This document shows positions 1 through 64,000 of a stretch of DNA of 64,000 bases, one piece after another. Each line of letters starts with the position of its first letter. Within the stretch, counting starts at the first letter, position 1. A model generated the notes under the pieces. It was not told the DNA's origin and made no database searches. It worked only from the letters and a program-made list of their open reading frames with translations. The position numbers were made by a program, and so were the translations under genes. The stretch is from Pelagerythrobacter rhizovicinus (GTDB lineage Bacteria; Pseudomonadota; Alphaproteobacteria; Sphingomonadales; Sphingomonadaceae): assembly GCF_004135625.1 (NCBI RefSeq), contig NZ_SDPV01000001.1:186001-250000 (forward strand), written 5' to 3'.

Positions 1-395
1 CAGTGCGCGTGCGAATCGGCTGCCGCGTGGATGCCGACCACCCCGCCGCCGCCGCGAACGAATGCCTGCAACCCGGCGCGGCGCGGGCCGACGAGCCATT
101 CGGACGCAGGATTCTTCCGGTCGGTGGTGGTGTTGAGCAAGATGATCGCGGCGAAGCCGTCCAGTCCGTCGCTCTCGAAAACCGCTGGGTCGTCCGAGGC
201 GACCAGCGTGAACCCGTCCCGCTCGGCGAGACCGCGGATCGCGATAATGCCGGGCTCGATCGAGGCGTGACGATAGCTGGTGGTGTGGCTGAACAGCAGG
301 ACCTTCGGCGCGGCCCAGGCTGCCGCGGGACTGAAAGCAAGGGTGAGGATCAGCGCGAGCGCACCGACGATTCGCATCGTTACAGCCGCCATCAT
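1..395 (-). CDS. ThuA-domain protein, secreted (3' end beyond the window)
   Basis: About 131 residues are visible, reading leftward from position 395. The N-terminus has a hydrophobic signal sequence ending near AAAWAAP. It is followed by KVLLFSHTTSYRHASIE and later GGGGVVGIHAAADS, which are hallmarks of the ThuA family (class I glutamine amidotransferase-like fold, first described in trehalose and sugar utilisation). Its ATG overlaps the TGA of the pectate lyase gene (ATGATGG, so position 395 or 392 can serve as start), with AGGAGG a few bases upstream. The two genes are therefore an operon. In carbohydrate loci such proteins are usually secreted and of unproven enzymatic role, so no reaction is assigned. 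The C-terminal half lies outside the window. Confidence 0.8.
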   Translation of the reverse strand, partial: MMAAVTMRIVGALALILTLAFSPAAAWAAPKVLLFSHTTSYRHASIEPGIIAIRGLAERDGFTLVASDDPAVFESDGLDGFAAIILLNTTTDRKNPASEWLVGPRRAGLQAFVRGGGGVVGIHAAADSHAH

Positions 396-1744
396 TCCGC
401 CTCCTGCTGCCGCATCAGCCGGTCGCGCGTGCTCGTCGGCTGCTGCACGAAATCGTCCCTCTGGCCCGGATAGCGCCCGGATTTCGGCTCCATCGTATCG
501 AGGTTCCACTCTTCCGCGACGAAGGGCGCCCGGGTGGGTTCGACCATCGGATAGCCGCCGACTTCCTCCTCGCTGTCGATAATCTCGCCGCGGCCTTCGG
601 CGACATCGAATATCACGCGGATGTCGTGCGCATCGCGGTCCCACGGGCGGGCGCCGGCATATCGCAGGACATGCGTCTCCACCTGATTCACCGGGAGTAC
701 CTCGAGCCCTTCGGGCCAGACGGTCGGCTCATCGGTTTCGACGATCTTCGCGGGGCTGGTGGTGTAGCGGCCGAACATCGGCAGCGGCTCGCCCAATCGG
801 CCGACGGCGACATTGTCGCGCCCATAGTAGCGCAGGTCGCCGACGCCGCCGATCGACAGGAAGGTGATGTCATCGCGGGTGGAGAAGCCCCCGCGCAGAA
901 CATTGCCGACAGCCGAGAGTTCGCCGGCCTGGTGCGGATGGTCGCCCCATTCGAGATCCATCAGGTTGTAATGGATCGCCTGTGCGCCCGGATTGAAGAT
1001 GAAGTTGTTCACCACCGCCGCCTGAGCACCGCCCTTCAGCATCGGGTTGCGCTCGTAATTGTGGGCATAGAGGTTGCGGTAGATGAGGATGCCGGTCGCG
1101 TTGTCGTGGATAAGCGAGCCCTTGCTATGCTCTCCCTTCGGATGGCTGGCATGGGCGAGGCCTTCTGCGAGAATGTTGTACGAGAAGGTGATGTTCCGTG
1201 AGGTTCCCGTGCGCCATTCCTCCACCGTATCGCCGGTGAAGCGCGGGCCGGAGGCGGACAGGTTTTCGTCGACGGACCAGGTGATCGAGCAGTGATCCAC
1301 GATTACGTTGCGCGCGGCGACGGTGGAGATGCCGTCGGCTTCCCAGTCGCTCCGCGCCGGCTGCCCCGAAACGCCGGAACGCACGCGGATATGGCGGACG
1401 ATCACGTCGTGCGTGCGAATATCGAGTCCGCCGCGGATGATGGTGATTCCGGGCGACGGTGCCGTCTGGCCGGCTATCGTCAGATAGGGCTCGTCGATGC
1501 TTATCGTGCTCAGGCCGAGATCGATGACGCCGCCGACTTCGAAGACCACGATTCGCCGGCCGGATGTCTCCAGCGCCGCCTTGAGCGAACCTGGACCCTC
1601 GGCATCGAGATTGGTGACGCGTACGATGATGCCGCCGCGTCCTCCTTGCGTTTCGGCCGCCCAGCCTGCCGCGCCGGGGAATGCCTCTGCCCGTAGCGGA
1701 GAAGCCACAATCAGCAGCAGAAGGGCCAAAACAACGCGCATCAT
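392..1744 (-). CDS. Pectate lyase, polysaccharide lyase family 1-like, secreted
   Basis: This is a predicted extracytoplasmic pectate lyase that cleaves polygalacturonate by beta-elimination. The 450-residue protein starts with a Sec signal peptide (MMRVVLALLLLIVASPLRA). It continues with AFPGAAGWAAETQGGRGG and VTNLDAEGPGSLKAAL, the characteristic N-terminus of this pectate lyase group, and then a right-handed beta-helix region (FEVGGVIDL, LTIAGQTAP, VIVRHIRVR, NVIVDHCSITWSVDE). The start at 1744 is chosen because GGGGAGAGAG lies just upstream and the signal peptide begins there; an in-frame GTG at 1762 is possible but less likely. The gene is cotranscribed with the ThuA gene and divergent from a TonB-dependent receptor. 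Activity on a specific pectin form is inferred from family and neighbours. Confidence 0.85.
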   Translation of the reverse strand: MMRVVLALLLLIVASPLRAEAFPGAAGWAAETQGGRGGIIVRVTNLDAEGPGSLKAALETSGRRIVVFEVGGVIDLGLSTISIDEPYLTIAGQTAPSPGITIIRGGLDIRTHDVIVRHIRVRSGVSGQPARSDWEADGISTVAARNVIVDHCSITWSVDENLSASGPRFTGDTVEEWRTGTSRNITFSYNILAEGLAHASHPKGEHSKGSLIHDNATGILIYRNLYAHNYERNPMLKGGAQAAVVNNFIFNPGAQAIHYNLMDLEWGDHPHQAGELSAVGNVLRGGFSTRDDITFLSIGGVGDLRYYGRDNVAVGRLGEPLPMFGRYTTSPAKIVETDEPTVWPEGLEVLPVNQVETHVLRYAGARPWDRDAHDIRVIFDVAEGRGEIIDSEEEVGGYPMVEPTRAPFVAEEWNLDTMEPKSGRYPGQRDDFVQQPTSTRDRLMRQQEAE

Positions 1745-1797
1745 TATCTCTCTCCCCATCACCGGTCTTGACAGCGTCTCGCGCCGGGCGCAGTCTT

Positions 1798-1811
1798 ATG
1801 ACACCGGTTAC
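1798..1811. promoter_or_regulatory. ACCGGT half-conserved palindrome, candidate operator copy 1
   Basis: The sequence ATGACACCGGTTAC lies in the 243-bp divergent region between the pectate lyase and TonB receptor genes. Its left arm, TGACACC, is the same as in the perfect palindrome 130 bp downstream, while its right arm is degenerate. CG-centred palindromes of this kind are typical of LacI-family sugar repressors. No LacI gene is in the window, so the regulator is unknown. Confidence 0.4.
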
Positions 1812-1931
1812 TTAAGTCATGCAACCGGAATGATGACTGGGCGGACAAGCGCAGCATCGGTGGGAGAGAGTGGGGCCCTTCGTTGCCTGAACTCCGAACG
1901 TTGTTCTCCCGCCGGACTGTCGCCTCGCTTA

Positions 1932-1943
1932 GACACCGGTGTC
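1932..1943. promoter_or_regulatory. Perfect 12-bp palindrome GACACCGGTGTC, candidate operator copy 2
   Basis: GACACCGGTGTC is a perfect dyad, flanked by A on both sides, about 45 bp before the start of the TonB receptor gene. Together with the related site at 1798-1811 it fits a paired operator controlling both divergent transcription units. The match to LacI-type operators is by symmetry and a central CG only. A role in sensing pectin-derived uronates is inference from the neighbouring genes. Confidence 0.5.
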
Positions 1944-1987
1944 ATTTGAGTTTTCGCCGCGAAGGCGTGAGAACAAGGGAGAGAGGA

Positions 1988-4789
1988 ATGCGCAAGGATC
2001 AGGACATCGCACCGCGGAAGCTCAGGCTCACGCGGCTCATGGGGGCGAGTTCGCTTTTCGTCCTGGCAGCCGCGGCCCTGCCTACGGTGGCCGCGGGACA
2101 GGAGACGGACACCTCGCCCAGCCCGGCGCAAGGCGGAGCGGATGAGGCGGTCGCTCAGGAGGCGATCGGAGAAGAGGACAACGTGATCGTCGTCAGTGGC
2201 TTTCGCGCATCCCTCGACGCGGCACTCGACATGAAGCGCGAATCGATTTCGGCGATCGATGTCATCGTTGCAGAAGACATCGCCAAGTTCCCCGACCAGA
2301 ACCTCGCCGAATCGCTCCAGCGCATTCCCGGCGTCGCGATCGAGCGCGATGCGGGCGAAGGGCGCGCGATCACCGTCCGCGGCCTCGGCGCCCAGTTCAC
2401 GCGCGTCCGCGTCAACGGCATGGAAACCATCGCGACCTCGACCGACGGGGCGTCAGCCAACCGCGATCGCGCGTTCGACTTCAACGTGTTCGCTTCGGAG
2501 CTTTTCAACTCGATCGTCGTCCACAAGACCGCATCGGCCTCGCTCGATGAAGGGTCGCTCGGTGCGGTGGTGGACCTCAACACCGGCAACCCGATCGGCT
2601 ATGGCGCCGGTCTGACACTGACTGCGTCGGCACAGGCGCGGTACAACGACCTCAACGACGATGTCGGCCCGCGCCTTGCCGGACTGGTCGGCTGGACGAA
2701 CGATGCCGAGACCTTCGGCATCTCCGCTTCGGTCGCCTACTCGCAATACAAGACATCGGAGCTCGGCAACAACTCGGTGCGCTGGGCACAGGCTCCGTTC
2801 CGCTCGGTCAACGGCGTTGCATGCGACCTCGACGATCCGACCGGCGAGTGCGCGGAGGTGGCCGATGCTTTCCACCCGCGCATCCCGCGCTACGGTCTCG
2901 TCGGCCACGATCGCGAACGGCTGGGCGCGACCGGATCGATCCAGTTCCAGCCGACCGATCGCACCAACATCTCGATCGATGGCCTCTATTCGAAGTTCAC
3001 GGAAGATCGGGACGAGTTCTGGGGTGAGGTGCTGCTGCGCAGCGAAGAAGACACGATAGACATCTCCAACTACGTGATCGACGGCGACAACAACATCATC
3101 TCGGCCGAACTCGACAACGCCTACGTCCGCACCGAACGCTATCATCGCGAGAGCTCGACCGAGTTCTATCAGATCTCGGCCAATCTCGATCACGAGTTCA
3201 GCGACGTGTTCAGGGGCACTTTGCGGGGCGGCTTCTCGCGCTCCGATGCGGACATTCCGGTCGAGACCTCGCTGATGTTCGATGATCGATCGGACGGCTA
3301 CACTTACGACTATTCCGACATGGAATCGCCGCTTTTGTCGTTCGGACCCGGAATCGACAATCCGGCGGCCTTCGAACTTGCTGAATTCCGCGATCGGCCT
3401 TCCTCGGTGACCAACAAGTTCCGCACCTTCGCTCTCGATCTCGAATGGGACGTGGCCGATGGGTTCCAGATGGCGGGCGGCGGCTTCTACCGGCGGTTCG
3501 ATTTCGACACCGTGGGGTTCCGGCGCGACGGAGTGTATTGTCAGGCGTTCGACTGTGCGCCGGGTGCTTCGGGTGCGCCGGTAACCGACGATCTCGCCGA
3601 TATCTTCGAGCTGGGCGACGCGGGTCAACCGGAAGGCAACACCAACCGGTGGGTCGTGCCGAACCTCGACGCCGCGACCGATTTTATCGATCTCTATAAC
3701 CGCGAAGCCGTGCTGGATCAGGGAGGGCAGCGTTCGGTTACCGAGGAAGTGACCGGCGGCTGGCTGCAGGCGAATTACGAGACATCCCTGTTCGGCATGC
3801 GTGTCACCGGCAACGCGGGCATGCGCTACGCCAAGACCGACCAGACGTCCGAAGGGTTCCTGAGCGGCACTTACAGGACCATAGAGCGGACGTACGACGA
3901 TTGGCTGCCGGCCATGAATGTCAACATCTTCCCGGCCGATAACCTGATCCTGCGTGGTGCCATTGCCAAGGTCATGACCCGGCCGAGCCTGGGCTCGCTG
4001 ACACCTGGCGGGTCGGTCGATCAATTCAACTTCCGCATCTCGAGCGGCAATCCCTACATCGATCCCTATCGCGCGACCAACTACGACGTGGCGCTCGAGT
4101 GGTACTTCGCCCCCGGCGCGCTTGCGTCGGTGGCGCTCTTCGCCAAGGATATCGAGAGCTTCCCGCTCGGCACCTCAACCGAGGGTACATGGGCGGACAG
4201 CGGCTTGCCGACCTCCCTGCTGACTCCTGGCACGCCGGTCTACGATGCGATCGTCAACGGCACCGACCCTGACCGGGAGTTCGAGTTCAGGACCACGGGG
4301 AACGGGCCCGGGGCAAGCCTGAAGGGTGTCGAGTTCGGCCTCAACCTGCCCTTCTCGGCGTTTTCGACCGTGGGTCTGCTGCGCCATTTCGGCGTGCTCG
4401 GCAACGTGACGCTGATCGAAAGCGACGTCGATTACACGGTCGGGGGAGAGGTCTACACCCGGCCGCTCACGGGCTTGTCGAAGAAATCGGCGAACGGGAC
4501 CGTCTACTACGACGACGGCAAGCTCTCGATCCGCGTTTCGGGCGCCTATCGCGGCGGCTATATCACCGGCACGAGCGGCAACAGCAACATCTTCGAAGGG
4601 TTCGGCAGTTCGTTCAATCTGGACGCGGCCATTCGCTATCAGCTGACCGACCAGATCGAATTGTCGCTCGACGGCACCAACCTGACGGACGACTATCGCT
4701 ATCGCTGGACCGACGACTTTGCGCGCCGGAACTACGAAAACAATCACTTCGGTCGCGTGATCATGGCAGGCGTGCGCTTCAAGCTGTGA
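1988..4789 (+). CDS. TonB-dependent outer-membrane receptor of the pectin locus
   Basis: This 933-residue outer-membrane receptor probably imports oligosaccharides released by the neighbouring lyases. After an N-terminal signal region ending near VAAGQE, the protein has the plug-domain sequence VIVVSGFRASLDAALDMKR, then AEDIAKFPDQNLAESLQRIPG and ITVRGLGAQFTRVRVNG. These are diagnostic for the large TonB-receptor class of Sphingomonas, Caulobacter and Xanthomonas (TIGR01782-like). The remainder is the 22-strand barrel, ending FGRVIMAGVRFKL. The start at 1988 follows GGGAGAGAGGA; longer in-frame starts upstream lack a ribosome site and would spoil the signal peptide. The gene heads the rightward pectin operon. 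The substrate is inferred from context only. Confidence 0.85.
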   Translation: MRKDQDIAPRKLRLTRLMGASSLFVLAAAALPTVAAGQETDTSPSPAQGGADEAVAQEAIGEEDNVIVVSGFRASLDAALDMKRESISAIDVIVAEDIAKFPDQNLAESLQRIPGVAIERDAGEGRAITVRGLGAQFTRVRVNGMETIATSTDGASANRDRAFDFNVFASELFNSIVVHKTASASLDEGSLGAVVDLNTGNPIGYGAGLTLTASAQARYNDLNDDVGPRLAGLVGWTNDAETFGISASVAYSQYKTSELGNNSVRWAQAPFRSVNGVACDLDDPTGECAEVADAFHPRIPRYGLVGHDRERLGATGSIQFQPTDRTNISIDGLYSKFTEDRDEFWGEVLLRSEEDTIDISNYVIDGDNNIISAELDNAYVRTERYHRESSTEFYQISANLDHEFSDVFRGTLRGGFSRSDADIPVETSLMFDDRSDGYTYDYSDMESPLLSFGPGIDNPAAFELAEFRDRPSSVTNKFRTFALDLEWDVADGFQMAGGGFYRRFDFDTVGFRRDGVYCQAFDCAPGASGAPVTDDLADIFELGDAGQPEGNTNRWVVPNLDAATDFIDLYNREAVLDQGGQRSVTEEVTGGWLQANYETSLFGMRVTGNAGMRYAKTDQTSEGFLSGTYRTIERTYDDWLPAMNVNIFPADNLILRGAIAKVMTRPSLGSLTPGGSVDQFNFRISSGNPYIDPYRATNYDVALEWYFAPGALASVALFAKDIESFPLGTSTEGTWADSGLPTSLLTPGTPVYDAIVNGTDPDREFEFRTTGNGPGASLKGVEFGLNLPFSAFSTVGLLRHFGVLGNVTLIESDVDYTVGGEVYTRPLTGLSKKSANGTVYYDDGKLSIRVSGAYRGGYITGTSGNSNIFEGFGSSFNLDAAIRYQLTDQIELSLDGTNLTDDYRYRWTDDFARRNYENNHFGRVIMAGVRFKL

Positions 4790-4816
4790 TGCGCCTGACG
4801 CGGTAACTCCCCCCTG

Positions 4817-4846
4817 GGCCGGCTCGCGCGATTGCCGCGGCCGGCC
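4817..4846 (+). terminator. GC-rich hairpin with T-rich tail after the TonB receptor gene
   Basis: A perfect 7-bp stem, GGCCGGC (4817-4823) with GCCGGCC (4840-4846), encloses a 16-base loop and is followed by ATTTCTTTCTT. This resembles a rho-independent terminator or an attenuator between the receptor gene and the enzyme genes downstream. The large loop and interrupted T run make partial read-through likely. Excess receptor over enzyme transcripts would be the expected outcome. Confidence 0.5.
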
Positions 4847-4876
4847 ATTTCTTTCTTGCAAGGAGACATCTCCAGC

Positions 4877-6517
4877 ATGTTCGATCGAAGGACCGGCCTG
4901 AAAGCGGTCGCAGCCGCCGGCCTCCTCCAGCTTCTCCCGGCGCGGGCGCTTGCGCAGGGTTCGCGCTCCACTTCATCGCTCGATCCTTACGCGGACATGG
5001 TGTGGGGGCGGGGCTTCGAGGGGCAGCGCAAGGCGGACCTCGGCGACGGGCATTTCCTCAATCCGGTATTCGCCGGCGACCATCCGGACCCGACCATTCT
5101 GCGGGATGGCGAGGACTACTACCTCACCTTCTCCAGCTTCGACGCCTATCCGGGTCTCGTCATCTGGCACAGCCGCGATCTGGTGAACTGGCAGCCGGTA
5201 ACGGCCGCGCTCACCAAGCCGATCGGCTCCGTCTGGGCGCCCGAGCTGGTCAAGCACGACGGCCGCTACTTCCTCTACATTCCGGCGCGGTTCCCCGATT
5301 ACAAGTCGATCTACGTCATCCACGCGGAGCGGATCGAAGGGCCGTGGTCCGACCCGATCGACCTGAGACTCCCCGACCATATCGATCCGGGCCATGCCGT
5401 GGGCGAGGACGGCAGCCGCTGGCTGTTCCTTTCCGGCGGCGACCGCGTGCGCCTTGCGCCCGACGGCCTTTCGGTCGTGGGCGAGGTAGAGCATGTCTAC
5501 GACCCCTGGCGCTATCCCGAGGAGTGGGTGGTCGAGACTTTCGCGCCCGAGGGTCCCAAGATCACCAAGCGCGGCGACTACTACTACATGACCACCGCCG
5601 TTGGCGGCACGGCGGGCCCGCCGACCGGCCACATGGTCATCATGGCGCGCTCGCGCTCGATCAACGGGCCCTGGGAGCATGCCTCCAACAACCCCCAGAT
5701 CCGCACAAAGAGCGCGCGCGAGAAATGGTGGTCGCGCGGCCATGCGACGCTGTTCGAAGGACCGGGCGGCCAGTGGTGGATGATCTACCACGGCTACGAG
5801 AACGGCTACTGGACACTGGGCCGGCAGGCCTTGCTGGAGCCGGTCGAATGGACCGAGGATGGCTGGATAGAGCCGCTGGGCGGCGATCTGTCGGAACCGA
5901 TCGAGAAGCCGCTCGACCTCGCCGACCAGCAGCACGGGATGCCGCTGAGCGACGATTTCACGGCGGACAAGTTCGGCGTCCAGTGGAGCTTCTACGATCC
6001 CGCGCCGGACGAGGTGCAGCGCCTCCGCCGGGCGAACGGCGTGCTCCACATGCGCGGCAAGGGAAGCACGCCGAGCGATTGCTCGCCCCTCTCGTTCGTC
6101 AACGGCGACCAGCGCTATCGCATCGAGGCGGATGTCGAGGTCGATGCAGGTGCGGAAGCGGGCCTTCTCCTGTTCTACAATCGGCGACTCTATGCCGGGC
6201 TCGGTTTCGGACAGAAGGGGCTGATGATGCACCGCTACGGCCTGCAGCGCCCTCGCGGCGCCATTCCGGGGCAGCGCGACAAGGGTGCTGCGCCGGTGAA
6301 CAGGATGCGCATTCGCCTGACAAACGACCGCAATATCCTCACGATCCATACCAGCCAGGATGGCGGCCGGAGCTGGCAGAAATTCGACGTGCAGATGGAA
6401 GTCTCGGGCTATCACCACAACGTCGCCTACGACTTCCTCAGCCTCCGTCCGGCGCTCTACGTCGCCGGCAGCGGCGAAGGGCGCTTCTCCAATTTCACGT
6501 ATGAGGCCCTGGCATGA
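4877..6517 (+). CDS. Glycoside hydrolase family 43 protein, Tat-exported
   Basis: The protein has 546 residues. The N-terminus MFDRRTGLKAVAAAGLLQLL is a twin-arginine-type signal, cleaved near ALAQ. The catalytic five-bladed propeller begins with NPVFAGDHPDPTILRDGEDYY (the HPDP aspartate, near residue 71, is the expected general base). WAPELVKHDGRYFLYI and VETFAPEGPKITKRGDYYYM follow, with acidic residues at the usual GH43 positions. The C-terminal 180 residues resemble the concanavalin-like domain found in GH43 xylosidases and arabinofuranosidases. The start at 4877 follows AGGAGA, 10 bases upstream, and keeps the Tat signal at the very N-terminus. It probably trims arabinose or xylose side chains from pectin or hemicellulose; the exact linkage cannot be read from sequence. 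Confidence 0.85.
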   Translation: MFDRRTGLKAVAAAGLLQLLPARALAQGSRSTSSLDPYADMVWGRGFEGQRKADLGDGHFLNPVFAGDHPDPTILRDGEDYYLTFSSFDAYPGLVIWHSRDLVNWQPVTAALTKPIGSVWAPELVKHDGRYFLYIPARFPDYKSIYVIHAERIEGPWSDPIDLRLPDHIDPGHAVGEDGSRWLFLSGGDRVRLAPDGLSVVGEVEHVYDPWRYPEEWVVETFAPEGPKITKRGDYYYMTTAVGGTAGPPTGHMVIMARSRSINGPWEHASNNPQIRTKSAREKWWSRGHATLFEGPGGQWWMIYHGYENGYWTLGRQALLEPVEWTEDGWIEPLGGDLSEPIEKPLDLADQQHGMPLSDDFTADKFGVQWSFYDPAPDEVQRLRRANGVLHMRGKGSTPSDCSPLSFVNGDQRYRIEADVEVDAGAEAGLLLFYNRRLYAGLGFGQKGLMMHRYGLQRPRGAIPGQRDKGAAPVNRMRIRLTNDRNILTIHTSQDGGRSWQKFDVQMEVSGYHHNVAYDFLSLRPALYVAGSGEGRFSNFTYEALA

Positions 6518-7512
6518 AGTTCGATCGCAGAACGGCCTTGATGGGGGGCGTGGCGCTGGGCCTCGCATCGCGCGCGGCTGCCCAGACCGCGGCGCCGGCG
6601 ACGCCCGCTTCCCCCCACCTGACGTTTCCCGACCCGGCGGAAACGATCGATCTGTGGCCGGCGGGCGCTCCGGGGGCGCCCGAGACGCTGCCGGTCGAGA
6701 CGGTGAAGGAGCGGAGCACCGATCCGGCGTTCAACGACCGCTATGTCTTCGGCATCTCCCGGCCGCGTCTCGCCGTCTTCCGACCCGAGCGCCCGAACGG
6801 CGCCGCCGTCATGATCTCCCCTGGCGGCGGTTACAGCTGGGTGGTGATCGACAAGGAAGGCTACGAGATGGCGCGCTGGCTGAACGGGCGCGGCATTACG
6901 GTCTTCGTGCTGTTCTACAGGCTGCCGCATGAAGGCTGGGCCGCGGGGCCGGACGTGGCCTTGTCGGACGCGCAGCGCGCGATGCGCCTGATCCGGCATC
7001 GCGCCGATGCTTACGGCCTTGATCCGAAGCGGATCGCGGCCATGGGCTTTTCCGCCGGGGGCCACTTGTGCGCCGATCTGATGACCCGCTTCGACGCCAG
7101 GGTCTACGATCCGGTGGACGCTGCCGACCGCCTCTCGGCCCGTCCCGATGCCGCAGCGCCGATCTATCCGGTCATCTCCATGACCGCCCCCACGGCTCAT
7201 GCCGGATCGCGCAAGAATCTGATCGGTGAAGCGGCTTCTCCGGCGCTCGAGCGGGCGCATACGCCCAGCTTCAACGTCCCGGCCGATGCGCCACCCGCTT
7301 TCCTTCTCCACGCAGAGGATGACGGCTCGGTGGCGGTCGAGAACACGCTGATGCTCCGTGCCGCGCTGCGCGAGCGGGGCATCGCCACCGAGACTCATCT
7401 CTACGCCGATGGCGGGCACGGCTTCGGTCTCCGGCTTGCGAAAGGAAAGACCGTCGAGGGCTGGGAGCATCTCTTCCACCGCTGGGGTCAGGGACAGGGA
7501 CTGTGGGCATGA
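6514..7512 (+). CDS. Alpha/beta-hydrolase, acetyl-esterase-like, Tat-exported
   Basis: This 332-residue hydrolase probably removes acetyl esters from plant polysaccharide. MKFDRRTALMGGVALGLASRAAA is a Tat-type signal. The core has the oxyanion-hole segment VMISPGGGYSW, the nucleophile elbow GFSAGGH (Ser near residue 180), and the likely acid and histidine in HAEDDGSV and DGGHGFGL. This is the arrangement of acetyl-xylan-esterase-like or pectin-acetyl-esterase-like hydrolases. The ATG overlaps the stop of the GH43 gene by 4 bp, so the two are translationally coupled. The enzyme would make acetylated pectin accessible to the lyases encoded on either side; the substrate is inferred. Confidence 0.8.
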   Translation: MKFDRRTALMGGVALGLASRAAAQTAAPATPASPHLTFPDPAETIDLWPAGAPGAPETLPVETVKERSTDPAFNDRYVFGISRPRLAVFRPERPNGAAVMISPGGGYSWVVIDKEGYEMARWLNGRGITVFVLFYRLPHEGWAAGPDVALSDAQRAMRLIRHRADAYGLDPKRIAAMGFSAGGHLCADLMTRFDARVYDPVDAADRLSARPDAAAPIYPVISMTAPTAHAGSRKNLIGEAASPALERAHTPSFNVPADAPPAFLLHAEDDGSVAVENTLMLRAALRERGIATETHLYADGGHGFGLRLAKGKTVEGWEHLFHRWGQGQGLWA

Positions 7513-9068
7513 TTCTTCGCCTGTTCTGCGCGATCGCGCTGATCCTGGTCACGGCGCCTCAAGCCCGGGCTCAGAGCCAGGAAGAGATCGAACAGACCAT
7601 GAAGCGCGCTACACGCTTCATGGTCGAGGAGGTCTCGACCAACGGCGGCTACGTCTGGTCCTACCTGCCCGACATGTCCCGCCGCTGGGGCGAGATTGAG
7701 GCGAAGCCGAGCATGATCTGGGTGCAGCCGCCGGGCACCGCCACGATGGGCCATCTGTTCCTCGACGCCTATCACGCCACGGGCGACGAATATTATTATC
7801 AGGCGGCCGAGAAGGCCGCGGCGGCGCTCATCCGGGGCCAGCATCGCAGCGGCGGCTGGAACTACTTCATCGATTTCGCCGGGCCTGCCTCGACCCGTCA
7901 CTGGTACGAAACGATCGGCAAGAACGCGTGGCGGATGGAGGAATTCCAGCACTACGCCGACAACGCGACGTTCGACGATGCCGGCACCTCGGAAGCGATG
8001 CAGTTCCTCCTGCGCCTCTACGTCGAGAAGCTGGACCCGAAATATCGCCCGGCACTGGACAAGGCGATCAAGTTCGTTCTGGAGAGCCAGTATCCGGTCG
8101 GCGGCTGGCCTCAACGCTGGCCCTACGACCCCGAGTACCCGGAGTATGCGCGCTATATAACCTTCAACGACGACGTTGCGGCCGAGAACATCAAGTTCCT
8201 GACCATGGTCTACCAGACGCTGGGCGATACTCGCGTCGTCGATCCGATCATCCGTGCGATGAACGCCTTCGTGGTGACTCAGCTCGGGCCCCCGCAGCCG
8301 GGGTGGGGTCTTCAGTATACGCTCGACCTCAAGCCAGCGGGCGCACGGACCTACGAGCCCAATGCGCTGCACACGGGCACGACGGCAGCGAACGTACGGC
8401 AGCTCATGGACTTCTACCGCATGACTGGCGAGACCAAGTTCCTCGCCCGCATCCCGGAGGCGCTGGACTGGCTTGAGTCGGTGCGCCTGCCGGAGGGGCA
8501 GGGAAGCGGCGATCGCCATTTCCCGACGTTCATCGAAATCGGCACCAACCGGCCGATCTATGTTCACCGCCGCGGCTCGAACGTCGTGAACGGTGAATAT
8601 TACTGGGATTACAATCCCGAAGCGCCGCTGGGTCACTATTCCGCCTACCGCGCCATCGACGTTGCGGCGCTGCGGCGCGAGTACGAGGCACTGAAGGCCC
8701 TGCCGCCCGAAGAGGCTGTCCGCAGCTCGCCGCTCCATGCGACGGAGAGGACGCCGCTTCCGCGCTATTTCGTGGTGGATCTCGAGACCGGTTCCGATCT
8801 CAATGCCCGGGACGCCGCCGAGCCCGCAACGCTCGTACGCACGCTGAACGACGACGGCTGGTGGCCGACGCCGCTCTACGCAACCAGCAATCCCTATCGC
8901 GGCGACGGCCCGGCCGAGGCCGTGCCGGGTGATTACCGCTCGACCCATGTGGGGGACGCGAGCGATACTTCGCCCTATACGGCCGAAACGCCGGTGACCG
9001 GCATCTCGACCTCGGCTTACATCGCCAACATGAGCCGTCTCATCGCGGCGCTGATTGCCGAGCAATGA
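7509..9068 (+). CDS. Pectate lyase family 10 (PL10), secreted
   Basis: The product is a pectate lyase of the alpha/alpha-toroid PL10 type, which cleaves polygalacturonate by calcium-assisted beta-elimination. The 519-residue protein has a Sec signal (MILRLFCAIALILVTAPQARA). It then shows family motifs such as NGGYVWSYLPDMSRRWGE, SGGWNYFIDF, VGGWPQRWPYD and ITFNDDVAAENIKFL, with the conserved Arg/Asp-rich catalytic region in the middle. The ATG at 7509 overlaps the TGA of the esterase gene by 4 bp. Together with the PL1 enzyme this gives two unrelated pectate lyases in one locus. Confidence 0.9.
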   Translation: MILRLFCAIALILVTAPQARAQSQEEIEQTMKRATRFMVEEVSTNGGYVWSYLPDMSRRWGEIEAKPSMIWVQPPGTATMGHLFLDAYHATGDEYYYQAAEKAAAALIRGQHRSGGWNYFIDFAGPASTRHWYETIGKNAWRMEEFQHYADNATFDDAGTSEAMQFLLRLYVEKLDPKYRPALDKAIKFVLESQYPVGGWPQRWPYDPEYPEYARYITFNDDVAAENIKFLTMVYQTLGDTRVVDPIIRAMNAFVVTQLGPPQPGWGLQYTLDLKPAGARTYEPNALHTGTTAANVRQLMDFYRMTGETKFLARIPEALDWLESVRLPEGQGSGDRHFPTFIEIGTNRPIYVHRRGSNVVNGEYYWDYNPEAPLGHYSAYRAIDVAALRREYEALKALPPEEAVRSSPLHATERTPLPRYFVVDLETGSDLNARDAAEPATLVRTLNDDGWWPTPLYATSNPYRGDGPAEAVPGDYRSTHVGDASDTSPYTAETPVTGISTSAYIANMSRLIAALIAEQ

Positions 9069-9126
9069 TGCGGTCGAGCCCATTCCCCTCGCCCACGGAG
9101 GCTCTCCGGAACGAGCTCCTGCGGCG

Positions 9127-10608
9127 GTGACCGTGCGGTTGTCTCCGGCCACTCTCGGGCAGCTACCGCCGGACATCGAACGGCCTTCGTATGAACGGTC
9201 GACGGTCCGAAAGGGCGTGGTCCATCTCGGCATCGGCGCGTTCCATCGCGCCCACCAGGCGGTCGTCTTCGACGACCTGATCGGGCGGGGCGATCCGCGG
9301 TGGGGCGTTCGCGCGGCATCGCTCCGTTCGCCGGCGACGCGAGATGCGATGGCGCCCCAGGACGGGCTCTACAGCCTCGTCGTGCGCGATGGGGCCGAGG
9401 AGCGGACGCGGATCATAGGTTGCGTCACCGACGTCCTCGTGGCGCCGGAGAAGCCGGCCGCGCTCGTGGAAGCGCTCGCAGCGCCCGAGACTCACATCGT
9501 GACGCTGACGGTGACGGAAAAGGGCTACAAGCTCGATCCTGCGACCGGTTCGCTGATCGAGGCGGATCCTGACGTGACGTCCGACCTCGCCCGTCTCGAT
9601 CGCCCCAGGACCGCACCGGGATTTCTCGTCGCTGCGCTTGCGCTGCGGCGGACACGAGGGCTTGCGCCATTCACCGCGATATCGTGCGACAACCTTCCCG
9701 AGAACGGGCGCCGGCTCGAAGCGGCAGTGCTGGCCATGGCGGAGCGTTGCGATCCTGCGCTGCACGACTGGATCGCGGACAAGGGCGCCTTTCCCCAAAC
9801 TATGGTCGACCGCATCGTGCCGGCGACGGACGAGGCGGATGTCGAGCGGTTGGCGCGCCGGATCGGCGCCATGGACCGGGCGATGGTCAAGACCGAACCC
9901 TTCACGCAATGGGTCATAGAAGGTCGCTTCGCCGGTGAGCGGCCCGATTTCGGCGCGGCAGGGGTGCAGGTGACGGCCGATGTCGCACCCTGGGAGACGG
10001 CGAAGCTCCGGCTGCTCAATGGCGCTCATTCCGGCATAGCCTATCTGGGGGCGCAAGCGGGGATCGAGTTCGTCGACCAGTTCGTCTCGGACGATATCGG
10101 CGTGGCTCTCGTCGAGGCACTGTGGGACGAGGCGCAGGCGACGTTGGCGCCGCCGGACGAGCTCGACCTGGCCGTCTATCGTCGGGCATTGCTGGCGCGT
10201 TTCGCCAATCGTGCGCTGGGGCACCGAACCCGCCAGATCGCCATGGACGGTTCGCAGAAGCTGCCGCAGCGGCTGGTCGCACCGCTCCTCGCGCGGCAGG
10301 AGATGGGGCTGGCCTCGCCCATGATCGGCCTCGCGATCGCGGCCTGGATGCGTTGGCAGGCGGGACGCGACGATGCCGGCGAGCGCCACGTGGTCGACGA
10401 TCCGCTTGCGGATCGCACCGCCGCCGCCTGGGCCGCTGCCGCCGATCCCGCGGACGCTGCGCATCGTCTGCTCGCCATCGATGCGATCTTCCCGCCGGCG
10501 CTTGCCGGGAGCCCGGCGGCGCAGCAGATCGCACGCTGGTTGGGCGAGCTGGTTCGCAAGGGCGCTGCCGCGACGCTCGCCGCGGCCGTCGGGGATCAGG
10601 GCCGGTAG
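9127..10608 (+). CDS. uxuB: Mannitol dehydrogenase-family oxidoreductase, probable fructuronate reductase
   Basis: The product is a long-chain NAD-dependent polyol or uronate dehydrogenase. In a pectin locus the likely reaction is D-fructuronate to D-mannonate, a step of glucuronate/galacturonate catabolism. It shows [19 protein letters not shown], then [20 protein letters not shown] (nucleotide-binding N-terminus), [17 protein letters not shown] (family signature) and [16 protein letters not shown]. The start is uncertain. GTG at 9127 is placed just before the conserved RLSP segment; a TTG at 9055 inside the upstream gene would add 24 unconserved residues. The last 13 bases overlap the convergent dadA gene. 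The alternative is a mannitol or sorbitol dehydrogenase. Confidence 0.75.
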
Positions 10609-11855
10609 CGTATCAGGCCAAGTCCGTCCGGATCGATCGGGGGGCTCTTGCCGTCGATAATGGCGGAGATCAGGCGGCCGGACCCGCACGCCATCGTCCA
10701 GCCGAGCGTGCCGTGGCCGGCATTGAGGAACAGGTTCGACAGCGGCGTCGCGCCGACGATCGGGGTGCTGTCGGGCGTCATCGGGCGCAATCCGCTCCAG
10801 AAGTTGGATGGCGCATCGTTCGCCGCGGCGCCCGGGAAGAGATCGCTTAGCGAATGCCGCAGGGTCGCCTCACGCCGGGCATGCAGCGTGGGGTCGAAGC
10901 CCGCCAGCTCGGCCATTCCGCCGACCCGGATGCGTTCGCCCAGGCGGGTGATCGCGATCTTGTAGCTTTCGTCGAGCAGTGTCGACACCGGCGCCCGCGC
11001 GGCATCGGCCACCGGCAGTGTGATCGAATATCCCTTCACCGGATAGATCGGCACGCGGAGCCCCAGTGGGTGCAGCAAGGCGGGCGAATAGCTGGCGAGC
11101 GCGACGAGGTATGCGTCGCCCCGCACGACGCCCCGGTCGGTCCGGATGCCGGTGACACGGTCTCCGTCGCGCTCCAGCGCATCGATGCGTGTCCCGAAAC
11201 GCAGGTCCACACCCTTGCCGGGCAGCCGCTCGGCAAGCAGGCGGGTGAACACGTGGCAATCGCCTGTCTCGTCCCCCGGCAGACGCAGGCCTCCCATGAA
11301 GCGGTCACGCGAGGCGCTAAGGCCCGGTTCGGCGCGGATGCAGCCGTCGCGGTCGAGCAGCTCGTAGGCGACGCCGTACTGCTCCAGCACGGCGATGTCG
11401 CTCGCGCTCGCATCGAGCTGCTTCTGCGTGCGGAAGAGCTGGAGCGTGCCGAGCGAGCGCTGATCGTATTCCAGGCCGAGCTTGCCGCGCAGCGCGATCA
11501 GCTCGTCTCGGCTGAACTCGGCCAGGCGAACCATGCGGCTCTTGTTGAGCGCGTATCGCGAGGCGGTGCAATTGCGCAGCATCGCCAGAATCCAGCGCAT
11601 CATGGCCATGTCGAGCCGCGGGCGCAGGATCAGCGGGGCATGCTTCATCAGCAGCCAGCGCAGCGCCTTAACCGGAATGCCGGGTGCCGCCCAGGGGGAG
11701 GCGTAGCCGGGCGAGATCTCGCCTGCATTGGCGAAGCTGGTTTCCAGCGCCGGCCCCTGCTGACGGTCGATCAGCACGACCTCGTGCCCCGCCTCGGCCA
11801 GGTAATAGGCCGACGTCACGCCGACCACGCCGGCGCCCAGAACGATCACTCTCAT
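10596..11855 (-). CDS. dadA: D-amino acid dehydrogenase, small subunit
   Basis: This FAD enzyme oxidises D-amino acids, chiefly D-alanine, to the 2-oxo acid and ammonia, passing electrons to the membrane quinone pool. The 419-residue protein begins [30 protein letters not shown], the FAD-binding Rossmann motif. It continues with [20 protein letters not shown], typical of DadA, and ends with [16 protein letters not shown] and [20 protein letters not shown]. Its ATG overlaps the alanine racemase stop by 4 bp, forming the usual racemase-plus-dehydrogenase pair that turns L-alanine into pyruvate. The 3' end overlaps the convergent upstream gene by 13 bp. Confidence 0.93.
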
Positions 11856-12997
11856 GGATAGCTCCCCGGCACCCGCACCTGCGCGGCGCCGCTTTCGTGA
11901 TAGATGCGCGCATGCCGCGCACCCAATTGCGTCAGGATCTCGTAGGCGATCGTCCCTGCATCGCGCGCAACTTGATCGAGCGATTGCGAAGGGCCGATCA
12001 GCTCGACGAAGTCCCCCTCGCGCAATGCTTCCTCAGGCAGCGCGCTGATGTCGACGGTGGTGCTGTCCATCGATACGCGCCCGGCGACGGGAAGCCGTGC
12101 CCCGCCGCGCCATGCGGCGCCGACGCCGCCGAGACAGCGGGGCCAGCCGTCCGCATAACCGATGGCGATCGTCGCGAGCCGCTGCCGCGTCGTCGCCACG
12201 TGTTCGAGACCGTAGCCGACCCCGGTACCCGCCTCGATCGTGCGAATCTGGAGCACGCGCGCGTCGAGGCGGACGACAGGTCGCAGCCCCTCGGCAAGAG
12301 GACCTGGATCGACTCCGAACAAGGCAACACCGGGGCGCGCGACATCCCCGTGAAACTCACCGCCGAGGAATGTGCCGCCGCTGTTCGCGATCGAGCCGGG
12401 TACACCCGGGAAATGCGCGTGGAGCATACGGAACCGCGCAAGCTGCTCTACGTTGGCGGGGCGCGCCGGTTCGTCGGCGCAGGCGAGGTGGGTCATGAGC
12501 AGGCGAAGATCGACGTCGCGGGCGAATGCCGGATCATTCGCCAGAGCGATCGCGGCAGCGGAGGGCAGGCCGAGGCGTGACATGCCGCTGTCGACTTGCA
12601 GCGCTGCCGGAAGCGAACGGCCATGCGAGCGGGCCAGCGTGCGCCAGTGTTCGACCTGCGTCGCGGAATTCAGAACCGGTACGAAGCCGCGCTCGGCGCA
12701 TAGCGCCTCGGTTCCCGGATCGATGCCGTTGAGGATGAAAATCTCTACATCCCCGCCGATGACTTGCTCCAGTGGGCCGGCCTCGCAAAGCTGGGCGACG
12801 AAGAAGGTGCGGCAGCCCTCTCGGTAAAGGGCCGGGCCGACCATCGTCGCGCCGAGACCATAGGCGTTCGCCTTGACGACGGCACCACAGCGCGCCGGTG
12901 CGACACGCCGCGAAATGGTGCGGTAATTCGCGCGAATGGCATCGAGATCGATACCGAGCCGGCTCGAGAATGCGTCGATGGCGATGTGTGATTGCAT
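11852..12997 (-). CDS. dadX: Alanine racemase, catabolic type
   Basis: This PLP enzyme interconverts L- and D-alanine. The 381-residue protein has the PLP-lysine motif [12 protein letters not shown] (Lys near residue 42), the sequence [24 protein letters not shown], and [11 protein letters not shown] before the C-terminal domain with [22 protein letters not shown] precedes the ATG at 12997. Coupling to dadA and divergence from an Lrp-family regulator indicate the catabolic racemase rather than the cell-wall one, although a single genome copy could serve both roles. Confidence 0.92.
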
Positions 12998-13037
12998 TCC
13001 CCGCTCCTTCGGCGGGAATACTGCACATCCTGCTCAA

Positions 13038-13064
13038 CGTTTCGCCAATCTGGTGTATGAAACG
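13038..13064. promoter_or_regulatory. Inverted repeat CGTTTC-N15-GAAACG in the dadX/lrp divergent region
   Basis: The arms CGTTTC (13038-13043) and GAAACG (13059-13064) are perfect complements with centres about two helical turns apart. They lie in the 119-bp space between the racemase gene and the divergent Lrp-type gene. A second repeated element, CGCCAAT, follows each arm. This is where an Lrp-family regulator of the dad genes would be expected to bind. No footprint is implied by sequence alone. Confidence 0.45.
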
Positions 13065-13116
13065 CCAATGGATACGCTATGAGTGGCACAATCTGCAAAG
13101 CATTGGAATATTCTGC

Positions 13117-13563
13117 ATGAAAGCTCTGGATGACGCCGATCGGCGGATCCTCAACCGCCTTCGTCTCGACGCGCGGATCACCAACAGCGCGCTTGCCGCG
13201 GAGGTCGGCCTGTCGCCATCCGCCTGCTTGCGGCGCGTGAAATTGCTGGAGGCGTCGGGCGTGATCCGGGGCTATACCGCGATCGTCTCCAGCGCCGGGC
13301 CGGACGAAGGGACCGTCGCTATCGTGCAGATCGCGCTCGAACGGCAGACCGAGGAATATCTCGCCCGTTTCGAGGCCGCTTTGCGCCGCTATCCCGAGAT
13401 TCAGGAGTGGTATCTGATGACCGGCAGCGGCGACTACATCCTGCGCGTGCAGATCGCCGGGATCGACGACTATGGCGAGTTTCACCGGGACGTGTTGTCG
13501 CGGCTCCCCGGCGTTTCACGGATCACGTCGAGCTTCGCCATGCGCAGCCATCGCCGCCGGTAG
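13117..13563 (+). CDS. Lrp/AsnC-family transcriptional regulator, probable activator of dad genes
   Basis: The 148-residue protein has an N-terminal winged helix-turn-helix (DDADRRILNRLRLDARITNSALAAEVGLS, then SACLRRVKLLEASGVIRGY). A C-terminal RAM ligand-binding domain follows (YPEIQEWYLMTGSGDYILRVQIAG). The ATG at 13117 is chosen because translation from there starts directly at the conserved helix; longer frames upstream cross the divergent promoter. It is transcribed away from alr-dadA, the usual arrangement for DadR/Lrp proteins that respond to alanine. Confidence 0.88.
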   Translation: MKALDDADRRILNRLRLDARITNSALAAEVGLSPSACLRRVKLLEASGVIRGYTAIVSSAGPDEGTVAIVQIALERQTEEYLARFEAALRRYPEIQEWYLMTGSGDYILRVQIAGIDDYGEFHRDVLSRLPGVSRITSSFAMRSHRRR

Positions 13564-13631
13564 CACGGCGGTCAGCCATGGAACGGGAGCGCGGGGCCGG
13601 CCGTTGGGCTCTTGCCGAAAAGGAGACCATC

Positions 13632-14006
13632 ATGCCGGAGATCGGACGCAGGCGTTGGGCCATTGCCGAAGGTTACATCCCCAGCGAGAGCAGTTTCGAT
13701 GACCCCGCGCTCGTCTCGCACGAGACTGCCTGTATCCTGAACGCCGGCGACCGGGAAGCGAGGGTCGAGATCACGCTCTATTTCGCCGACCGCGATTCCG
13801 CAGGGCCCTACCGGGTCAGGGTACCTCCCCGGCGAACGCTGCACCTGCGGTTCAACGACCTCGAGGATCCCGAGCCGGTCCCGCGCGACACCGACTACGC
13901 CTCGGTCATCGAAGCTGATGTACCGATCGTAGTGCAGCATTCGCGGCTGGATTCGCGGAAGAGCGAAGTCGCCTTGCTGACGACCATGGCCTATTCCGAG
14001 AGCTGA
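13632..14006 (+). CDS. Sensory rhodopsin transducer family protein (ASRT-like)
   Basis: The 124-residue protein matches the family of the soluble transducer of Anabaena sensory rhodopsin along nearly its whole length. It has GRRRWAIAEGYIPSES, SHETACILNAGDREARVEIT, YFADRDSAGPYRVRVPPRRT, LRFNDLEDPEPVPRDTDYAS and VIEADVPIVVQHSRLDSRK. The family forms a small beta-sandwich tetramer and the Anabaena member has been reported to bind DNA and rhodopsin. AGGAGA precedes the ATG at 13632. No rhodopsin or carotenoid gene is nearby. Such proteins in rhodopsin-free bacteria may bind a sugar or other small ligand, but the function here is unknown. Confidence 0.85.
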   Translation: MPEIGRRRWAIAEGYIPSESSFDDPALVSHETACILNAGDREARVEITLYFADRDSAGPYRVRVPPRRTLHLRFNDLEDPEPVPRDTDYASVIEADVPIVVQHSRLDSRKSEVALLTTMAYSES

Positions 14007-14021
14007 CGTCTCACCCGGCGG

Positions 14022-15179
14022 TCAGCCGAGAATGGCCACACTGCGCAGGATCAGGCGGACAAGCTCCGTCTGCCGGCTCACACCGACCTTGGCGAAGATC
14101 CGCTTGGAATAGGAGCGCACGGTGCTTTCGGTCAGTCCCAGCTCCTCGGCCGCTTCGGTCAGCGAGAACCCTTGCGTAAGCAGGGCGGCGAGGCCCGCTT
14201 CGGAGGGCGAGAGATCGAACAGGGCGGCGATCAGCTGCTCGAACGTGGCGCCGGGCGCCGGGTCGGTCGCATAGACGATCGCCCCAGGGCTAGCGTCGAT
14301 CGGCGCCGCACGCTCGCGCTCGATGGCGCGCACGAGAATGCCCAGGCCCTCGTTGGCCGGATCGGCACAGCGGAAGGCGCGGACGAGACCGGCGCCCGAG
14401 TTCTCGATCCGGCTCAGCAGCGCCTCCTTCACGATCCGCTCGAACTTGCGCGAATCGGTTCGTCCACCGACCGCGAGATGCCGGTCGACCAGTCGGAAGG
14501 TTTCTCCGCGGTCAACCTTCGCCTCGGCCGCCTTGTTCATCCGCAACACCCGGCCGCGGCCATCGAGAATGAAGGTCGCGATGGTGAGGCGGTCGAGGGT
14601 GGAGGTGAGCACGCCGATCTGGCTTTCGTCGCGCTGGATGCGCGAGAACAGCTCCAGCGCGATCTGCACGTGCGGCCGCAGCGCGGCCATCAGCGCCTTG
14701 TGCCGGGCTGTGAAGCGGAAGCTTTCGAAATGCGCGACCAGCCCGAGGTTGCACTCGATCCCGCCGGGCTCCGCGACATACATGCCGAGCGCCTGCGCGA
14801 TGCCATAAGGCTTCATGATCTCCAGGTAGAACTCGTCGCGCTCCAGTCCTTCGCGGGGCGCGACTTCCTCGAGCAGGAGGATCTCGCCGGTGCGCTTCAG
14901 CGCGTTGCTCATCGGGTCGAGATCACCCAGTGCCGCCTGGCGCGAGTGGATCGTGCGCGCCACTTCGGGATCGACCGCCGGCGGCTCCGCCCACAGCGTG
15001 ACCGAGGCGAGCCCCTTGCGGCTGAGCTGGAGCGAGATCGCCGCGTTGTCGCACCCAGCCGTTTTCGCCAGCGCACGCAGGAAGGCGCGCCAGGGTTCGA
15101 GCTCGATCGGGCCGCGATAGAGCGTCGCCAGCAGCTCGGGGTCGAGTGCCATTGTCTCGGTCTTCGCCCGCGCCGTCAT
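14022..15179 (-). CDS. LuxR-family transcriptional regulator next to the steroid-ring operon
   Basis: This 385-residue regulator has a C-terminal LuxR helix-turn-helix (LSPSEAGLAALLTQGFSLTEAAEELGLTESTVRSYSKRIFAKVGVSRQTELV is one continuous region near residues 320-375). The N-terminal half looks like a sensor domain with a PAS-like central segment (TFILDGRGRVLRMNKAAE). There is no receiver or autoinducer domain signature that I can recognise. The ATG at 15179 overlaps the stop of the SDR gene by 4 bp. Its size and position beside steroid genes recall TeiR, the LuxR-type testosterone regulator of Comamonas. Orthology is not shown, so it is only a candidate regulator of the divergent operon. 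Confidence 0.8.
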   Translation of the reverse strand: MTARAKTETMALDPELLATLYRGPIELEPWRAFLRALAKTAGCDNAAISLQLSRKGLASVTLWAEPPAVDPEVARTIHSRQAALGDLDPMSNALKRTGEILLLEEVAPREGLERDEFYLEIMKPYGIAQALGMYVAEPGGIECNLGLVAHFESFRFTARHKALMAALRPHVQIALELFSRIQRDESQIGVLTSTLDRLTIATFILDGRGRVLRMNKAAEAKVDRGETFRLVDRHLAVGGRTDSRKFERIVKEALLSRIENSGAGLVRAFRCADPANEGLGILVRAIERERAAPIDASPGAIVYATDPAPGATFEQLIAALFDLSPSEAGLAALLTQGFSLTEAAEELGLTESTVRSYSKRIFAKVGVSRQTELVRLILRSVAILG

Positions 15180-15931
15180 CCGCCGCCATCCTGTGCGAGC
15201 GCGAGAAACGCCGGAATCTCGCCCCCGCCGTGCAGCTCGATCGCCGCGCCGGAGACGTAGGCGGCGTCGGGCGAGGCGAGCCAGGCCACGCAGGCGGCCA
15301 CGTCGTGCCCGCGCGCCATGCGCTTCATCGGCAGCGTGGCGCCGAGCCGCGCGACGCCTTCCGCACCGCCGTAGTGTTCCACCTGATCGGCATTCTCCAC
15401 CAGGCCGATCACGATCGCATTGACCCGAACGTCCGGCCCCCATTCCATCGCCAGGCCCTGCGTCGCGCTGATCAAGCCCGCTTTTGCCGCACCGTACGCA
15501 ACGGTACCCGGTGCCGCGCGCAGGCCGGAGATGCTGGCGATATTGACCACCGAACCGCCCGCATCGCGCAAGGCGCCGTAGGCCGCGCGCGCGAGGATGA
15601 GCGGCGCGGTCAGATTGAGGGCGATCACTTTCTCGAGCAGTTCGGGCGAGGAGTCGGCGACCGCCGCCGCAGGTGTTCCCCCGGCATTGTTGACCAGCAG
15701 GTCGAGACGTCCGCAACGCTCGATGGCCGTGGCCACCAGCGCCTCGACAGCGGCGGGATCGCGCACGTCGGTCGGCAGGAACAGCGCCTCTCTCCCGCCA
15801 GCGGCTACCGGCTCAGCGGGCGCCCGGCGCGCGCAGACGGCGACCTGCCATCCGTCGGTGAGCAGCCGTTCGGCAATCGCGCGTCCGATGCCGCGCGTTC
15901 CCCCGCTGATCAATGCGACGCGTTCGCTCAT
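15176..15931 (-). CDS. Short-chain dehydrogenase/reductase
   Basis: The 251-residue SDR has the NAD(P) motif SGGTRGIGRAIAERLL, NNAGG, the catalytic serine in NIASISG, and YGAAKAG supplying Tyr and Lys. The ATG at 15931 starts MSERVALISGG; a longer frame to 16177 crosses into the divergent promoter and is rejected. It is cotranscribed with the LuxR-type regulator and divergent from ipdA. The likely role is oxidation or reduction of a hydroxyl or keto group on a steroid or steroid-derived acyl-CoA, based on neighbours only. Confidence 0.82.
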   Translation of the reverse strand: MSERVALISGGTRGIGRAIAERLLTDGWQVAVCARRAPAEPVAAGGREALFLPTDVRDPAAVEALVATAIERCGRLDLLVNNAGGTPAAAVADSSPELLEKVIALNLTAPLILARAAYGALRDAGGSVVNIASISGLRAAPGTVAYGAAKAGLISATQGLAMEWGPDVRVNAIVIGLVENADQVEHYGGAEGVARLGATLPMKRMARGHDVAACVAWLASPDAAYVSGAAIELHGGGEIPAFLALAQDGGG

Positions 15932-16001
15932 GTCCGTACCGTGTCCTCTCTCGTCTCGTCTGGAGCCTATCCCCGGACACCGCAAGTCGCCGTCACCAAA
16001 T

Positions 16002-16024
16002 GGGGGTATCGGCCGATCGCCCCC
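16002..16024. promoter_or_regulatory. GC-rich dyad in the divergent region before ipdA
   Basis: A perfect 10-bp palindrome, ATCGGCCGAT (16008-16017), is flanked by GGGGG on the left and CCCCC on the right, with a one-base asymmetry. It lies between the SDR/LuxR unit and the ipd operon, 45 bp before the ipdA start. It could be an operator for the LuxR-type or another regulator, or a leader hairpin. The sequence alone does not tell these apart. Confidence 0.4.
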
Positions 16025-16068
16025 AGCCGCATCTCTCGGATCGGGAAGAGAGGATCGAACGACCGGCC

Positions 16069-16953
16069 ATGCCGACGATTGACAAGACGATGGACGCCGC
16101 TGCGGTGGTTTCACGGTTGCGAAGCGGCATGACCCTGGGCATCGGCGGCTGGGGGCCGCGCCGCAAGCCGATGGCACTGGTGCGCGAGATCCTGCGTTCG
16201 GACCTCACGGATCTGACGCTGGTCTCTTACGGCGGCCCCGACGTCGGCATGCTGTGCGCGGCGGGCAAAGTGAAGAAGCTCGTCTTCGCCTTCGTTTCGC
16301 TCGACGAGATTCCGCTTGAGCCCTGGTTCCGCAAGAGCCGCGAGGCCGGCGTGATCGAGGTGCTCGAGCTCGACGAGGGCATGTTTCAGTGGGGCCTCAA
16401 GGCCGCGGCGTTCTCCGTGCCGTTCCTGCCGACGAGGGTCGGACTCGGAACCGATCTGCTCGAACTGGGCGGTCTGAAGACGGTCACCTCACCCTACGAC
16501 GACGGCGAGGTCCTGGTCGCCATACCCGCGCTAAAGCTAGACGCCGCCCTGATCCACGTTCACCGGGCGGACCGGCGGGGCAATGTCCAGGCGCTCGGGC
16601 CGGACACGTACTACGACGAATGGTTCGCCAAGGCCGCGGCCGAATGCTTCGTCTCCTGCGAGGAACTGGTCGATGCGATGGAGGCTTCCTACCCGCAGGA
16701 CGTCAGGGCCAACCTGTTCGAACGGTGCTTCGTGACCGGCGTCGCCAAGACGCCCGGCGGGGCACATCCGACGACCATGCCGCCCGCCTATGGTTGGGAC
16801 ATGGGGTGGCTGAAGAAATACGCCGCCGCGGCCAAGGATCCGGGGGGCTGGAACGCAGTCGCCGAATGGGCGGTGGGCGCGAGCGAGGCCGATTATCTCG
16901 CCTCGGTCGGCGGGCAAGAGGGAGTAGCGGCGCTTCCGCTGCCGGTGTTCTGA
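16069..16953 (+). CDS. ipdA: COCHEA-CoA hydrolase subunit A (steroid C/D-ring opening)
   Basis: IpdAB, a relative of class I CoA transferases, hydrolyses the last carbocycle of the steroid C/D remnant. The 294-residue protein shows the IpdA pattern: AAVVSRLRSGMTLGIGGWG, RRKPMALVREILRSDLTDLT, SYGGPDVGMLCAAGKVKK, then DEGMFQWGLKAAA and PFLPTRVGLGTDL, ending with GGAHPTTMPPAYGWD. These segments match, from memory, the mycobacterial IpdA sequence well beyond general CoA-transferase similarity. The ATG at 16069 overlaps nothing upstream and starts the 14-gene operon; AGAGAGGA lies about 15 bases before it, rather far. It needs IpdB as its partner. Confidence 0.88.
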   Translation: MPTIDKTMDAAAVVSRLRSGMTLGIGGWGPRRKPMALVREILRSDLTDLTLVSYGGPDVGMLCAAGKVKKLVFAFVSLDEIPLEPWFRKSREAGVIEVLELDEGMFQWGLKAAAFSVPFLPTRVGLGTDLLELGGLKTVTSPYDDGEVLVAIPALKLDAALIHVHRADRRGNVQALGPDTYYDEWFAKAAAECFVSCEELVDAMEASYPQDVRANLFERCFVTGVAKTPGGAHPTTMPPAYGWDMGWLKKYAAAAKDPGGWNAVAEWAVGASEADYLASVGGQEGVAALPLPVF

Positions 16954-17744
16954 TGAGCATTACGCTGGCAGAACTGTGCATCGTCGCCTGTGCGGAAGCG
17001 TTTCGCACGAGCCGCGAGATCATCGCCACCGGCATCGGACCGATCCCCCGCATCGGCGCGGGTCTGGCCAAGCTGACCCACTCGCCGGGCCTGATGATGA
17101 CCGACGGCGAGGCGTTCCTGGTCGAGCAGCCGGTTCCGCTCGGCGCGACGGGTGACGAACGCCCCACGCCGGCCGGATACCTGCCTTTCTCGCGCTTCTT
17201 CGACAGCGCGGTGTGGAGCGGGCGGCGGCACGCGATGGTGACCCCGACTCAGATCGACCGGTTCGGGCAGACCAACCTTTCGGCGCTGGGCGGTACGCAT
17301 ACGCGGCCCAAGGTGCAGATGCTGGGCGCGCGGGGCTTCCCCGGCAACGGCATCTATCACCCGAACTCGATGTTCATTCCGGCGCACTCGCCGCGCGTGT
17401 TCGTCGGCGGCGAAGTCGATCGCGTCTCCAGCCCCGGGTACAATCCGGCGCGGCGCGTGCCGGGCGGGAACTACGGCGGCATCGACCTGCGGCGGATCGT
17501 CACCGACTTGTGCGTCATGGACTTCGGCGGCCCCGATCATGCGATCCGCGTCGTCTCGCTGCACCCCGGGGTGATCTTTGCGCAGGTGCAGGACGCGACC
17601 GGATTCGAACTGATCGACGCCGTCGAAGGCGAAACGCCGCTGCCGGGCGAGGAGCAGCTGGCGCTGATCGAACGGCTCGATCCGCGCGGCTTTCGCGCCC
17701 GGGTTCTCAAGGACAATCCTCCGGCAGAAAGGGGCGCATCATGA
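16953..17744 (+). CDS. ipdB: COCHEA-CoA hydrolase subunit B
   Basis: This is the partner of IpdA in the ring-opening hydrolase. The 263-residue protein begins SITLAELCIVACAEAFR, followed by GIGPIPRIGAGLAKLTHSPG and LMMTDGEAFLV. It later has DRFGQTNLSALG and MDFGGPDHAIRVVSLHPGV. This layout is typical of IpdB-type beta subunits, which differ from acyl-CoA transferases in lacking the canonical catalytic glutamate context. Its ATG lies on the last base of the ipdA stop codon (TGATG), giving equimolar translation. Confidence 0.87.
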   Translation: MSITLAELCIVACAEAFRTSREIIATGIGPIPRIGAGLAKLTHSPGLMMTDGEAFLVEQPVPLGATGDERPTPAGYLPFSRFFDSAVWSGRRHAMVTPTQIDRFGQTNLSALGGTHTRPKVQMLGARGFPGNGIYHPNSMFIPAHSPRVFVGGEVDRVSSPGYNPARRVPGGNYGGIDLRRIVTDLCVMDFGGPDHAIRVVSLHPGVIFAQVQDATGFELIDAVEGETPLPGEEQLALIERLDPRGFRARVLKDNPPAERGAS

Positions 17745-18652
17745 CCGAGCCCGGCAACGACGGCCTCGAGCCGCCGACCCCCAGCGAGCACGTCTACGAG
17801 ACCGACGAGCCGGTCCTCTACGAGGCTGCCGGCGGAATCGCGCGCGTGACGCTGAACCGGCCGCGCTATCACAACGTCCAGAACAGCCAGATGACTTACG
17901 CGCTGGATGACGCCTTCCGCCGCGCGGTAGACGACGATGCGGTCAAGGTGATCGTGCTTAAGTCCGACGCCAAGCACTTCAGCGCGGGGCACGACATCGG
18001 CTCGCCCGGGCGGGACTTCCATGCGAGCGTCGATCGGCGGCTCATGTGGTACGATCACGCCAACAAGGCCGGCGCCGAGAAAGCCTATATCCGCGAGCAG
18101 GAACAATACCTCGGCATGTGCAAGCGCTGGCGGGACATTCCCAAGCCGACGATCGCGCAGGTCCATGGCGGCTGCATCGCCGGCGGTCTGATGCTGGCCT
18201 GGGTCTGCGACCTGATCGTCGCCTCGGACGACGCGTTCTTCCAGGATCCGGTGCTGCAGATGGGCTTCCCGGGCCTCGAATATTTCGCCCATTGCCACGA
18301 GCTCAACGTGCGGATCGCCAAGGAATTCCTGTTCCTCGGCGAACGGATGAGCGCGCAGCGCGCCTACGAGATGGGCATGGTCAACCGCGTCGTGGCGCGG
18401 GCCGATCTGGAGGCCGAAGTGGCGCGCATCGCTAGCCGGATCGCGGAGCAGCCGCGGCTGGCGCTCCAGCTCGCCAAGCAGGCCTGCAACCACATGGAGA
18501 CGCTTGCGGGCAAGAACGCCGGGATCGATGCGGCCTTCGGCTACCACCACTTCGCCCACGCCAACAACACGCTGGTCAAGGGCGACTACATCGCCGGGTT
18601 CGACGGCAAGAAAATGGCCGAGAAGAACAAGCGGCAGACGGGCGAGGACTGA
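17741..18652 (+). CDS. Enoyl-CoA hydratase/isomerase family protein
   Basis: This 303-residue crotonase-fold protein carries an N-terminal extension of about 30 residues (EPPTPSEHVYETDEPVLYE). The core has VTLNRPRYHNVQNSQM, KHFSAGHDIGSPGRD (oxyanion-hole region) and GGCIAGGLMLAWVCDLIVASDDAFFQDP. A 20-residue insertion rich in charged residues sits between the two oxyanion segments. It is coupled to ipdB by a 4-bp overlap. It is the second of two crotonases in the operon. A hydratase, isomerase or retro-Claisen hydrolase role in C/D-ring breakdown is plausible, but the specific step is unknown. Confidence 0.8.
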   Translation: MTEPGNDGLEPPTPSEHVYETDEPVLYEAAGGIARVTLNRPRYHNVQNSQMTYALDDAFRRAVDDDAVKVIVLKSDAKHFSAGHDIGSPGRDFHASVDRRLMWYDHANKAGAEKAYIREQEQYLGMCKRWRDIPKPTIAQVHGGCIAGGLMLAWVCDLIVASDDAFFQDPVLQMGFPGLEYFAHCHELNVRIAKEFLFLGERMSAQRAYEMGMVNRVVARADLEAEVARIASRIAEQPRLALQLAKQACNHMETLAGKNAGIDAAFGYHHFAHANNTLVKGDYIAGFDGKKMAEKNKRQTGED

Positions 18653-18655
18653 CGT

Positions 18656-19744
18656 TTGGCCGACCCGCTCGCCACTCCGCTGACCGTGCTGCTCGGGTGC
18701 CGCCTGCCGGTGGTGCAGACCGCGATGGGCTGGATCGCGACGCCGAGGCTCGTGGCGGCGAGCAGCAATGCGGGGGCGTTCGGGTTTCTCGCGGGCGCGG
18801 TGATGACGCCGGCCGAGCTGGCCGAGGCGATCGCGGAGACCGCACGGCTCACGCCGCACCGGTTCGGGGTCAACTTCCACAGCTTTCAGCCCGGCGCGCG
18901 CGAGATCGTCGAGGTGATCCTCGCCAACAGCGAGCGCGTCGGCGCGGTGAGTTTCGGGCGCGGGCCCGACGCCGGCATGATCGCGCGCTTCAGCGAGGCC
19001 GCGATCGTCTGCATGCCGACCGTGGGCGCGGTGAAGCACGCCGAGAAGATGGTCGCGCTGGGCTGCCGGGCGATCACCGTCCAAGGTGGTGAGGGCGGGG
19101 GGCACACCGGCTCGGTCGCGACCACCGTGCTGCTGCCGCAGGTGCTCGATGCGGTGAACGTACCGGTCGCGGCAGCCGGTGGGTTCGCCGACGGGCGCGG
19201 TCTGGCAGCGGCGCTTGCCTGGGGGGCGAGCGGCATCGCCATGGGCTCGCGTTTCATGATGACCGCCGACAGCCCGGTGCCCGATGCGGTCAAATCCGCC
19301 TATACGCGCGCGGGGACCGCCGACATCCTCGTCACCGACCGGATCGACGGCATTCCGCAGCGGATGATCCGCAATGCCATGCTCGACCGCATCGAGAGCG
19401 GTGGCACGCTCGGCAAGTGGAGCCGTGGTCTCACCGCCGCCGTCGCGATGAAGCGCGCGACGGGCGCGAGCTGGGGCGAACTGCTCGCCAGCGCCCGCGC
19501 GATGCGGAGCGAAGGCGGAAAGTCTCTGCCCGAGGCCATGCTCGCCGCCGCCGCGCCTGTCCTGCTGCAGAAGGCGGTCGTGGAGGGCGATGCAATCAAT
19601 GGACTGATGGCGTCCGGCCAGGTCTCCGGCCGCCTCGGCGATCTGCCGACCTGCGCCGAGCTTCTCGCCCGGATCGAAACCGAAGCGCGCCAGCGGATCG
19701 CGGCGTTCACCGGCCGTCCGGCCGCAATCAAGGGAGCTGCGTGA
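18656..19744 (+). CDS. ipdC: IpdC-like FMN-dependent CoA-ester reductase (nitronate monooxygenase fold)
   Basis: This 362-residue TIM-barrel flavoprotein belongs to the nitronate monooxygenase/enoyl reductase family. It has VVQTAMGWIATPRLVAASSNAG, the phosphate-binding VQGGEGGGHTGSVAT, and AAAGGFADGRGLAAALAWGASG. In steroid degraders, the IpdC member reduces a CoA-linked C/D-ring intermediate before IpdAB acts. The start is TTG at 18656, with GAGGA a few bases upstream. The identification rests on family plus the conserved ipdA-ipdB-ipdC neighbourhood. A true nitronate monooxygenase is less likely here. Confidence 0.83.
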   Translation: MADPLATPLTVLLGCRLPVVQTAMGWIATPRLVAASSNAGAFGFLAGAVMTPAELAEAIAETARLTPHRFGVNFHSFQPGAREIVEVILANSERVGAVSFGRGPDAGMIARFSEAAIVCMPTVGAVKHAEKMVALGCRAITVQGGEGGGHTGSVATTVLLPQVLDAVNVPVAAAGGFADGRGLAAALAWGASGIAMGSRFMMTADSPVPDAVKSAYTRAGTADILVTDRIDGIPQRMIRNAMLDRIESGGTLGKWSRGLTAAVAMKRATGASWGELLASARAMRSEGGKSLPEAMLAAAAPVLLQKAVVEGDAINGLMASGQVSGRLGDLPTCAELLARIETEARQRIAAFTGRPAAIKGAA

Positions 19745-20493
19745 TGCCGATTGGCTGGTCCGTGGAAGATCGCATTGCCGAAATCGTGTTCGACGTGCCG
19801 CCGGTCAATGCGTTCGATTCCGCGACCTGGCTCAAGCTGCCGGGCATTATCGGTTCCCTGGCCGCGCGGCAGGACGTGCACTGCATCCTGATCCGCGCCG
19901 AGGGGCGGGGCTTCTGCGGGGGCGTCGACATCAAGGAGATGCAGGCGCATCCCGAGCGCATCACCGAGCTGAACCGAGGCAACTATCTCACCTTCAAGGT
20001 GATCCGCTCGGCCGAAGTCCCGGTGGTGAGCGCGGTGCACAGCTTCGTGATCGGCGGCGGGATAGGCATTTGCGGCGCCTCGGACACGGTCATCGCGGCC
20101 GAGGACGCCTATTTCTCACTGCCCGAGATCGACCGGGGCGCGATGGGCGGGGCGAGCCACCTGTCGCGAATGTTGCCGCTGCACAAGGTGCGCGCGGCGT
20201 TCTTCACCGGCGGCAAGATCCGGGCCGAGGAGGCTTGGCGGCTCGGCGCGATCGAGAAAGTCGTCCCGCGAGAGGCGCTTAGAGCCGAGGCGCGCGCCTT
20301 CTGCGCCACGATCGCGTCGAAGAGCCGCAAGGCGCTGACCATCGCCAAGGAAGCGTTGAACGGGCTGGAAGAGCGCGACGTCGATCGCGGCTACCGCTGG
20401 GAACAGGGCTTCACGCTCGAGATGTACATGCACGAGGACAGCCAGAAGTCGCGCGACGCGTTCGTCGAGACCGGCGGGGCGGCGAAGTTCTGA
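19744..20493 (+). CDS. echA20: EchA20-like crotonase, retro-Claisen ring-cleaving step
   Basis: The 249-residue crotonase shows EIVFDVPPVNAFDSATW, LIRAEGRGFCGGVDIKEMQ, FVIGGGIGICGASDTVIA and EDAYFSLPEIDRGAMGGASHL. These match, from memory, the mycobacterial EchA20 sequence more closely than generic hydratases. EchA20 is the ring hydrolase that opens the D-ring remnant by a retro-Claisen-like reaction. The ATG overlaps the ipdC stop (TGATG). Its presence next to ipdABC strongly supports a HIP-type pathway. Confidence 0.86.
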   Translation: MPIGWSVEDRIAEIVFDVPPVNAFDSATWLKLPGIIGSLAARQDVHCILIRAEGRGFCGGVDIKEMQAHPERITELNRGNYLTFKVIRSAEVPVVSAVHSFVIGGGIGICGASDTVIAAEDAYFSLPEIDRGAMGGASHLSRMLPLHKVRAAFFTGGKIRAEEAWRLGAIEKVVPREALRAEARAFCATIASKSRKALTIAKEALNGLEERDVDRGYRWEQGFTLEMYMHEDSQKSRDAFVETGGAAKF

Positions 20494-21656
20494 TGGATCT
20501 CGCCTACACCACCAGGCAGCAGGCTTTCCGGCAGGAGGTGCGCGAGTGGCTTGCGGCGCATGTTCCGGCCGAGCGGCTGGTCACGCTTGAGCGGCAGGAC
20601 GGCTTCGATCAGCACGTCGCGTGGGAGCGCGAGCTGGCGAGCGGCAACTGGGGCATGGTGACCTGGCCGAGCGAATATGGCGGGCGCGGGCTCGATCTGA
20701 TCGAGTGGCTCATCTTCGAGGAAGAATACTGGGCCGCCGGCGCGCCGCTGCGGGCGAACCAGAACGGCATTTTCCTGCTGGGCCCGACGATCATGGAGTT
20801 CGGTTCGGACGAGCAGAAGGCGCGCTTCCTGCCGCCGATGGCGAAAGGCGAGGTGATCTGGGCGCAGGCCTGGTCCGAACCCGGCGCGGGCAGCGATATG
20901 GCCGCGATCAAGGCGACCGCGCGGCGTGAGGGCGATCACTATGTGATCAACGGGCAGAAGACCTGGTCGAGCCGGGCGAGCTTTGCCGACTGGGGCTTCG
21001 GCCTGTTCCGCACCGAGGAAGGCAGCCAGCGGCACAAGGGCCTCTCGTTCCTGCTGTTCGACCTGAACGCGCCCGGGATCACCCGCCGCCCGATCCGCCA
21101 GCTTCACGGCGATCCGGGCTTCGCCGAACTGTTCTTCGACGAGGTCCGCGTGCCCGTGGAGAACCGCATCGCGGGCGAAGGCGAGGGCTGGAAGGTGGCG
21201 ATGGCGACTGCCGGCTTCGAACGCGGCCTGATGCTGCGCTCGCCCGGCCGCTTCCAGGCGACCGCCGCGCGGCTGATGGCCCTGCTGCGGGAGACGGCGG
21301 ACCGCGCCTCCCCAGGGCTGCGCGAAGAGGTCGTGCGGCTGTGGATGGGCGCGCAGGCCTATGCCTACAACACCTACCAGGTCGCGGCGCGGATCATGGC
21401 CGGCGGCTCGATCGGCGCCGAGGCGAGCCTGAACAAGATCTTCTGGTCCGAACTCGACCGCGCGATGCACCGCGCGGCGATGCACCTGCTGGGGCCCGCC
21501 GCCGAATTGCAGACCCTGCCCGATGGCCGCGCGAACGAGTGGCTCGAGGGCTACATCTTCTCGCTCTCCGGCCCGATCTACGCCGGTTCGAACGAGATCC
21601 AGCGCAACATCACCGCCGAGCGCCTGCTCGGCCTGCCACGCGTGGGAGCGGGCTGA
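20493..21656 (+). CDS. fadE31: Acyl-CoA dehydrogenase, FadE31-like large subunit
   Basis: The 387-residue acyl-CoA dehydrogenase contains EEEYWAAGAPLRANQNG, IWAQAWSEPGAGSDMAAIK, WSSRASFADWGFGLF and LRSPGRFQATAARL. The end is IYAGSNEIQRNITAERLLGLPR. The usual catalytic-glutamate position of the C-terminal motif (YEGT in many homologues) reads YAGS, with alanine near residue 364. The active base is therefore expected in the partner encoded next, as in heteromeric steroid dehydrogenases. Sequence pattern and position fit FadE31. Confidence 0.83.
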   Translation: MDLAYTTRQQAFRQEVREWLAAHVPAERLVTLERQDGFDQHVAWERELASGNWGMVTWPSEYGGRGLDLIEWLIFEEEYWAAGAPLRANQNGIFLLGPTIMEFGSDEQKARFLPPMAKGEVIWAQAWSEPGAGSDMAAIKATARREGDHYVINGQKTWSSRASFADWGFGLFRTEEGSQRHKGLSFLLFDLNAPGITRRPIRQLHGDPGFAELFFDEVRVPVENRIAGEGEGWKVAMATAGFERGLMLRSPGRFQATAARLMALLRETADRASPGLREEVVRLWMGAQAYAYNTYQVAARIMAGGSIGAEASLNKIFWSELDRAMHRAAMHLLGPAAELQTLPDGRANEWLEGYIFSLSGPIYAGSNEIQRNITAERLLGLPRVGAG

Positions 21657-22588
21657 TGGATTTCAGACTTCCACCGGAAAGCGTCGAACTGGCCGAGGCG
21701 GTGCGCGAGTACCTTGGCGGCACGCATGGGCCGGACGTGCTGCGGCAGCTCGATGCCGGCGGCAACCGCGATCTGCGGATATGGCAGGGACTCGTCGAGA
21801 TGGGCCTGACCGGACTGCTCGTGCCCGAGAGCGAGGGCGGGCTGGGCATGACGCTGCTCGATGGCGCGCTGATCGCCCGCGAATGCGGCCGCGCCTGCTT
21901 GGCCGAGCCGCTGGTCGACACAGCGCTGGTCGCGGTTCCGTGGCTGATCGCGCGCGGCGAGACCGGCCATCTCGCCGCGATCGCGGCGGGCGAGAAGCTC
22001 GTCGCCCTGCCGCACGCGGTGAACCCGTGGGTTGCGGACGGGGAGGGGGAGGAGCTTGCGAGCGTCGATCCCCTGCGCAACCTCGTGGCCGCGCCCGAGG
22101 GCGCCGGCGACGATCCCCTGCTGCTCGATCTCGGTGCGCTGATGAGCGCGGCGCAGCTTGTCGGCCTGGCCGAGGCCATGCTCGACCAGGCGGTCGCCTA
22201 TGCCAAGGTGCGCGAACAGTTCGGTCATCCGATCGGCGGGTTCCAGGCGATCAAGCATAAGCTGGCCGATGTCGCCGTCGTGCTCGAGTTCGTGCGCCCG
22301 GTCCTCTGGCGTGCGGCGCAGGCGATGGACGACGGGCTGCCGAGCGCGCCGCTGCACGTCAGCCACGCCAAATACGCCGCGACCGATGCCGCCTATCTCG
22401 CCGCGGAAAGCGCGATCCAGGTCCACGGCGCGATGGGCTATACCTACGAAGTCGATCTCCACTTCTGGATGAAGCGCGCATGGGCGCTCTCCGGCGCCTG
22501 GGGCGACCGCAATTTCCACTATCACCGGATCGAGGACGCCGCGCTCGGCGGCGCGCACCCCCTCGGCCCGCAGCACACGTTCGCCTGA
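21656..22588 (+). CDS. Acyl-CoA dehydrogenase, short partner subunit (FadE32/33-like)
   Basis: At 310 residues it is shorter than a typical acyl-CoA dehydrogenase (about 380). The N-terminal helical domain is recognisable (DFRLPPESVELAEAVREYLGG), the middle beta domain is much reduced, and the C-terminal domain has YAKVREQFGHPIGGFQAIKHKLAD. HGAMGYTYEVDLHFWMKRAW places a glutamate near residue 265, where the catalytic base of alpha2-beta2 steroid dehydrogenases lies. It is encoded directly after the large subunit with a TGATG junction, so a heteromer is likely. FadE32 and FadE33 cannot be separated here. Confidence 0.8.
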   Translation: MDFRLPPESVELAEAVREYLGGTHGPDVLRQLDAGGNRDLRIWQGLVEMGLTGLLVPESEGGLGMTLLDGALIARECGRACLAEPLVDTALVAVPWLIARGETGHLAAIAAGEKLVALPHAVNPWVADGEGEELASVDPLRNLVAAPEGAGDDPLLLDLGALMSAAQLVGLAEAMLDQAVAYAKVREQFGHPIGGFQAIKHKLADVAVVLEFVRPVLWRAAQAMDDGLPSAPLHVSHAKYAATDAAYLAAESAIQVHGAMGYTYEVDLHFWMKRAWALSGAWGDRNFHYHRIEDAALGGAHPLGPQHTFA

Positions 22589-22595
22589 GGAGCCG

Positions 22596-23747
22596 ATGGC
22601 CGAAGCCTATATCATCGACGCGGTCCGTACCCCGATCGGGCGCAAGAAGGGTTCGCTCGCCCAGGTGCATCCGGCCGATCTCGCCGCGCACCCGCTGCGC
22701 GTGCTGATCGAGCGGACAGGCATCGACGCGAACGCGGTCGACGACTGCGTGTGGGGCTGCTGCGACACGATCGGTCCACAGGCGGGCGACATCGGGCGCA
22801 CGGCATGGCTTGTCGCCGGCCTGCCGCAGCACGTGCCCGGCACGACGGTCGATCGCCAGTGTGGCTCCAGCCAGCAGGCGGTGCATTTCGCTGCGCAGGG
22901 CGTCATGAGCGGCACGCAGGATCTCGTCGTCGCGGGTGGCAGCCAGGCGATGAACGCGATCCCGATCTCCGCCGCGATGTTCGCCGGCCAGCCGTACGGC
23001 TTCGACAATCCGTTCAACACCGCGCGCGGGTGGGTCGAGCGCTATGGCGGCGGCGTTCTCAACCAGATCAACTCGGCCGAGATGATCGCCGAGAAGTGGA
23101 ACATCTCGCGCGAGGCGATGGAGCGGTTCGCGCTCGCCAGCCACGAGCGTGCGCAGGCGGCGTGGGACAACGGCTGGTTCGATGCGGAAGTGGCGCCGCT
23201 GGCGGGGCTCGAACGCGACGAGACGATCCGCCCGAACACGACGCTCGAAGGGCTCGCCGCGCTCAATCCGGTGCAGGAAGGCGGGCGCGTCACCGCGGGG
23301 GTCGCGAGCCAGAACTGCGACGGCGCGGCCGCGCTGCTGATCGCGTCCGAGCAGGCGGTGAAGGACCACGGCCTCACGCCGCGCGCGCGCATCCACCACA
23401 TCTCGGTGCGGGCGGACGATCCGGTGTGGATGCTCACCGCGCCGATCCCGGCGACCAGGCATGCGCTGGAGAAGGCGGGCATGACGGTCGCGGACATCGA
23501 CCTGTTCGAATGCAACGAGGCCTTCGCCAGCATCCCGATGGCCTGGATGCAGGAACTCGGCATTCCGCACGAGAAGATCAACGTCCAGGGCGGAGCGATC
23601 GCGCTCGGCCATCCGCTGGGCGGCACGGGCGCGCGGCTGATGACCACGCTGCTCGGCGCGCTGGAGCGCACCGGCGGCCGCTACGGTCTGCAGACCATGT
23701 GCGAGGGCGGCGGCCAGGCCAACGTGACGATTATCGAGAGGCTTTGA
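22596..23747 (+). CDS. fadA6: FadA6-like acetyl-CoA acyltransferase (thiolase)
   Basis: This 383-residue thiolase performs the thiolytic cleavage in C/D-ring beta-oxidation. The nucleophilic cysteine is in TVDRQCGSSQQA (Cys89). The second active-site region has FECNEAFA, GHPLGGTGARL (His near 339) and MCEGGGQANV (Cys near 369). The N-terminus MAEAYIIDAVRTPIGRKKGS is normal for the family, and the QCGSSQQA form is shared with FadA6. GAGGAG lies just before the ATG, 7 bp after the preceding stop. Confidence 0.87.
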   Translation: MAEAYIIDAVRTPIGRKKGSLAQVHPADLAAHPLRVLIERTGIDANAVDDCVWGCCDTIGPQAGDIGRTAWLVAGLPQHVPGTTVDRQCGSSQQAVHFAAQGVMSGTQDLVVAGGSQAMNAIPISAAMFAGQPYGFDNPFNTARGWVERYGGGVLNQINSAEMIAEKWNISREAMERFALASHERAQAAWDNGWFDAEVAPLAGLERDETIRPNTTLEGLAALNPVQEGGRVTAGVASQNCDGAAALLIASEQAVKDHGLTPRARIHHISVRADDPVWMLTAPIPATRHALEKAGMTVADIDLFECNEAFASIPMAWMQELGIPHEKINVQGGAIALGHPLGGTGARLMTTLLGALERTGGRYGLQTMCEGGGQANVTIIERL

Positions 23748-23750
23748 CGA

Positions 23751-24653
23751 ATGGGGATCTGCGAAGGCAGGACTGTGATCATTACCGGCGCGGCGCGCGG
23801 GCTGGGCCGCGCCTATGCGCTGGCCTTCGCCGCCGAGGGCGCCAACGTCGTCGTCAACGACATCGGCGCCTCGCTGGGCGGCGAAGGGCGCGACACGTCG
23901 GCCGCCGACGCCGTGGTCGAGGAAATCCGTGTGGCCGGCGGGAAAGCCGTCGCCAATTACGACGATGTGACCGATTGGGATGCCGCCAGGCGGATCGTCG
24001 AGGCTGCGGTGAGCGAATTCGGCGACCTCCACGTGGTGGTCAACAACGCCGGGATCGTGCGCGACCGGATGTTCGTCTCCGCCACGCTCGACGAATGGGA
24101 CGCGACGATGCACGTGCATCTGCGCGGGCACTTTTGCGTCAGCCGACATGCCGTCGACTACTGGAGAGCCAAGGCGAAGGTGGGCGAAGCGCCTGACGCG
24201 CGGATCATCAACACGACCAGCGGCGCGGGGCTGCAAGGCTCCATCGCGCAGGCCGCCTACTCGACGGCCAAGGGCGGGATCGCCACGCTCACGCTGGTCC
24301 AGGCGGCCGAGCTCGGCCGCTACGGCATTACCGCCAATGCGCTCGCCCCGGCCGCGCGCACCCGCATGACCGAGCAGGCCTTCGCGGAGAAGATGGCGAC
24401 CGAGGGCGATGCCTTCGACACCATGGACCCCGCCAATGTGGCGCCTGCGGTCGTCTGGCTCGGCAGCGCGCATAGCGCCAAGGTGACCGGCTGCGTGTTC
24501 GAGCTCGAGGGCGGCAAGATCATGCTCGAAGACGGCTGGCGCGAAGGGCCGTTCGTCGACAAAGGCGCGCGGTGGGCGCCGGGCGAGGTGGGCGAAGCAG
24601 TGGACCGACTGCTCGCCGAACGCGTGCCGCCCCGCAAGGTCTGGGGCACCTGA
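23751..24653 (+). CDS. Short-chain dehydrogenase, 3-hydroxyacyl-CoA/17-beta-HSD4-like
   Basis: The 300-residue SDR has TGAARGLGRAYALAFAAEGA, VVVNDIGASLGGEGRDTSAA, VVNNAGIVRDRM, and the Ser/Tyr/Lys catalytic set in NTTSGAGLQGS and YSTAKGG. The VNDIG insert and the roughly 40-residue C-terminal tail (EDGWREGPFVDKG) resemble the dehydrogenase domain of peroxisomal multifunctional enzyme 2. They also resemble the SDRs flanking the mycobacterial ipd genes (Rv3548c/Rv3549c type). It probably oxidises a beta-hydroxyacyl-CoA intermediate. It is encoded 3 bp after the thiolase gene. Confidence 0.8.
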   Translation: MGICEGRTVIITGAARGLGRAYALAFAAEGANVVVNDIGASLGGEGRDTSAADAVVEEIRVAGGKAVANYDDVTDWDAARRIVEAAVSEFGDLHVVVNNAGIVRDRMFVSATLDEWDATMHVHLRGHFCVSRHAVDYWRAKAKVGEAPDARIINTTSGAGLQGSIAQAAYSTAKGGIATLTLVQAAELGRYGITANALAPAARTRMTEQAFAEKMATEGDAFDTMDPANVAPAVVWLGSAHSAKVTGCVFELEGGKIMLEDGWREGPFVDKGARWAPGEVGEAVDRLLAERVPPRKVWGT

Positions 24654-24654
24654 G

Positions 24655-25665
24655 ATGGCATTCGCGCTCGACGAGCAGCAGCAGATGATCGCCGAGACGG
24701 CGGCGGCGTTCTTCGCAGAGAACGCAGGGGGCGAGCGCACGCGGGCCGCGATGGCCAGCGGCATCGATCGCGACCTCTGGCGCGCCTATTGCCGCGAACT
24801 CGGCTTCGGCGGCCTGACCGTGCCCGAGGATCTCGGCGGCGCCGGGCTCGGCCATGTGGAACTGGCGGTCGTTGCCGAGCAGGCGGGCCGCACGCTGGCG
24901 GCGATCCCGCTGCTGGGGCACGCGATGGCGACGGCCGCCCTGCTCGCGAGCGACGATCGGGCGGCGATCGATGCGCACCTTCCCGCGATGATGGCGGGGG
25001 ACCGGAGCGTCGCGGCGGGCGAGCGAGGGGGTGAAGGTTTGCTCGTGCCGCACGCGGCGCAGTGCGATCTGCTGCTCCTGCTTGGCGAAGGCGGTGCGCA
25101 CCTGATCGATGCGAGCGCGGCGACGGTCGAGCCGCTGAAGTCGCTCGACGAGACCCGGCCCCTCGCGCGGGTTCACGCGTCCGCCGGCGATCCGCTCCCC
25201 GGCGGAGCGGCGCCGTGCGAGGCGGCCCGCGCGGCCGGCGTCCTGTGCCTCGCGGCCGAAGCGCTCGGCGGCGCGCAGGAGGCGCTCGATCGCACCGTCG
25301 CCTTTGCCAAGGAGCGCGAGCAGTTCGGCCGTCCAGTGGGCTCGTTCCAGGCCTACAAGCATCGCCTTGCGAACCGCACGGTCGAGATCGAGCAGGCGCG
25401 CTCCGCCGTATGGTGGGCGGCCTGCGCGTTGGACGAAGGGCACGAGACCCGCGCGCTTGCGCTCCATGCCGCCAAGAGCTTCTGCGCGGATACTTATCTG
25501 CGGGTCGCGGGCGACATGATCCAGCTCCACGGCGGCATCGGCTTCACCTGGGAGCACGACGCGCACCTGTTCTTCAAGCGCGCGCGCGCCATCGCGAACA
25601 TGCTCGGCGACGGGCCGCATCACCGCGAGCGCGTCGCGCGGATCATGCTGGACGACGCGGCATGA
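24655..25665 (+). CDS. Acyl-CoA dehydrogenase, short partner subunit
   Basis: This 336-residue member starts FALDEQQQMIAETAAAFFAENAG. It has a shortened central beta domain, FAKEREQFGRPVGSFQAYKHRLAN in the C-terminal helical domain, and HGGIGFTWEHDAHLFFKRARA, where Glu near residue 300 is the expected catalytic base. It is coupled to the downstream FadE30-like gene by a 4-bp overlap and repeats the short-plus-long pairing seen five genes upstream, here with the short subunit first. A heteromer with the next product is inferred. Confidence 0.8.
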   Translation: MAFALDEQQQMIAETAAAFFAENAGGERTRAAMASGIDRDLWRAYCRELGFGGLTVPEDLGGAGLGHVELAVVAEQAGRTLAAIPLLGHAMATAALLASDDRAAIDAHLPAMMAGDRSVAAGERGGEGLLVPHAAQCDLLLLLGEGGAHLIDASAATVEPLKSLDETRPLARVHASAGDPLPGGAAPCEAARAAGVLCLAAEALGGAQEALDRTVAFAKEREQFGRPVGSFQAYKHRLANRTVEIEQARSAVWWAACALDEGHETRALALHAAKSFCADTYLRVAGDMIQLHGGIGFTWEHDAHLFFKRARAIANMLGDGPHHRERVARIMLDDAA

Positions 25666-26840
25666 AGCTGGGGTTCTCCGACATGGAAGAGGCGTTCCGC
25701 CGCGAATGCGCGAGCTGGCTCGACGAGCAGATGGCCGGCGAGTTCGCCGACATCCGCGGGATCGCCAATCTCGTCGACAAACCCGAGCGCCGCAAGGCGT
25801 GGGAGCGGCGGCTGGCCGAGCATCGCTATTCGTGCATCGGCTGGCCGATCGCGTGGGGCGGCCGCGACGCGACGCTCAACGAGCAGGTGATTTTCGCTGA
25901 GGAATATGCGCGCGCCGGGGCGCCTAACCGGCTCAACCACATGGGAGTCGAGCTGCTCGGGCCGACGCTGCTCGCGCTCGGCAGTTCGGAGCAGAAGGCG
26001 CGGTTCCTGCCGGCGATCGCCGAGGGCACGGCGATCTGGTGCCAGGGCTATTCCGAACCCGGCGCCGGCTCCGACCTTGCCGCCATCCGCACCCGTGCGC
26101 GGCGCGACGGTGACGAATGGGTGATCGAGGGGCAGAAGATCTGGACCAGCCTCGCCCAATTCGCCGACATGATTTTCGTGCTCGCACGGACCGAAGACGG
26201 AACCCGCGGCCGCGAGGGGCTGAGCTTCCTGCTCGTCGATCTCGATCAGCCCGGTATCGAAATCCGCCCGATCCGCCAGATCAACGGCGAGGCTGAATTC
26301 AACGAGGTGTTCTTCGACGGCGCGCGCTGCCCGGTCGAGAATATGGTCGGCGCCGAGGGGGAGGGGTGGACGGTTTCGACCACGCTGCTCTCGTTCGAAC
26401 GGGGCATCTCGACCCTCGGCCAGCAGATGCAGTTCCGCAACGAGCTCGACGCGGTGATCGCCGCGGCCAAGCACAACGGCAAGGCGGCGGACCCGGTGTT
26501 CCGGCAGAGGCTCGCCGAGGCCGAGATCGGCCTGCGGCTGATGCGCTACGGCGCGCTTCGCATGCTGGCCGGCGGCAAGGGCGGCGCGCTCGCGGGCGCG
26601 GCGCTGACGTACAAGATCCAGTGGGCGAGCTGGCGCCGGGCGCTGGGCGAGCTGGCGATGGACGTGCTCGGGCAGGAAGGCGAGGTCGCGCCCGCTGATG
26701 CCGAGGGCTGGCCGCTGCTCGCCAATCTCTATCTCTATTCGCGCGCCGACACGATCTACGGCGGCACCAATCAGATCCAGCGCAACCTGATCGCCGAGCG
26801 CGGGCTCGGCCTGCCGCGCGAGCCGAGAGGAAACGCATGA
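25662..26840 (+). CDS. fadE30: Acyl-CoA dehydrogenase, FadE30-like
   Basis: The 392-residue protein has RKAWERRLAEHRYSCIGWP, EEYARAGAPNRLNHMGVELLGP, IWCQGYSEPGAGSDLAAIRT, EFNEVFFDGARCPVENMVG and SFERGISTLGQQMQ. These closely follow the pattern I know for FadE30, which desaturates HIP-CoA in the first beta-oxidation cycle of the propionate side chain. The C-terminal motif reads IYGGTNQIQRN, so the usual glutamate is replaced by glycine. The partner subunit encoded just upstream may supply the base. Confidence 0.84.
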   Translation: MKLGFSDMEEAFRRECASWLDEQMAGEFADIRGIANLVDKPERRKAWERRLAEHRYSCIGWPIAWGGRDATLNEQVIFAEEYARAGAPNRLNHMGVELLGPTLLALGSSEQKARFLPAIAEGTAIWCQGYSEPGAGSDLAAIRTRARRDGDEWVIEGQKIWTSLAQFADMIFVLARTEDGTRGREGLSFLLVDLDQPGIEIRPIRQINGEAEFNEVFFDGARCPVENMVGAEGEGWTVSTTLLSFERGISTLGQQMQFRNELDAVIAAAKHNGKAADPVFRQRLAEAEIGLRLMRYGALRMLAGGKGGALAGAALTYKIQWASWRRALGELAMDVLGQEGEVAPADAEGWPLLANLYLYSRADTIYGGTNQIQRNLIAERGLGLPREPRGNA

Positions 26841-27619
26841 GCCTGACGCCGACCTATCCGCCCGGGCGCGATCTGCTTGCCGGCAAGACCGTGCTCGTCA
26901 CGGCCGCCGCTGGCACGGGCATCGGCTATGCGGTGGCGAAGCGCGCGGTCGAGGAAGGCGCGCGGGTGATGATCAGCGACTGGCACGAGCGGCGCCTCGG
27001 CGAAGCGGCGGGGCGGATTGCCGATGAGACGGGAAGCGAGCCGCCGGCGACGTTCGTGTGCGACGTGACCGATCAGGCGCAAGTCGACGCGCTGCGCGAT
27101 GCTGCGGGAGCCGAGCTCGGCGCGGTCGACGTGCTGATCAACAATGCCGGGCTCGGCGGGGAGACCGTCGTCATCGACATGACGGATGACGAGTGGCACC
27201 GCGTACTCGACGTCACGCTCAATTCCGTCTTCCGCATGACGCGCGCATTCCTCCCCGGAATGTACGCGCGCAAGGGAGGGGCGATCGTCAACAACGCCTC
27301 GGTCCTCGGCTGGCGGGCGCAGAAGGGGCAGGCGCATTACGCGGCGGCAAAGGCCGGGGTCATGGCCTTCACCCGCTGCTCCGCACTCGAGGCGGCCGAG
27401 CACGGCGTGCGGATCAACGCCGTCGCGCCCTCGATCGCGATGCACGCCTTCCTCGCCAAAGTGACGAGCGAGGAATTGCTCGCCGAACTGTCTGCGCGCG
27501 AAGCCTTCGGGCGCCCGGCCGAGGTGTGGGAAGTCGCCAACGTCATGCTGTTCCTCGCCTCCGACCTCGCCAGCTACATGACCGGCGAGGTCGTCCCGGT
27601 GTCGAGCCAGCGCGCATGA
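26837..27619 (+). CDS. ipdF: IpdF-like short-chain dehydrogenase
   Basis: This 260-residue SDR has the unusual nucleotide-binding segment VTAAAGTGIGYAVAKRAVEEGA and ISDWHERRLGEA. It also has INNAGLGGETVVIDMTDDEW, NNASVLGWRAQKGQAHYAAAK and RINAVAPSIAMHAFL. This pattern is shared with mycobacterial IpdF, which oxidises the 5-hydroxy group of the HIC-CoA intermediate of steroid C/D-ring degradation. The Ser-Tyr-Lys set is intact. The ATG overlaps the stop of the FadE30-like gene by 4 bp. Confidence 0.87.
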   Translation: MSLTPTYPPGRDLLAGKTVLVTAAAGTGIGYAVAKRAVEEGARVMISDWHERRLGEAAGRIADETGSEPPATFVCDVTDQAQVDALRDAAGAELGAVDVLINNAGLGGETVVIDMTDDEWHRVLDVTLNSVFRMTRAFLPGMYARKGGAIVNNASVLGWRAQKGQAHYAAAKAGVMAFTRCSALEAAEHGVRINAVAPSIAMHAFLAKVTSEELLAELSAREAFGRPAEVWEVANVMLFLASDLASYMTGEVVPVSSQRA

Positions 27620-28095
27620 GCGGGCCGCGCGTATTCGACCGCCCTGCCGATCTGCTTGGCAACGAGGGCGTTTCGCTCGGCCCGACCGCATGGCTCGCGA
27701 TCGAGCAGGACCGGGTGGACGGGTTCGCCGAGGTCACCGGCGACCACCAGTGGATCCACGTCGACGTCGAGCGCGCGAAAGGCGGGCCGTTCGGCGGCAC
27801 GATCGCGCATGGCTATCTCACGCTGGCGCTCGTGAACCATTTCCTGCCCGAGCTGATCGAAGTGCGCGGCTTCGCCCATGCGGTGAACGTCGGGGCGGAC
27901 CGGCTGCGCTTCCTCGCGCCGGTGCCGGTCGGCAGCCGCATCCGCGCGGCGGGCGAGATCGTGAAGGTCGAGGAGATCAAGGGCGCGGTCCAGCCGACCG
28001 TGCGCGTCACAGTGGAGATCGAGGGCGGAGACCGGCCCGCCTGCACGATCGACACGATCAGCCGCTACTATCCGGAAGAAGGGGGCGTCGGATGA
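27616..28095 (+). CDS. MaoC-like (R)-enoyl-CoA hydratase
   Basis: The 159-residue hot-dog-fold protein has the hydratase motif GFAEVTGDHQWIHVDVERA with the catalytic Asp and His, then GGPFGGTIAHGYLTLALVNHFLP. It is of the single-domain NodN/MaoC type. In this operon it may hydrate an unsaturated CoA ester during the side-chain or ring cycle, paired with one of the SDRs. It overlaps ipdF by 4 bp and fadD3 by 4 bp. Mycobacterial ipd clusters lack an obvious equivalent, so the step is open. Confidence 0.83.
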   Translation: MSGPRVFDRPADLLGNEGVSLGPTAWLAIEQDRVDGFAEVTGDHQWIHVDVERAKGGPFGGTIAHGYLTLALVNHFLPELIEVRGFAHAVNVGADRLRFLAPVPVGSRIRAAGEIVKVEEIKGAVQPTVRVTVEIEGGDRPACTIDTISRYYPEEGGVG

Positions 28096-29630
28096 TCGAT
28101 CCACTGCCTCCGACCGTGCCGCATCTCGTTGCCGCGGCCGCCCGGACCTGGGGCTCGCGCACTGCGCTCGTCGAAGGGGAGGTGCGCTGGTCCTTCGCAG
28201 ACCTCGAGCGGGAATGCCGCGCCGCTGCCTCCGCCATGCTCGCAATCGGCGTGGGCGAGGGGGACCGGGTCGCGATCTGGGCGCCCAACGGCCGCAACTG
28301 GATCGTCGCCGCGGTTGGAGCCATGACGACCGGCGCGGCGATCGTGCCGCTCAACACCCGCCTCAAGGGCCGCGAGGCGGGGGAGATGCTGCGGCGTACC
28401 TCGGCCAAAGTGCTCGTCACTTACGGCGACTTCCTCGGCACCGACTATCCGGCGCTGCTGGCGGGCGAGGACCTTCCCGGGCTGGAGCGGACGGTGCTGC
28501 TCGATTCCGACTGGCAGGCGTTCGTCGCTGAGGGGAAAAGCGCGGAGGATCCGTCGATCGACGAGGCATTGGGCCGCCTGACCGCAGCACACGTCTCCGA
28601 TATCATGTTCACCAGCGGCACGACGGGGGCGCCGAAGGGTGTGGTCTCGACCCACGACCGGATCGTGCCGATGTTCGCGGACTGGGGCCGGCAGATGGGG
28701 CTGACCAGCGACGACCGCTACCTCATCATCAATCCCTTCTTCCATAGCTTCGGCTTCAAGGCGGGCTGGGTTGCGGCGCTGATCGCCGGCGCACCGATCT
28801 ATCCGCTGGCGACGTTCGACATCCCGCAAGTGATCGCGCTGATCGAGCGGGAGCGCATCTCGTTCCTCCCGGGGCCGCCGACGATCTACCAGGCGCTCCT
28901 CGCGGCGAAGGCGGAGGGGGATTTCGACACCTCCTCGCTGCGCGGCGCAGCGACCGGCGCGGCCAGCGTGCCGCCGGAGCTGGTCCGCCGCATGCGCAGC
29001 GAGCTCGGTCTGGTCGACACCGTCACCGCCTACGGCATGACCGAGTGCGCCACGATCACCTCGTGCCGCCGCGGCGACGATGCGGCGCTGATCGCCGAAA
29101 GCTGCGGCCGCCCGCTTCCAGGGCTCGAACTGCGCATCGTCGACGACGAGGGGAGCCCGGTCGCGCAGGGAGAAGCCGGCGAGGTCCAGGTGCGCGGCTA
29201 CGGCGTCATGCTCGGCTATCTCGACGATCCACAGGCGACCGCCGAGGCGATCGCTCCGGACGGCTGGCTCTCCACCGGCGACATCGGCTGGCTCGGCCCG
29301 GAAGGGTATCTGCGGATCACCGACCGCAAGAAGGACATGTTCATCTCGGGCGGGTTCAACGTCTACCCGGCCGAAGTGGAGCGCCTGCTCGCCGAACATC
29401 CGGCGATCGCGCAGGCCGCGGTGATCGGCGTGCTCGACGAGCGCATGGGCGAGGTCGGCAAGGCCTTCGTCGTGCTTCGCCCTGGGCGGGCACTGGCCGA
29501 GAGCGAACTGGCCGAATGGGCGCGCGCGCGCATGGCGAACTACAAGGTGCCGCGCGCCTTCGCGTTCGTCGAGGGCCTGCCGCACAACGCTGCCGGCAAA
29601 GTGACGAAGGAGGCGCTGCGCGATGGCTAG
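28092..29630 (+). CDS. fadD3: FadD3-like acyl-CoA synthetase (HIP-CoA ligase)
   Basis: This 512-residue AMP-forming ligase activates the propionate side chain of the C/D-ring fragment HIP to its CoA ester, the entry step of the pathway. Motifs are MFTSGTTGAPKGVVSTHDR (ATP/phosphate loop), TAYGMTECATIT, LSTGDIGWLGPEGYLRITDRKKD, FNVYPAEVE and the C-terminal catalytic-lysine segment AAGKVTKEALR. It closes the operon; its ATG overlaps the maoC stop by 4 bp. The HIP substrate is inferred from the complete ipd context. Confidence 0.85.
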   Translation: MIDPLPPTVPHLVAAAARTWGSRTALVEGEVRWSFADLERECRAAASAMLAIGVGEGDRVAIWAPNGRNWIVAAVGAMTTGAAIVPLNTRLKGREAGEMLRRTSAKVLVTYGDFLGTDYPALLAGEDLPGLERTVLLDSDWQAFVAEGKSAEDPSIDEALGRLTAAHVSDIMFTSGTTGAPKGVVSTHDRIVPMFADWGRQMGLTSDDRYLIINPFFHSFGFKAGWVAALIAGAPIYPLATFDIPQVIALIERERISFLPGPPTIYQALLAAKAEGDFDTSSLRGAATGAASVPPELVRRMRSELGLVDTVTAYGMTECATITSCRRGDDAALIAESCGRPLPGLELRIVDDEGSPVAQGEAGEVQVRGYGVMLGYLDDPQATAEAIAPDGWLSTGDIGWLGPEGYLRITDRKKDMFISGGFNVYPAEVERLLAEHPAIAQAAVIGVLDERMGEVGKAFVVLRPGRALAESELAEWARARMANYKVPRAFAFVEGLPHNAAGKVTKEALRDG

Positions 29631-29672
29631 CCTTCTTCCGCTCTCGCCGGTCCCGGCATTCGCCACCTTCAA

Positions 29673-29694
29673 GGACAGTGTGGCCACGCTGTCC
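29673..29694. promoter_or_regulatory. 22-bp near-perfect palindrome between fadD3 and the TonB receptor gene
   Basis: The arms GGACAG (29673-29678) and CTGTCC (29689-29694) surround GTGGCCAC at the centre, and only one base pair of the 11-pair dyad is mismatched. No T run follows, so it is more likely a protein-binding site than a terminator. It lies 82 bp before the receptor start, a good place for a TetR-type or similar repressor site. No TetR gene is in the window. Confidence 0.55.
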
Positions 29695-29775
29695 GGCTTA
29701 TCGATTGCGTGTGGCCGACTATCGTCATCGACAAAAGCTGTGCGCGAATGCGTGCACGACAAGGGAGAGGTTTTC

Positions 29776-32106
29776 ATGAAACGCACGAAGACGGCGCTGA
29801 TGCTCGCGGCATCGGCATTCGCATGCTTACCCGCGCTCGCGGCGGCCCAGGACACGGCGGCCGCGCCGGAGGAAGCGGAAACCGCCAGCGCGCCTGCAGC
29901 CGGCGGCGACGAGATCGTGGTCACCGCGCAGCGCCGCGAGGAGCGGCTGGTCGACGTTCCGATCTCGGTCAGCGCCGTCAACCAGGCCGCGCTCGACCGC
30001 GCCCAGGTCCGCACGGTCAGCGACATCGCCACGGTCGTGCCGAACATCCAGATCAACGAGACGATCGGCAACACCTACGGCCCGCTGATCACGATCCGCG
30101 GGCTGTCCCCCTCGGCAGACACCAGCCTCGCGCGCGACCAACCCGTGGGCCTCTACATCGACGGCGTGCCGATCGGGAAATCGACCGGCGCCGCATTCGA
30201 TATCGTCGATCTGGAACGGGTCGAAGTCCTGCGTGGCCCGCAGGGAACGCTTTACGGCAAGAACACCATCGGCGGCGCGGTGAACCTCATCACCCAGAAG
30301 CCGAGCGGCGAGTTCGGCGGACAGGTGTCGGCCAGCTACGGAACCTACGACAATTTCGTGGGCAAGATGGTGGTCGACCTTCCCGAGGTCGCCGGTTTCA
30401 GCATCAAGCTGAGCGGCGTGACCAAGCAGTACGGCGGGTACTACCGTAACTCCGCCACGGGCGAGAATTTTGGCGAGCAGGATCTGTGGGCCGGGCGGGT
30501 CGACCTGCAGTGGCAGCCGGTTGACCGCTTCAGCGCGCTCTACAGCTACGACATCTCCAACAGCAAAGGCACGCCGAGCCAGCTTGCCCTGCTGGCGGTG
30601 ACGGGCGCCGGGCCCGTTGCCTTCATCAATGGCCTCTTGGCGCCGTACGTGGTTAATGGGCGAACCCGCACGACCGGCTCCAACAGCGCCCTGCAGAGCG
30701 ACTTCGAGACCACTGGCCACGCGCTCACGCTCCAGTGGGAGCCGGGTCTGGGCGATCTCACGCTGAAGTCGATCACGGCGCGGCGGACGGCGAGGACCCG
30801 CTCGATGAGCGACTTTGACGGCTCGCCGATCGACCTGCTGCGCTTCACGCTCAACAACGACTACGAGCAGTTCACGCAGGAAGTGCAGGCGCTCGGGACC
30901 GTCGGCGACTTCAAGTACACGCTCGGGTTCTTCTATCTCGACGACAACTACGACGTGTACAACCCGCGCTGGAACTTCCAGTTCGGCGGCAACGAGGTGT
31001 TCGACATTTCCGAGCGGGGCGGCGAGAGCAAGTCCTACGCCGGCTACGGGCAGCTTGCGTGGACGCCGTCGGCGCTCGACGGCCGCCTGACTCTGTCGGC
31101 CGGCGCGCGCTATAGCCACGAGGAGAAATCGGCTTACGAACTGCTGCTGGCGAACTCGGCCTACGCGGCCAATCCGGCGAGCCCGAGCTCGGGTGTCTTC
31201 GTGCGCGACGAAAACGGCAATCCGGTCACCCGCAGCGGCCAGCCTGCGGCAGGCGCACGGCCGGGGGCCGGAGGCATCGGCTACACCGACCTCATTCCGC
31301 TGACCAACAGCGGAACGTGGAAGAAGTTCACGCCTGAATTCAACATCCTGTACAAGATACAGCCGAGCTTCTCGGTCTATGCGCGCTATGCCACGGGCTT
31401 CAAGAGCGGCGGCATCAACGACACCGCGGCGACCAATGCGGCGTTCCTGACGCCGTACGATCCGGAGAACCTGACCTCGTACGAAGCCGGTCTCAAGTAC
31501 GCCGGGTGGAACGGGGGCGTGCAGATCAACGCGGCGGTCTATCACTCGATCTACAAGGACTTCCAGGCCGGCGTGTTCGTGCCGACGCTGGTCACCACGA
31601 ACATCATCAACGCAGGCGAGGCCCAGTTCACGGGCTTCGAGATCGACGGTGCGCTGCGCCCGGTCGACTCGCTGACGATCAACTTCGGCGGTGGCTATGT
31701 CGATGCGCGCTACACCGACTTCGTTCTGCCGGACGGGACCGACGTGACTGACGAATACGTGCTGTCGCGGGTGCCCGAGTGGAACTGGCAGCTCGGCGCG
31801 GTTCATCAGGCCGACGTCGGCTTCGCAACGCTGGAGACGAGCGCGAACTACTCGTGGCGCTCGTCGCAGTATGCCAGCATCGTCGCCGACCCCTTGTCGA
31901 AGATGCCTTCGTACGGGCTGCTGAATGCGCGGATCGCGCTGACCGACATCGAACTCGGCAACGGCTCGACGCTGGAAGTGGCGGCTTGGGGCAAGAACCT
32001 GACGGACAAGGAATATCTCGTCAGCGCCATCAACCTGTCGGTCCTGACCGTCGGACAGTTCGGCGAGCCGCTGTCGGCCGGCGTCGAAGCGCGCGTCAAG
32101 TTCTGA
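29776..32106 (+). CDS. TonB-dependent receptor, possible steroid or terpenoid uptake
   Basis: This 776-residue outer-membrane receptor starts with MKRTKTALMLAASAFACLPALAAAQ, a Sec signal. The plug domain has EIVVTAQRREERLVDVPIS, TVSDIATVVPNIQIN, then PQGTLYGKNTIGGAVNLIT. The barrel ends GVEARVKF with a C-terminal aromatic, as needed for assembly. GGGAGAGG precedes the ATG at 29776. It is separated from fadD3 by 145 bp that carry a 22-bp palindrome, so it probably has its own promoter. Such receptors are abundant in sphingomonads that degrade hydrophobic compounds; the ligand is inferred. Confidence 0.83.
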   Translation: MKRTKTALMLAASAFACLPALAAAQDTAAAPEEAETASAPAAGGDEIVVTAQRREERLVDVPISVSAVNQAALDRAQVRTVSDIATVVPNIQINETIGNTYGPLITIRGLSPSADTSLARDQPVGLYIDGVPIGKSTGAAFDIVDLERVEVLRGPQGTLYGKNTIGGAVNLITQKPSGEFGGQVSASYGTYDNFVGKMVVDLPEVAGFSIKLSGVTKQYGGYYRNSATGENFGEQDLWAGRVDLQWQPVDRFSALYSYDISNSKGTPSQLALLAVTGAGPVAFINGLLAPYVVNGRTRTTGSNSALQSDFETTGHALTLQWEPGLGDLTLKSITARRTARTRSMSDFDGSPIDLLRFTLNNDYEQFTQEVQALGTVGDFKYTLGFFYLDDNYDVYNPRWNFQFGGNEVFDISERGGESKSYAGYGQLAWTPSALDGRLTLSAGARYSHEEKSAYELLLANSAYAANPASPSSGVFVRDENGNPVTRSGQPAAGARPGAGGIGYTDLIPLTNSGTWKKFTPEFNILYKIQPSFSVYARYATGFKSGGINDTAATNAAFLTPYDPENLTSYEAGLKYAGWNGGVQINAAVYHSIYKDFQAGVFVPTLVTTNIINAGEAQFTGFEIDGALRPVDSLTINFGGGYVDARYTDFVLPDGTDVTDEYVLSRVPEWNWQLGAVHQADVGFATLETSANYSWRSSQYASIVADPLSKMPSYGLLNARIALTDIELGNGSTLEVAAWGKNLTDKEYLVSAINLSVLTVGQFGEPLSAGVEARVKF

Positions 32107-32125
32107 TCCGGCAAAGGAGCTGACG

Positions 32126-33358
32126 TTGGAAGACGTGCCGTTCACACGTGGGCGGCACGTCTTCGCTTTTCTCGGCGTCGTCACTTTCCTGACGGCGATC
32201 GGCAATATCGGGCTGGTCTCCGTCATGCCGACGATCGGGCGGGCGGTGGGCATGCCCGACTATCTCGTCGCGAGCGTGTTCTCGCTGTCGGCGCTGACCT
32301 GGGCGGTCAGTTCGCCGTTCTGGACCCGCCATGTCGCAGACGCGGGGCCGAACCGCTACATCCGTGCGGGGCTGGTCGGCTTTCTGCTGTCGATGGCGGG
32401 CTGCGGCGGTGCGGTCGCGTTCGGGCTGGCCGGACTGATCACGCCGTTCGCATGCTTTCTTGGCTTCTTCGTCCTGCGCGCGGTGTTCGGCTTTCTCGGC
32501 TCCGCCTCGTCGATCGCGACCCAGTCGCTGATAGCGCATGCGACCGCGGGGGAGCAGCGCACGCGCGTGCTCACCGGGCTTGCGGGGGCGCTGAGCCTCG
32601 GCACGATCGTCGGGCCTGCGGTGGCGCCGTTTGCGATCGTCGAGCCCTTCGGGCTCACCGGGCCGATGGTGCTGTTCGCTGTGCTTGGGGCCCTGGCGCT
32701 CGCGGGGACCTACGTCTTCCTGCCGCGCGGAGCGGATGCCGCGGCCCCTTCGCAGGCGCGCACGGGTTCGGACAACTCGATCCTCGCTGTCTGGCGCGGA
32801 CGCGGGAGCGGGCCTGCGCTCAGCTTCGGGCTGCTGCTTTGCAGCGCGCAGGCGATCAACCTCTATACGATCGGCTTCGTCATGCTCGACCGGGTGCAAG
32901 CGGGTCCGCTCGTGGCGCAAGACCGGATCGGCGTGACGATGACCTTAGGCGCGGCAATGGCGCTGGTGGCGCAATGGGGCCTGCCGCGGATCATGCGGCC
33001 GGTGCCGATGCGGATGATGCTGATCGGAACGGCATTGTCGCTCGTGGGCAACCTGATCGCGCTTCTCGATCCCGGCGAGCTGGCCGCTTCGGCCGGATTC
33101 GTCGTCGCCTGCTTCGGCTACGGTCAGGCGCGGCCGGGGTTCAGCGCCGCAGCATCGCTGGGCGGCACCGACGCGGAGCAAGTGGCGATCGCCTCGGCAA
33201 CGTCGTTCATCGCCGGAGCTTCGATCATGCTCCCGCCAGTGGTCGCAGCGGCAGCCTACGAAAGCTGGGCGGGGGCGCCGTTCGCCCTTGCGATCGGCTT
33301 GCTGATGCTCGGCGTCGGTGCGCTGGCAGCAGGGCCTATTGTCTTTCGCGAGCGATAA
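32126..33358 (+). CDS. Major facilitator superfamily transporter
   Basis: The 410-residue protein has about 12 membrane segments, beginning with VFAFLGVVTFLTAIGNIGLVSVMP, and motifs resembling MFS loop 2 and helix 4. It is encoded 19 bp after the TonB receptor. The start is TTG at 32126, supported by AAAGGAG six bases upstream; there is no ATG near the first helix. It probably carries the substrate across the inner membrane after outer-membrane import, or exports an intermediate. The substrate is unknown. Confidence 0.78.
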   Translation: MEDVPFTRGRHVFAFLGVVTFLTAIGNIGLVSVMPTIGRAVGMPDYLVASVFSLSALTWAVSSPFWTRHVADAGPNRYIRAGLVGFLLSMAGCGGAVAFGLAGLITPFACFLGFFVLRAVFGFLGSASSIATQSLIAHATAGEQRTRVLTGLAGALSLGTIVGPAVAPFAIVEPFGLTGPMVLFAVLGALALAGTYVFLPRGADAAAPSQARTGSDNSILAVWRGRGSGPALSFGLLLCSAQAINLYTIGFVMLDRVQAGPLVAQDRIGVTMTLGAAMALVAQWGLPRIMRPVPMRMMLIGTALSLVGNLIALLDPGELAASAGFVVACFGYGQARPGFSAAASLGGTDAEQVAIASATSFIAGASIMLPPVVAAAAYESWAGAPFALAIGLLMLGVGALAAGPIVFRER

Positions 33359-33476
33359 ACAGTTTGCTGCGGGGCGCTTTATCGCTGGCCGGGCGCGGCT
33401 TTATCCTCTGGCTCTGATTTCGAACGATGAATGCGCGCGCCTGCCAAAGCGCGGCACGGATTGTGGAGAAGGATCA

Positions 33477-34670
33477 ATGGATCGCTATCTGGTAATTTCC
33501 TCCGACGGACATGTGGGCCTGCCGCCGGAACGCTATCGCGAGTACCTCGACAGCAAGTATCACGAGCTGTTCGACGAGACCGTGCAGAAGGAGATCAAGG
33601 CGCGCGAGGAGCACGAGAAGCGCTTCCTGATCGACGACTTCAACAACAAGTGGCGCGCGAAGGTCGGCGACGGGCTCGAAGGCGCATGGGACGGCACGAT
33701 CCGCAATCGCATTCTCGATGGCGACGGCGTTGCGGCCGAGGTCCTGTTCCCCGACGGCATCACGGAGCGCAACGCGCCGCCGTTCGGCGCCGACATCGGC
33801 CTGCGCCCCAGCGCCGATCGGGCCGAACTCCAGTGGGCCGGCGCTCGCGCGCATAACCGCTGGCTGGCCGAATTCTGCCAGGACGACCCGCATCGCCGCA
33901 TCGGCCTCGCCGTCATCCCCGCGCTCTACGATCTCGACGAGACCATGAAGGAGATCCGCTGGGCGGCCGAGAACGGCCTGAAGGGCGTGTTCTTCCCCTC
34001 ATTCACCGAGGGCTATGACATGTACAACCACACCAAGTATCACAAGGTGTGGGCGATGCTGGAGGAGATGAACCTCCCGCTGCACTTCCACTCGGGCGCC
34101 TCGCCGGCCTACGACACCACCCAGCCGGGCTGGATCGGCACCTATCTGTGCGAATTCGCCTTCTGGATGACCCGTCCGCTCTGGGGCATGACCTTCGGCG
34201 GCGTGTTCGAGGAGTATCCGAAGCTCAAGGTCTGCTTCACCGAGGCCGGCGGCGAGTTCTGGTTCCCCTGGATCATGCAGCTCATGGATATCCGCGCTTC
34301 GGCCAAGCACACGAGCGGCAAGCTCGGCGACTACTACGCCAATATGAGCATGAAGCCGAGCGAGTACTTCGCCCGCAACGTGTGGGTCGGCTGCTCCGCG
34401 TTGCCGGACGAGGAAACGACCCAGTCGTACTACGACATCGGCATCGACCGGATCCTCTGGGGCACGGACTATCCGCATCCGGAGGGCACCTGGCCGAACA
34501 CCGCGGAAAAGATGTTCGCCAGCCTCGGCGGCCTGCCCGACGACGATATCCAGAAGATGCTCGGGACCAACGCACTCGAGGTCTACGATCTCGACGAGAA
34601 GGCGCTGTGGGACATCGCCGCGAAGATCGGCCCGCGGCGCGAATCGTTCATCAAGGAAGCGGCCGAGTAA
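33477..34670 (+). CDS. Amidohydrolase-2 family protein (ACMSD-like TIM barrel)
   Basis: The 397-residue protein has a metal-binding TIM-barrel pattern. The N-terminus is MDRYLVISSDGHVGLPPERYREYLD. Later come LHFHSGASPAYD, EAGGEFWFPW and ILWGTDYPHPEGTWPNT, the expected C-terminal metal aspartate region. Members are hydrolases or decarboxylases of cyclic and aromatic acids. GGAGAAGGA precedes the ATG at 33477, so the 53 residues of an upstream open frame are left out. It follows the MFS gene by 118 bp. The reaction is unknown. Confidence 0.78.
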   Translation: MDRYLVISSDGHVGLPPERYREYLDSKYHELFDETVQKEIKAREEHEKRFLIDDFNNKWRAKVGDGLEGAWDGTIRNRILDGDGVAAEVLFPDGITERNAPPFGADIGLRPSADRAELQWAGARAHNRWLAEFCQDDPHRRIGLAVIPALYDLDETMKEIRWAAENGLKGVFFPSFTEGYDMYNHTKYHKVWAMLEEMNLPLHFHSGASPAYDTTQPGWIGTYLCEFAFWMTRPLWGMTFGGVFEEYPKLKVCFTEAGGEFWFPWIMQLMDIRASAKHTSGKLGDYYANMSMKPSEYFARNVWVGCSALPDEETTQSYYDIGIDRILWGTDYPHPEGTWPNTAEKMFASLGGLPDDDIQKMLGTNALEVYDLDEKALWDIAAKIGPRRESFIKEAAE

Positions 34671-34745
34671 GCCAAGCTGGCCACCAAGTCCGGACCGATT
34701 GTTTTCCCGGGCGGCGATGCTAAGCGTCGCCGCACGGGAGAACGC

Positions 34746-35651
34746 ATGTCTAACTGGCGCGGCATCGAGGAATTTCTGGCGGTGGTACGCCACGGCAGCT
34801 TCACCGCTGCCGGCGAGAAGCTCGGCGTCTCCAAATCCTTCGTCAGCAAGACCGTGCAGGAACTGGAGCAGCGCCTGGGCGTGCAGCTTCTCGTGCGCAC
34901 CACTCGCCGGCTGTCGCTGACGGGCGCGGGCAAGAGCTTCTACACCGAATGCTCCGAGCTGCAGGACCGGCTCGAGCAAGTGGAGCGCCGGGTCGCGCGC
35001 TACAGCTCCGAGCCCGTCGGGCGCCTGCGCGTCGGCCTCAGCGACATCTTCGGTTCCGACTTCATGTCGATGATGCTGGCCGAATTCAGCCGCGAGAACC
35101 CGGCCGTCGTCATCGAGGCGATCGCCTATCTCGACGAGAACGAGATCTCGCAGGAGCAGTACGACGTCGTCATCCGCTACGGCAATCTGCCGAGCTCGAA
35201 CCTCCGCGCGCGCATGTTCGGGTACCTTTCGTACTGCCTCTGCGCCTCGCCCGACTATGTCGAGCGCAAGGGGTGGCCCTCCAAGCCCGCCGACCTGCGC
35301 AACCACGACTGCCTGACCGACCTCACCGCGACGATGCGGTTCAACGACGATGTCGAGGTCAAGGTTTCCCCGCGCTGGCGCAGCAACAGCGGCATCTCGC
35401 TGCGCAGCGCGGTGCGGCAAGGGATCGGCATAGCCAGCCTGCCGATCACCATCATGCGGCAGGGACTGGCCGATGGCACGGTGCTCGCGCTCGAGGAAGA
35501 ATGGGCCTATTTCGACCGCGAGTGCTGGGTCGTCTACTCGCCGGGGATCATGGCCGCCTCCACCCGCGCATTCATCGACTTCCTCGTGCGCTACGTGAAC
35601 CGAGAGAAGGTTCGTCCCTCGCTCGCGGCCAAGCTGGCGGCGCGCTACTGA
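34746..35651 (+). CDS. LysR-family transcriptional regulator
   Basis: The 301-residue protein has an N-terminal LysR helix-turn-helix (FLAVVRHGSFTAAGEKLGVSK, then VSKTVQELEQRLGVQLLVRTTR). A periplasmic-binding-protein-like effector domain follows. It resembles the CrgA/AaeR-type branch (LTGAGKSFY, IRYGNLPSSNLRAR). It is on the same strand as its neighbours, so no divergent LysR target is apparent. Control of the adjacent oxygenase genes is possible. CGGGAGAA precedes the ATG. Confidence 0.85.
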   Translation: MSNWRGIEEFLAVVRHGSFTAAGEKLGVSKSFVSKTVQELEQRLGVQLLVRTTRRLSLTGAGKSFYTECSELQDRLEQVERRVARYSSEPVGRLRVGLSDIFGSDFMSMMLAEFSRENPAVVIEAIAYLDENEISQEQYDVVIRYGNLPSSNLRARMFGYLSYCLCASPDYVERKGWPSKPADLRNHDCLTDLTATMRFNDDVEVKVSPRWRSNSGISLRSAVRQGIGIASLPITIMRQGLADGTVLALEEEWAYFDRECWVVYSPGIMAASTRAFIDFLVRYVNREKVRPSLAAKLAARY

Positions 35652-35798
35652 TCGATTCCGCGCGATTGTTCGCCCACATGCACGAAGAGTGCGCGACCGA
35701 AGCCTTCCACACCGGAACCCAGCGGTTATTCTGCCTTCAACGAAGAGACGGGTGAGTGCGTCCCACGGGCGCACAGCACCGGACAAGAGAGAGGATAA

Positions 35799-36815
35799 GT
35801 GATCGTGCCCCAGGTGGATCGTTTCCCCATGCCCATCCCATTCGGCTGGTTCTGCGTGGGCTATTCGTCGGACCTCAAGGTGGGCGACGTGAAGCCGCTC
35901 CACTATTTCGGCCGCGATCTCGTCCTGTTCCGCAACGAGGAGGGCGAGGCGGGGCTGCTCGACGCCTATTGTCCGCACTTGGGTGCGCACCTCGGGCACG
36001 GCGGAACGGTCGAAGGGGATTCGATCCGCTGCCCGTTCCATGCGTGGCAATTCCGGCCCGACGGGTTCTGCTCGAAGATTCCCTATGCCAAGGCCTTTCC
36101 GCCAAAGGCCAAGCGCGAGCCGCTGGCGAAGCCTTATCCGGTTTCCGAGAAGTCCGGCGTCATCTGGGCCTGGTATCACCCTGACGATGTGGCGCCGGAG
36201 TTCGACGTCCTCGACTATCCCGAGTTCGTCGATCCGGAATGGGCCGAGCCCACCAAGCGGGAATGGCGCTTCGCGAGCAATCCGCAGGAGATCGCCGAAA
36301 ACGGGGTGGATGTCGCCCACTTCGCCTACGTCCATTCGATGGATGCCGTGCCCGAGGGCGAGACCACCTATGACGGCGTTCGCCGCCGCTCGGTCGCGCG
36401 CGGGCACCGCACGATCCCGCTCCCCTCGGGCGAGATGAAGCAGGTCCCCTATTCGGTCGAGACAGTGCAGAACGGCGCGGGGCAGAAGTTCACCCGGCTC
36501 AAGGGTCTGGTCGAACTGAGCCTGCTGGTTCTCGCCACCCCGGTCGAGGCGGACGATGTCGAGCTGCGCTTCTGCTTCACCCATCCCAAGGTCGAGCCCG
36601 GCTCGATGGAGGAAAAGGCGATCCAGGAAGCGATCGCCAATACCTGCGGACAGAAGGGCGTCGAAGGCGACATTCCGATCTGGGAGCACAAGATCCATCG
36701 CGCGCAGCCTTACTTGTGCGATGGCGACGGCCCGATCCTGCGTTTCCGCCGGTATTTCGAGCAGTTCTATGCCGAAGGTCCGGAAGGCGGCCGGCTGAGC
36801 GTCGCCGCCGAATAG
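35799..36815 (+). CDS. Rieske non-haem iron oxygenase, terminal component
   Basis: The 338-residue ring-hydroxylating oxygenase alpha subunit has the Rieske 2Fe-2S ligands in DAYCPHLGAHLG (Cys58, His60) and RCPFHAW (Cys78, His81). A mononuclear-iron motif, ENGVDVAHFAYVHSMD, follows. The layout is that of 3-ketosteroid-9-alpha-hydroxylase KshA and related monooxygenases, but identity to KshA by eye is limited, so the KshA name is not used. The start is GTG at 35799, preceded by GAGAGAGGA. No reductase or ferredoxin gene is nearby. The likely role is hydroxylation of a cyclic substrate. Confidence 0.83.
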   Translation: MIVPQVDRFPMPIPFGWFCVGYSSDLKVGDVKPLHYFGRDLVLFRNEEGEAGLLDAYCPHLGAHLGHGGTVEGDSIRCPFHAWQFRPDGFCSKIPYAKAFPPKAKREPLAKPYPVSEKSGVIWAWYHPDDVAPEFDVLDYPEFVDPEWAEPTKREWRFASNPQEIAENGVDVAHFAYVHSMDAVPEGETTYDGVRRRSVARGHRTIPLPSGEMKQVPYSVETVQNGAGQKFTRLKGLVELSLLVLATPVEADDVELRFCFTHPKVEPGSMEEKAIQEAIANTCGQKGVEGDIPIWEHKIHRAQPYLCDGDGPILRFRRYFEQFYAEGPEGGRLSVAAE

Positions 36816-36876
36816 GCGCGGTGCCGCCAGGCATCGCCGCAAATTGTCGAAAAGAACGAACGAGAGGAGAAGTCTT

Positions 36877-37677
36877 ATGTCCAGGCTCCGCTATGTCGAG
36901 GGTCCGAGCGATAACCGTGGGGCCGGCATGCTGCGCAACACCGTCTACGGCATCCGCGCGACCTACGAGACAGACCGCGAGGTGATCGATGCCCTGCTGC
37001 CGCGCCCGCTCGAAGCGCTCGAGCGGCCGGAGATCTGGCTTCAGATGGTCCACGTCGCCATGCACCGGAGCGAGGACGAGACCATCGAGATCGGCGCGCT
37101 CACCGCGACCGTTCCCTGCACGTATGAGGGTGCCCCGGGCGCCTACTGCTTCCACATGGCGATGGAGGGCGAGAGCGTCGTCACCTCCGGCCGTGAACGC
37201 TATGGCGAACCGAAGAAGATCGCCGAGACCCATTTCGAGCGTGACGGCGACCGCATTCGCGCCACCTGCACGCGCCACGGCATCCCCTATTTCGAGATCG
37301 AAGGCACGATCGGCGACAAGATCGACGAGCCGCTCGAGTTCGAGGAGCACATCTTCTGCTACAAGGGGCTGCCCTCGATCACCACGCCGGGCGAGTTCGA
37401 CGGGGACGTGTTCCTCACCCGCCTGAACTGGCAGCGCAAGTACACCGACCGCCGCGCGATGAACGGTACGATCACGCTGCGTGAATCGCCGTGGGACCCG
37501 CTCGCCGACATTCCGGTCCGCAAGCTCGTCGACATGCAGTACGTCGAAGGCGGCACGGCAACCGGTGGTCAGCTTCTGCGCAAGGTTCCGGGCGAGTGGA
37601 TCGCGCCGCACTGGGTCGGCCGGATGGACGAGCCGCGCAACGCCGGCATCGAACTCGGCCAGCGAAAGGCGGCCTGA
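36877..37677 (+). CDS. Acetoacetate decarboxylase-family protein
   Basis: The 266-residue protein has the acetoacetate-decarboxylase-like fold pattern: WLQMVHVAMHR, GALTATVPCTYEGAPGAY and RERYGEPKKIAETHFERD. The lysine pair is at the site of the Schiff-base lysine in the family. The remainder is IEGTIGD and similar beta strands. Members outside fermentation often act on beta-keto acids or as aldolase/dehydratases. GAGAGGAGA precedes the ATG at 36877. It sits between a Rieske oxygenase and an SDR, suggesting a decarboxylase or C-C lyase in the same short pathway; this is inferred. Confidence 0.8.
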   Translation: MSRLRYVEGPSDNRGAGMLRNTVYGIRATYETDREVIDALLPRPLEALERPEIWLQMVHVAMHRSEDETIEIGALTATVPCTYEGAPGAYCFHMAMEGESVVTSGRERYGEPKKIAETHFERDGDRIRATCTRHGIPYFEIEGTIGDKIDEPLEFEEHIFCYKGLPSITTPGEFDGDVFLTRLNWQRKYTDRRAMNGTITLRESPWDPLADIPVRKLVDMQYVEGGTATGGQLLRKVPGEWIAPHWVGRMDEPRNAGIELGQRKAA

Positions 37678-38546
37678 TGCAGGATTTCTCGGGCCGCGTA
37701 GCGGTCGTTACCGGCGGGGCCAGCGGCGTCGGAAAGTGTATCTGCACCCAGCTTGCGGAGCAGGGCGCGCATGTCGTGATCGTCGACATCGACCCCAAGC
37801 GGATCGAGGCGACGCGCAGCGCGATCGAGAGTGCCGGCAGCGGTCGGGTGCTCGGCATCGCATGCGACATCACCCGTGAAGAAGATGTTCGCGCGCTGGC
37901 GGCGAAAGTCTTCGCTGAGTTTCCGACCGTCCACCTGCTGTTCAACAACGCAGGGGTCGGTCTGGGCGAGGCGGCCAAGAAGATGTGGGACATCCCCATG
38001 AGCGATTGGCGCTGGGGGCTCGACGTCAACGTCCTCGGCGTCGTGCACGGGATCGCTGCCTTCGTCCCGCGGATGCTCGCGGCGGGGGAGGAGGGGGTGG
38101 TGATCAACACCTCCTCCACCAACGGCGGGCTCCGTTCGCTGCCCAACACGCCGATCTACGCGGCGACCAAGGCGGCGGTCACGAGCATATCCGAAGTGCT
38201 GCACCAGCAGTTGCTGCGCGAGGGCGGCAAGCTGCGGGCCGCGATCCTGTTCCCCGGGCCGCACACGGTGAACACGGGCATTCTCGCTTCGGGTGAAGTC
38301 CGCCCTGCGCAATACGTCGACAACGAAGATCAGAAGAAGGTCGCTTACCGCACGATGGACGATTTGCTGAAGACCACGGGCTTGCAGATGAAGCTGACCG
38401 AGCCGGAGGAAGTCGCCGAATTCGCCCTCGCGGGTGTCAAGTCGGGGCGATTCTGGCTGATTCCCGAGAACCCGGACGGCGACAGGATGATCGCGACCCG
38501 CACCGAGCAGATCCTGGCCCGCCAGGACCCGCCCTCCGCATGGTAA
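37677..38546 (+). CDS. Short-chain dehydrogenase/reductase
   Basis: The 289-residue SDR has TGGASGVGKCICTQLAEQGA, IVDIDPKRIEAT, NNAGVG, and the catalytic serine/tyrosine/lysine in NTSSTNG and YAATKAAV. A C-terminal extension (LKTTGLQMKLTEPEEVAEF) is typical of larger classical SDRs. Its ATG shares the last base of the preceding TGA. It probably oxidises the hydroxyl introduced by the Rieske enzyme or reduces the ketone formed after it, but the substrate is unknown. Confidence 0.8.
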   Translation: MQDFSGRVAVVTGGASGVGKCICTQLAEQGAHVVIVDIDPKRIEATRSAIESAGSGRVLGIACDITREEDVRALAAKVFAEFPTVHLLFNNAGVGLGEAAKKMWDIPMSDWRWGLDVNVLGVVHGIAAFVPRMLAAGEEGVVINTSSTNGGLRSLPNTPIYAATKAAVTSISEVLHQQLLREGGKLRAAILFPGPHTVNTGILASGEVRPAQYVDNEDQKKVAYRTMDDLLKTTGLQMKLTEPEEVAEFALAGVKSGRFWLIPENPDGDRMIATRTEQILARQDPPSAW

Positions 38547-39889
38547 CCGCGTCGCCTGCCATGGTGGCAGAGGAGAACGCCGCCCCGCGCCGGGGCGGCG
38601 CTTTCCGTTGGCTTGTCGTCGCGATCCTGTTCGTGGGTTATTGCTTCAGCGCGATCGACGCCCGCGTGCTGACATTGATGGTCGAGCCGATCCAGAACGA
38701 CCTCGGCCTTACGGACTTCGAGATGGGGCTGCTGCAGGGCTTCGCCTTCTCGATCCTCTATTCCATGGCGGCGCTCCCCATCGGCCGCTACGTCGATCGC
38801 GCGAAGCGTCGTTCGATGCTGATCTTCTGGGGCGTGCTGTTCTGGTCGCTGATGACGGCGATGTGCGGCTTCGCCAGTAGCTTCGTCGGCCTATTCATTG
38901 CGCGCGTCGGAGTGGGCGTGGGCGAAGCGACGCTCAGCCCGACCGCCTACTCGCTGATCAGCGACTACTTCGAACGCAAGCGGCGGGCGCTGGCGATCAG
39001 CTTCTATGCGATCGGCTATCCGATCGGTGGGGGGCTGGCGCTCCTGATCGGCGGCTGGCTGATTACCCATTTCACGAAGCAGGGCGGCCTTATTCTGCCG
39101 CTCCTCGGCGACTTCGAGCCATGGCAGGCGGTGTTCCTGTGCGTCGCCGCTCCCGGTATCCTGGTCGCGGCGGCAATGCTCCTGATTCGGGAGCCGCCGC
39201 GCCAGGAACTGGCGAAGGAGTTGGCGCAGCGCAGCACGCTGCGCGAGGGCTTCGACTATGTGATGCAGCGCAAGGTGCTGTTCGGCTCGCTGATCGGCTC
39301 GCTGGGGCTGATCGCGCTGCTGGCGATCGGTACGGCACTGTGGTTCCCGACGTTCCTGATCCGGACTTATGCGATGAGCCCGGGCGAAGTGGGCATGTAC
39401 TACGGTGGCGTCATGCTCGTGTGTGGCACCATCGGGACCTTGTTCGGCGGATGGCTGTCCGGTCGGCTGATGCATTCAGGGCGGGCCGATGCGAATATGC
39501 GCATCGTGTTGTTCTCGACGCTGCTCAAGGGCTTTCCGCTGATCCTGGCCCCTCTGATGCCCACGGCTACGCTCGCGCTCGCGATGATGGGGCTGGGGAC
39601 GCTGATCGGGCAGGCCTCGCAAGGGGTGATGCTCGCCGCGATCCAGGACGTGACGCCGAACCAGCTCCGGGGCCAGGTCACGGCCATCGCGCTGCTGGCG
39701 GTCAACCTGCTCGGGATGGGGCTGGGCGCCAGCGTCATCGCGGCGATCACGGACTTCGGTTTCGGCGATCAGGGTGCGCTGCGATATTCGATCGCGATCA
39801 CCGGGGCCGTGACCCTGCCGCTGATCCTTGTCATGCTGGTCGCGGCGCTGCCGCACTACCGCCGGGCGGTGGAACAGCTCTCGAGCTGA
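38540..39889 (+). CDS. Major facilitator superfamily transporter, ACS-type
   Basis: The 449-residue protein has about 12 membrane helices. The first is WLVVAILFVGYCFSAIDARVLTLM; then GLLQGFAFSILYSMAALPIGRYVDRAKRRSM has the MFS loop-2 signature, and ARVGVGVGEATLSPTAYSLI follows. This is the pattern of the spinster-like MFS branch common in sphingomonads that use aromatics and terpenoids. The start at 38540 overlaps the SDR stop by 7 bp. It probably transports the substrate or product of the oxygenase cluster. Confidence 0.82.
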   Translation: MVTASPAMVAEENAAPRRGGAFRWLVVAILFVGYCFSAIDARVLTLMVEPIQNDLGLTDFEMGLLQGFAFSILYSMAALPIGRYVDRAKRRSMLIFWGVLFWSLMTAMCGFASSFVGLFIARVGVGVGEATLSPTAYSLISDYFERKRRALAISFYAIGYPIGGGLALLIGGWLITHFTKQGGLILPLLGDFEPWQAVFLCVAAPGILVAAAMLLIREPPRQELAKELAQRSTLREGFDYVMQRKVLFGSLIGSLGLIALLAIGTALWFPTFLIRTYAMSPGEVGMYYGGVMLVCGTIGTLFGGWLSGRLMHSGRADANMRIVLFSTLLKGFPLILAPLMPTATLALAMMGLGTLIGQASQGVMLAAIQDVTPNQLRGQVTAIALLAVNLLGMGLGASVIAAITDFGFGDQGALRYSIAITGAVTLPLILVMLVAALPHYRRAVEQLSS

Positions 39890-39997
39890 CCGCCCGGCCG
39901 CCGGCAAGGGCAATCCCGAACCGCGTCCCAAGGTTTCGCGAAACCACCCGCGGCGCCCGACGTTGAGAGACGTATGAGGCGCGGCGGGTGATCCTTG

Positions 39998-40747
39998 ATG
40001 GCTGGCAGGGCACAGTTCTGGTTGACTTATTGCGGTTCCGCGCCCGAACCGGCCGAACTCGCCGCGCGCTGGAATTGGGACCCCTGGCTGCTTGCCGCGA
40101 TTGCGGTAGCGTCGGCGACCCATGTGCTGCTCGCACCGCGGGATCGGACACGCGATGCCGCTTTTGCCGGCCTCGTATTGGCAATGCTGGTGCTCTTCGT
40201 TTCGCCGTTCTGCTCCCTGGGCGCGGCACTGTTCACGGCTCGAGTGGTTCATCATCTGGTGCTCGTGTTCGTCCTGGCGCCTCTGCTGGTCGTGTTGTGG
40301 GGCGAAGCCCTGCTGCGCGTACGCGGTTCGCTGGCGGTGTGGACTGCCGTTCAGGCGCTGGTGTTCTGGGCATGGCATGTCCCGACGCTCTACGCCGCAG
40401 CCCTTTCGCATGACGGTCTGTTCTGGACGATGCAGTTGTCGATCGCGCTTTCCTCCGCCGTCTGGTGGGCAAAGCTCGCGCGCGCGCCCGTGGCGGGGAG
40501 CGTCGCGGCCCTGCTGGCAGCGATGGTGCTCATGGGGCTGCTGGGTGCACTGCTGACTTTCGCTCCGCACGCGATCTACGAGCCGCATCTGCTGACGACC
40601 CGGCCCTGGGGGCTCTCCGCACTGGAAGATCAGCAGATCGGCGGCGTGGTAATGTGGGCGCCGGGCTCGCTGGTCTATCTGGTGGCGGCGATGGCGATCC
40701 TCTTCCGGCGCCTTTTCGGCAACCAGCCAGCCGAGCCGGTGCGGTGA
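39998..40747 (+). CDS. CtaG-like cytochrome c oxidase assembly protein
   Basis: The 249-residue membrane protein has about seven helices with VVHHLVLVFVLAPLLVVLWG and FWAWHVPTLYAAALSHDGLFWTMQ, the pattern of the caa3-type CtaG family involved in copper delivery to cytochrome oxidase. Histidines in VVHHL and WHVP could bind metal. The ATG at 39998 is preferred over the TTG three bases upstream. It heads the oxidase cluster and overlaps the cytochrome b561 gene by 4 bp. Confidence 0.82.
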   Translation: MAGRAQFWLTYCGSAPEPAELAARWNWDPWLLAAIAVASATHVLLAPRDRTRDAAFAGLVLAMLVLFVSPFCSLGAALFTARVVHHLVLVFVLAPLLVVLWGEALLRVRGSLAVWTAVQALVFWAWHVPTLYAAALSHDGLFWTMQLSIALSSAVWWAKLARAPVAGSVAALLAAMVLMGLLGALLTFAPHAIYEPHLLTTRPWGLSALEDQQIGGVVMWAPGSLVYLVAAMAILFRRLFGNQPAEPVR

Positions 40748-41415
40748 GGGAAACACTCGCCGAATGGGCCGAAGACCACCGCAGCCGCGGCCGCTACACC
40801 CCGGTGGGGGTCGCGTTCCACTGGATCATGGCGGCCGTCGTCATATACCAGCTCGTGTTCGGCTGGATGATGCAGCGCTACCCCGTCGGCGCCGATAAGC
40901 TCGACGCGTATCGCCTGCACAGTGAAGTCGGGCTGACGCTGCTGTTGCTGGGGGCGCTCCGGCTGCTCTGGCGGCTGATGGTGCCCGGCCCGATCAACGC
41001 GGCGGACCGGATGGGTTGGAAGACCACGGTGGCGCATGGGATGCACGCCCTCTTCTATGCCTTGTTCGTGATCTTACCCCTCACGGGATGGATCATGTGG
41101 TCGTCCATCGATCCCCCGATGCCGCTAAGTCTGGCAGGGATCGTCGAGGTTCCGCCGATGCCGTTTGCCGACCTCACGCCCGAATGGCGGACGTGGCTGC
41201 TCGATTCGGCCGAGGATGCCCATGTGGCCGGCGTGGTCCTGCTGACACTGCTGGTTCCGGCGCACGCCGTCGCTGCGATCAAGCACCACTTCTGGGATCG
41301 GGACGACGTTCTCGAAGGGATGCTGCCCGAGGTTCCCGACGACCAGGTGCATCCGGCAGGGCCGAAACACACGCCGCCACAGCTCGAAGCTCCCGCTCGT
41401 GCAACAGGCGACTGA
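40744..41415 (+). CDS. Cytochrome b561-family protein
   Basis: The 223-residue protein has four membrane helices with haem-binding histidines in VAFHWIMAAVVIYQ, RLHSEVGLTLLLLGALRLLWR, HGMHALFYALFVILPLTGW and AHVAGVVLLTLLVPAHAVAA. It probably carries electrons between quinol and a periplasmic c cytochrome. The GTG start overlaps the CtaG-like stop by 4 bp. The C-terminal tail overlaps the convergent diheme cytochrome gene by 137 bp and is rich in Pro and Glu. Confidence 0.82.
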   Translation: MRETLAEWAEDHRSRGRYTPVGVAFHWIMAAVVIYQLVFGWMMQRYPVGADKLDAYRLHSEVGLTLLLLGALRLLWRLMVPGPINAADRMGWKTTVAHGMHALFYALFVILPLTGWIMWSSIDPPMPLSLAGIVEVPPMPFADLTPEWRTWLLDSAEDAHVAGVVLLTLLVPAHAVAAIKHHFWDRDDVLEGMLPEVPDDQVHPAGPKHTPPQLEAPARATGD

Positions 41416-42004
41416 CCTCGCCCATCGCCCCTTGGGGATCGCCGTAGCGCCTGCCGCTGCGCCAGGCACGCAACTGGCTCTCGTTGTAAGCCGCGGTCTG
41501 CCACGCGAGCGGCGGCCCGCCGGAACCCGCGCCTGCCAGATCGCCGCCGTGGCACGTAGTGCAAGCCGGCAGGTTGCGGGAAGCATCGCCGGAGAAGACG
41601 AGTTGCCGAGCATGCGGCGTGCAGTCCGCCGCATGAGTGCCCGGCGCGCCTGGCGCTGCCATGTCCGCGTAGTGGTTAGCCACGGCGAGACGGTTATCCC
41701 ACGACAGCCGGGCGGCGATCGCCTCCATCGCGGCGTGTCTGCGCTGCCCAACGTCGTAGAGCTCGAGCTGGCGCACGAAGTAACCCGGATCGAGGCCGGC
41801 CAGGCGCGGCACAAGCTTGCCGTCGCCTTCTCCGTCAAGGCCGTGGCAGGCGATGCACGCATTGGCCGCACCGGCATCGCCGCCCGACAGCGCGATCAGT
41901 TCGCCGCTCTGCTCGAAGGGGCCGGTGACGGGCGCGGTGTCGGTACAGCCCGTGGCGAGCGTCACCGCGACAGTAGCGAACATGGCGTCTTTCACTCTCC
42001 CCAT
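41279..42004 (-). CDS. Diheme cytochrome c lipoprotein
   Basis: Two cytochrome c domains are seen, with haem motifs CIACH (near residue 43) and CTTCH (about 100 residues later). The likely lipobox is VTLATGC, giving a lipid-anchored periplasmic electron carrier. The sequence resembles cytochrome c4-type tandem domains. The start is uncertain: 42004 gives a basic n-region MGRVKD; ATG at 41983 has GGGGAGAG upstream. It is divergent from the monoheme cytochrome gene, and its 3' end overlaps cytochrome b561 by 137 bp. Confidence 0.82.
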   Translation of the reverse strand: MGRVKDAMFATVAVTLATGCTDTAPVTGPFEQSGELIALSGGDAGAANACIACHGLDGEGDGKLVPRLAGLDPGYFVRQLELYDVGQRRHAAMEAIAARLSWDNRLAVANHYADMAAPGAPGTHAADCTPHARQLVFSGDASRNLPACTTCHGGDLAGAGSGGPPLAWQTAAYNESQLRAWRSGRRYGDPQGAMGEVSRLLHERELRAVAACVSALPDAPGRREPRAASLRERRPDPRSGA

Positions 42005-42048
42005 CGTGGGCAGGAACCGGCGCCCGGCATGAACGGTTCCCCATTCTG

Positions 42049-42450
42049 ATGGGGGAGCGCGATGCAACGTTCAGATCTCGTACTTTGCGGCAGGTCGGGG
42101 TGGCGATCTTGCTGACGGTGGCCGCATGCAAGCCGCCGCCCGATGACCGCGTCTCGCCATCCGCAGATGCGGTCGAGCGAGGGAAGGCGGTGATAGAGCG
42201 AGTATCGTGTGGCTCCTGCCATGTCATTCCGGGGGTTGACTGGCCGCGCGGTCGAGCGGGACCTTCGCTGGAAGGGTTCGACGATGCCGGCTTGCTTGCC
42301 GGCGCTTTGCCCAACACGCCGGCGAACCTCGCCGCCTTCGTCCGCGATGCGCCCGCCGCCAAGCCGGGCTCGACCATGCCGGCTATGCCGATCACCGCGG
42401 CCGAAGCGCAGGACGTGGCCGCCTATCTCTACGGGATGAAGGATGAGTAA
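42049..42450 (+). CDS. Monoheme cytochrome c lipoprotein
   Basis: The 133-residue protein has an N-terminal lipoprotein signal with lipobox LLTVAAC. It has one haem-binding site, SCGSCHVIPG, and axial-methionine region GSTMPAMPITAAEA. It overlaps the subunit II gene by 8 bp, so it is probably the electron donor to, or an extra subunit of, the caa3 oxidase. The start at 42049 is the only ATG in frame, though a downstream TTG would give a shorter signal. Confidence 0.8.
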   Translation: MGERDATFRSRTLRQVGVAILLTVAACKPPPDDRVSPSADAVERGKAVIERVSCGSCHVIPGVDWPRGRAGPSLEGFDDAGLLAGALPNTPANLAAFVRDAPAAKPGSTMPAMPITAAEAQDVAAYLYGMKDE

Positions 42451-43477
42451 GGGGCAGGCATCCGGCATAATGGAGGCGCTGTGGGGATGGCCGCCGCCGG
42501 TGCTCGACCCGGCCGGTCCCTATGCGAGCAGCGTGACCACGCTTGCCTGGGGCTTGCTGATCATGGGTCTGGCGGTGACCGGGGTCGTGATCGCGGCGCT
42601 CTACGTGGCGATCAAGGGGCCGGAACGCTGGCGAAGGAAGCTGGGCGGCGAAAAGGCGGTGTGGATCGGCGGGATTGCCTTCCCCGCGGTGGTGCTCACC
42701 GGTCTGCTCGTCTGGGGCCTTGCGCTTACCACGTCGTTGACCGAGCCCATCACGGGGCGCGAGGCACGCGTGCGGATCACCGGCGAAATGTGGTGGTTCC
42801 GCGTCGAATATCTCGATTCGGCCGGCCGCGTGATCGTGCGCGACGCGAACGAACTGCACCTGCCGCTGGACCGCCCCGTCGTGCTTGAACTGCGCTCCGC
42901 CGACGTGATCCACAGTTTCTGGGTGCCGCACCTTTCAGGCAAGAAAGACATGGTCCCGGGACGCATCAATCTGCTGCGGGTGGAAGCGAGCCGAACCGGA
43001 AGGTTCGGCGGGGTCTGCGCCGAATACTGCGGCGGGCCGCACGCCCTGATGGGGTTCGTGACGGAAGTTCACGAGGAGGCCGACTACGACCGCTGGCTCG
43101 CGGCGCGCGCCGCACGGCAGGCGCAACCCGTCGCCGCCGGCGCGATCCCCGGGCGCCCCGGCGAAGTCGTGCGCGACCCTGCAGAGCCGCAGCGCTACGA
43201 TCCGGCGCGCGGATGGGCGCTGTTCCGCGATACCGGCTGCGCCGCCTGCCATCGCATCGCGGGGACAGAGGCGAACGGCCTCGCCGGCCCCGACCTCACC
43301 CACGTCGGTACCCGGCTGAGCCTCGGCGCCGGCATCCTGCCCAACCACCGCGGCACGATGATGGGCTGGGTCGCCGACAGCCAGTCGATCAAGCCCGGTA
43401 ATCGCATGCCCAGCTACGACCGGCTCTCGGCCGAGGAACTCGGCCATATCGCCGCTTTCCTGGAAGCCCAGAAGTGA
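42443..43477 (+). CDS. ctaC: Cytochrome c oxidase subunit II fused to cytochrome c (caa3 type)
   Basis: The 344-residue protein has two N-terminal helices and a cupredoxin domain with the CuA ligands H157, C192, C196, H200 and M203 (VCAEYCGGPHALMG). A C-terminal cytochrome c domain carries CAACH at residues 266-270 and a methionine in GNRMPSYDRL. The fusion defines the caa3 class, in which subunit II itself receives electrons from the bc1 complex or another c cytochrome. It is coupled to the subunit I gene by a 4-bp overlap. Confidence 0.92.
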   Translation: MSKGQASGIMEALWGWPPPVLDPAGPYASSVTTLAWGLLIMGLAVTGVVIAALYVAIKGPERWRRKLGGEKAVWIGGIAFPAVVLTGLLVWGLALTTSLTEPITGREARVRITGEMWWFRVEYLDSAGRVIVRDANELHLPLDRPVVLELRSADVIHSFWVPHLSGKKDMVPGRINLLRVEASRTGRFGGVCAEYCGGPHALMGFVTEVHEEADYDRWLAARAARQAQPVAAGAIPGRPGEVVRDPAEPQRYDPARGWALFRDTGCAACHRIAGTEANGLAGPDLTHVGTRLSLGAGILPNHRGTMMGWVADSQSIKPGNRMPSYDRLSAEELGHIAAFLEAQK

Positions 43478-46020
43478 GCGAAACCGGATTCGATCATGCG
43501 CTCTACGACCGCTTTCCCACCACCGGCCCGCGCCCGGAGGGCGAGTTGGAGAAGCTGCAGAAGGCCTGGCGCGTTCCTCGGGGTTGGGGCCTGCTGACGG
43601 AAGTCAACAACAACTACGTCGGCTTCTGGTACGTGGCGGTCGCTTTCCTGTTCTTCATCCTCGCCGGGATTCTCGCGCTGGTCATGCGGGTGCAGCTGGC
43701 GGCACCGCTACAGGATATCGTGCCGATGGAGACCTACAACCAGGTCTTCACCATGCACGGCACGGTGATGATGTTCCTCTTCGCCGTGCCGATGGTCGAG
43801 GCGATCGGCGTGCTGCTGCTGCCGCAGATGCTGGGCGCGCGCGACCTGCCGTTTCCGCGCCTGTCCGCCTTCGCCTTCTGGGCCTATGCGATCGGCGGGA
43901 TTTCGTTCTTCTTCTCGCTGTTCGTCGGCCTCGCCCCTGATGGGGGCTGGTTCATGTATCCGCCGCTCACCTCGATCGCGTTCTCCCCGGGGATAAATGC
44001 CGACTTCTGGCTGCTCGGGATCGGCTTCATCGAGATCTCGGCCATTGCTGGCGCGATCGAGATCATCGTCGGCGTGCTGCGCACGCGTGCGCCCGGCATG
44101 ACTCTCGACCGGATGCCGATGTTCGCCTGGGCGATGCTGGTCTTCGCCTTCATGATCATTCTCGCGTTTCCCTCGGTGATCTTGTGCACCCTGCTGCTGG
44201 AGCTCGAGCGGGCGTTCAACTGGCCGTTCTTCGATCCCACGCGCGGCGGCGATCCACTGCTATGGCAGCACCTGTTCTGGTTCTTCGGGCATCCGGAGGT
44301 CTACATCATCTTCCTGCCTGCGGCCGGGCTGATGAGTATGATGGCCACCACCGTCGTGCGGAAGGAGCTTGTCGGTTACCGGCTCAACGCCCTGGCACTC
44401 GTCGCCACGGGCTTCATCAGCTTCGGTGTCTGGGCGCATCATATGTTCGCGACCGGTATGCCGCGCGTCGCGACCGGCTATTTCTCGGCGGCATCCATGG
44501 CGGTCAGCCTGCCGGCGGGCATTCAGGTGTTCTGCTGGATCGCGACGCTCGCCAGCGGGCGCATCCGATGGAACACCGTGTCGCTGTTCGTGATCGGCAG
44601 CGTGCTCGTCTTCACCATGGGCGGCCTCACCGGGGTGATGGTGGCGATGGTCCCCTTCGACTGGCAGGCGCACGACACCTACTTCATCGTCGCGCACCTC
44701 CATTACGTGCTGATCGGCGGGATGGTGTTTCCGATGTTCGCCGCATTCTACCACTGGGCCGGCGTGACGAGCCGGAATGCGCTGTCCGAACGGGTCGGGA
44801 AGTGGGTCTTCGCATTGATGTTCGCGGGCATTCACATCGCGTTCCTGCCGATGCATCTCACAGGTCTGATGGGGATGCCGCGGCGCGTCTACACCTATCT
44901 GCCCGACAGGGGTTTCGACCTGCTCAACCTCATCTCGACCATCGGTGCGTTCGTGTTCGCGGCCGGGGTCGCGCTGTTCGTATTCGATCTCGCGCGGCGC
45001 TTCCGCTTCTCGGTGGATAAGGGCGTCGGCAACGTCTACGACGCGGGTACGATCGAGTGGTTGCCGACGGGTCTCTACTCGGTCCGGTCCATTCCGATGA
45101 TCCGCAGCCGCCAACCGCTGTGGCACAACCCGGATTTCTGCCGTGACGTGAAGGAAGGGCGCTACTTCCTGCCCGGCACGGTAACAGGTCTGCGCGAAAC
45201 CATCATCACCTCGCCGGCGAACGCAGAGCCGGAGTATCTTGAGATCATGCCGGGTCCATCGCCGTGGCCCGTCGCTGCTGCGGTCTTCACGGCAGGCTTC
45301 TTCCTGTCGCTGACGGTGCAGGCCTACGTCTTTGGTTTCACTTGCGGGGCGGTGGCCATCTTCGCGACGCTGCGCTGGCTGTGGGAGACAGACCGCCCGG
45401 TCCGGAAGCGGATTGCCGACATCGGTGCCGGAATCGAGGTGCCGATCCAGATCGCGGGACCCCGAAGTCATGGCTGGTGGGCGTTGAACGCCTTGATGGC
45501 GGTGCTCGGCACGATGGGGGTGATGGCGGGATTCGCCTATCTCTATCTCTACGGAATTCATCCCGATGTTTGGATTGCCGCTCCGCCGCTGCTGACTACC
45601 GGCGCCGTCCTTGCTCTCCTCCTGCTGGCGTTGTTCGCCGCCTGGGGCGCGCGGCGCGTGCTTGCTCGACACGAGGAAGGGACGTTCGCGGGTCAGATGC
45701 CGTGGCTGTTGGCGGCGGCGAGTTCGGCGCTGGCAGCGGCCGCCTGCTGGCTCGACGTGACCACCTGGACCGCCGCGGGGCTCGCACCGGCGAACAGCGG
45801 CCAGGGCGCAACCGTGTTCGCCATGGTCGTGTTGCAGGGCGGGGCGGTCGCGGTGGGGGCGATCATGGCCGGTTATCTGGGGCTGCGTAGCGGGCGAGGC
45901 CTGCTCAGGCCGCCGTTCAACACCACGATGGATATCGTCTCGCGCTTTCTCGGTTTCGGAGCCCTGCAGGGCCTCGCATTCGCTGTTCTGACGCGGCTTG
46001 TACCGGGGCTGACAGGATGA
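43474..46020 (+). CDS. ctaD: Cytochrome c oxidase subunits I and III fused (caa3 type)
   Basis: The 848-residue protein joins the catalytic haem-copper subunit to a subunit III-like domain. The subunit I part has WFFGHPEVYIIFLPA (CuB His, Glu and cross-linked Tyr region of type A oxidases), WAHHMFATGMP (CuB histidines) and HDTYFIVAHLHYVLIGG (haem-ligand region). Residues about 590-848 add some seven weakly conserved membrane helices. The A1 type is indicated by the PEVY glutamate. Proton pumping is expected. Confidence 0.92.
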   Translation: MSETGFDHALYDRFPTTGPRPEGELEKLQKAWRVPRGWGLLTEVNNNYVGFWYVAVAFLFFILAGILALVMRVQLAAPLQDIVPMETYNQVFTMHGTVMMFLFAVPMVEAIGVLLLPQMLGARDLPFPRLSAFAFWAYAIGGISFFFSLFVGLAPDGGWFMYPPLTSIAFSPGINADFWLLGIGFIEISAIAGAIEIIVGVLRTRAPGMTLDRMPMFAWAMLVFAFMIILAFPSVILCTLLLELERAFNWPFFDPTRGGDPLLWQHLFWFFGHPEVYIIFLPAAGLMSMMATTVVRKELVGYRLNALALVATGFISFGVWAHHMFATGMPRVATGYFSAASMAVSLPAGIQVFCWIATLASGRIRWNTVSLFVIGSVLVFTMGGLTGVMVAMVPFDWQAHDTYFIVAHLHYVLIGGMVFPMFAAFYHWAGVTSRNALSERVGKWVFALMFAGIHIAFLPMHLTGLMGMPRRVYTYLPDRGFDLLNLISTIGAFVFAAGVALFVFDLARRFRFSVDKGVGNVYDAGTIEWLPTGLYSVRSIPMIRSRQPLWHNPDFCRDVKEGRYFLPGTVTGLRETIITSPANAEPEYLEIMPGPSPWPVAAAVFTAGFFLSLTVQAYVFGFTCGAVAIFATLRWLWETDRPVRKRIADIGAGIEVPIQIAGPRSHGWWALNALMAVLGTMGVMAGFAYLYLYGIHPDVWIAAPPLLTTGAVLALLLLALFAAWGARRVLARHEEGTFAGQMPWLLAAASSALAAAACWLDVTTWTAAGLAPANSGQGATVFAMVVLQGGAVAVGAIMAGYLGLRSGRGLLRPPFNTTMDIVSRFLGFGALQGLAFAVLTRLVPGLTG

Positions 46021-46295
46021 GCCGGTTCGACAACTGTATCGACTGGTTTGCTGCCGTCGCCGCGCTCGCGATCTGGACTGCGCAGTTCATGGCCAAGTGG
46101 GCTGCGAGTGTGATCTTTCCGGACGCCGCGCCCGGTCGGATCATCGGGCTTCTCCTCTCGCTTGCGGGCCTTGCCGCACTCGTCTGGCTGTGGCGTTGGC
46201 GCCGCGTTCGTTCGCTGTGGACGACCGCCGGGCTGGCGATCGCCATCGCAGCGCTCGCAACCGCCTTCGATACGCTCCCGGCGCTGTTCGGCTGA
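46017..46295 (+). CDS. Small membrane protein of the oxidase operon
   Basis: The 92-residue protein has three predicted membrane helices (DWFAAVAALAIWTAQFMAKW, GLLLSLAGLAALVWLWRW, WTTAGLAIAIAALATAFDT). It overlaps the subunit I-III gene by 4 bp. Its position at the end of the oxidase operon suggests an accessory subunit, comparable in size to subunit IV-type proteins. No homologue is recognised with confidence. The function is unknown. Confidence 0.6.
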   Translation: MSRFDNCIDWFAAVAALAIWTAQFMAKWAASVIFPDAAPGRIIGLLLSLAGLAALVWLWRWRRVRSLWTTAGLAIAIAALATAFDTLPALFG

Positions 46296-46346
46296 AGCGC
46301 GGCAAGCAGTCCCGGCGCTGTTTCGAACAGCAGGCCGGGAAGTGCT

Positions 46347-47216
46347 CTAGAGGATGGGCTTGCCGCCGGTGACCCCGACGGTGGCGCCCGAGACATAGCT
46401 CGCCTCGTCCGCCGCGAGCATCACGTAGACGGGTGCCAATTCGGCAGGCTGGGCGGGCCGGCCGAGAGGCGTGTCCTTGCCGAAGTTCTTCACCTGCTCG
46501 ATCGGCATCGTCGAGGGGATCAGCGGCGTCCAGACGGGCCCGGGCGCCACGCAGTTCACCCGGATCTTGTTCTCGCCGAGCAACTGGGCGAGGCCGCCGG
46601 TGAAATTCTGGATGGCGCCTTTGGTGGTTGCATAGGCGAGCAGGGTCGGCCGCGGCATGTCCGCATTGATCGAGGTCGTGTTAATGATCGATCCGCCTTC
46701 GCCCATGTGCGGCAGCACCGCCTTCACCAGATAGAACATCGCGTGGACGTTGACCGCGAAGGTCTTCTCCCATTCCTCGTCGGGAATGTCCTCCACCTTT
46801 TCGTAAGTCATCTGATGGGCGGCGTTGTTGACGACGACATCGATGCGCCCGAACAGTTCGGCGGCCTTGTCCGCGATCGTCCGGCAGTGATCGGCCGAGC
46901 CGATGTCGCCGGGCACGAGCACCGCTTTGCGGCCTGCCTCCTCGACCCAGCGCGCGGTCTCCTTCGCGTCCTCGTCCTCGTTGAGATAGGAGATCAGGAC
47001 ATCCGCGCCTTCGCGCGCGAAAGCGATCGCGACCGCCCGCCCGATGCCGCTATCGCCGCCGGTGATGATCGTCTTCTTGCCGGCGAGACGCCCGGAACCG
47101 CGATAGCTGTGCTCCCCGTGATCGGGCCGTGGGTCCATGGCGTCGGTCGTGCCGGGCACCTGCTGTTGCTGTGCGGGCAGAGGAGGCCGTGGCGCCTGGG
47201 ATGCGGTTTCGTTCAT
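46347..47216 (-). CDS. Short-chain dehydrogenase of the general-stress type
   Basis: This 289-residue SDR has a Pro/Gln-rich N-terminal extension (ASQAPRPPLPAQQQQVPGTT), then GKKTIITGGDSGIGRAVAIAFAR, NNAAHQMTYE, NTTSINA and YATTKGA. It is the YghA/YhdF-like branch, often induced by general stress in alphaproteobacteria and Bacillus. GAGGAG precedes the ATG. A consensus GGAAC-N16-CGTT promoter lies upstream (47266-47290), consistent with EcfG control. The substrate is unknown. Confidence 0.85.
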   Translation of the reverse strand: MNETASQAPRPPLPAQQQQVPGTTDAMDPRPDHGEHSYRGSGRLAGKKTIITGGDSGIGRAVAIAFAREGADVLISYLNEDEDAKETARWVEEAGRKAVLVPGDIGSADHCRTIADKAAELFGRIDVVVNNAAHQMTYEKVEDIPDEEWEKTFAVNVHAMFYLVKAVLPHMGEGGSIINTTSINADMPRPTLLAYATTKGAIQNFTGGLAQLLGENKIRVNCVAPGPVWTPLIPSTMPIEQVKNFGKDTPLGRPAQPAELAPVYVMLAADEASYVSGATVGVTGGKPIL

Positions 47217-47265
47217 GAACTACTCCTCGGGAAAATGGCTTGCGCGCGCGCGCCGTTTCACTTCG

Positions 47266-47290
47266 AACGGGCCGCCCCGCCGCTCGTTCC
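47266..47290 (-). promoter_or_regulatory. EcfG-type general-stress promoter, GGAAC-N16-CGTT
   Basis: On the minus strand GGAAC (47290-47286) is followed after 16 bases by CGTT (47269-47266), the exact consensus of alphaproteobacterial EcfG general-stress promoters. It points at the SDR gene, whose ATG is at 47216. Transcription would start near 47258, with a leader of about 40 bases. No sigma factor gene is in the window. Confidence 0.72.
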
Positions 47291-47417
47291 GGGAGAGATG
47301 ATCAGCCATCCGAGGTCGCGCGCGCTCCATCTTCAACGAAATGGACCGGGCTGTCCGGCGTGCAGGAACAGCACGGCAGGGCGCGGGAGCAAATCGATCC
47401 GCCACCAGGCGGGCCTG

Positions 47418-47867
47418 TCACCCGCTGGAGCGCGGGATGATCGTGATGCCGGCGTCGTTCTCGAGGACGGCATGCTTGACCTGGTCGAGCCGCTCGAGCC
47501 CGTGCTGAGCACGAGCGGCCACCATGACGTCCGCCGTATCCATGCGGGTCTTCCTCAGGGCCCGCTCGTCGATCTTGCCGTCATGAATCAGGAATGTCGG
47601 CCGGCCGTCGATTACCTTCGATACCGCGGGCGACCATCGCTTGACGTACGAAAGACCGATATCGAGCAGAAACAGCGTGACGATCAGGATCGCCGCATTG
47701 GTGATCGAGAAGTCGTCGCCCAGCAGGGCCTGCTGCGTCGTCTCGGCGACAATCAGGAGCAGCACGAAATCGAACGGCGTAGCTTGCGCCATCGTGCGCC
47801 GACCGGACACGCGGATGATCACCAGCAACAGGAGATAGAGTGCGATGCCTCTGATTACGCTGTCCAT
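47418..47867 (-). CDS. YetF-like DUF421 membrane protein
   Basis: The 149-residue protein has about three N-terminal membrane helices (VIRGIALYLLLLVIIRVSGRR, PFDFVLLLIVAETTQQALLG, AILIVTLFLLDIGL), followed by the cytosolic DUF421 domain (VIDGRPTFLIHDGKIDERAL, and VKHAVLENDAGITIIP). The family is widespread in stress-related loci of alphaproteobacteria and Bacillus, with no defined biochemical role. It is 9 bp downstream of the preceding gene in an operon that appears to start at the hemerythrin gene. Confidence 0.82.
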   Translation of the reverse strand: MDSVIRGIALYLLLLVIIRVSGRRTMAQATPFDFVLLLIVAETTQQALLGDDFSITNAAILIVTLFLLDIGLSYVKRWSPAVSKVIDGRPTFLIHDGKIDERALRKTRMDTADVMVAARAQHGLERLDQVKHAVLENDAGITIIPRSSG

Positions 47868-47876
47868 GCACCCCTC

Positions 47877-48377
47877 CTATGGCAAGACCACGATGGGAAG
47901 TTCGCCGGTCGTTTCGCCGTTCACCGCGAAGCGACCGATGTGCGTGGGGAGCGACGGCCGGCTGGCACGAATGGAGAAGACGATGCTTCGCTTGCCCGGG
48001 CCGGGCGAAGATTCGAACTGATAGCGATGCCCGTTCGGTGTGGCGCTGACAGATGATGGCTGCGGCGCGATCGACTCGATCGCGAACATCTCTGCGAACT
48101 CGTTCGGGACCGTAATCTCGATATCGCCCGTGGTGTCTTGCGGAACCCTGACAGCGAGATTGTCGGCGGCCGCCCACCGTGAAACGCGCGGAACGTCCAG
48201 CTCCGCCGCCCCGGCGGTCGCCTGCTGCCGCGAAAGCACGCCGCCGCTACCGGTAAGGCCCAGAGCAGCGACCAGCAGCAGGGCGAGCATGATCAGCCAT
48301 GAGACCCGGCTGATCGCCCAGTGCCGCTCCTGAAGCGGGCGGTCTGCATCGACGTCGACGGATGAATCGGAAGACAT
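47877..48377 (-). CDS. Membrane-anchored periplasmic protein of unknown function
   Basis: This protein of about 166 residues has one N-terminal membrane helix (WLIMLALLLVAALGLTG) preceded by an acidic cytosolic tail (SSDSSVDVDADRPLQE). A beta-rich periplasmic part of some 110 residues has no recognisable motif. The start is uncertain: ATG at 48377 is used, and TTG at 48392 is possible. It lies 26 bp after hemerythrin and 9 bp before yetF, and looks like part of that operon. Confidence 0.6.
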   Translation of the reverse strand: MSSDSSVDVDADRPLQERHWAISRVSWLIMLALLLVAALGLTGSGGVLSRQQATAGAAELDVPRVSRWAAADNLAVRVPQDTTGDIEITVPNEFAEMFAIESIAPQPSSVSATPNGHRYQFESSPGPGKRSIVFSIRASRPSLPTHIGRFAVNGETTGELPIVVLP

Positions 48378-48403
48378 CTCCGGGTGCCCCAAGCCGGGGG
48401 CAC

Positions 48404-48901
48404 TCAGAGAGTCGCGACCTTGGCCGGCGGCAAACCGCTCGTTTCCGCCTGGGCCTTGAGCTCCTTCTTGCGGGCCAGCAACTGCTCGCCCAACGCGTCG
48501 AGATCGACGTCGCTGGCGCGGGCTTGCTGAAACATGTTCCCCTGCATCTTCTCTTCTTCGCGCACGTGATGCTCGATCTGTTCCTTCAGCACCAAAACCT
48601 TGGCGTCGTAGAACTCTTCATCGGGGCTGCCCGCGGCGATATCGTTGACGAGCACCTTGGCGCCGTCGTGCTCGACGTAGGCTTCCTTGAGCAGGCTCTC
48701 CTCGATCTTGCCCTCAAGGGCCGGATAGAAGATCTCCTCCTCGATCATCGTGTGGATCTTGAGTTCGTTGCAGATCTTTTCCGCGATGCTCCTTTTGCGC
48801 TCGATCCCCGATGCTTTCTCGTACTGGCCGAACAGATCCTCGACCTTGCGATGATCGGCTTCGAGAATGTGGGTTGCATCCGTATCAGTCTGTGTCGCCA
48901 T
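48404..48901 (-). CDS. Hemerythrin HHE-domain protein
   Basis: The 165-residue protein has the HHE metal-binding pattern: THILEADHRKVEDLF, IHTMIEEEIFYPALEG, YVEHDGAKVLV and EQIEHHVREEEKMQ. Such proteins bind a di-iron centre and may sense or sequester oxygen, nitric oxide or iron. The start at 48901 follows GAGGAG. A near-consensus EcfG promoter (GGAAC-N17-CGTC, 48924-48949) lies directly upstream, and the unknown gene and yetF follow in the same operon. Confidence 0.87.
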   Translation of the reverse strand: MATQTDTDATHILEADHRKVEDLFGQYEKASGIERKRSIAEKICNELKIHTMIEEEIFYPALEGKIEESLLKEAYVEHDGAKVLVNDIAAGSPDEEFYDAKVLVLKEQIEHHVREEEKMQGNMFQQARASDVDLDALGEQLLARKKELKAQAETSGLPPAKVATL

Positions 48902-48923
48902 CTGCTTGCTCCTCTGCAGAGCA

Positions 48924-48949
48924 GACGCTTCTGAAGGCCGCGGCGTTCC
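48924..48949 (-). promoter_or_regulatory. Near-consensus EcfG promoter before hemerythrin
   Basis: GGAAC (48949-48945, minus strand), a 17-base spacer and CGTC (48927-48924) match the EcfG promoter pattern with one changed base. The gene start is only 23 bases beyond the -10 element, so the leader would be very short. Confidence 0.5.
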
Positions 48950-49063
48950 TTCCACGGCGGTCGCGGGCCGTGAGCCGTTGCTGAGCTGCGACCACGCGTG
49001 ACAAGTATACGCAGATCAGTTCCGCTATCGGGATGCGGCGGCCAGTCGCGACAAGCGGCTCGC

Positions 49064-49951
49064 TCAGGCCCGCCCTCGGAAGAGCAAGTCCTTCGGCAGG
49101 CGCTTGCTCGGACGCAGAACGATGACCAATACGCCCAGGATAGCCACTGCGGCTCCGACCAGAAGTTCGACCGTCAGAGGCTCCTGCACCAGCAGAGCGC
49201 CGAGCGCGACCGTCAGCAGCGGGTTCATCAGTGTCAGCGGCGCGATGACGTTCACATCGTGCCTGCTCAGGAGCCAGAAATAGACGGTGTGGGCACCGAC
49301 CGAGACGACCAGGGCGGAGAAGAGCAGAACGGCGACGAAGTTCCACCCAGCGGAGGCCGTAGCGGCAATCTGGCCCGATTCGGTGATCGCCGACAGCGGC
49401 AGCAGCAGGATCATCCCTGAAAGGCCCGACCACGCCTGCAATCGCATCGGCGAGATCGACAGCTTCTTGAGCAGGACGCTGCCGAGCGCGCCCGCCAACG
49501 CCGATATCGCCACAACCAGGAGACCGAGCGAGGCGGAAAGCCTCCCCTGGCCCACGAGTACGATCCCGATCCCGACGAGCGCCAGAAGGATTCCCAGAGC
49601 TCGTCGCCAGCGCACCCGCTCGCCGAGCAGCGCGATGGCGAAGAGAACCGCCGCGGGCGCGCTGGCGAGGCTTACGATTGCAGCGGAAGAGGCAGTTGCG
49701 GTTCGCAGCCCGATGAAGAGCAAGGCGAAGGACGCGCCGCCGAGAAGGAGCGCTACGAGAACCGTCCGGCCAAGGGGAGCGGGAAGCGGGCGCAACCAGG
49801 GCAGGAGGACGATCGCCACGAGAGCGGAGCGGATGCCGGCAAAGAAGACCGGCGGAATCTCGAACGGCCCCACGGCAAATTTGCTCACCACCACGTTCAG
49901 CGCCCAAACGAGACAGACGCCGACGAGGATCAGAAAATCGCGGAGGGGCAT
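49064..49951 (-). CDS. EamA/DMT-family transporter
   Basis: The 295-residue protein has ten predicted membrane helices in two EamA repeats. It begins MPLRDFLILVGVCLVWALNVVVSKF, and FALLFIGLRTATASSAAIVSLASAP marks the end of the first repeat. The second ends with ALLVQEPLTVELLVGAAVAILG. The ATG shares the last base of the GH13 stop, so it is the last gene of the glucose dehydrogenase operon. It is a probable metabolite or drug exporter with unknown substrate. Confidence 0.83.
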   Translation of the reverse strand: MPLRDFLILVGVCLVWALNVVVSKFAVGPFEIPPVFFAGIRSALVAIVLLPWLRPLPAPLGRTVLVALLLGGASFALLFIGLRTATASSAAIVSLASAPAAVLFAIALLGERVRWRRALGILLALVGIGIVLVGQGRLSASLGLLVVAISALAGALGSVLLKKLSISPMRLQAWSGLSGMILLLPLSAITESGQIAATASAGWNFVAVLLFSALVVSVGAHTVYFWLLSRHDVNVIAPLTLMNPLLTVALGALLVQEPLTVELLVGAAVAILGVLVIVLRPSKRLPKDLLFRGRA

Positions 49952-51600
49952 CAGGCTCCGACGGGCCGCTCGAATCTCGCCCAGCGACAGCCGTAGGGCT
50001 CGAGTTCGAAGTCCTGTTGCCTTTCGACTGCGCTGCCGAGGGCTTCTGGCTGTGAGGCGAATATGACGCGCCCTATGCCACTCGGCGCCGAGGAAAGGTC
50101 GATCTCGGCGCGTGCCTTTCTATCCGCGAGGTTGTGAAGCGTCAGCAGTGTGTGCCGTCCATGTTCATAGGCGATGGCGACGACCGCCGGATGGCCGGTA
50201 TCGAGATCCTGGGGCGCGGCACTGCCGATTTCCCGGCACCGGCGCCGCAAGCCCGAGAGGTCGCGGATCCAGTTCAGGAGGGAGCCGGCATCGACGTCCT
50301 GCAGGGCAACGTTGACCTTCTTGAAGCCGAAGGGGCCCTCGCCCACCGGCTGGCGAACCGGTTCGGCGGGCGTAAATCCGGCACCGGGCGCATCCGACCA
50401 TTGCATTGGCGTGCGGACGGCAGTTCGACCGGGGAGCGAGAGGTCTTCGCCCATGCCGATCTCGTCTCCGTAGATGATCGCGGGCGAGCCGGGCAGTGCG
50501 AACAGAAGGCTGTAGGCCAGCTTCAGGCGTTTCAGATCGCCGCCAAGCATGGGGGCGAGGCGGCGGCGGATGCCCCGGCCATAGATCTGCATATCCTCGT
50601 CCGGCGCGAAGGCGGCGAAGACTTCCTCCCGCTGCTCGCGCGAAAGTCGTTCGAGGTCGAGTTCGTCGTGGTTGCGCAGGAAGTTGATCCAATGGCAGTC
50701 GCGCGGAATCTTCGGCAGCAGCTCGAGCGCAAAGCGCACCGGCTCCGCCTCCTGCCGCGCCAGCGCAAGGAACAGATAGTTGGTCATCAGGAAGTTCAGC
50801 AGCGCATGCAGTTCGTCGTCATCTCCGAAGAACGACGCAATCTCGTCCGGATTCTCGTCCGCCTCGCCGATCAGCATCGCGCCGACGGCGGTGGTGTCGA
50901 CGAAGGAACGGAGCTGCCGCAGCACCTCGTGCCCTGCCTCCAGCGGTGCGTCGCCAGGGCCCTTCGGCTCGATCATGTGCGACGCGGCATCCACGCGAAA
51001 GCCGCTCGCCCCACACGTGAGCCAGAAGCGCAGGATGCGATCGATCTCCTCGCGCAGTGTCTGGTTGGTGTGGTTGAGATCTGGCTGAAAGCTGTAGAAA
51101 CGGTGATAGTACCACTTCCCGCTCACTTCGTCCTTTGCCCAGACGCTGTCCTCCACGCCGGGGAAGATCGGTCCATTTCCCGGCACGGGCGGCACCGGTT
51201 CGTCGGACCAGACATAGAAATCGTGCTCCTCGCTTTCGGGATCGTTCCGCGCCTTTTCGAACCAGGGATGTTCGTCGGACGTATGGTTCAGCACGAGGTC
51301 GAGGACCACACGAATGCCGCGCTGATTGGCGCATGTTATGAACTCGATCAGCTCGCCGAAATCCCCGATATCGGGATCGATGGCGTAGTAGTCCGAGACG
51401 TCGTAGCCGTTGTCCCGGCCGGGCGTGCGGAAGAAAGGCATCAGCCACACGCAATTGACTCCGAGACCCTCTATGTAATCGAGCCGCTCGATCAGGCCGC
51501 GAAAGTCGCCGATCCCGTCGCCGTTGCTGTCCTGGAACAGGCCCACGTCGACGCCATAGATGATCGCGTCCTTGTACCAGATGTTCCGAGGGTCAGACAT
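49951..51600 (-). CDS. GH13 alpha-amylase family enzyme, trehalose-synthase-like
   Basis: The 549-residue enzyme has the GH13 regions: WYKDAIIYGVDVGLFQDSNG at the start, DLVLNHTSDEH, FRVDAASH with the nucleophile Asp, LIGEADENPDE with the acid/base Glu, and LRNHDELDL with the third Asp. The N-terminus resembles trehalose synthase TreS; an alpha-glucosidase or related transglycosidase is also possible. It has no signal peptide, so it is cytosolic. The start at 51600 overlaps the flavin oxidoreductase stop by 8 bp. Confidence 0.85.
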   Translation of the reverse strand: MSDPRNIWYKDAIIYGVDVGLFQDSNGDGIGDFRGLIERLDYIEGLGVNCVWLMPFFRTPGRDNGYDVSDYYAIDPDIGDFGELIEFITCANQRGIRVVLDLVLNHTSDEHPWFEKARNDPESEEHDFYVWSDEPVPPVPGNGPIFPGVEDSVWAKDEVSGKWYYHRFYSFQPDLNHTNQTLREEIDRILRFWLTCGASGFRVDAASHMIEPKGPGDAPLEAGHEVLRQLRSFVDTTAVGAMLIGEADENPDEIASFFGDDDELHALLNFLMTNYLFLALARQEAEPVRFALELLPKIPRDCHWINFLRNHDELDLERLSREQREEVFAAFAPDEDMQIYGRGIRRRLAPMLGGDLKRLKLAYSLLFALPGSPAIIYGDEIGMGEDLSLPGRTAVRTPMQWSDAPGAGFTPAEPVRQPVGEGPFGFKKVNVALQDVDAGSLLNWIRDLSGLRRRCREIGSAAPQDLDTGHPAVVAIAYEHGRHTLLTLHNLADRKARAEIDLSSAPSGIGRVIFASQPEALGSAVERQQDFELEPYGCRWARFERPVGA

Positions 51601-52597
51601 TCGTTGGTTCCCGTAAGTTGTCGCAGGGGTTCTGGGGCAGCCGGGGCAACACCTCCTCACCGAAGGTGGCGAGGAACGCGCGCTGATTGTCGCCGACGTT
51701 GTGGAGGTAGATCTCGTCGAAACCCAGATCTGCGGCTTCGACGATCGCGGAGACGAAGTGCTCGGGCTCGGATGCCATGATCACGTGGCCTTCGAGATCC
51801 TCGGGGCCGAGATCGCGTGTCGCCTCCTCGAAATCCTCGGGACTCGCACAGTTCTCCGCCACCTGGGGTTCCACGACATTGAACCTCCAGTTGCGCCATG
51901 CGAGATCACGCGCTTCCCCTTCGGTCGGCGCCCACGACAGGTGCATCTGCAGGATCAGCCGCTTGCCCGCGCCTCCGCCACGACGAAACGCGGCGACCAC
52001 TTCCCCCAACTGCTCGCGCGGCATGTTCACGGTAATGAGGCCGTCGGCCCATGCGCCCAACCACTGCGCCGTTTCGGGACCGAGTGCAGCGCCGACGAGG
52101 AGCGGATGCGGCTGGGCCGGCCGGGTGTAGAGGTGCGCTTCCCGAACGGGAATAGGACGTTCGCTGGAAACCGTCTCCCCGTTCCACAGCGCGCGGATGA
52201 TCCGCGCACCCTCTTCCAGGCGGCTGTTGCGTTCGGCCTTGGGCGGCCAGCCTTGGCCTACCACGCTTTCGTTCAGCGCCTCTCCGCTGCCGAGCCCGAG
52301 CCAGGCGAGCCGGCCCGGGAAGAGGCGCGCAAGCGTCGCCCCGGCTTGCGCGACGATCGCCGGATGGTAGCGCCAGCCGCCCGGAACAGCCAGCGTCCCG
52401 AACGGCACACTTGTGGCTTCCATTGCTGCCCCGAGCCAGACCCAGGCGAAGCCCGACTGGCCCTGCAGCTCGCTCCACGGCTTGAAGTGGTCCGACGACA
52501 TCACGGCGCCGAAACCCGCCCGCTCTGCTTCCCGAGCCAGTACGCGGAGGTCCTCCGGAGCGAACTGTTCGTGCGAGGCGTGATACCCGATCAGCAC
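51593..52597 (-). CDS. Luciferase-like (LLM) flavin oxidoreductase
   Basis: The 334-residue TIM-barrel protein has the LLM pattern: LIGYHASHEQFAPEDLRVLAREAERAGFGAVMSSDHFKPW, in two motifs, then WLGLGSGEALNE and LRQ-free RIIRALWNGETV. It resembles the non-F420 flavin family, where FMN is expected. The start is GTG at 52597, 8 bp after the dehydrogenase stop; no ATG lies nearby. It is cotranscribed with PQQ dehydrogenase and a GH13 enzyme. The substrate is unknown. Confidence 0.8.
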   Translation of the reverse strand: MLIGYHASHEQFAPEDLRVLAREAERAGFGAVMSSDHFKPWSELQGQSGFAWVWLGAAMEATSVPFGTLAVPGGWRYHPAIVAQAGATLARLFPGRLAWLGLGSGEALNESVVGQGWPPKAERNSRLEEGARIIRALWNGETVSSERPIPVREAHLYTRPAQPHPLLVGAALGPETAQWLGAWADGLITVNMPREQLGEVVAAFRRGGGAGKRLILQMHLSWAPTEGEARDLAWRNWRFNVVEPQVAENCASPEDFEEATRDLGPEDLEGHVIMASEPEHFVSAIVEAADLGFDEIYLHNVGDNQRAFLATFGEEVLPRLPQNPCDNLREPTNV

Positions 52598-52605
52598 GTC
52601 GGCAC

Positions 52606-55017
52606 CTAGTCGGCCGGCAGCGCGTAGGCGATCAGTTCGTCTCCGATCGGCGTCTCCATGAAGTGGTGGCCGCCCGCCATGATGGCAACGTATTGCCGGC
52701 CGTTCGCCTCGTAGGTGATCGGCGTCGCCTGGCCGCCTGCGGGCAGCACATCCTGCCATAGCGTCTCTCCGGTACGCATGTCGATCGCACGGAACAGGTT
52801 GTCGGTCGTCGCTGCGATGAAGATCAATCCGCCCGCAGTGACTACGCTGCCGCCGTTGTTCGGCGTACCGATCTCGAACGGCATCATCGAGGGGATGCCG
52901 AAGGGCCCATTGCGCCGGGCGGAGCCGAGCGGCCGATCCCAGATCGTCTCCCCGGTGCGCAGATCGATCGCGCGAATGCCGCCGTAGGGCGGTTCCTTGC
53001 ACAGCAGGCCGGTAAACGGCAGGCGCCAGCCCGCGTTGACGTCGATCGCATAAGGTGCGCCAGCCTGCGGGTCGCCGGCGCCTTCCGCGCCGCCACCCAT
53101 GTCACCGCCCCGCGCCTCCCCGCGGGGTGCCCAGCCCATCTCGTCGGCCTCTGCGCGCGGGACAAGGCGATTGTAGTTCGGCATGTCGTTGTAGTTGGCG
53201 ATGATGACTCCGCGTTGCGGGTCGATCGCGATACCGCCCCAGTCGGAACCGCCGTTGTAGCCCGGATACTGGACCCAGCGCTGGTCAGCGGTCGGCGGGG
53301 TATACATTCCCTTGTAGCTCGCGCGGCGGAACTGAATGCGGCACACCATCTGATCGATGGGCGACATCCCCCACATGTCGCGTTCGTGCAGTTCCGGACG
53401 TGCGAGCGTGTGGAACAGTGAGAAAGGCTGTGTCGGCGCCCGTTCCGCGGGCTCGACGCCCCCCTGCGGCACTGGCCGCTCCTCCACCGCAGTCAGCAGA
53501 CTGCCGTTGCGGCGATCGAGAACATAAATGTCGCCCTGCTTGCTGGCGAGGACGACGGCAGGTACGCCGCCCGGGAGATCGATGAGCGTCGGTTGCGAGC
53601 CGAGGTCATAGTCCCACACGTCCTTGTGAACGGTCTGGAAGTGCCAGGCAGGACGGCCCGTCTCGGCGTCAAGCGCGACCAGCGAGGTTGCGTATTCGTT
53701 CTCCGCCGGCAGGCGATCACCGCTCCAGTAGTCTCCTGCGGCGTTGCCCATCGGCAGATAGACGAGACCAAGTTCTTCGTCCGCCGACGCCATGGTCCAC
53801 ATGTTGGGTGTTCCGCGGGTGTAGGTGCCCCCTCCCTCCGGACGCCCTTGACGGTCCGGCACGACCATGTCCCATGCCCAGGCGAGTTCGCCCGTAACGG
53901 CGTCGAAGGCCTGAATGACGCCCGAGGGCGCGTTGAGTTTCTGCCCGTCGAGGACCTGGTGCCCGGTGACGATGTTCCCGCGCACAATCACTGGCGGGGA
54001 AGTGATCGAGACCATGCCCGGCACGACCTGCCCCATTCCGGGCGTGATGGAGACGGAACCGTTGGTCCCGAATTCCTCGCACGGCTGGCCCGTCTCCGCA
54101 TCGACGGCCACCAGGCGCGCGTCGAGCGTGCCCTCGATGATGCGCCGCGCGCATGGCGCGTCGGCCTCGGCCCCGGAAACTTCGTGGTAGGCGACTCCGC
54201 GGCAGGCGGCGGTATAGGGAATCCACTCGTCGGGAACCTGCGGGTCGTAGCGCCAGCGCTCGTCTCCGGTCGCGGGATCGAGCGCGATCAGGATGTTCTT
54301 CGCCGAGCAGAGATAGAGTGTGTCGCCGACCTTGAGTGGTGTCGTTTCGGCGCCATAGCTGTTGTGATCAAGATCCTCGGGAAGGTCCCGCGTATGCGCG
54401 ACCCATGCGCGCTCGAGCCGGCCCACGTTTGCCGGCGTGATCTGCGCAAGGCGCGAATAGCGTTGGGCGCCTTGTGTTCCGCCATACGCGATCCAGTCTC
54501 CGTTTGGCGCAGGGAATCCGTCGTCTCCGGCGTAGTTCGCCGCGGGCAGATCGCGAACCGGCGTGGACGGTCCGGCTCGTGAGACGAGATACGTGCCGAC
54601 CGCCATGAAAACGAGGAAAGCGGCAGCAAGGACAAGGGACCCCGTCCACCCGAACGGTCGCCTTCGCATCAGCGGAACAATCAGCAGCACGAGAACCATC
54701 AGCACCGCCGGGCCGGCGATCCGCGGCACGAGCGCCCAGACATTGGCGCCGCTTTCCCAGAAGGCCCAGATCACAGTGCCGGTGAAGATTGCGGCGTAGA
54801 GCCAGACGCCGATGAGGTTGCGGAACGCGATCAGGGCGCCGCTCGCAATGAGGGCGACGCCTGCGAGCAGATAGTACGCCGAACCTCCCAGCGCCAGGAG
54901 CCAGATGCCCCCGGCCGTGAGGGCAAGGCCTATCAGGCCCAGAAGGATGCCGAGCGCCAGGGCGCCCCATCGACTCCGCGGCTCGTCCGTCGAAGTACTC
55001 TCGTTCCTGTGTTCCAT
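52606..55017 (-). CDS. gcd: PQQ-dependent membrane-bound glucose dehydrogenase
   Basis: The 803-residue enzyme has five N-terminal membrane helices (residues about 15-140), then an eight-bladed PQQ propeller. Motifs are WIAYGGTQGAQRYSRL, GAETTPLKVGDTLYLC, GDERWRYDPQVPDEW, VWDYDLGSQPTL and GGSDWGGIAIDPQRG. It oxidises glucose or other aldoses in the periplasm to the lactone, giving electrons to ubiquinone. The length and membrane anchor are typical of Gcd. GGGGAAG precedes the ATG at 55017. PQQ synthesis genes are not in the window. Confidence 0.88.
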   Translation of the reverse strand: MEHRNESTSTDEPRSRWGALALGILLGLIGLALTAGGIWLLALGGSAYYLLAGVALIASGALIAFRNLIGVWLYAAIFTGTVIWAFWESGANVWALVPRIAGPAVLMVLVLLIVPLMRRRPFGWTGSLVLAAAFLVFMAVGTYLVSRAGPSTPVRDLPAANYAGDDGFPAPNGDWIAYGGTQGAQRYSRLAQITPANVGRLERAWVAHTRDLPEDLDHNSYGAETTPLKVGDTLYLCSAKNILIALDPATGDERWRYDPQVPDEWIPYTAACRGVAYHEVSGAEADAPCARRIIEGTLDARLVAVDAETGQPCEEFGTNGSVSITPGMGQVVPGMVSITSPPVIVRGNIVTGHQVLDGQKLNAPSGVIQAFDAVTGELAWAWDMVVPDRQGRPEGGGTYTRGTPNMWTMASADEELGLVYLPMGNAAGDYWSGDRLPAENEYATSLVALDAETGRPAWHFQTVHKDVWDYDLGSQPTLIDLPGGVPAVVLASKQGDIYVLDRRNGSLLTAVEERPVPQGGVEPAERAPTQPFSLFHTLARPELHERDMWGMSPIDQMVCRIQFRRASYKGMYTPPTADQRWVQYPGYNGGSDWGGIAIDPQRGVIIANYNDMPNYNRLVPRAEADEMGWAPRGEARGGDMGGGAEGAGDPQAGAPYAIDVNAGWRLPFTGLLCKEPPYGGIRAIDLRTGETIWDRPLGSARRNGPFGIPSMMPFEIGTPNNGGSVVTAGGLIFIAATTDNLFRAIDMRTGETLWQDVLPAGGQATPITYEANGRQYVAIMAGGHHFMETPIGDELIAYALPAD

Positions 55018-55121
55018 GGAATGCTTCCCCGATCGAACGCGTGGAGGGCCGGCACGGAACGTGCCCGCTGGAAAAATGGCTTCGCCCAAGCGAGGGTTCC
55101 CCGCAGCACAGGAAAAGAACC

Positions 55122-55133
55122 TGACATATGTTA
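55122..55133. promoter_or_regulatory. TAACATATGTCA motif, copy A (minus orientation)
   Basis: TGACATATGTTA on the plus strand is a near-perfect dyad around CATATG. Two related 12-mers, TCACCTATGTTA and TAACCTATGTGA, flank the Crp/Fnr-type gene start at 56581-56592 and 56721-56732. All three fit TAACMTAKGTSA. This copy lies between gcd and the divergent PCuAC-fold gene and may be a site of the Crp/Fnr-type regulator. Confidence 0.5.
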
Positions 55134-55161
55134 CTTTAACCCGTTGCGGTGCGGTTTTCGG

Positions 55162-55187
55162 GGAACGTCGCACCGCCATTTCCGGTT
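55162..55187 (+). promoter_or_regulatory. Candidate EcfG promoter for the PCuAC-fold gene
   Basis: GGAAC (55162-55166), a 17-base spacer and GGTT (55184-55187) match the EcfG pattern with one changed base. The element lies 76 bp before the ATG at 55263. On the opposite strand GGAAC (55100-55096) and CATT (55078-55075), also spaced by 17, could serve gcd but match less well. Confidence 0.4.
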
Positions 55188-55262
55188 GATCTCGTGCAAC
55201 GGACCGAACGGGCCCGAGCGGATAACGGCGAGACGCGCCAGAAGCGATGGAGAAGGCAGCAG

Positions 55263-55781
55263 ATGAGTCGACGTGTCTGGATCGGCGTACTTGTCGCGAT
55301 AGCGGCGGTCGCCGTCGGGTGGATGCTCCTCCAACCCATGAACAGGCAGGACGAGGGCGCCTATCCCCCGCCCGATGCGGACTTCGGTTCGACAGTGACC
55401 GTAAGCAATGCCCGCCTCGTCTTGCCGGGCACGGCGGGCAATCCGGCAATGCTCCTTCTCGACATCGCCAACCGCGGTGACCGCAACCTTTACCTGTCGG
55501 AAATCGTCGTGGAGCACGGCGGCCGCGCGGAGTTGACCGACTTTTCGCATCCCGCTCCGAAGCTGCTCGACAGTATTGAGATTCCGCCGGGCGAAACCGT
55601 TCGTTTCGAGGGCGGAAGCGAGCGCACCATTCTTACGGATTACAATGCGAATGTTGTCCCTGGAGCCGAGGTGACGGTCGAGCTCACCTTCGGCAACGGG
55701 GAATCGCTGTCGCTGCCCGCCACCGTCGAAGCCTCGCTGCCGGAAGCCGGGGGGACTGACGGCGCTGCGGGCGACAGCTAA
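55263..55781 (+). CDS. PCuAC-fold protein lacking the copper ligands
   Basis: The 172-residue protein has an N-terminal membrane anchor or signal (RVWIGVLVAIAAVAVGWMLL) and one domain aligned to the PCuAC copper-chaperone fold: VTVSNARLVLPGT, AMLLLDIANRGDRNLYL, SIEIPPGETVRFEGGS and VTVELTFGNGES. The positions of the copper-binding His, Met, His and Met read Thr, Leu, Thr and Leu (AELTDF, KLLDS, RTILTD). Copper binding by the usual site is therefore unlikely. GGAGAAGG precedes the ATG at 55263. It is divergent from gcd and convergent with a Crp/Fnr gene, overlapping by 4 bp. Confidence 0.7.
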   Translation: MSRRVWIGVLVAIAAVAVGWMLLQPMNRQDEGAYPPPDADFGSTVTVSNARLVLPGTAGNPAMLLLDIANRGDRNLYLSEIVVEHGGRAELTDFSHPAPKLLDSIEIPPGETVRFEGGSERTILTDYNANVVPGAEVTVELTFGNGESLSLPATVEASLPEAGGTDGAAGDS

Positions 55782-56521
55782 CGGTCGTGCAATGTTCGAA
55801 GCGCGAGCTCGCCTGTGCCGTAAAGGTACGATCCGTCGAACTCGCCCAACCGACGGATCAGTTCCTCGTCTAGAATTTCCATGCGACCCTCTCCGCAGGG
55901 CCTCAGCGCGCCGCGTTCGCGCAGAGTGCGAAAGCTGCGGTTGGCGTGGACCGGCGTTATGCCGCATGCTTCCGCGTAATCGCGCTGTAGCAGCGGGATG
56001 GGCAGGACGCTGCCGTCGTAGAGCCCGACGAGGCGCAGGCGCTCGATCAGCTCGGCTATCAGATGTGCGATGCGTCCCTCGGCGTTGAGGCGACCGAGGC
56101 CGAAGATCCACTCGCGGTGCATGGCTGCGTCGAGCAGCGTCGAAAACCAGAGCGCCCGGCCGAGATGCGGATATGAATCGATCAGTTCGGTGATCTTGCG
56201 GTGGGAGATCTGCGCCAGGATCGCTCCGGTGAGCGAACCGACATCGTGGTCCAGCCGCTTCATCGCGTAGCCGTGAAGGTCGACGAAGTCGCCGGGGATG
56301 TTGACCCCGACCAGCTGACGCTCGCCTCGCCGGTCGTCGATGTGGCGCAGCATAGTTCCCTGGACGAGATAATAGCTGTGCTGGATCAACTGGCCGCGCT
56401 CCACCAGCGTCACGCGCGGACGAATCTCGATCGTCCTCGCGACTGCGTTCTCGAGTGCGCTCCGCTCTTCCTCGTTCAGATCATGGCGAAGGCGGCCCTT
56501 GAGAAACAGTTCGGTGAGCAA
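55778..56521 (-). CDS. Crp/Fnr-family transcriptional regulator
   Basis: This 247-residue protein has a cyclic-nucleotide-binding-like fold (VTLVERGQLIQHSYYLVQGTMLRHI, then VGVNIPGDFVDLHGYAMKR). A C-terminal winged helix follows (PLLQRDYAEACGITPVHANRSFRTLRERGALR). There is no cysteine cluster of an FNR iron-sulfur centre, so a different signal is expected. The start is TTG at 56521, supported by GAGAGAGG; an upstream GTG at 56584 would add 21 residues. The recurring TAACMTAKGTSA motif near its promoter suggests autoregulation. Confidence 0.83.
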   Translation of the reverse strand: MLTELFLKGRLRHDLNEEERSALENAVARTIEIRPRVTLVERGQLIQHSYYLVQGTMLRHIDDRRGERQLVGVNIPGDFVDLHGYAMKRLDHDVGSLTGAILAQISHRKITELIDSYPHLGRALWFSTLLDAAMHREWIFGLGRLNAEGRIAHLIAELIERLRLVGLYDGSVLPIPLLQRDYAEACGITPVHANRSFRTLRERGALRPCGEGRMEILDEELIRRLGEFDGSYLYGTGELALRTLHDR

Positions 56522-56821
56522 TTGCGGCCTCTCTCGTCGGGTGAAGGGCGGGGATAAGCACAGGTTAACCGGGAGGCGTATCACCTATGTTAGCTACTTG
56601 ATGGATTTATAGTTTTCCTCTCTCCGCCTCGCAGGCCGGTATAACATACGCGCCGGATCGCCGAAACATTCGTACACGGAACGGCCGACGGGCCCATCCA
56701 CAACCTGTTCGGCACCGCGCTAACCTATGTGATTGAGACTTCGTCGCTTTCTTGGAACAAACCGGCGCATTCGTGCGCTCTGTCTGGTGCTCGGTCACGA
56801 GCGCTCGAAGGAGAGTTCGAA
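56522..56821. other. 300-bp divergent region with two 12-bp motif copies
   Basis: This gene-free stretch lies between the divergent Crp/Fnr and hemerythrin genes. It holds TCACCTATGTTA (56581-56592) and TAACCTATGTGA (56721-56732), which form a 15-base inverted pair with 13 matching positions when flanks are included, and a partial copy TAACATA at 56642-56648. A possible weak EcfG promoter, GGAAC (56754-56758) with CGCT (56776-56779) and a 17-base spacer, faces the hemerythrin gene. Confidence 0.55.
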
Positions 56822-57394
56822 ATGTCGCTGCTCGATCGCATTGCCGCCACTGTTACCCCTACTGCCTCGGACCAGGATCGTGCCGAGGCGCGACGCCGGG
56901 TCGAGGAGCTCGCCGCGAACGAGCCATGGGTGCGAACGATAGTCGATCAGCACAAGCAGATCGAAAGGCGCTTCGGCGAGGCGCGAGCCGCTGCGGACGC
57001 CCACACCGCTGCGCAGGCTGTCGAGGAACTCGCCACGCTCCTGACCGGACATGCCAATGCGGAGGAGGCCGCGCTCTATCCCGAAGTGGTGGAGTACAGC
57101 GGCAAGACGCACGGAGCCATGGCCTACGAAGAGCATGCCATGACCAAGGTGCAGCTTGCGAAGCTCCGGAATCTGAACCCTCGGAGCGAGGAGTGGCGCG
57201 AGAAGCTGGAGCATGTGGAAAGTGCGGTCCAGCAGCACATCTATCAAGAGGAAGACAGCTGGTTGCCGGATCTCGTCGAGAACCTGCCCGCCGAGCGCAA
57301 GGACCTGCTGACGCGCCGCTATCAAGAGGAGTTCGGGCGGTACTGCGGCAACGGATCCATGGGGGCTCAGCAAGGACTTCCCGAAGGCCTCTAG
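56822..57394 (+). CDS. Hemerythrin HHE-domain protein, second copy
   Basis: The 190-residue protein has the HHE pattern VDQHKQIERRFGEARA, GHANAEEAALYPEVVEY, AYEEHAMTKVQLAKL and QHIYQEEDSWLPDLVENLP. A charged N-terminal helical region of about 40 residues precedes it. A di-iron centre is expected; the role may be sensing or protection against oxygen or nitric oxide. The ATG at 56822 follows GGAGAG, and the gene is followed 13 bp later by a small hydrophilic protein. Little similarity to the first hemerythrin beyond the metal motif. Confidence 0.85.
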   Translation: MSLLDRIAATVTPTASDQDRAEARRRVEELAANEPWVRTIVDQHKQIERRFGEARAAADAHTAAQAVEELATLLTGHANAEEAALYPEVVEYSGKTHGAMAYEEHAMTKVQLAKLRNLNPRSEEWREKLEHVESAVQQHIYQEEDSWLPDLVENLPAERKDLLTRRYQEEFGRYCGNGSMGAQQGLPEGL

Positions 57395-57407
57395 AGGGAG
57401 CGCGAAC

Positions 57408-57710
57408 ATGGCCGACGATGCCAAGAAGCCGACCCAGGCGGTCCCGGACGCGGACCAGAATCGCAAGAGTCGTGCGCCCGACGGGGTCAGCAGCCAGGCG
57501 CACCGCGACGCCACTGGTGGTAGCGACGATGCCGCACCATACCCAAGCCCCCATTCGGCCAAGCCGGAGGACGAGCGGGAAGACGTTGCCGACGGCTGGC
57601 TTTCGCACGGCGGCCAGTCCTCGAACGCGTACCACGGCACAGGTCGGCTCGGCGAGCAAAAGACCGCGCCCGATGGCAATCCCAACGCCGGAGCCGGCAA
57701 GGACCAATAG
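57408..57710 (+). CDS. Small hydrophilic, disorder-prone protein
   Basis: The 100-residue protein is rich in Asp, Gly, Ser, Pro and Ala, with no hydrophobic segment or cysteine, suggesting an unfolded chain. It resembles small hydrophilic stress proteins of alphaproteobacteria only in composition. GAGGGAGC lies before the ATG, 13 bp after the hemerythrin stop, so cotranscription is likely. The function is unknown. Confidence 0.6.
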   Translation: MADDAKKPTQAVPDADQNRKSRAPDGVSSQAHRDATGGSDDAAPYPSPHSAKPEDEREDVADGWLSHGGQSSNAYHGTGRLGEQKTAPDGNPNAGAGKDQ

Positions 57711-57766
57711 CACTTGGCGCGTAGGCGCGCGGGTACTCTAGTCCCGCGCCTCCACCGCTGCGACGG

Positions 57767-58807
57767 TCACAGGGCCTGTTGCCCGCCAACCGCCGCCAGC
57801 CCGGCTGCAGGTGAGCGCTCGGCGTTGCGCGCCCGATTGCTGCGCAGTTCACGCTCGAACCAGGCGACCGTCGCAGCGAGGCCGCTCGAAAGCGGCGTTC
57901 CGGGACACCAGCCGAGGCGGTCCGTCGCTCGTGCGATATCGGGTCGCCGCTTCTTCGGGTCGTCGACCGGCAGCGGTCGCGACACTGTGGGGAGGGGACT
58001 GCCGATCACCGCCTCGAGCGTGTCGATGAGCTCGGCAATGGTCAGCTCGGTCGGATTCCCGATATTGACCGGCCCAAGATCCCGATCCCCGCTTTCCATC
58101 AGGCGGAGCAGCCCGTCCACGGTGTCGCTCACGTAGCAGAAGCTGCGCGTCTGCTCTCCGTTGCCGTAGATGGTGAGGGGCTTTCCCGCGAGCGCCTGGC
58201 AGATGAAGTTCGAGATGACGCGCCCGTCGTCCATCCGCATGTTCGGGCCATAGGTGTTGAAGATCCGCGCGACCCGAACGTCTGCACGCCCGCTGCGGGC
58301 AAAGTCGAACGCCATCGTCTCGGCCGCCCGCTTGCCTTCGTCGTAACATGCGCGTGGTCCCGTGCAGCTCACGTTTCCGCGATAGTTCTCGGTTTGCGGA
58401 TGGACGTGCGGATCGCCGTAGACCTCGCTGGTCGAGGTGAGGAGAAAGCGTGCTCCTGAGTCCTCCGCCAGGTGCAGCAGCCGGTTTGTGCCCATCACGC
58501 AGGTCAGGATCGTATGCTCCGGGTCAGCCTGATAGAGGTCGGGGGATGCGGCACAGGCCAGATTGTATATCCGCGAGATCCGATCGGTCTGCCCCAGAAT
58601 CTGCCGGGGCAGGGGCCGGGTGATGTCGGCTTCGACGAAGCGAAAGCGGCTGTAGGCCTCCAGTTCGAGAAGATTCTCACGGCGCGCGGTCTGGAGATTG
58701 TCGAGGCAGAGGACATTCTTTCCTTGCTCCAACAGCGCTTGGCACAGGTGCGAGCCGATAAAGCCGGCGCCGCCTGCGACGAGTATGAGTTCGCCTCCTG
58801 TTGTCAT
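57767..58807 (-). CDS. UDP-glucuronate decarboxylase-like extended SDR
   Basis: The 346-residue extended SDR has VAGGAGFIGSHLCQALLEQG, LDNLQTARRENL, YNLACAASPDLYQADPEHT, STSEVYGDPHVHPQTENYRG and CYDEGKRAAE (catalytic Tyr and Lys). RIFNTYGPNM and YVSDTVDGLLRLM follow. This matches UDP-xylose synthase (UXS) most closely, which makes UDP-xylose from UDP-glucuronate; a dTDP-glucose dehydratase is less likely. The ATG at 58807 overlaps the upstream glycosyltransferase stop by 4 bp. It is the last gene of the operon. Confidence 0.83.
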   Translation of the reverse strand: MTTGGELILVAGGAGFIGSHLCQALLEQGKNVLCLDNLQTARRENLLELEAYSRFRFVEADITRPLPRQILGQTDRISRIYNLACAASPDLYQADPEHTILTCVMGTNRLLHLAEDSGARFLLTSTSEVYGDPHVHPQTENYRGNVSCTGPRACYDEGKRAAETMAFDFARSGRADVRVARIFNTYGPNMRMDDGRVISNFICQALAGKPLTIYGNGEQTRSFCYVSDTVDGLLRLMESGDRDLGPVNIGNPTELTIAELIDTLEAVIGSPLPTVSRPLPVDDPKKRRPDIARATDRLGWCPGTPLSSGLAATVAWFERELRSNRARNAERSPAAGLAAVGGQQAL

Positions 58808-59889
58808 TGCGCGATCAACCTTTCCGATTGGCGTTGCTGTGAGTGGTAGGCGACATCCCGCAGATCGCGCTCGAGCTGTCGAGCGCGCGCAGTGCCACTG
58901 TGTTCCTGAACGATCCGCACGTGTGCGGCCCGTCCGAGAGGCTCGGGATCGGCGTCGAGCGCGGCGAGAACGTCGTTGGCACTGTCGGCCAGCAGGATCG
59001 CCTGTCCCGGCGTGAGAATGTCCTCGATCCCCGGCCACCGGTCCGAAATGACTGCGGTGCTGCAGGCGCCCGCCTCGAACAGCCGGATCGAGGGAGACCA
59101 GCCGGCCGCAATCATGTCGGCGCGCGTGACGTTGAGAGTGAAGCGTGATGCGGAATAGAAAGCCGGGTGATCGCGGGGCGCGACATGCTCGAGGCGCTCG
59201 ACATTGTCCGGCCAGTCGATCGACGAGGGGTATTGGGCACCGGCCACTGCAAACCTTCTATCGGGGCGCATGCGTGCCGTTTCGAGCAGCAGCCTTTCGA
59301 GCGTCGGCTGGCGATCGGCGCTGTAGGTGCCGAGGTAGCTCAGGTCCCAGCGCTGCGGAACGTTGACCTTGCGATACCGCGCCACGTCGGCCGAGCAGTG
59401 GAGCGGCCGTGCGCGCTGCGCTCCGAAGTCGCGTTCGATCCGGTCCAGGACGGGGCCGCCCGTGAACGAGAAATAGACGTCATATCGCGCGATCTGGTCT
59501 ATTCTCAGAAACTCGCATCGCCCTCGTTCGAGCTGCGCCAGTGTGACCGGCGTATCGATATCGTAGAAGCAGGTCGCACCGTGTGCATGGTGCAGGACCC
59601 AGTCTCCCACGGCGGGGCCGTCGGGCACGTAGGAGCCGACCATTACCGCGTCCGCGCCGGAAACTTCGGCGCGCCAACGTTCCAGTTCGCCGACGCTGTC
59701 GTAATACTCCAGCCGGCAGAAATCGGGATCGGCCAAGTCGCGATGGTCGGCATACCAGGGCTTGCTGCGTTCGAGGAAAAGCACCTCATGCCCCCGCTCG
59801 GCCATGCCGGACAGAAGCGCGCGATAGGTCGTCGCGTGGCCGTTTCCCCACGAGGAGGAAAGGCTGAGTCCCAGGACGACGAGCTTCAT
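58804..59889 (-). CDS. CgeB-like glycosyltransferase 1
   Basis: The 361-residue protein shows the CgeB/DUF3880 pattern: KLVVLGLSLSSSWGNGHATTYRALLSGM at the start, the GHEVLFLERSKPWY loop, then DLSYLGTYSADRQPTLERLLLE and RLFEAGACSTAVISDRWPGIEDIL. This is the GT-B donor-binding half with the conserved glutamate. Members transfer sugars to surface polysaccharide or spore components. It overlaps both neighbours by 4 bp. The two following genes are related but divergent in sequence, so this is a paralogous series. Confidence 0.8.
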   Translation of the reverse strand: MKLVVLGLSLSSSWGNGHATTYRALLSGMAERGHEVLFLERSKPWYADHRDLADPDFCRLEYYDSVGELERWRAEVSGADAVMVGSYVPDGPAVGDWVLHHAHGATCFYDIDTPVTLAQLERGRCEFLRIDQIARYDVYFSFTGGPVLDRIERDFGAQRARPLHCSADVARYRKVNVPQRWDLSYLGTYSADRQPTLERLLLETARMRPDRRFAVAGAQYPSSIDWPDNVERLEHVAPRDHPAFYSASRFTLNVTRADMIAAGWSPSIRLFEAGACSTAVISDRWPGIEDILTPGQAILLADSANDVLAALDADPEPLGRAAHVRIVQEHSGTARARQLERDLRDVAYHSQQRQSERLIAQ

Positions 59890-60977
59890 GCCGCTTTCTC
59901 CCTCTTGGCTTCGCGCATGGCCTTGAAAGTCCGATCCACTTCCGCCGCGCGCCTGTCGTAAGTGTGATCGCCCAGCACTCGCGCGAGGGCTGCTTTGCCG
60001 ATCGCCCTGGCCCTGTCCGGGGTCAGAGCTTCGATGTGCTCTGCAACGTCCTTACCGTCGCGGGCGACGAGAACTTCCCGTTCCGGCTCCAGGAACATTT
60101 CGATCCCTTCCCAGGCGTCCGTGATCAGGCAGGCTCCGGCGCCCGCCGCCTCGAAGACCCGCGTGGCGGGCGAGAAGCCGACTTCCGCCATCGAGTCCCG
60201 GGCGACGTTGAGCACTGCCGTGGGCGTGCAGTTGAAAGCGTTGTGCAGTGCGGTCCCGACATGGCCCATGCGCTCGATGTTGGCCGGCATGGGCTTGTCA
60301 TCCCATCCGTTGCCGCCGAGGATGAAGCGCCGCTGCGGAAGTGAGGTCGCCGGCCGAAGGAAGAACTCCTCGATACGCCCCTCGCGATCAGGCAACCGGT
60401 TGGCCAGCAGCGACAGGTCGGCCGCGAACGCCGGGACCGGTGCCACCGGATGATGCGTCGCAGGATCGAGCGCGTTGTACACCGGGACGCACCGTGCGGC
60501 GCCCAGCGCACTGTAGGCGGCGACCACGGGCGGCCCGCCTCCATAGGTGAACACCGCGTCCAACCGCGGCAGCGCACGGCGCACGGGATGGACGCTGTCC
60601 GCTCCCATTTCGCCGAGCGTCGCGGCGGCGTCGACGTCCCAGAAGCAGCAAAGTGCATCGGGATGCGCGTGGTCGAGCACACCTTCCAGCAATTCGGGGT
60701 CGTAGACGCCAACCCCGCTCGCCTTGATCACGATGTCGGCATTTGCCGCTTCCTCCAGAACCGAGGCCAGCCCACCCGCGTTGGCGGGCCAGACGACGCT
60801 GCGTGCCCACTCCGGCGGCTCGATGTCGCGATGGCTTTGACGGTCGAACGCATCCGGTTCGTAGAACACGATGTCGTAGCCGCGCTTGGCCAGCGCGTGG
60901 AGCAATCCGCGGTAGTATGTCGCCGCGCCGTTCCACCACGAAGACAGCAGGCTCGATCCATAGAAGGCGATCTTCAT
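59886..60977 (-). CDS. CgeB-like glycosyltransferase 2
   Basis: The 363-residue paralogue begins KIAFYGSSLLSSWWNGAATYYRGLLHAL and has GYDIVFYEPDAFDRQ and CFWDVDAAAT. Later come RRFILGGNGWDD and RVFEAAGAGACLITDAWEGIE, the donor-site region. The C-terminus is basic and Ala-rich. As with the adjacent copies, the sugar donor and acceptor are unknown. The 4-bp overlaps with both neighbours indicate translational coupling. Confidence 0.8.
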   Translation of the reverse strand: MKIAFYGSSLLSSWWNGAATYYRGLLHALAKRGYDIVFYEPDAFDRQSHRDIEPPEWARSVVWPANAGGLASVLEEAANADIVIKASGVGVYDPELLEGVLDHAHPDALCCFWDVDAAATLGEMGADSVHPVRRALPRLDAVFTYGGGPPVVAAYSALGAARCVPVYNALDPATHHPVAPVPAFAADLSLLANRLPDREGRIEEFFLRPATSLPQRRFILGGNGWDDKPMPANIERMGHVGTALHNAFNCTPTAVLNVARDSMAEVGFSPATRVFEAAGAGACLITDAWEGIEMFLEPEREVLVARDGKDVAEHIEALTPDRARAIGKAALARVLGDHTYDRRAAEVDRTFKAMREAKREKAA

Positions 60978-62086
60978 GCGGTTTTCCTCAACCCGTCTGG
61001 CTGCGAGAGTTCGCCGACGATCGTCAGCAGTTCGTCTGCCCGATGAGCGCAGGTGTGCTGCGCATGGATGGTCGCGAGCCCGCTTTCCGCCAGCTCGGCG
61101 CGCATGTCCGCATCCTGCGCAAGCGTCCGAAGATGCGCGGACATCTGCCTACCGTTTTCCGCGATCAGGTAGTCCGCGCCAGGGCGGAAGAGCTGCTCGG
61201 CATCCTCCCACGGCGCGCAGACGAGTGGAATTCCGCACGCGAGCGCCTCGAAAACGCGGATCGTCGGGATGCCAGGAAGGACCTTCGCGTAGTAGCGCCG
61301 CGGCACGTGGAGCGTGGCAGCGTGACGTGCGAATATCTCCGGTGCCAGGGGGTTCGGTGCCCAGCCGCGCAGGTGCGCACCGTAGCGGGCAACGGTCCGC
61401 ACGGCGTCGTCGGGATAGCGCACGCCGTAGATCGCGAGATCGAGGTGGGCGGCGCGCGCCGGCGCCAGCAGAAACTCGGTGAGTTCCTCGCTTCTCTCGC
61501 CATCGCCCCAGTTGCCGATCCAGACGAGGCCCTCGCGTTCCTGCTCATGGTCGGGTGGGCGAAAGCGGCGAACGTCGGCGGCCTCGTGCCACGTCCAAAC
61601 GCGCGAACCCCACCCCCAGGCGCGATAGACCTCGGAAAGCGCTTCCCCGAAGGCGAGCACGCCATCGTATCCGGAAAGATCGTAGGTGCGCATCTCCTCG
61701 GGCGCGCTGACCGCCCGGTGGTGCGTGTCGTGGAACAGCAGGAGGAATGGCGCGCCGCGTTTGCGCTGCATGCCCAGGCCCGCGACGAGATCCGGCTCGT
61801 TCCACTCGTGAACGATCACCAGGTCGGCCCCGTCCGTCATCCGTGCGAGGTCGTCGGCCTCGCTATAGCAATACGTTTGGAGATCGGGATACTTCACCTG
61901 AAATGGAGCCAGGCCCGAGGGGCCGTGGTCCCGCAGCAGATTCTGCCGGCTCCAGCCCGTTTCGGGTTCAAAGGCGATGGTGTCGTGCCCACGCCGGCGC
62001 AATTCGTCGAGAACGCCGCGCAGAAAATGGGCATTGCCGTGGTTCCAGCAGGATACGAGCGAGTGGGTGAAGTAGACGATCTTCAT
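60974..62086 (-). CDS. CgeB-like glycosyltransferase 3
   Basis: The 370-residue paralogue starts KIVYFTHSLVSCWNHGNAHFLRGVLDEL and contains LVIVHEWNEPDLVAGLG, FLLLFHDTHHRAVS and GLVWIGNWGDGERSEELTEF. The donor-site segment is IRVFEALACGIPLVCAPWEDAEQLF. The N-terminal domain differs from copies 1 and 2, while the C-terminal GT-B half is similar. It lies between the GT4 gene and copy 2, with 4-bp overlaps on both sides. Confidence 0.8.
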   Translation of the reverse strand: MKIVYFTHSLVSCWNHGNAHFLRGVLDELRRRGHDTIAFEPETGWSRQNLLRDHGPSGLAPFQVKYPDLQTYCYSEADDLARMTDGADLVIVHEWNEPDLVAGLGMQRKRGAPFLLLFHDTHHRAVSAPEEMRTYDLSGYDGVLAFGEALSEVYRAWGWGSRVWTWHEAADVRRFRPPDHEQEREGLVWIGNWGDGERSEELTEFLLAPARAAHLDLAIYGVRYPDDAVRTVARYGAHLRGWAPNPLAPEIFARHAATLHVPRRYYAKVLPGIPTIRVFEALACGIPLVCAPWEDAEQLFRPGADYLIAENGRQMSAHLRTLAQDADMRAELAESGLATIHAQHTCAHRADELLTIVGELSQPDGLRKTA

Positions 62087-63189
62087 GCCGCGCGCCCCTG
62101 TTCGAGAAGCGAGCCGTAGAGAGCCGCTGTTGCTGCGGCCGAGGCTTGCGGCGTGTAGCGCGCAGCCCGCTCTCGTGCCGCTTCACCGAGGCGTGCCCGC
62201 TCGCCACGATCTTCTGCCAGACGGTCGATCGCGTCGGCGAATCCCTCGGCATCGGCATGGGAGATGAAAATCGCGGCCCCGCCCCACAGCTCGCGAAAAG
62301 TCGGGATATCGGACAGGACGAGCGGACAACCGGCCATTGCCGCTTCGAGCACGGCAAGACCGAAAGGCTCGAAAATCGCCGCCGAAGCGAAAATCGGCCG
62401 TTTCGCCAGGAGGGTCGCGAGCTCGTGCTCGTCCAGCTTGCCGCAAAGCTGCAGGTGATGCAGCGGTATGCGCTTGCCACTCGGGCTTTCGCTAGCGCCG
62501 GCGGCCAGCATCGGGGTCGCGGCCGATGCAGCCGCGCGGTCGAGCACGGCCATGTTCTTCCCTTCGTCCCACAGCCGGCCGACGGTGAGTGCGAAGAGAT
62601 GCTCGCCGCTCCCGCGACCTGTCGGGGGCAGCGGATAACGTCCATTGTGGATGGCACGCGGTGTCCGGGGAAGCTCGTAGGTTTCCCGTAGAATCTCCGC
62701 GAAGGCCGCACTGGGGGCCACCGTCACCTCGGCGGAGAGCAGGCCCTTGCGGGTCAGATCGCGGTGCCAGGTCAGCGCAGGATCGAGTTCATCGCCGCGG
62801 ACCGTTTCCCACCAGGTGGTGATGCAGCCATGGGCAACGGCCACGACCGGGACCGGAAAGCGCGCGGCGCCGGCGAGTATCGGGGAATTGCAGTGGACCA
62901 CGTCCGCCCCGATCTCGCGAGCGAGCTCTGCGAGCTTGCGCGCGGCGCAACGCACCGGCTCGGGACTGCGGGTGAGCCAGTCGAGCGGCAAGCCGGTATC
63001 GAGAAGATCGACGCCGGCGACGCCCTCAACCTTGCGGCGCTGTTCCACGCTGGGGGAGGGGCCCATCACCGCCAGCGTGACGTGTGCCCCATGGTCGGAA
63101 AGCGCTCGCACGAGATCGGTCGCGTACTGCCAGACTCCGCCGACCGCATCGGCGGTCATCAGCACGTGCGGGGTGCTATGCCGCGTCAA
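62083..63189 (-). CDS. GT4-type glycosyltransferase
   Basis: The 368-residue GT-B enzyme starts with the first beta strand HVLMTADAVGGVWQYATDLV. ADVVHCNSPILAGAARFP, APSAAFAEILRETYELP, ALTVGRLWDEGKN, and SAAIFEPFGLAVLEAAMAGCPLVLSDI follow, the last being the donor-binding E-x7-E region. The start is TTG at 63189, which overlaps the previous stop (TTGA). The ATG at 63159 would delete the first strand and is rejected. It probably adds a sugar to surface polysaccharide. Confidence 0.82.
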   Translation of the reverse strand: MTRHSTPHVLMTADAVGGVWQYATDLVRALSDHGAHVTLAVMGPSPSVEQRRKVEGVAGVDLLDTGLPLDWLTRSPEPVRCAARKLAELAREIGADVVHCNSPILAGAARFPVPVVAVAHGCITTWWETVRGDELDPALTWHRDLTRKGLLSAEVTVAPSAAFAEILRETYELPRTPRAIHNGRYPLPPTGRGSGEHLFALTVGRLWDEGKNMAVLDRAAASAATPMLAAGASESPSGKRIPLHHLQLCGKLDEHELATLLAKRPIFASAAIFEPFGLAVLEAAMAGCPLVLSDIPTFRELWGGAAIFISHADAEGFADAIDRLAEDRGERARLGEAARERAARYTPQASAAATAALYGSLLEQGRAA

Positions 63190-64000
63190 AGCGCGGCTAC
63201 CTTCTGCGACGAAAGCTCGATCGCCGATGCCGCGAATTCGCGTTCGGATGCGAGCCAATCGGAGAGCGCTCTCAGGCCTTTCCGCCAGTCGGTGCGGGGG
63301 GGCAACTGGAGCGCAGTGTCGATCGCGCGTGTATCCGCGACAAACCAACGCTGATCTCCCGCGCGCCAGCCTTCGACCTCGAAGTGCGGCTTGCTGTCCA
63401 GGATTACCCCAATCTCGTCGAGCACAGCCCGAAGGCTCACCGCGTTCGTCGGGCCGCCGCCCCAGTTGAACGCGCGGCCGGAGATTGCGTCGATCCGGTC
63501 CAGCGCGGCAAGGTACATGTCGCACGTGTCATCGACCGTGCAGACGTCGCGGACCTGCCAGCCATCCCCGAACAGGGTGATCGGCCGTCCCTCCATCGCG
63601 CTGATGAGGAAGTGCGCGACCCAGCCCTGATCCTCCGTGCCGAGCTGCCGCTCGCCGTAAATGCAGCTCATACGGATCACCGCGGTGCGCATTCCGAAGC
63701 TCCGGGAATAGTCGAGCACGTACTGATCCGCCGCACCCTTCGAACACCCGTAGGGCGTGTGAAAGTCGAGGGGGCGCGTTTCATCCAGGCCGAACTGCGC
63801 CAGCTGCGCATCGGCCGGTTCGTATCCGTTCGTACCGGGCCCGAACTGCAAATCCGGGAGATTGCCATAGACTTTGTTGGTGGATGCGAAAATCAGCGGA
63901 ACGCCTCCATCGGTGGTCCGCAGCGCCTCGAGTAGGTTGAACGTCCCGCGAAGGTTCGCGTCGAAATCCGCGCGCGGATCGTCGAGGCTGGTGGTTACTG
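63186..64000 (-). CDS. NAD-dependent sugar epimerase, CDP-paratose/tyvelose 2-epimerase-like (5' end beyond the window)
   Basis: About 271 C-terminal residues are visible. The active-site region reads FASTNKVYGNLP, then LDFHTPYGCSKGAADQYVLDYSR with the catalytic Tyr and Lys, RMSCIYGERQLGTEDQGWVAHFL and ITLFGDGWQVRDVCTVDDTCDMY. STNKVYG in place of STSEVYG, and the HTPYGCSKGAADQY and TEDQGW blocks, are typical of the RfbE-like epimerase branch. The N-terminal Rossmann motif lies outside the window. It is first in the visible part of the operon and overlaps the GT4 gene by 4 bp. Confidence 0.85.
   Translation of the reverse strand, partial: VTTSLDDPRADFDANLRGTFNLLEALRTTDGGVPLIFASTNKVYGNLPDLQFGPGTNGYEPADAQLAQFGLDETRPLDFHTPYGCSKGAADQYVLDYSRSFGMRTAVIRMSCIYGERQLGTEDQGWVAHFLISAMEGRPITLFGDGWQVRDVCTVDDTCDMYLAALDRIDAISGRAFNWGGGPTNAVSLRAVLDEIGVILDSKPHFEVEGWRAGDQRWFVADTRAIDTALQLPPRTDWRKGLRALSDWLASEREFAASAIELSSQKVAAL

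Follow-up and report, generated by a model that had tools for sequence, protein, structure and literature searches.

Gene content of the locus

The window, a stretch of 64,000 nt from Pelagerythrobacter rhizovicinus (contig NZ_SDPV01000001.1), contains 14 ORFs, all on the + strand, that occupy positions 16069-29630 with a maximum gap of 7 nt. Nine of the 13 junctions overlap, four as 1-nt TGATG junctions and five by 4 nt, and the remaining four are gaps of 1, 3, 3 and 7 nt. An uninterrupted 14-gene HIP unit with mostly TGATG or ATGA junctions had been claimed in the initial annotation and was borne out on both counts; the operon is confirmed as real. The gene order is scdL1L2-N-K-Y-M1M2-F-E-C1C2-G-D followed by fadD3/scdA, and six of the 14 genes (3, 5, 8, 9, 12 and 14) passed the cut-off of an NCBI family.

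The first two genes, ipdA/scdL1 (gene 1, 16069..16953) and ipdB/scdL2 (gene 2, 16953..17744), are assigned to the alpha and beta parts of COCHEA-CoA hydrolase. The best solved relatives of IpdA were 6co6, 6coj and 6con (E 8.5e-81 to 6.2e-78), which we take to be Rhodococcus/Mycobacterium IpdAB structures. No NCBIfam model matched the ipdB product, so that its name rests on adjacency to ipdA, a synteny kept in relatives. Gene 3 (17741..18652; PRK08290, NF006140, 420 bits), a crotonase between ipdB and ipdC, fits ScdN by position in the gene order given in PMC13101464. It is followed by ipdC/scdK (gene 4, 18656..19744), a FabK-like flavin reductase named from its relatives and a FabK model match below cut-off (205 bits), the start of which is uncertain because of its TTG start codon, and by another crotonase, gene 5 (19744..20493; PRK07938, NF005925, 320 bits). 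Since Table 1 of PMC5380842 equates EchA20 with CtCNB2_1280 and IpdC with CtCNB2_1279, the EchA20 (ScdY-type) counterpart by position is gene 5, after ipdC; the best PDB matches of gene 5 were EchA8-type crotonases.

The middle of the operon holds an scdM-type acyl-CoA dehydrogenase pair placed by position, large fadE31 (gene 6, 20493..21656) and small fadE32 (gene 7, 21656..22588), the thiolase gene fadA6/scdF (gene 8, 22596..23747; PRK07801, NF005865, 650 bits), an scdE/Rv3548c-type SDR (gene 9, 23751..24653; PRK07791, NF005861, 454 bits) and an scdC-type pair, small fadE33/ipdE2 (gene 10, 24655..25665; PDB 6wy8, 4.5e-30) and large fadE30/ipdE1 (gene 11, 25662..26840; by position). Both small dehydrogenases matched the IpdE2 model NF050027 (124 bits for gene 7 and 209 bits for gene 10) under its cut-off of 450. 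The last three genes are the SDR ipdF/scdG (gene 12, 26837..27619; PRK07831, NF005880, 448 bits), an scdD-type MaoC hydratase (gene 13, 27616..28095), with weak NCBIfam matches below cut-offs and a place occupied in annotated plasmids by a "MaoC family dehydratase", and fadD3/scdA, the predicted HIP-CoA ligase (gene 14, 28092..29630; PRK07656, "FadD3 family acyl-CoA ligase", NF005801, 681 bits).

An ipdAB pair with ipdC nearby, two acyl-CoA dehydrogenase pairs (IpdE2 model below cut-off), a FadA6 thiolase, an IpdF SDR, crotonases and a CoA ligase of the FadD3 family were all found, and by families and order the operon is the predicted counterpart of the known HIP (9,17-DOHNA) C/D-ring pathway. 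The core families named earlier, echA20 included, hold as a gene set, but the crotonases needed reassignment, gene 5 fitting EchA20 and gene 3 fitting ScdN. Genes 3 and 13, singled out earlier as extra, indeed have no entry in the mycobacterial regulon table, but position and family match them to ScdN and ScdD of Comamonas. The gene set, the operon and the Gram-negative host were likewise correctly recognized, but such an operon is not new: Comamonas HIP genes in the same order are described in PMC13101464, Comamonas and Steroidobacter counterparts are tabulated in PMC5380842 and those of Sphingobium Chol11 in PMC8399759.

On the other side of ipdA, a divergent unit begins with an SDR gene (PRK07856; 15176..15931, - strand; NF005893, 319 bits, cut-off 255) found at the same place in the four genus mates fetched. 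A 385-aa LuxR-type regulator with a C-terminal GerE/LuxR HTH (14022..15179, - strand) is also divergent from the operon, and a LuxR-type gene adjoins ipdA in these four and in loci L028, L047 and L048. The divergent promoter region carries a conserved 17-nt motif, CCAWATGGNGGTATCGG (15996..16012, + strand), exact in five genus genomes and in L029, L045, L046 and L060 and not exact in L028, L047 and L048.

Downstream of the operon lies an eight-gene cassette, R-m-a-L-K-d-s-x (29776-39889, + strand). It encodes a TonB-dependent receptor with Pfam plug and barrel (R, 29776..32106; the longest ORF runs from 29623, and the start at 29776 precedes a stretch that resembles a signal peptide by eye), an MFS transporter (m, 32126..33358), a PF04909 protein (a, 33477..34670), a LysR regulator (L, 34746..35651), a Rieske protein (K, 35799..36815), an acetoacetate-decarboxylase family protein (d, 36844..37677; PF06314, 129 bits), an SDR (s, 37677..38546) and a further MFS transporter (x, 38540..39889).

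Gene a, PtmU3/AibH2-like, is predicted to be an amidohydrolase-related dinuclear oxygenase. In 22 aligned rows, which showed no stops, D10, H12, H205, E256, D331, H334 and E336 were invariant, and alignment with 6omp/6m1w located the six-ligand dinuclear site (ligand list from PMC7782822) and the PtmU3 Glu. PtmU3 and DitZ are closest, and gene a keeps the D-x-H, H, E and D-YP-H residues together with the additional Glu of PtmU3; the relationship to PtmU3, AibH2 and SfbO, described as oxygenases in PMC7782822 and PMC10811679, is distant (E about 1e-20), and unlike these oxygenases the eight cassette genes include no small Rieske ferredoxin. Gene K is a predicted KshA-related Rieske oxygenase, with KshA as the most similar solved structure (4qdf, 2.4e-43); it retains the Rieske and KshA_C domains and the metal-site residues but its KshA_C score is about 100 bits, whereas members of the KshA group score 175.7-251.9. 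In a Rieske tree of 42 rows, the 22 cassette rows formed one clade and the eight KshA rows another (12 fell in neither), the two being separated with support of 100/100. Acetoacetate decarboxylase has a lysine pair and an active-site Glu; gene d keeps the PKK, and its Glu segment aligns unclearly.

Distribution in relatives and ring A/B markers

The closest loci to the operon were from an Altererythrobacter MAG and Pelagerythrobacter aerophilus. All 13 genes from ipdA to maoC were present in the same order in 33 of 80 public-genome loci, and this operon type is common in Sphingomonadales. Of the 72 loci showing ipdA, 47 have an HsaC-like gene within 1.5 kb upstream of it, and L021 and L022 have none there; the window gave no hsaA or hsaC match at 1e-5.

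In the host genome (99.98% complete), the upper-pathway markers searched were KstD, KshA and HsaC. No HsaC match was obtained at E<=0.001, by a search that matched 46 of 51 genomes (43 over 160 bits). The sole KshA_C match was cassette gene K, outside the KshA clade, so that a true KshA was not found. Among 19 FAD_binding_2 matches, two covered the full length and were taken, on visual inspection, for SdhA and NadB, and 17 were partial; none was a KstD match. The genome thus lacks HsaC/TesB, KstD and KshA matches expected of the whole aerobic 9,10-seco steroid pathway. The other four ipdA-bearing genus genomes likewise gave no KstD, true KshA or HsaC match; across the seven genus members, HsaC/TesB extradiol dioxygenase (at 1e-40) and KstD were found in none, the KstD search matching 47 of 60 genomes.

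The survey was extended to 397 genomes of the family (thresholds: ipdA 1e-50, HsaC and true KshA 1e-40, KstD 1e-30, cassette marker 1e-80), with ipdA in 56 and HsaC in 73. Among the 56, HsaC was present in 45, true KshA in 43 and KstD in 47; all three were missing in eight, six of which carry the cassette. The other two (G062 and G429) have no cassette, so that absence of the upper pathway does not go strictly with its presence. The cassette marker occurred in 20 genomes, all ipdA-positive (hypergeometric 3e-19, or 5e-8 by genus, values that ignore shared ancestry), and it was likewise missing from the two genus members that have no ipdA. Operon and cassette are kept together in genus mates, and the cassette gene order is kept in other genera. 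HsaC was found in 14 of the 20 cassette genomes and the same 14 carry true KshA; in G022, hsaA- and hsaC-like genes occur in the same neighbourhood as the cassette. Such a pattern would be compatible with participation in complete steroid breakdown and counts against a stand-alone lower pathway, as does the distance of the cassette from ipdA in several genomes (e.g. G339 and G345).

Proposed function

HIP genes are usually seen as forming the tail of a complete steroid pathway. Here the locus genes stay under purifying selection: in comparisons with four genus mates, operon and cassette genes gave omega values of 0.01-0.19, and the 14 operon genes, each aligned over 98-100% of its length, were free of stops. 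A tail kept under selection without the head markers tested points either to cross-feeding on excreted C/D-ring compounds or to a second pathway entry. From gene content, order, conservation, selection, the KstD, true KshA and HsaC non-matches and the co-occurrence of cassette and pathway, the locus most likely (probability roughly 0.6) imports and trims a HIP-like C/D-ring compound and then degrades it, with no cleavage of rings A and B in that cell.

Going by gene families and the cited papers, FadD3/ScdA would form HIP-CoA, the propionate side chain would be shortened by IpdE1E2/ScdC1C2, ScdD, ScdE and FadA6/ScdF, and the indane would be set up by IpdF/ScdG and IpdC/ScdK. Ring D would then be opened by EchA20/ScdY and ring C by IpdAB, and the acyclic acid finished by FadE31/32 (ScdM1M2), ScdN and a thiolase, the operon acting in this genus as a putative stand-alone lower pathway. 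For substrate, uptake and cassette reactions, we infer that a HIP-like C/D-ring compound may enter via the TonB receptor and MFS and be trimmed or oxidized by the two predicted oxygenases, the SDR and the decarboxylase-like enzyme before being fed to FadD3.

A bolder and tentative proposal is a stand-alone catabolic island of about 26 kb, in which the cassette takes the place of the entire classical ring A/B route and converts a polycycle derived from a steroid or terpenoid into intermediates of the HIP pathway. The cassette would then be a predicted undescribed set of a PtmU3-type dinuclear oxygenase, a KshA-like Rieske oxygenase, an SDR and an acetoacetate-decarboxylase-like enzyme, along with importer genes belonging to the set.

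It is unlikely that the host is a complete steroid degrader in which K performs 9alpha-hydroxylation and unrecognized enzymes replace KstD and HsaC. The similarity of K to KshA, its retained Rieske and iron-site residues, the cassette neighbourhood of G022 and the finding that neither G021 nor G022 gives a KstD match, their KshA_C matches all being of K type, would agree with it, but the single K clade outside the KshA rows and the host's lack of an HsaC-type match argue against it, and K is not simply a KshA replacement, because true KshA is present as well in 14 of the 20 cassette genomes. Convergence on HIP-CoA intermediates from a non-steroid polycycle, such as a terpenoid with a methyl-hydrindane or similar ring pair, is also improbable. 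The similarity of gene a to DitZ and to PtmU3, reported in PMC7782822 as a diterpenoid hydroxylase, the three unmatched markers and the confinement of the cassette to ipdA-positive genomes speak for this origin, but FadD3, IpdAB and the rest cannot here be told apart from their counterparts in proven steroid degraders, and the terpenoid link is without direct support. A functionless remnant of a lost steroid pathway, suggested by the missing upstream HsaC-like gene, is very improbable and already largely refuted by selection, with intact genes and operon and cassette kept together.

On the preferred reading of uptake and trimming of a HIP-like compound, the linked cassette provides concrete candidate genes for a second entry into the HIP pathway, and amidohydrolase-type dinuclear oxygenases and KshA-like Rieske oxygenases gain a testable context.

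Comparison with known systems

Compared by gene family and order, the operon agrees in 13 genes with the Comamonas testosteroni cluster scdL1L2-N-K-Y-M1M2-F-E-C1C2-G-D(-J) plus scdA as described in PMC13101464. The fadD3/scdA counterpart is present in both and, unlike in C. testosteroni, lies inside the operon; the second thiolase at the place of ScdJ is missing at the operon end, and HsaC/TesB has no match in the genome. In the Mycobacterium/Rhodococcus KstR2 regulon (PMC5380842, Table 1), ipdA, ipdB, ipdC, echA20, fadA6, ipdF, the four fadE genes, fadD3 and the Rv3548c-type SDR have counterparts here by family and position; the differences are the single operon, the added ScdN crotonase and ScdD MaoC, and an adjacent LuxR gene, with no TetR-type gene among the neighbouring genes scanned.

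The Novosphingobium plasmids pNL2 and ES2-1 p3 have the same HIP order; identity is mostly 54-86% and falls to 39% for one of the small FadE proteins of pNL2. Ahead of fadD3, each plasmid carries an NTF2-type gene and a second thiolase that are missing here, the lack of this thiolase counting against a stand-alone pathway, and pNL2 has hsaC and hsaA upstream, also missing here. The R-m-a-L-K-d-s-x cassette that follows the operon further distinguishes this locus from both plasmids.

Gene content and distribution of the HIP operon

The fourteen genes from ipdA to fadD3, assigned to the HIP (9,17-DOHNA) pathway of steroid C/D-ring breakdown, lie on the forward strand at 16069-29630 as the uninterrupted unit claimed in the initial annotation. 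Its description of mostly TGATG or ATGA junctions also held, with 4 of 13 junctions sharing one base (TGATG), five sharing four bases and the remaining four being gaps of 1 to 7 bases. Six of the 14 genes scored above curated NCBI family cut-offs (PRK08290, PRK07938, PRK07801, PRK07791, PRK07831 and the FadD3-family ligase PRK07656). IpdA matched the solved chains 6co6, 6coj and 6con (E 8.5e-81 to 6.2e-78), which we take to be IpdAB structures, and both small acyl-CoA dehydrogenases matched the IpdE2 model with scores under the model cut-off. IpdB matched no model in the NCBIfam search and is named by position. The GC content of the operon (0.67-0.71 vs 0.63-0.69 in the surroundings) was not decisive.

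Scanning public genomes for ipdC and its surroundings gave 490 confirmed places, most of the best 80 being titled Sphingomonadales. Among these best 80, several of which end early at contig ends, ipdA was on the same strand in 72, all 13 genes from ipdA to maoC were found in 36 (in the same order in 33) and an HsaC-like gene lay ≤1.5 kb upstream of ipdA in 47. The closest of the 80 were an Altererythrobacter MAG (L021) and Pelagerythrobacter aerophilus (L022), with 88-98% identity gene by gene over the operon. The order kept across so many public loci indicates that this operon type is already known and common. A shorter operon, ipdA-ipdB-scdN-ipdC-echA20-fadE-fadE, was seen in loci L049, L061 and L096 (by eye also in L044, L089 and L091); the first three lack good matches to the thiolase, ScdE, the second FadE pair, IpdF and MaoC, L043 appears to have the same gene set, and the shorter form perhaps serves a different substrate. 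Novosphingobium sp. ES2-1 carries another HIP operon (NZ_CP063448.1, locus L019) on a plasmid classed as conjugative; hsaC is missing from the position just upstream, and TonB, MFS, TauD and amidohydrolase genes are nearby.

Between a divergent SDR gene and ipdA lies a 17-nt motif, CCAWATGGNGGTATCGG (15996-16012), which occurs once in the window (0.3 matches expected with up to 3 mismatches) and is exact in five genomes of the genus and in loci L029, L045, L046 and L060; it is a possible operator. The same flank holds an ORF with an Anabaena sensory rhodopsin transducer domain (13407-14006; PF07100, 184 bits) adjoining an AsnC-type regulator, and a sugar-polymer locus (1883-10608) of TonB receptor, GH43, esterase-like, pectic acid lyase and mannitol dehydrogenase genes, homologues of several of which lie beside hsa-like genes in Sphingosinithalassobacter portus (G022).

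Upper-pathway markers

The window's genome (3,007,728 bases, 99.98% complete) gave no match for HsaC at E<=0.001, its one KshA_C match was gene K of the cassette described below, and only two of its 19 FAD_binding_2 matches were full-length, by eye SdhA and NadB. As a positive control, HsaC and KshA_C were sought in 51 genomes with HIP loci (50 hand-picked from the best 80 of the 490 loci, plus the window's genome), where HsaC was found in 46, in 43 of them at >160 bits, and KshA_C in 47, the KshA group scoring 175.7-251.9 bits with a few rows between at 128-159. HsaC at >100 bits was not found in eight of the 51 (G000, G001, G002, G006, G008, G018, G046 and G048).

A family survey covered a draw of 397 genomes from the larger family, in which G298, G332 and G425 correspond by contig coordinates to G001, G002 and G008 of the smaller set. 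IpdA (1e-50) was found in 56 and HsaC (1e-40) in 73, a generous count because this threshold also picks up related extradiol dioxygenases. Among the 56 ipdA-positive genomes, 45 had HsaC, 43 KshA (1e-40) and 47 KstD (1e-30), and in eight all three were absent: G425, G062, G429 and every genome of the window's genus that carries ipdA (five). We consider a 2,3-seco (anaerobic) route unlikely.

An oxygenase cassette downstream of the operon

Downstream of fadD3, eight forward-strand genes (29776-39889) encode, in order, a TonB receptor (R, likely start 29776), an MFS protein (m), a PF04909 protein (a, likely start 33477), a LysR regulator (L), a Rieske oxygenase (K), an acetoacetate-decarboxylase-like protein (d), an SDR (s) and a second MFS protein (x). 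Across 21 loci from as many genomes (the window and 20 others that were fetched), the a, L, K, d and s families were each present in 20, and all eight genes were consecutive and in the same order in 14. The others were truncated at the ends of the regions, miscalled, interrupted or short of a gene. Farther downstream, a respiratory island (40465-46295) comprises cytochrome b561, cytochrome c, a COX2-cytochrome c fusion and an 848-aa COX1 protein; it also follows the cassette in G210 and G332 and is absent from the stretch fetched of G148.

The closest solved structures to gene a were PtmU3 (5.5e-21), DitZ (8.9e-21) and 6m1w chain B (1.3e-14), the last identified as AibH2 because the residue numbers agree. 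The text of PMC7782822 gives Asp25, His27, His211, Glu265, Asp337 and His340 as iron ligands of AibH2 and names Glu313 in PtmU3; in gene a, D10, H12, H205, E256, D331, H334 and E336 were invariant across 22 aligned rows. The class is referred to as amidohydrolase-related dinuclear oxygenases in PMC10811679.

In the alignment, K shares with KshA the CPH and CPFH motifs, a D-H-H stretch and an Asp late in the sequence, presumably the metal ligands of KshA. In a tree of 42 rows, the 22 cassette K rows formed one clade separate from eight KshA rows picked from the high-score group (support 100/100, with a long-branch warning; 12 rows in neither group). This separation, together with 14 genomes carrying both K and KshA, led us to reject K as a plain KshA.

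Linkage of the cassette to ipdA

Gene a (1e-80) was found in 20 of the 397 family genomes, across 11 genera, and all 20 were ipdA-positive (hypergeometric 3e-19, or 5e-8 by genus, neither corrected for shared ancestry); at the same threshold it was not found in the two genus members without ipdA. The cassette directly adjoins the operon in the window and likewise in G425, G021, G022 and three of the four genus mates; in the fourth mate (G298) a contig break falls inside the receptor. In Brevundimonas terrae, five cassette genes lie divergently beside the operon (L052), with homologues of L, K and x some kilobases farther out (L142), and in genomes such as G345 and G339 the cassette is remote from ipdA.

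In G022, the HIP operon is followed on the same contig by the cassette, a second a-L-K-d-s copy, genes similar to hsaA and hsaC, and then homologues of the window's pel, g2, g4 and mtlD. The genes of this neighbourhood are spread over two contigs in G021, where of the last four just mtlD lies within the fetched stretch and where further meta-cleavage-like genes were named by eye. The second copy adjoins the first (L139 in G022; L140/L141 in G021); in G022 a gene that by eye resembles aldehyde dehydrogenase separates the two. Searches of both genomes gave no match for KstD and only K-type matches for KshA_C.

Against the four genus mates, omega (Nei-Gojobori) was 0.01 to 0.19 for operon and cassette genes, and no stops were found in the fourteen operon genes (98-100% of each aligned) or the eight cassette genes; owing to truncated regions, the TonB receptor was covered to just 53-96%. 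These values and the stop-free aligned parts rule against pseudogenes. Stops in G425, G106 and G157 were seen with a survey query for gene a that started at 33318, 53 residues ahead of the likely start, and none in rows cut from the likely start. In G250, outside the 22 aligned rows, the gene a match is split over two frames, and gene d showed one stop among 22 rows (L120).

Proposed role and comparison with known systems

From the enzyme families and published pathways, the operon would carry out HIP-CoA beta-oxidation and open rings D and C by hydrolysis. More speculatively, the cassette may act on a C/D-ring compound brought into the cell, hydroxylating and oxidising it and removing a substituent. 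The cassette marker, gene a, was found only with ipdA, in genomes with (14 of 20) or without (6 of 20) ring A/B markers, which speaks more for a function at the level of HIP, or close to it, than for one in ring A/B opening. The 14 genomes with these markers fit a role in steroid breakdown equally well, and, given the G021 and G022 neighbourhoods, the cassette may be part of a steroid pathway.

Caenibius tardaugens has a bile-salt cluster, bsd I, that likewise includes an 'amidohydrolase'. The cassette was rejected as this cluster because PMC12882949 describes bsd I with TetR, a monooxygenase, Scd4AB, SclA, a MaoC and an alpha/beta hydrolase, its main text containing neither 'LysR' nor 'decarboxylase'. 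Neither this cassette nor Pelagerythrobacter HIP genes came up in the open-access literature searched; the two texts found to name the genus and steroids are a report of phenanthrene degradation by Pelagerythrobacter sp. N7 and a gene-distribution survey of nucleotidases.

Among the closest described arrangements is that of Comamonas testosteroni, for which PMC13101464 gives the gene order scdL1L2-N-K-Y-M1M2-F-E-C1C2-G-D. Compared by order and family, this is the order of the window's ipdA-ipdB-crotonase-ipdC-crotonase-FadE-FadE-thiolase-SDR-FadE-FadE-SDR-MaoC, with scdA as the counterpart of the window's fadD3. Table 1 of PMC5380842 places EchA20 (CtCNB2_1280) directly after ipdC (1279), making gene 5 the EchA20/ScdY candidate; gene 3 is a candidate ScdN, described in PMC13101464 as a hydratase in the beta-oxidation following C-ring cleavage, and the MaoC gene a candidate for the side-chain hydratase ScdD. 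By itself, the operon is a further example of a known HIP operon type, and the locus as a whole, a lower pathway without the three upper markers joined to an oxygenase cassette, is a new form of it.
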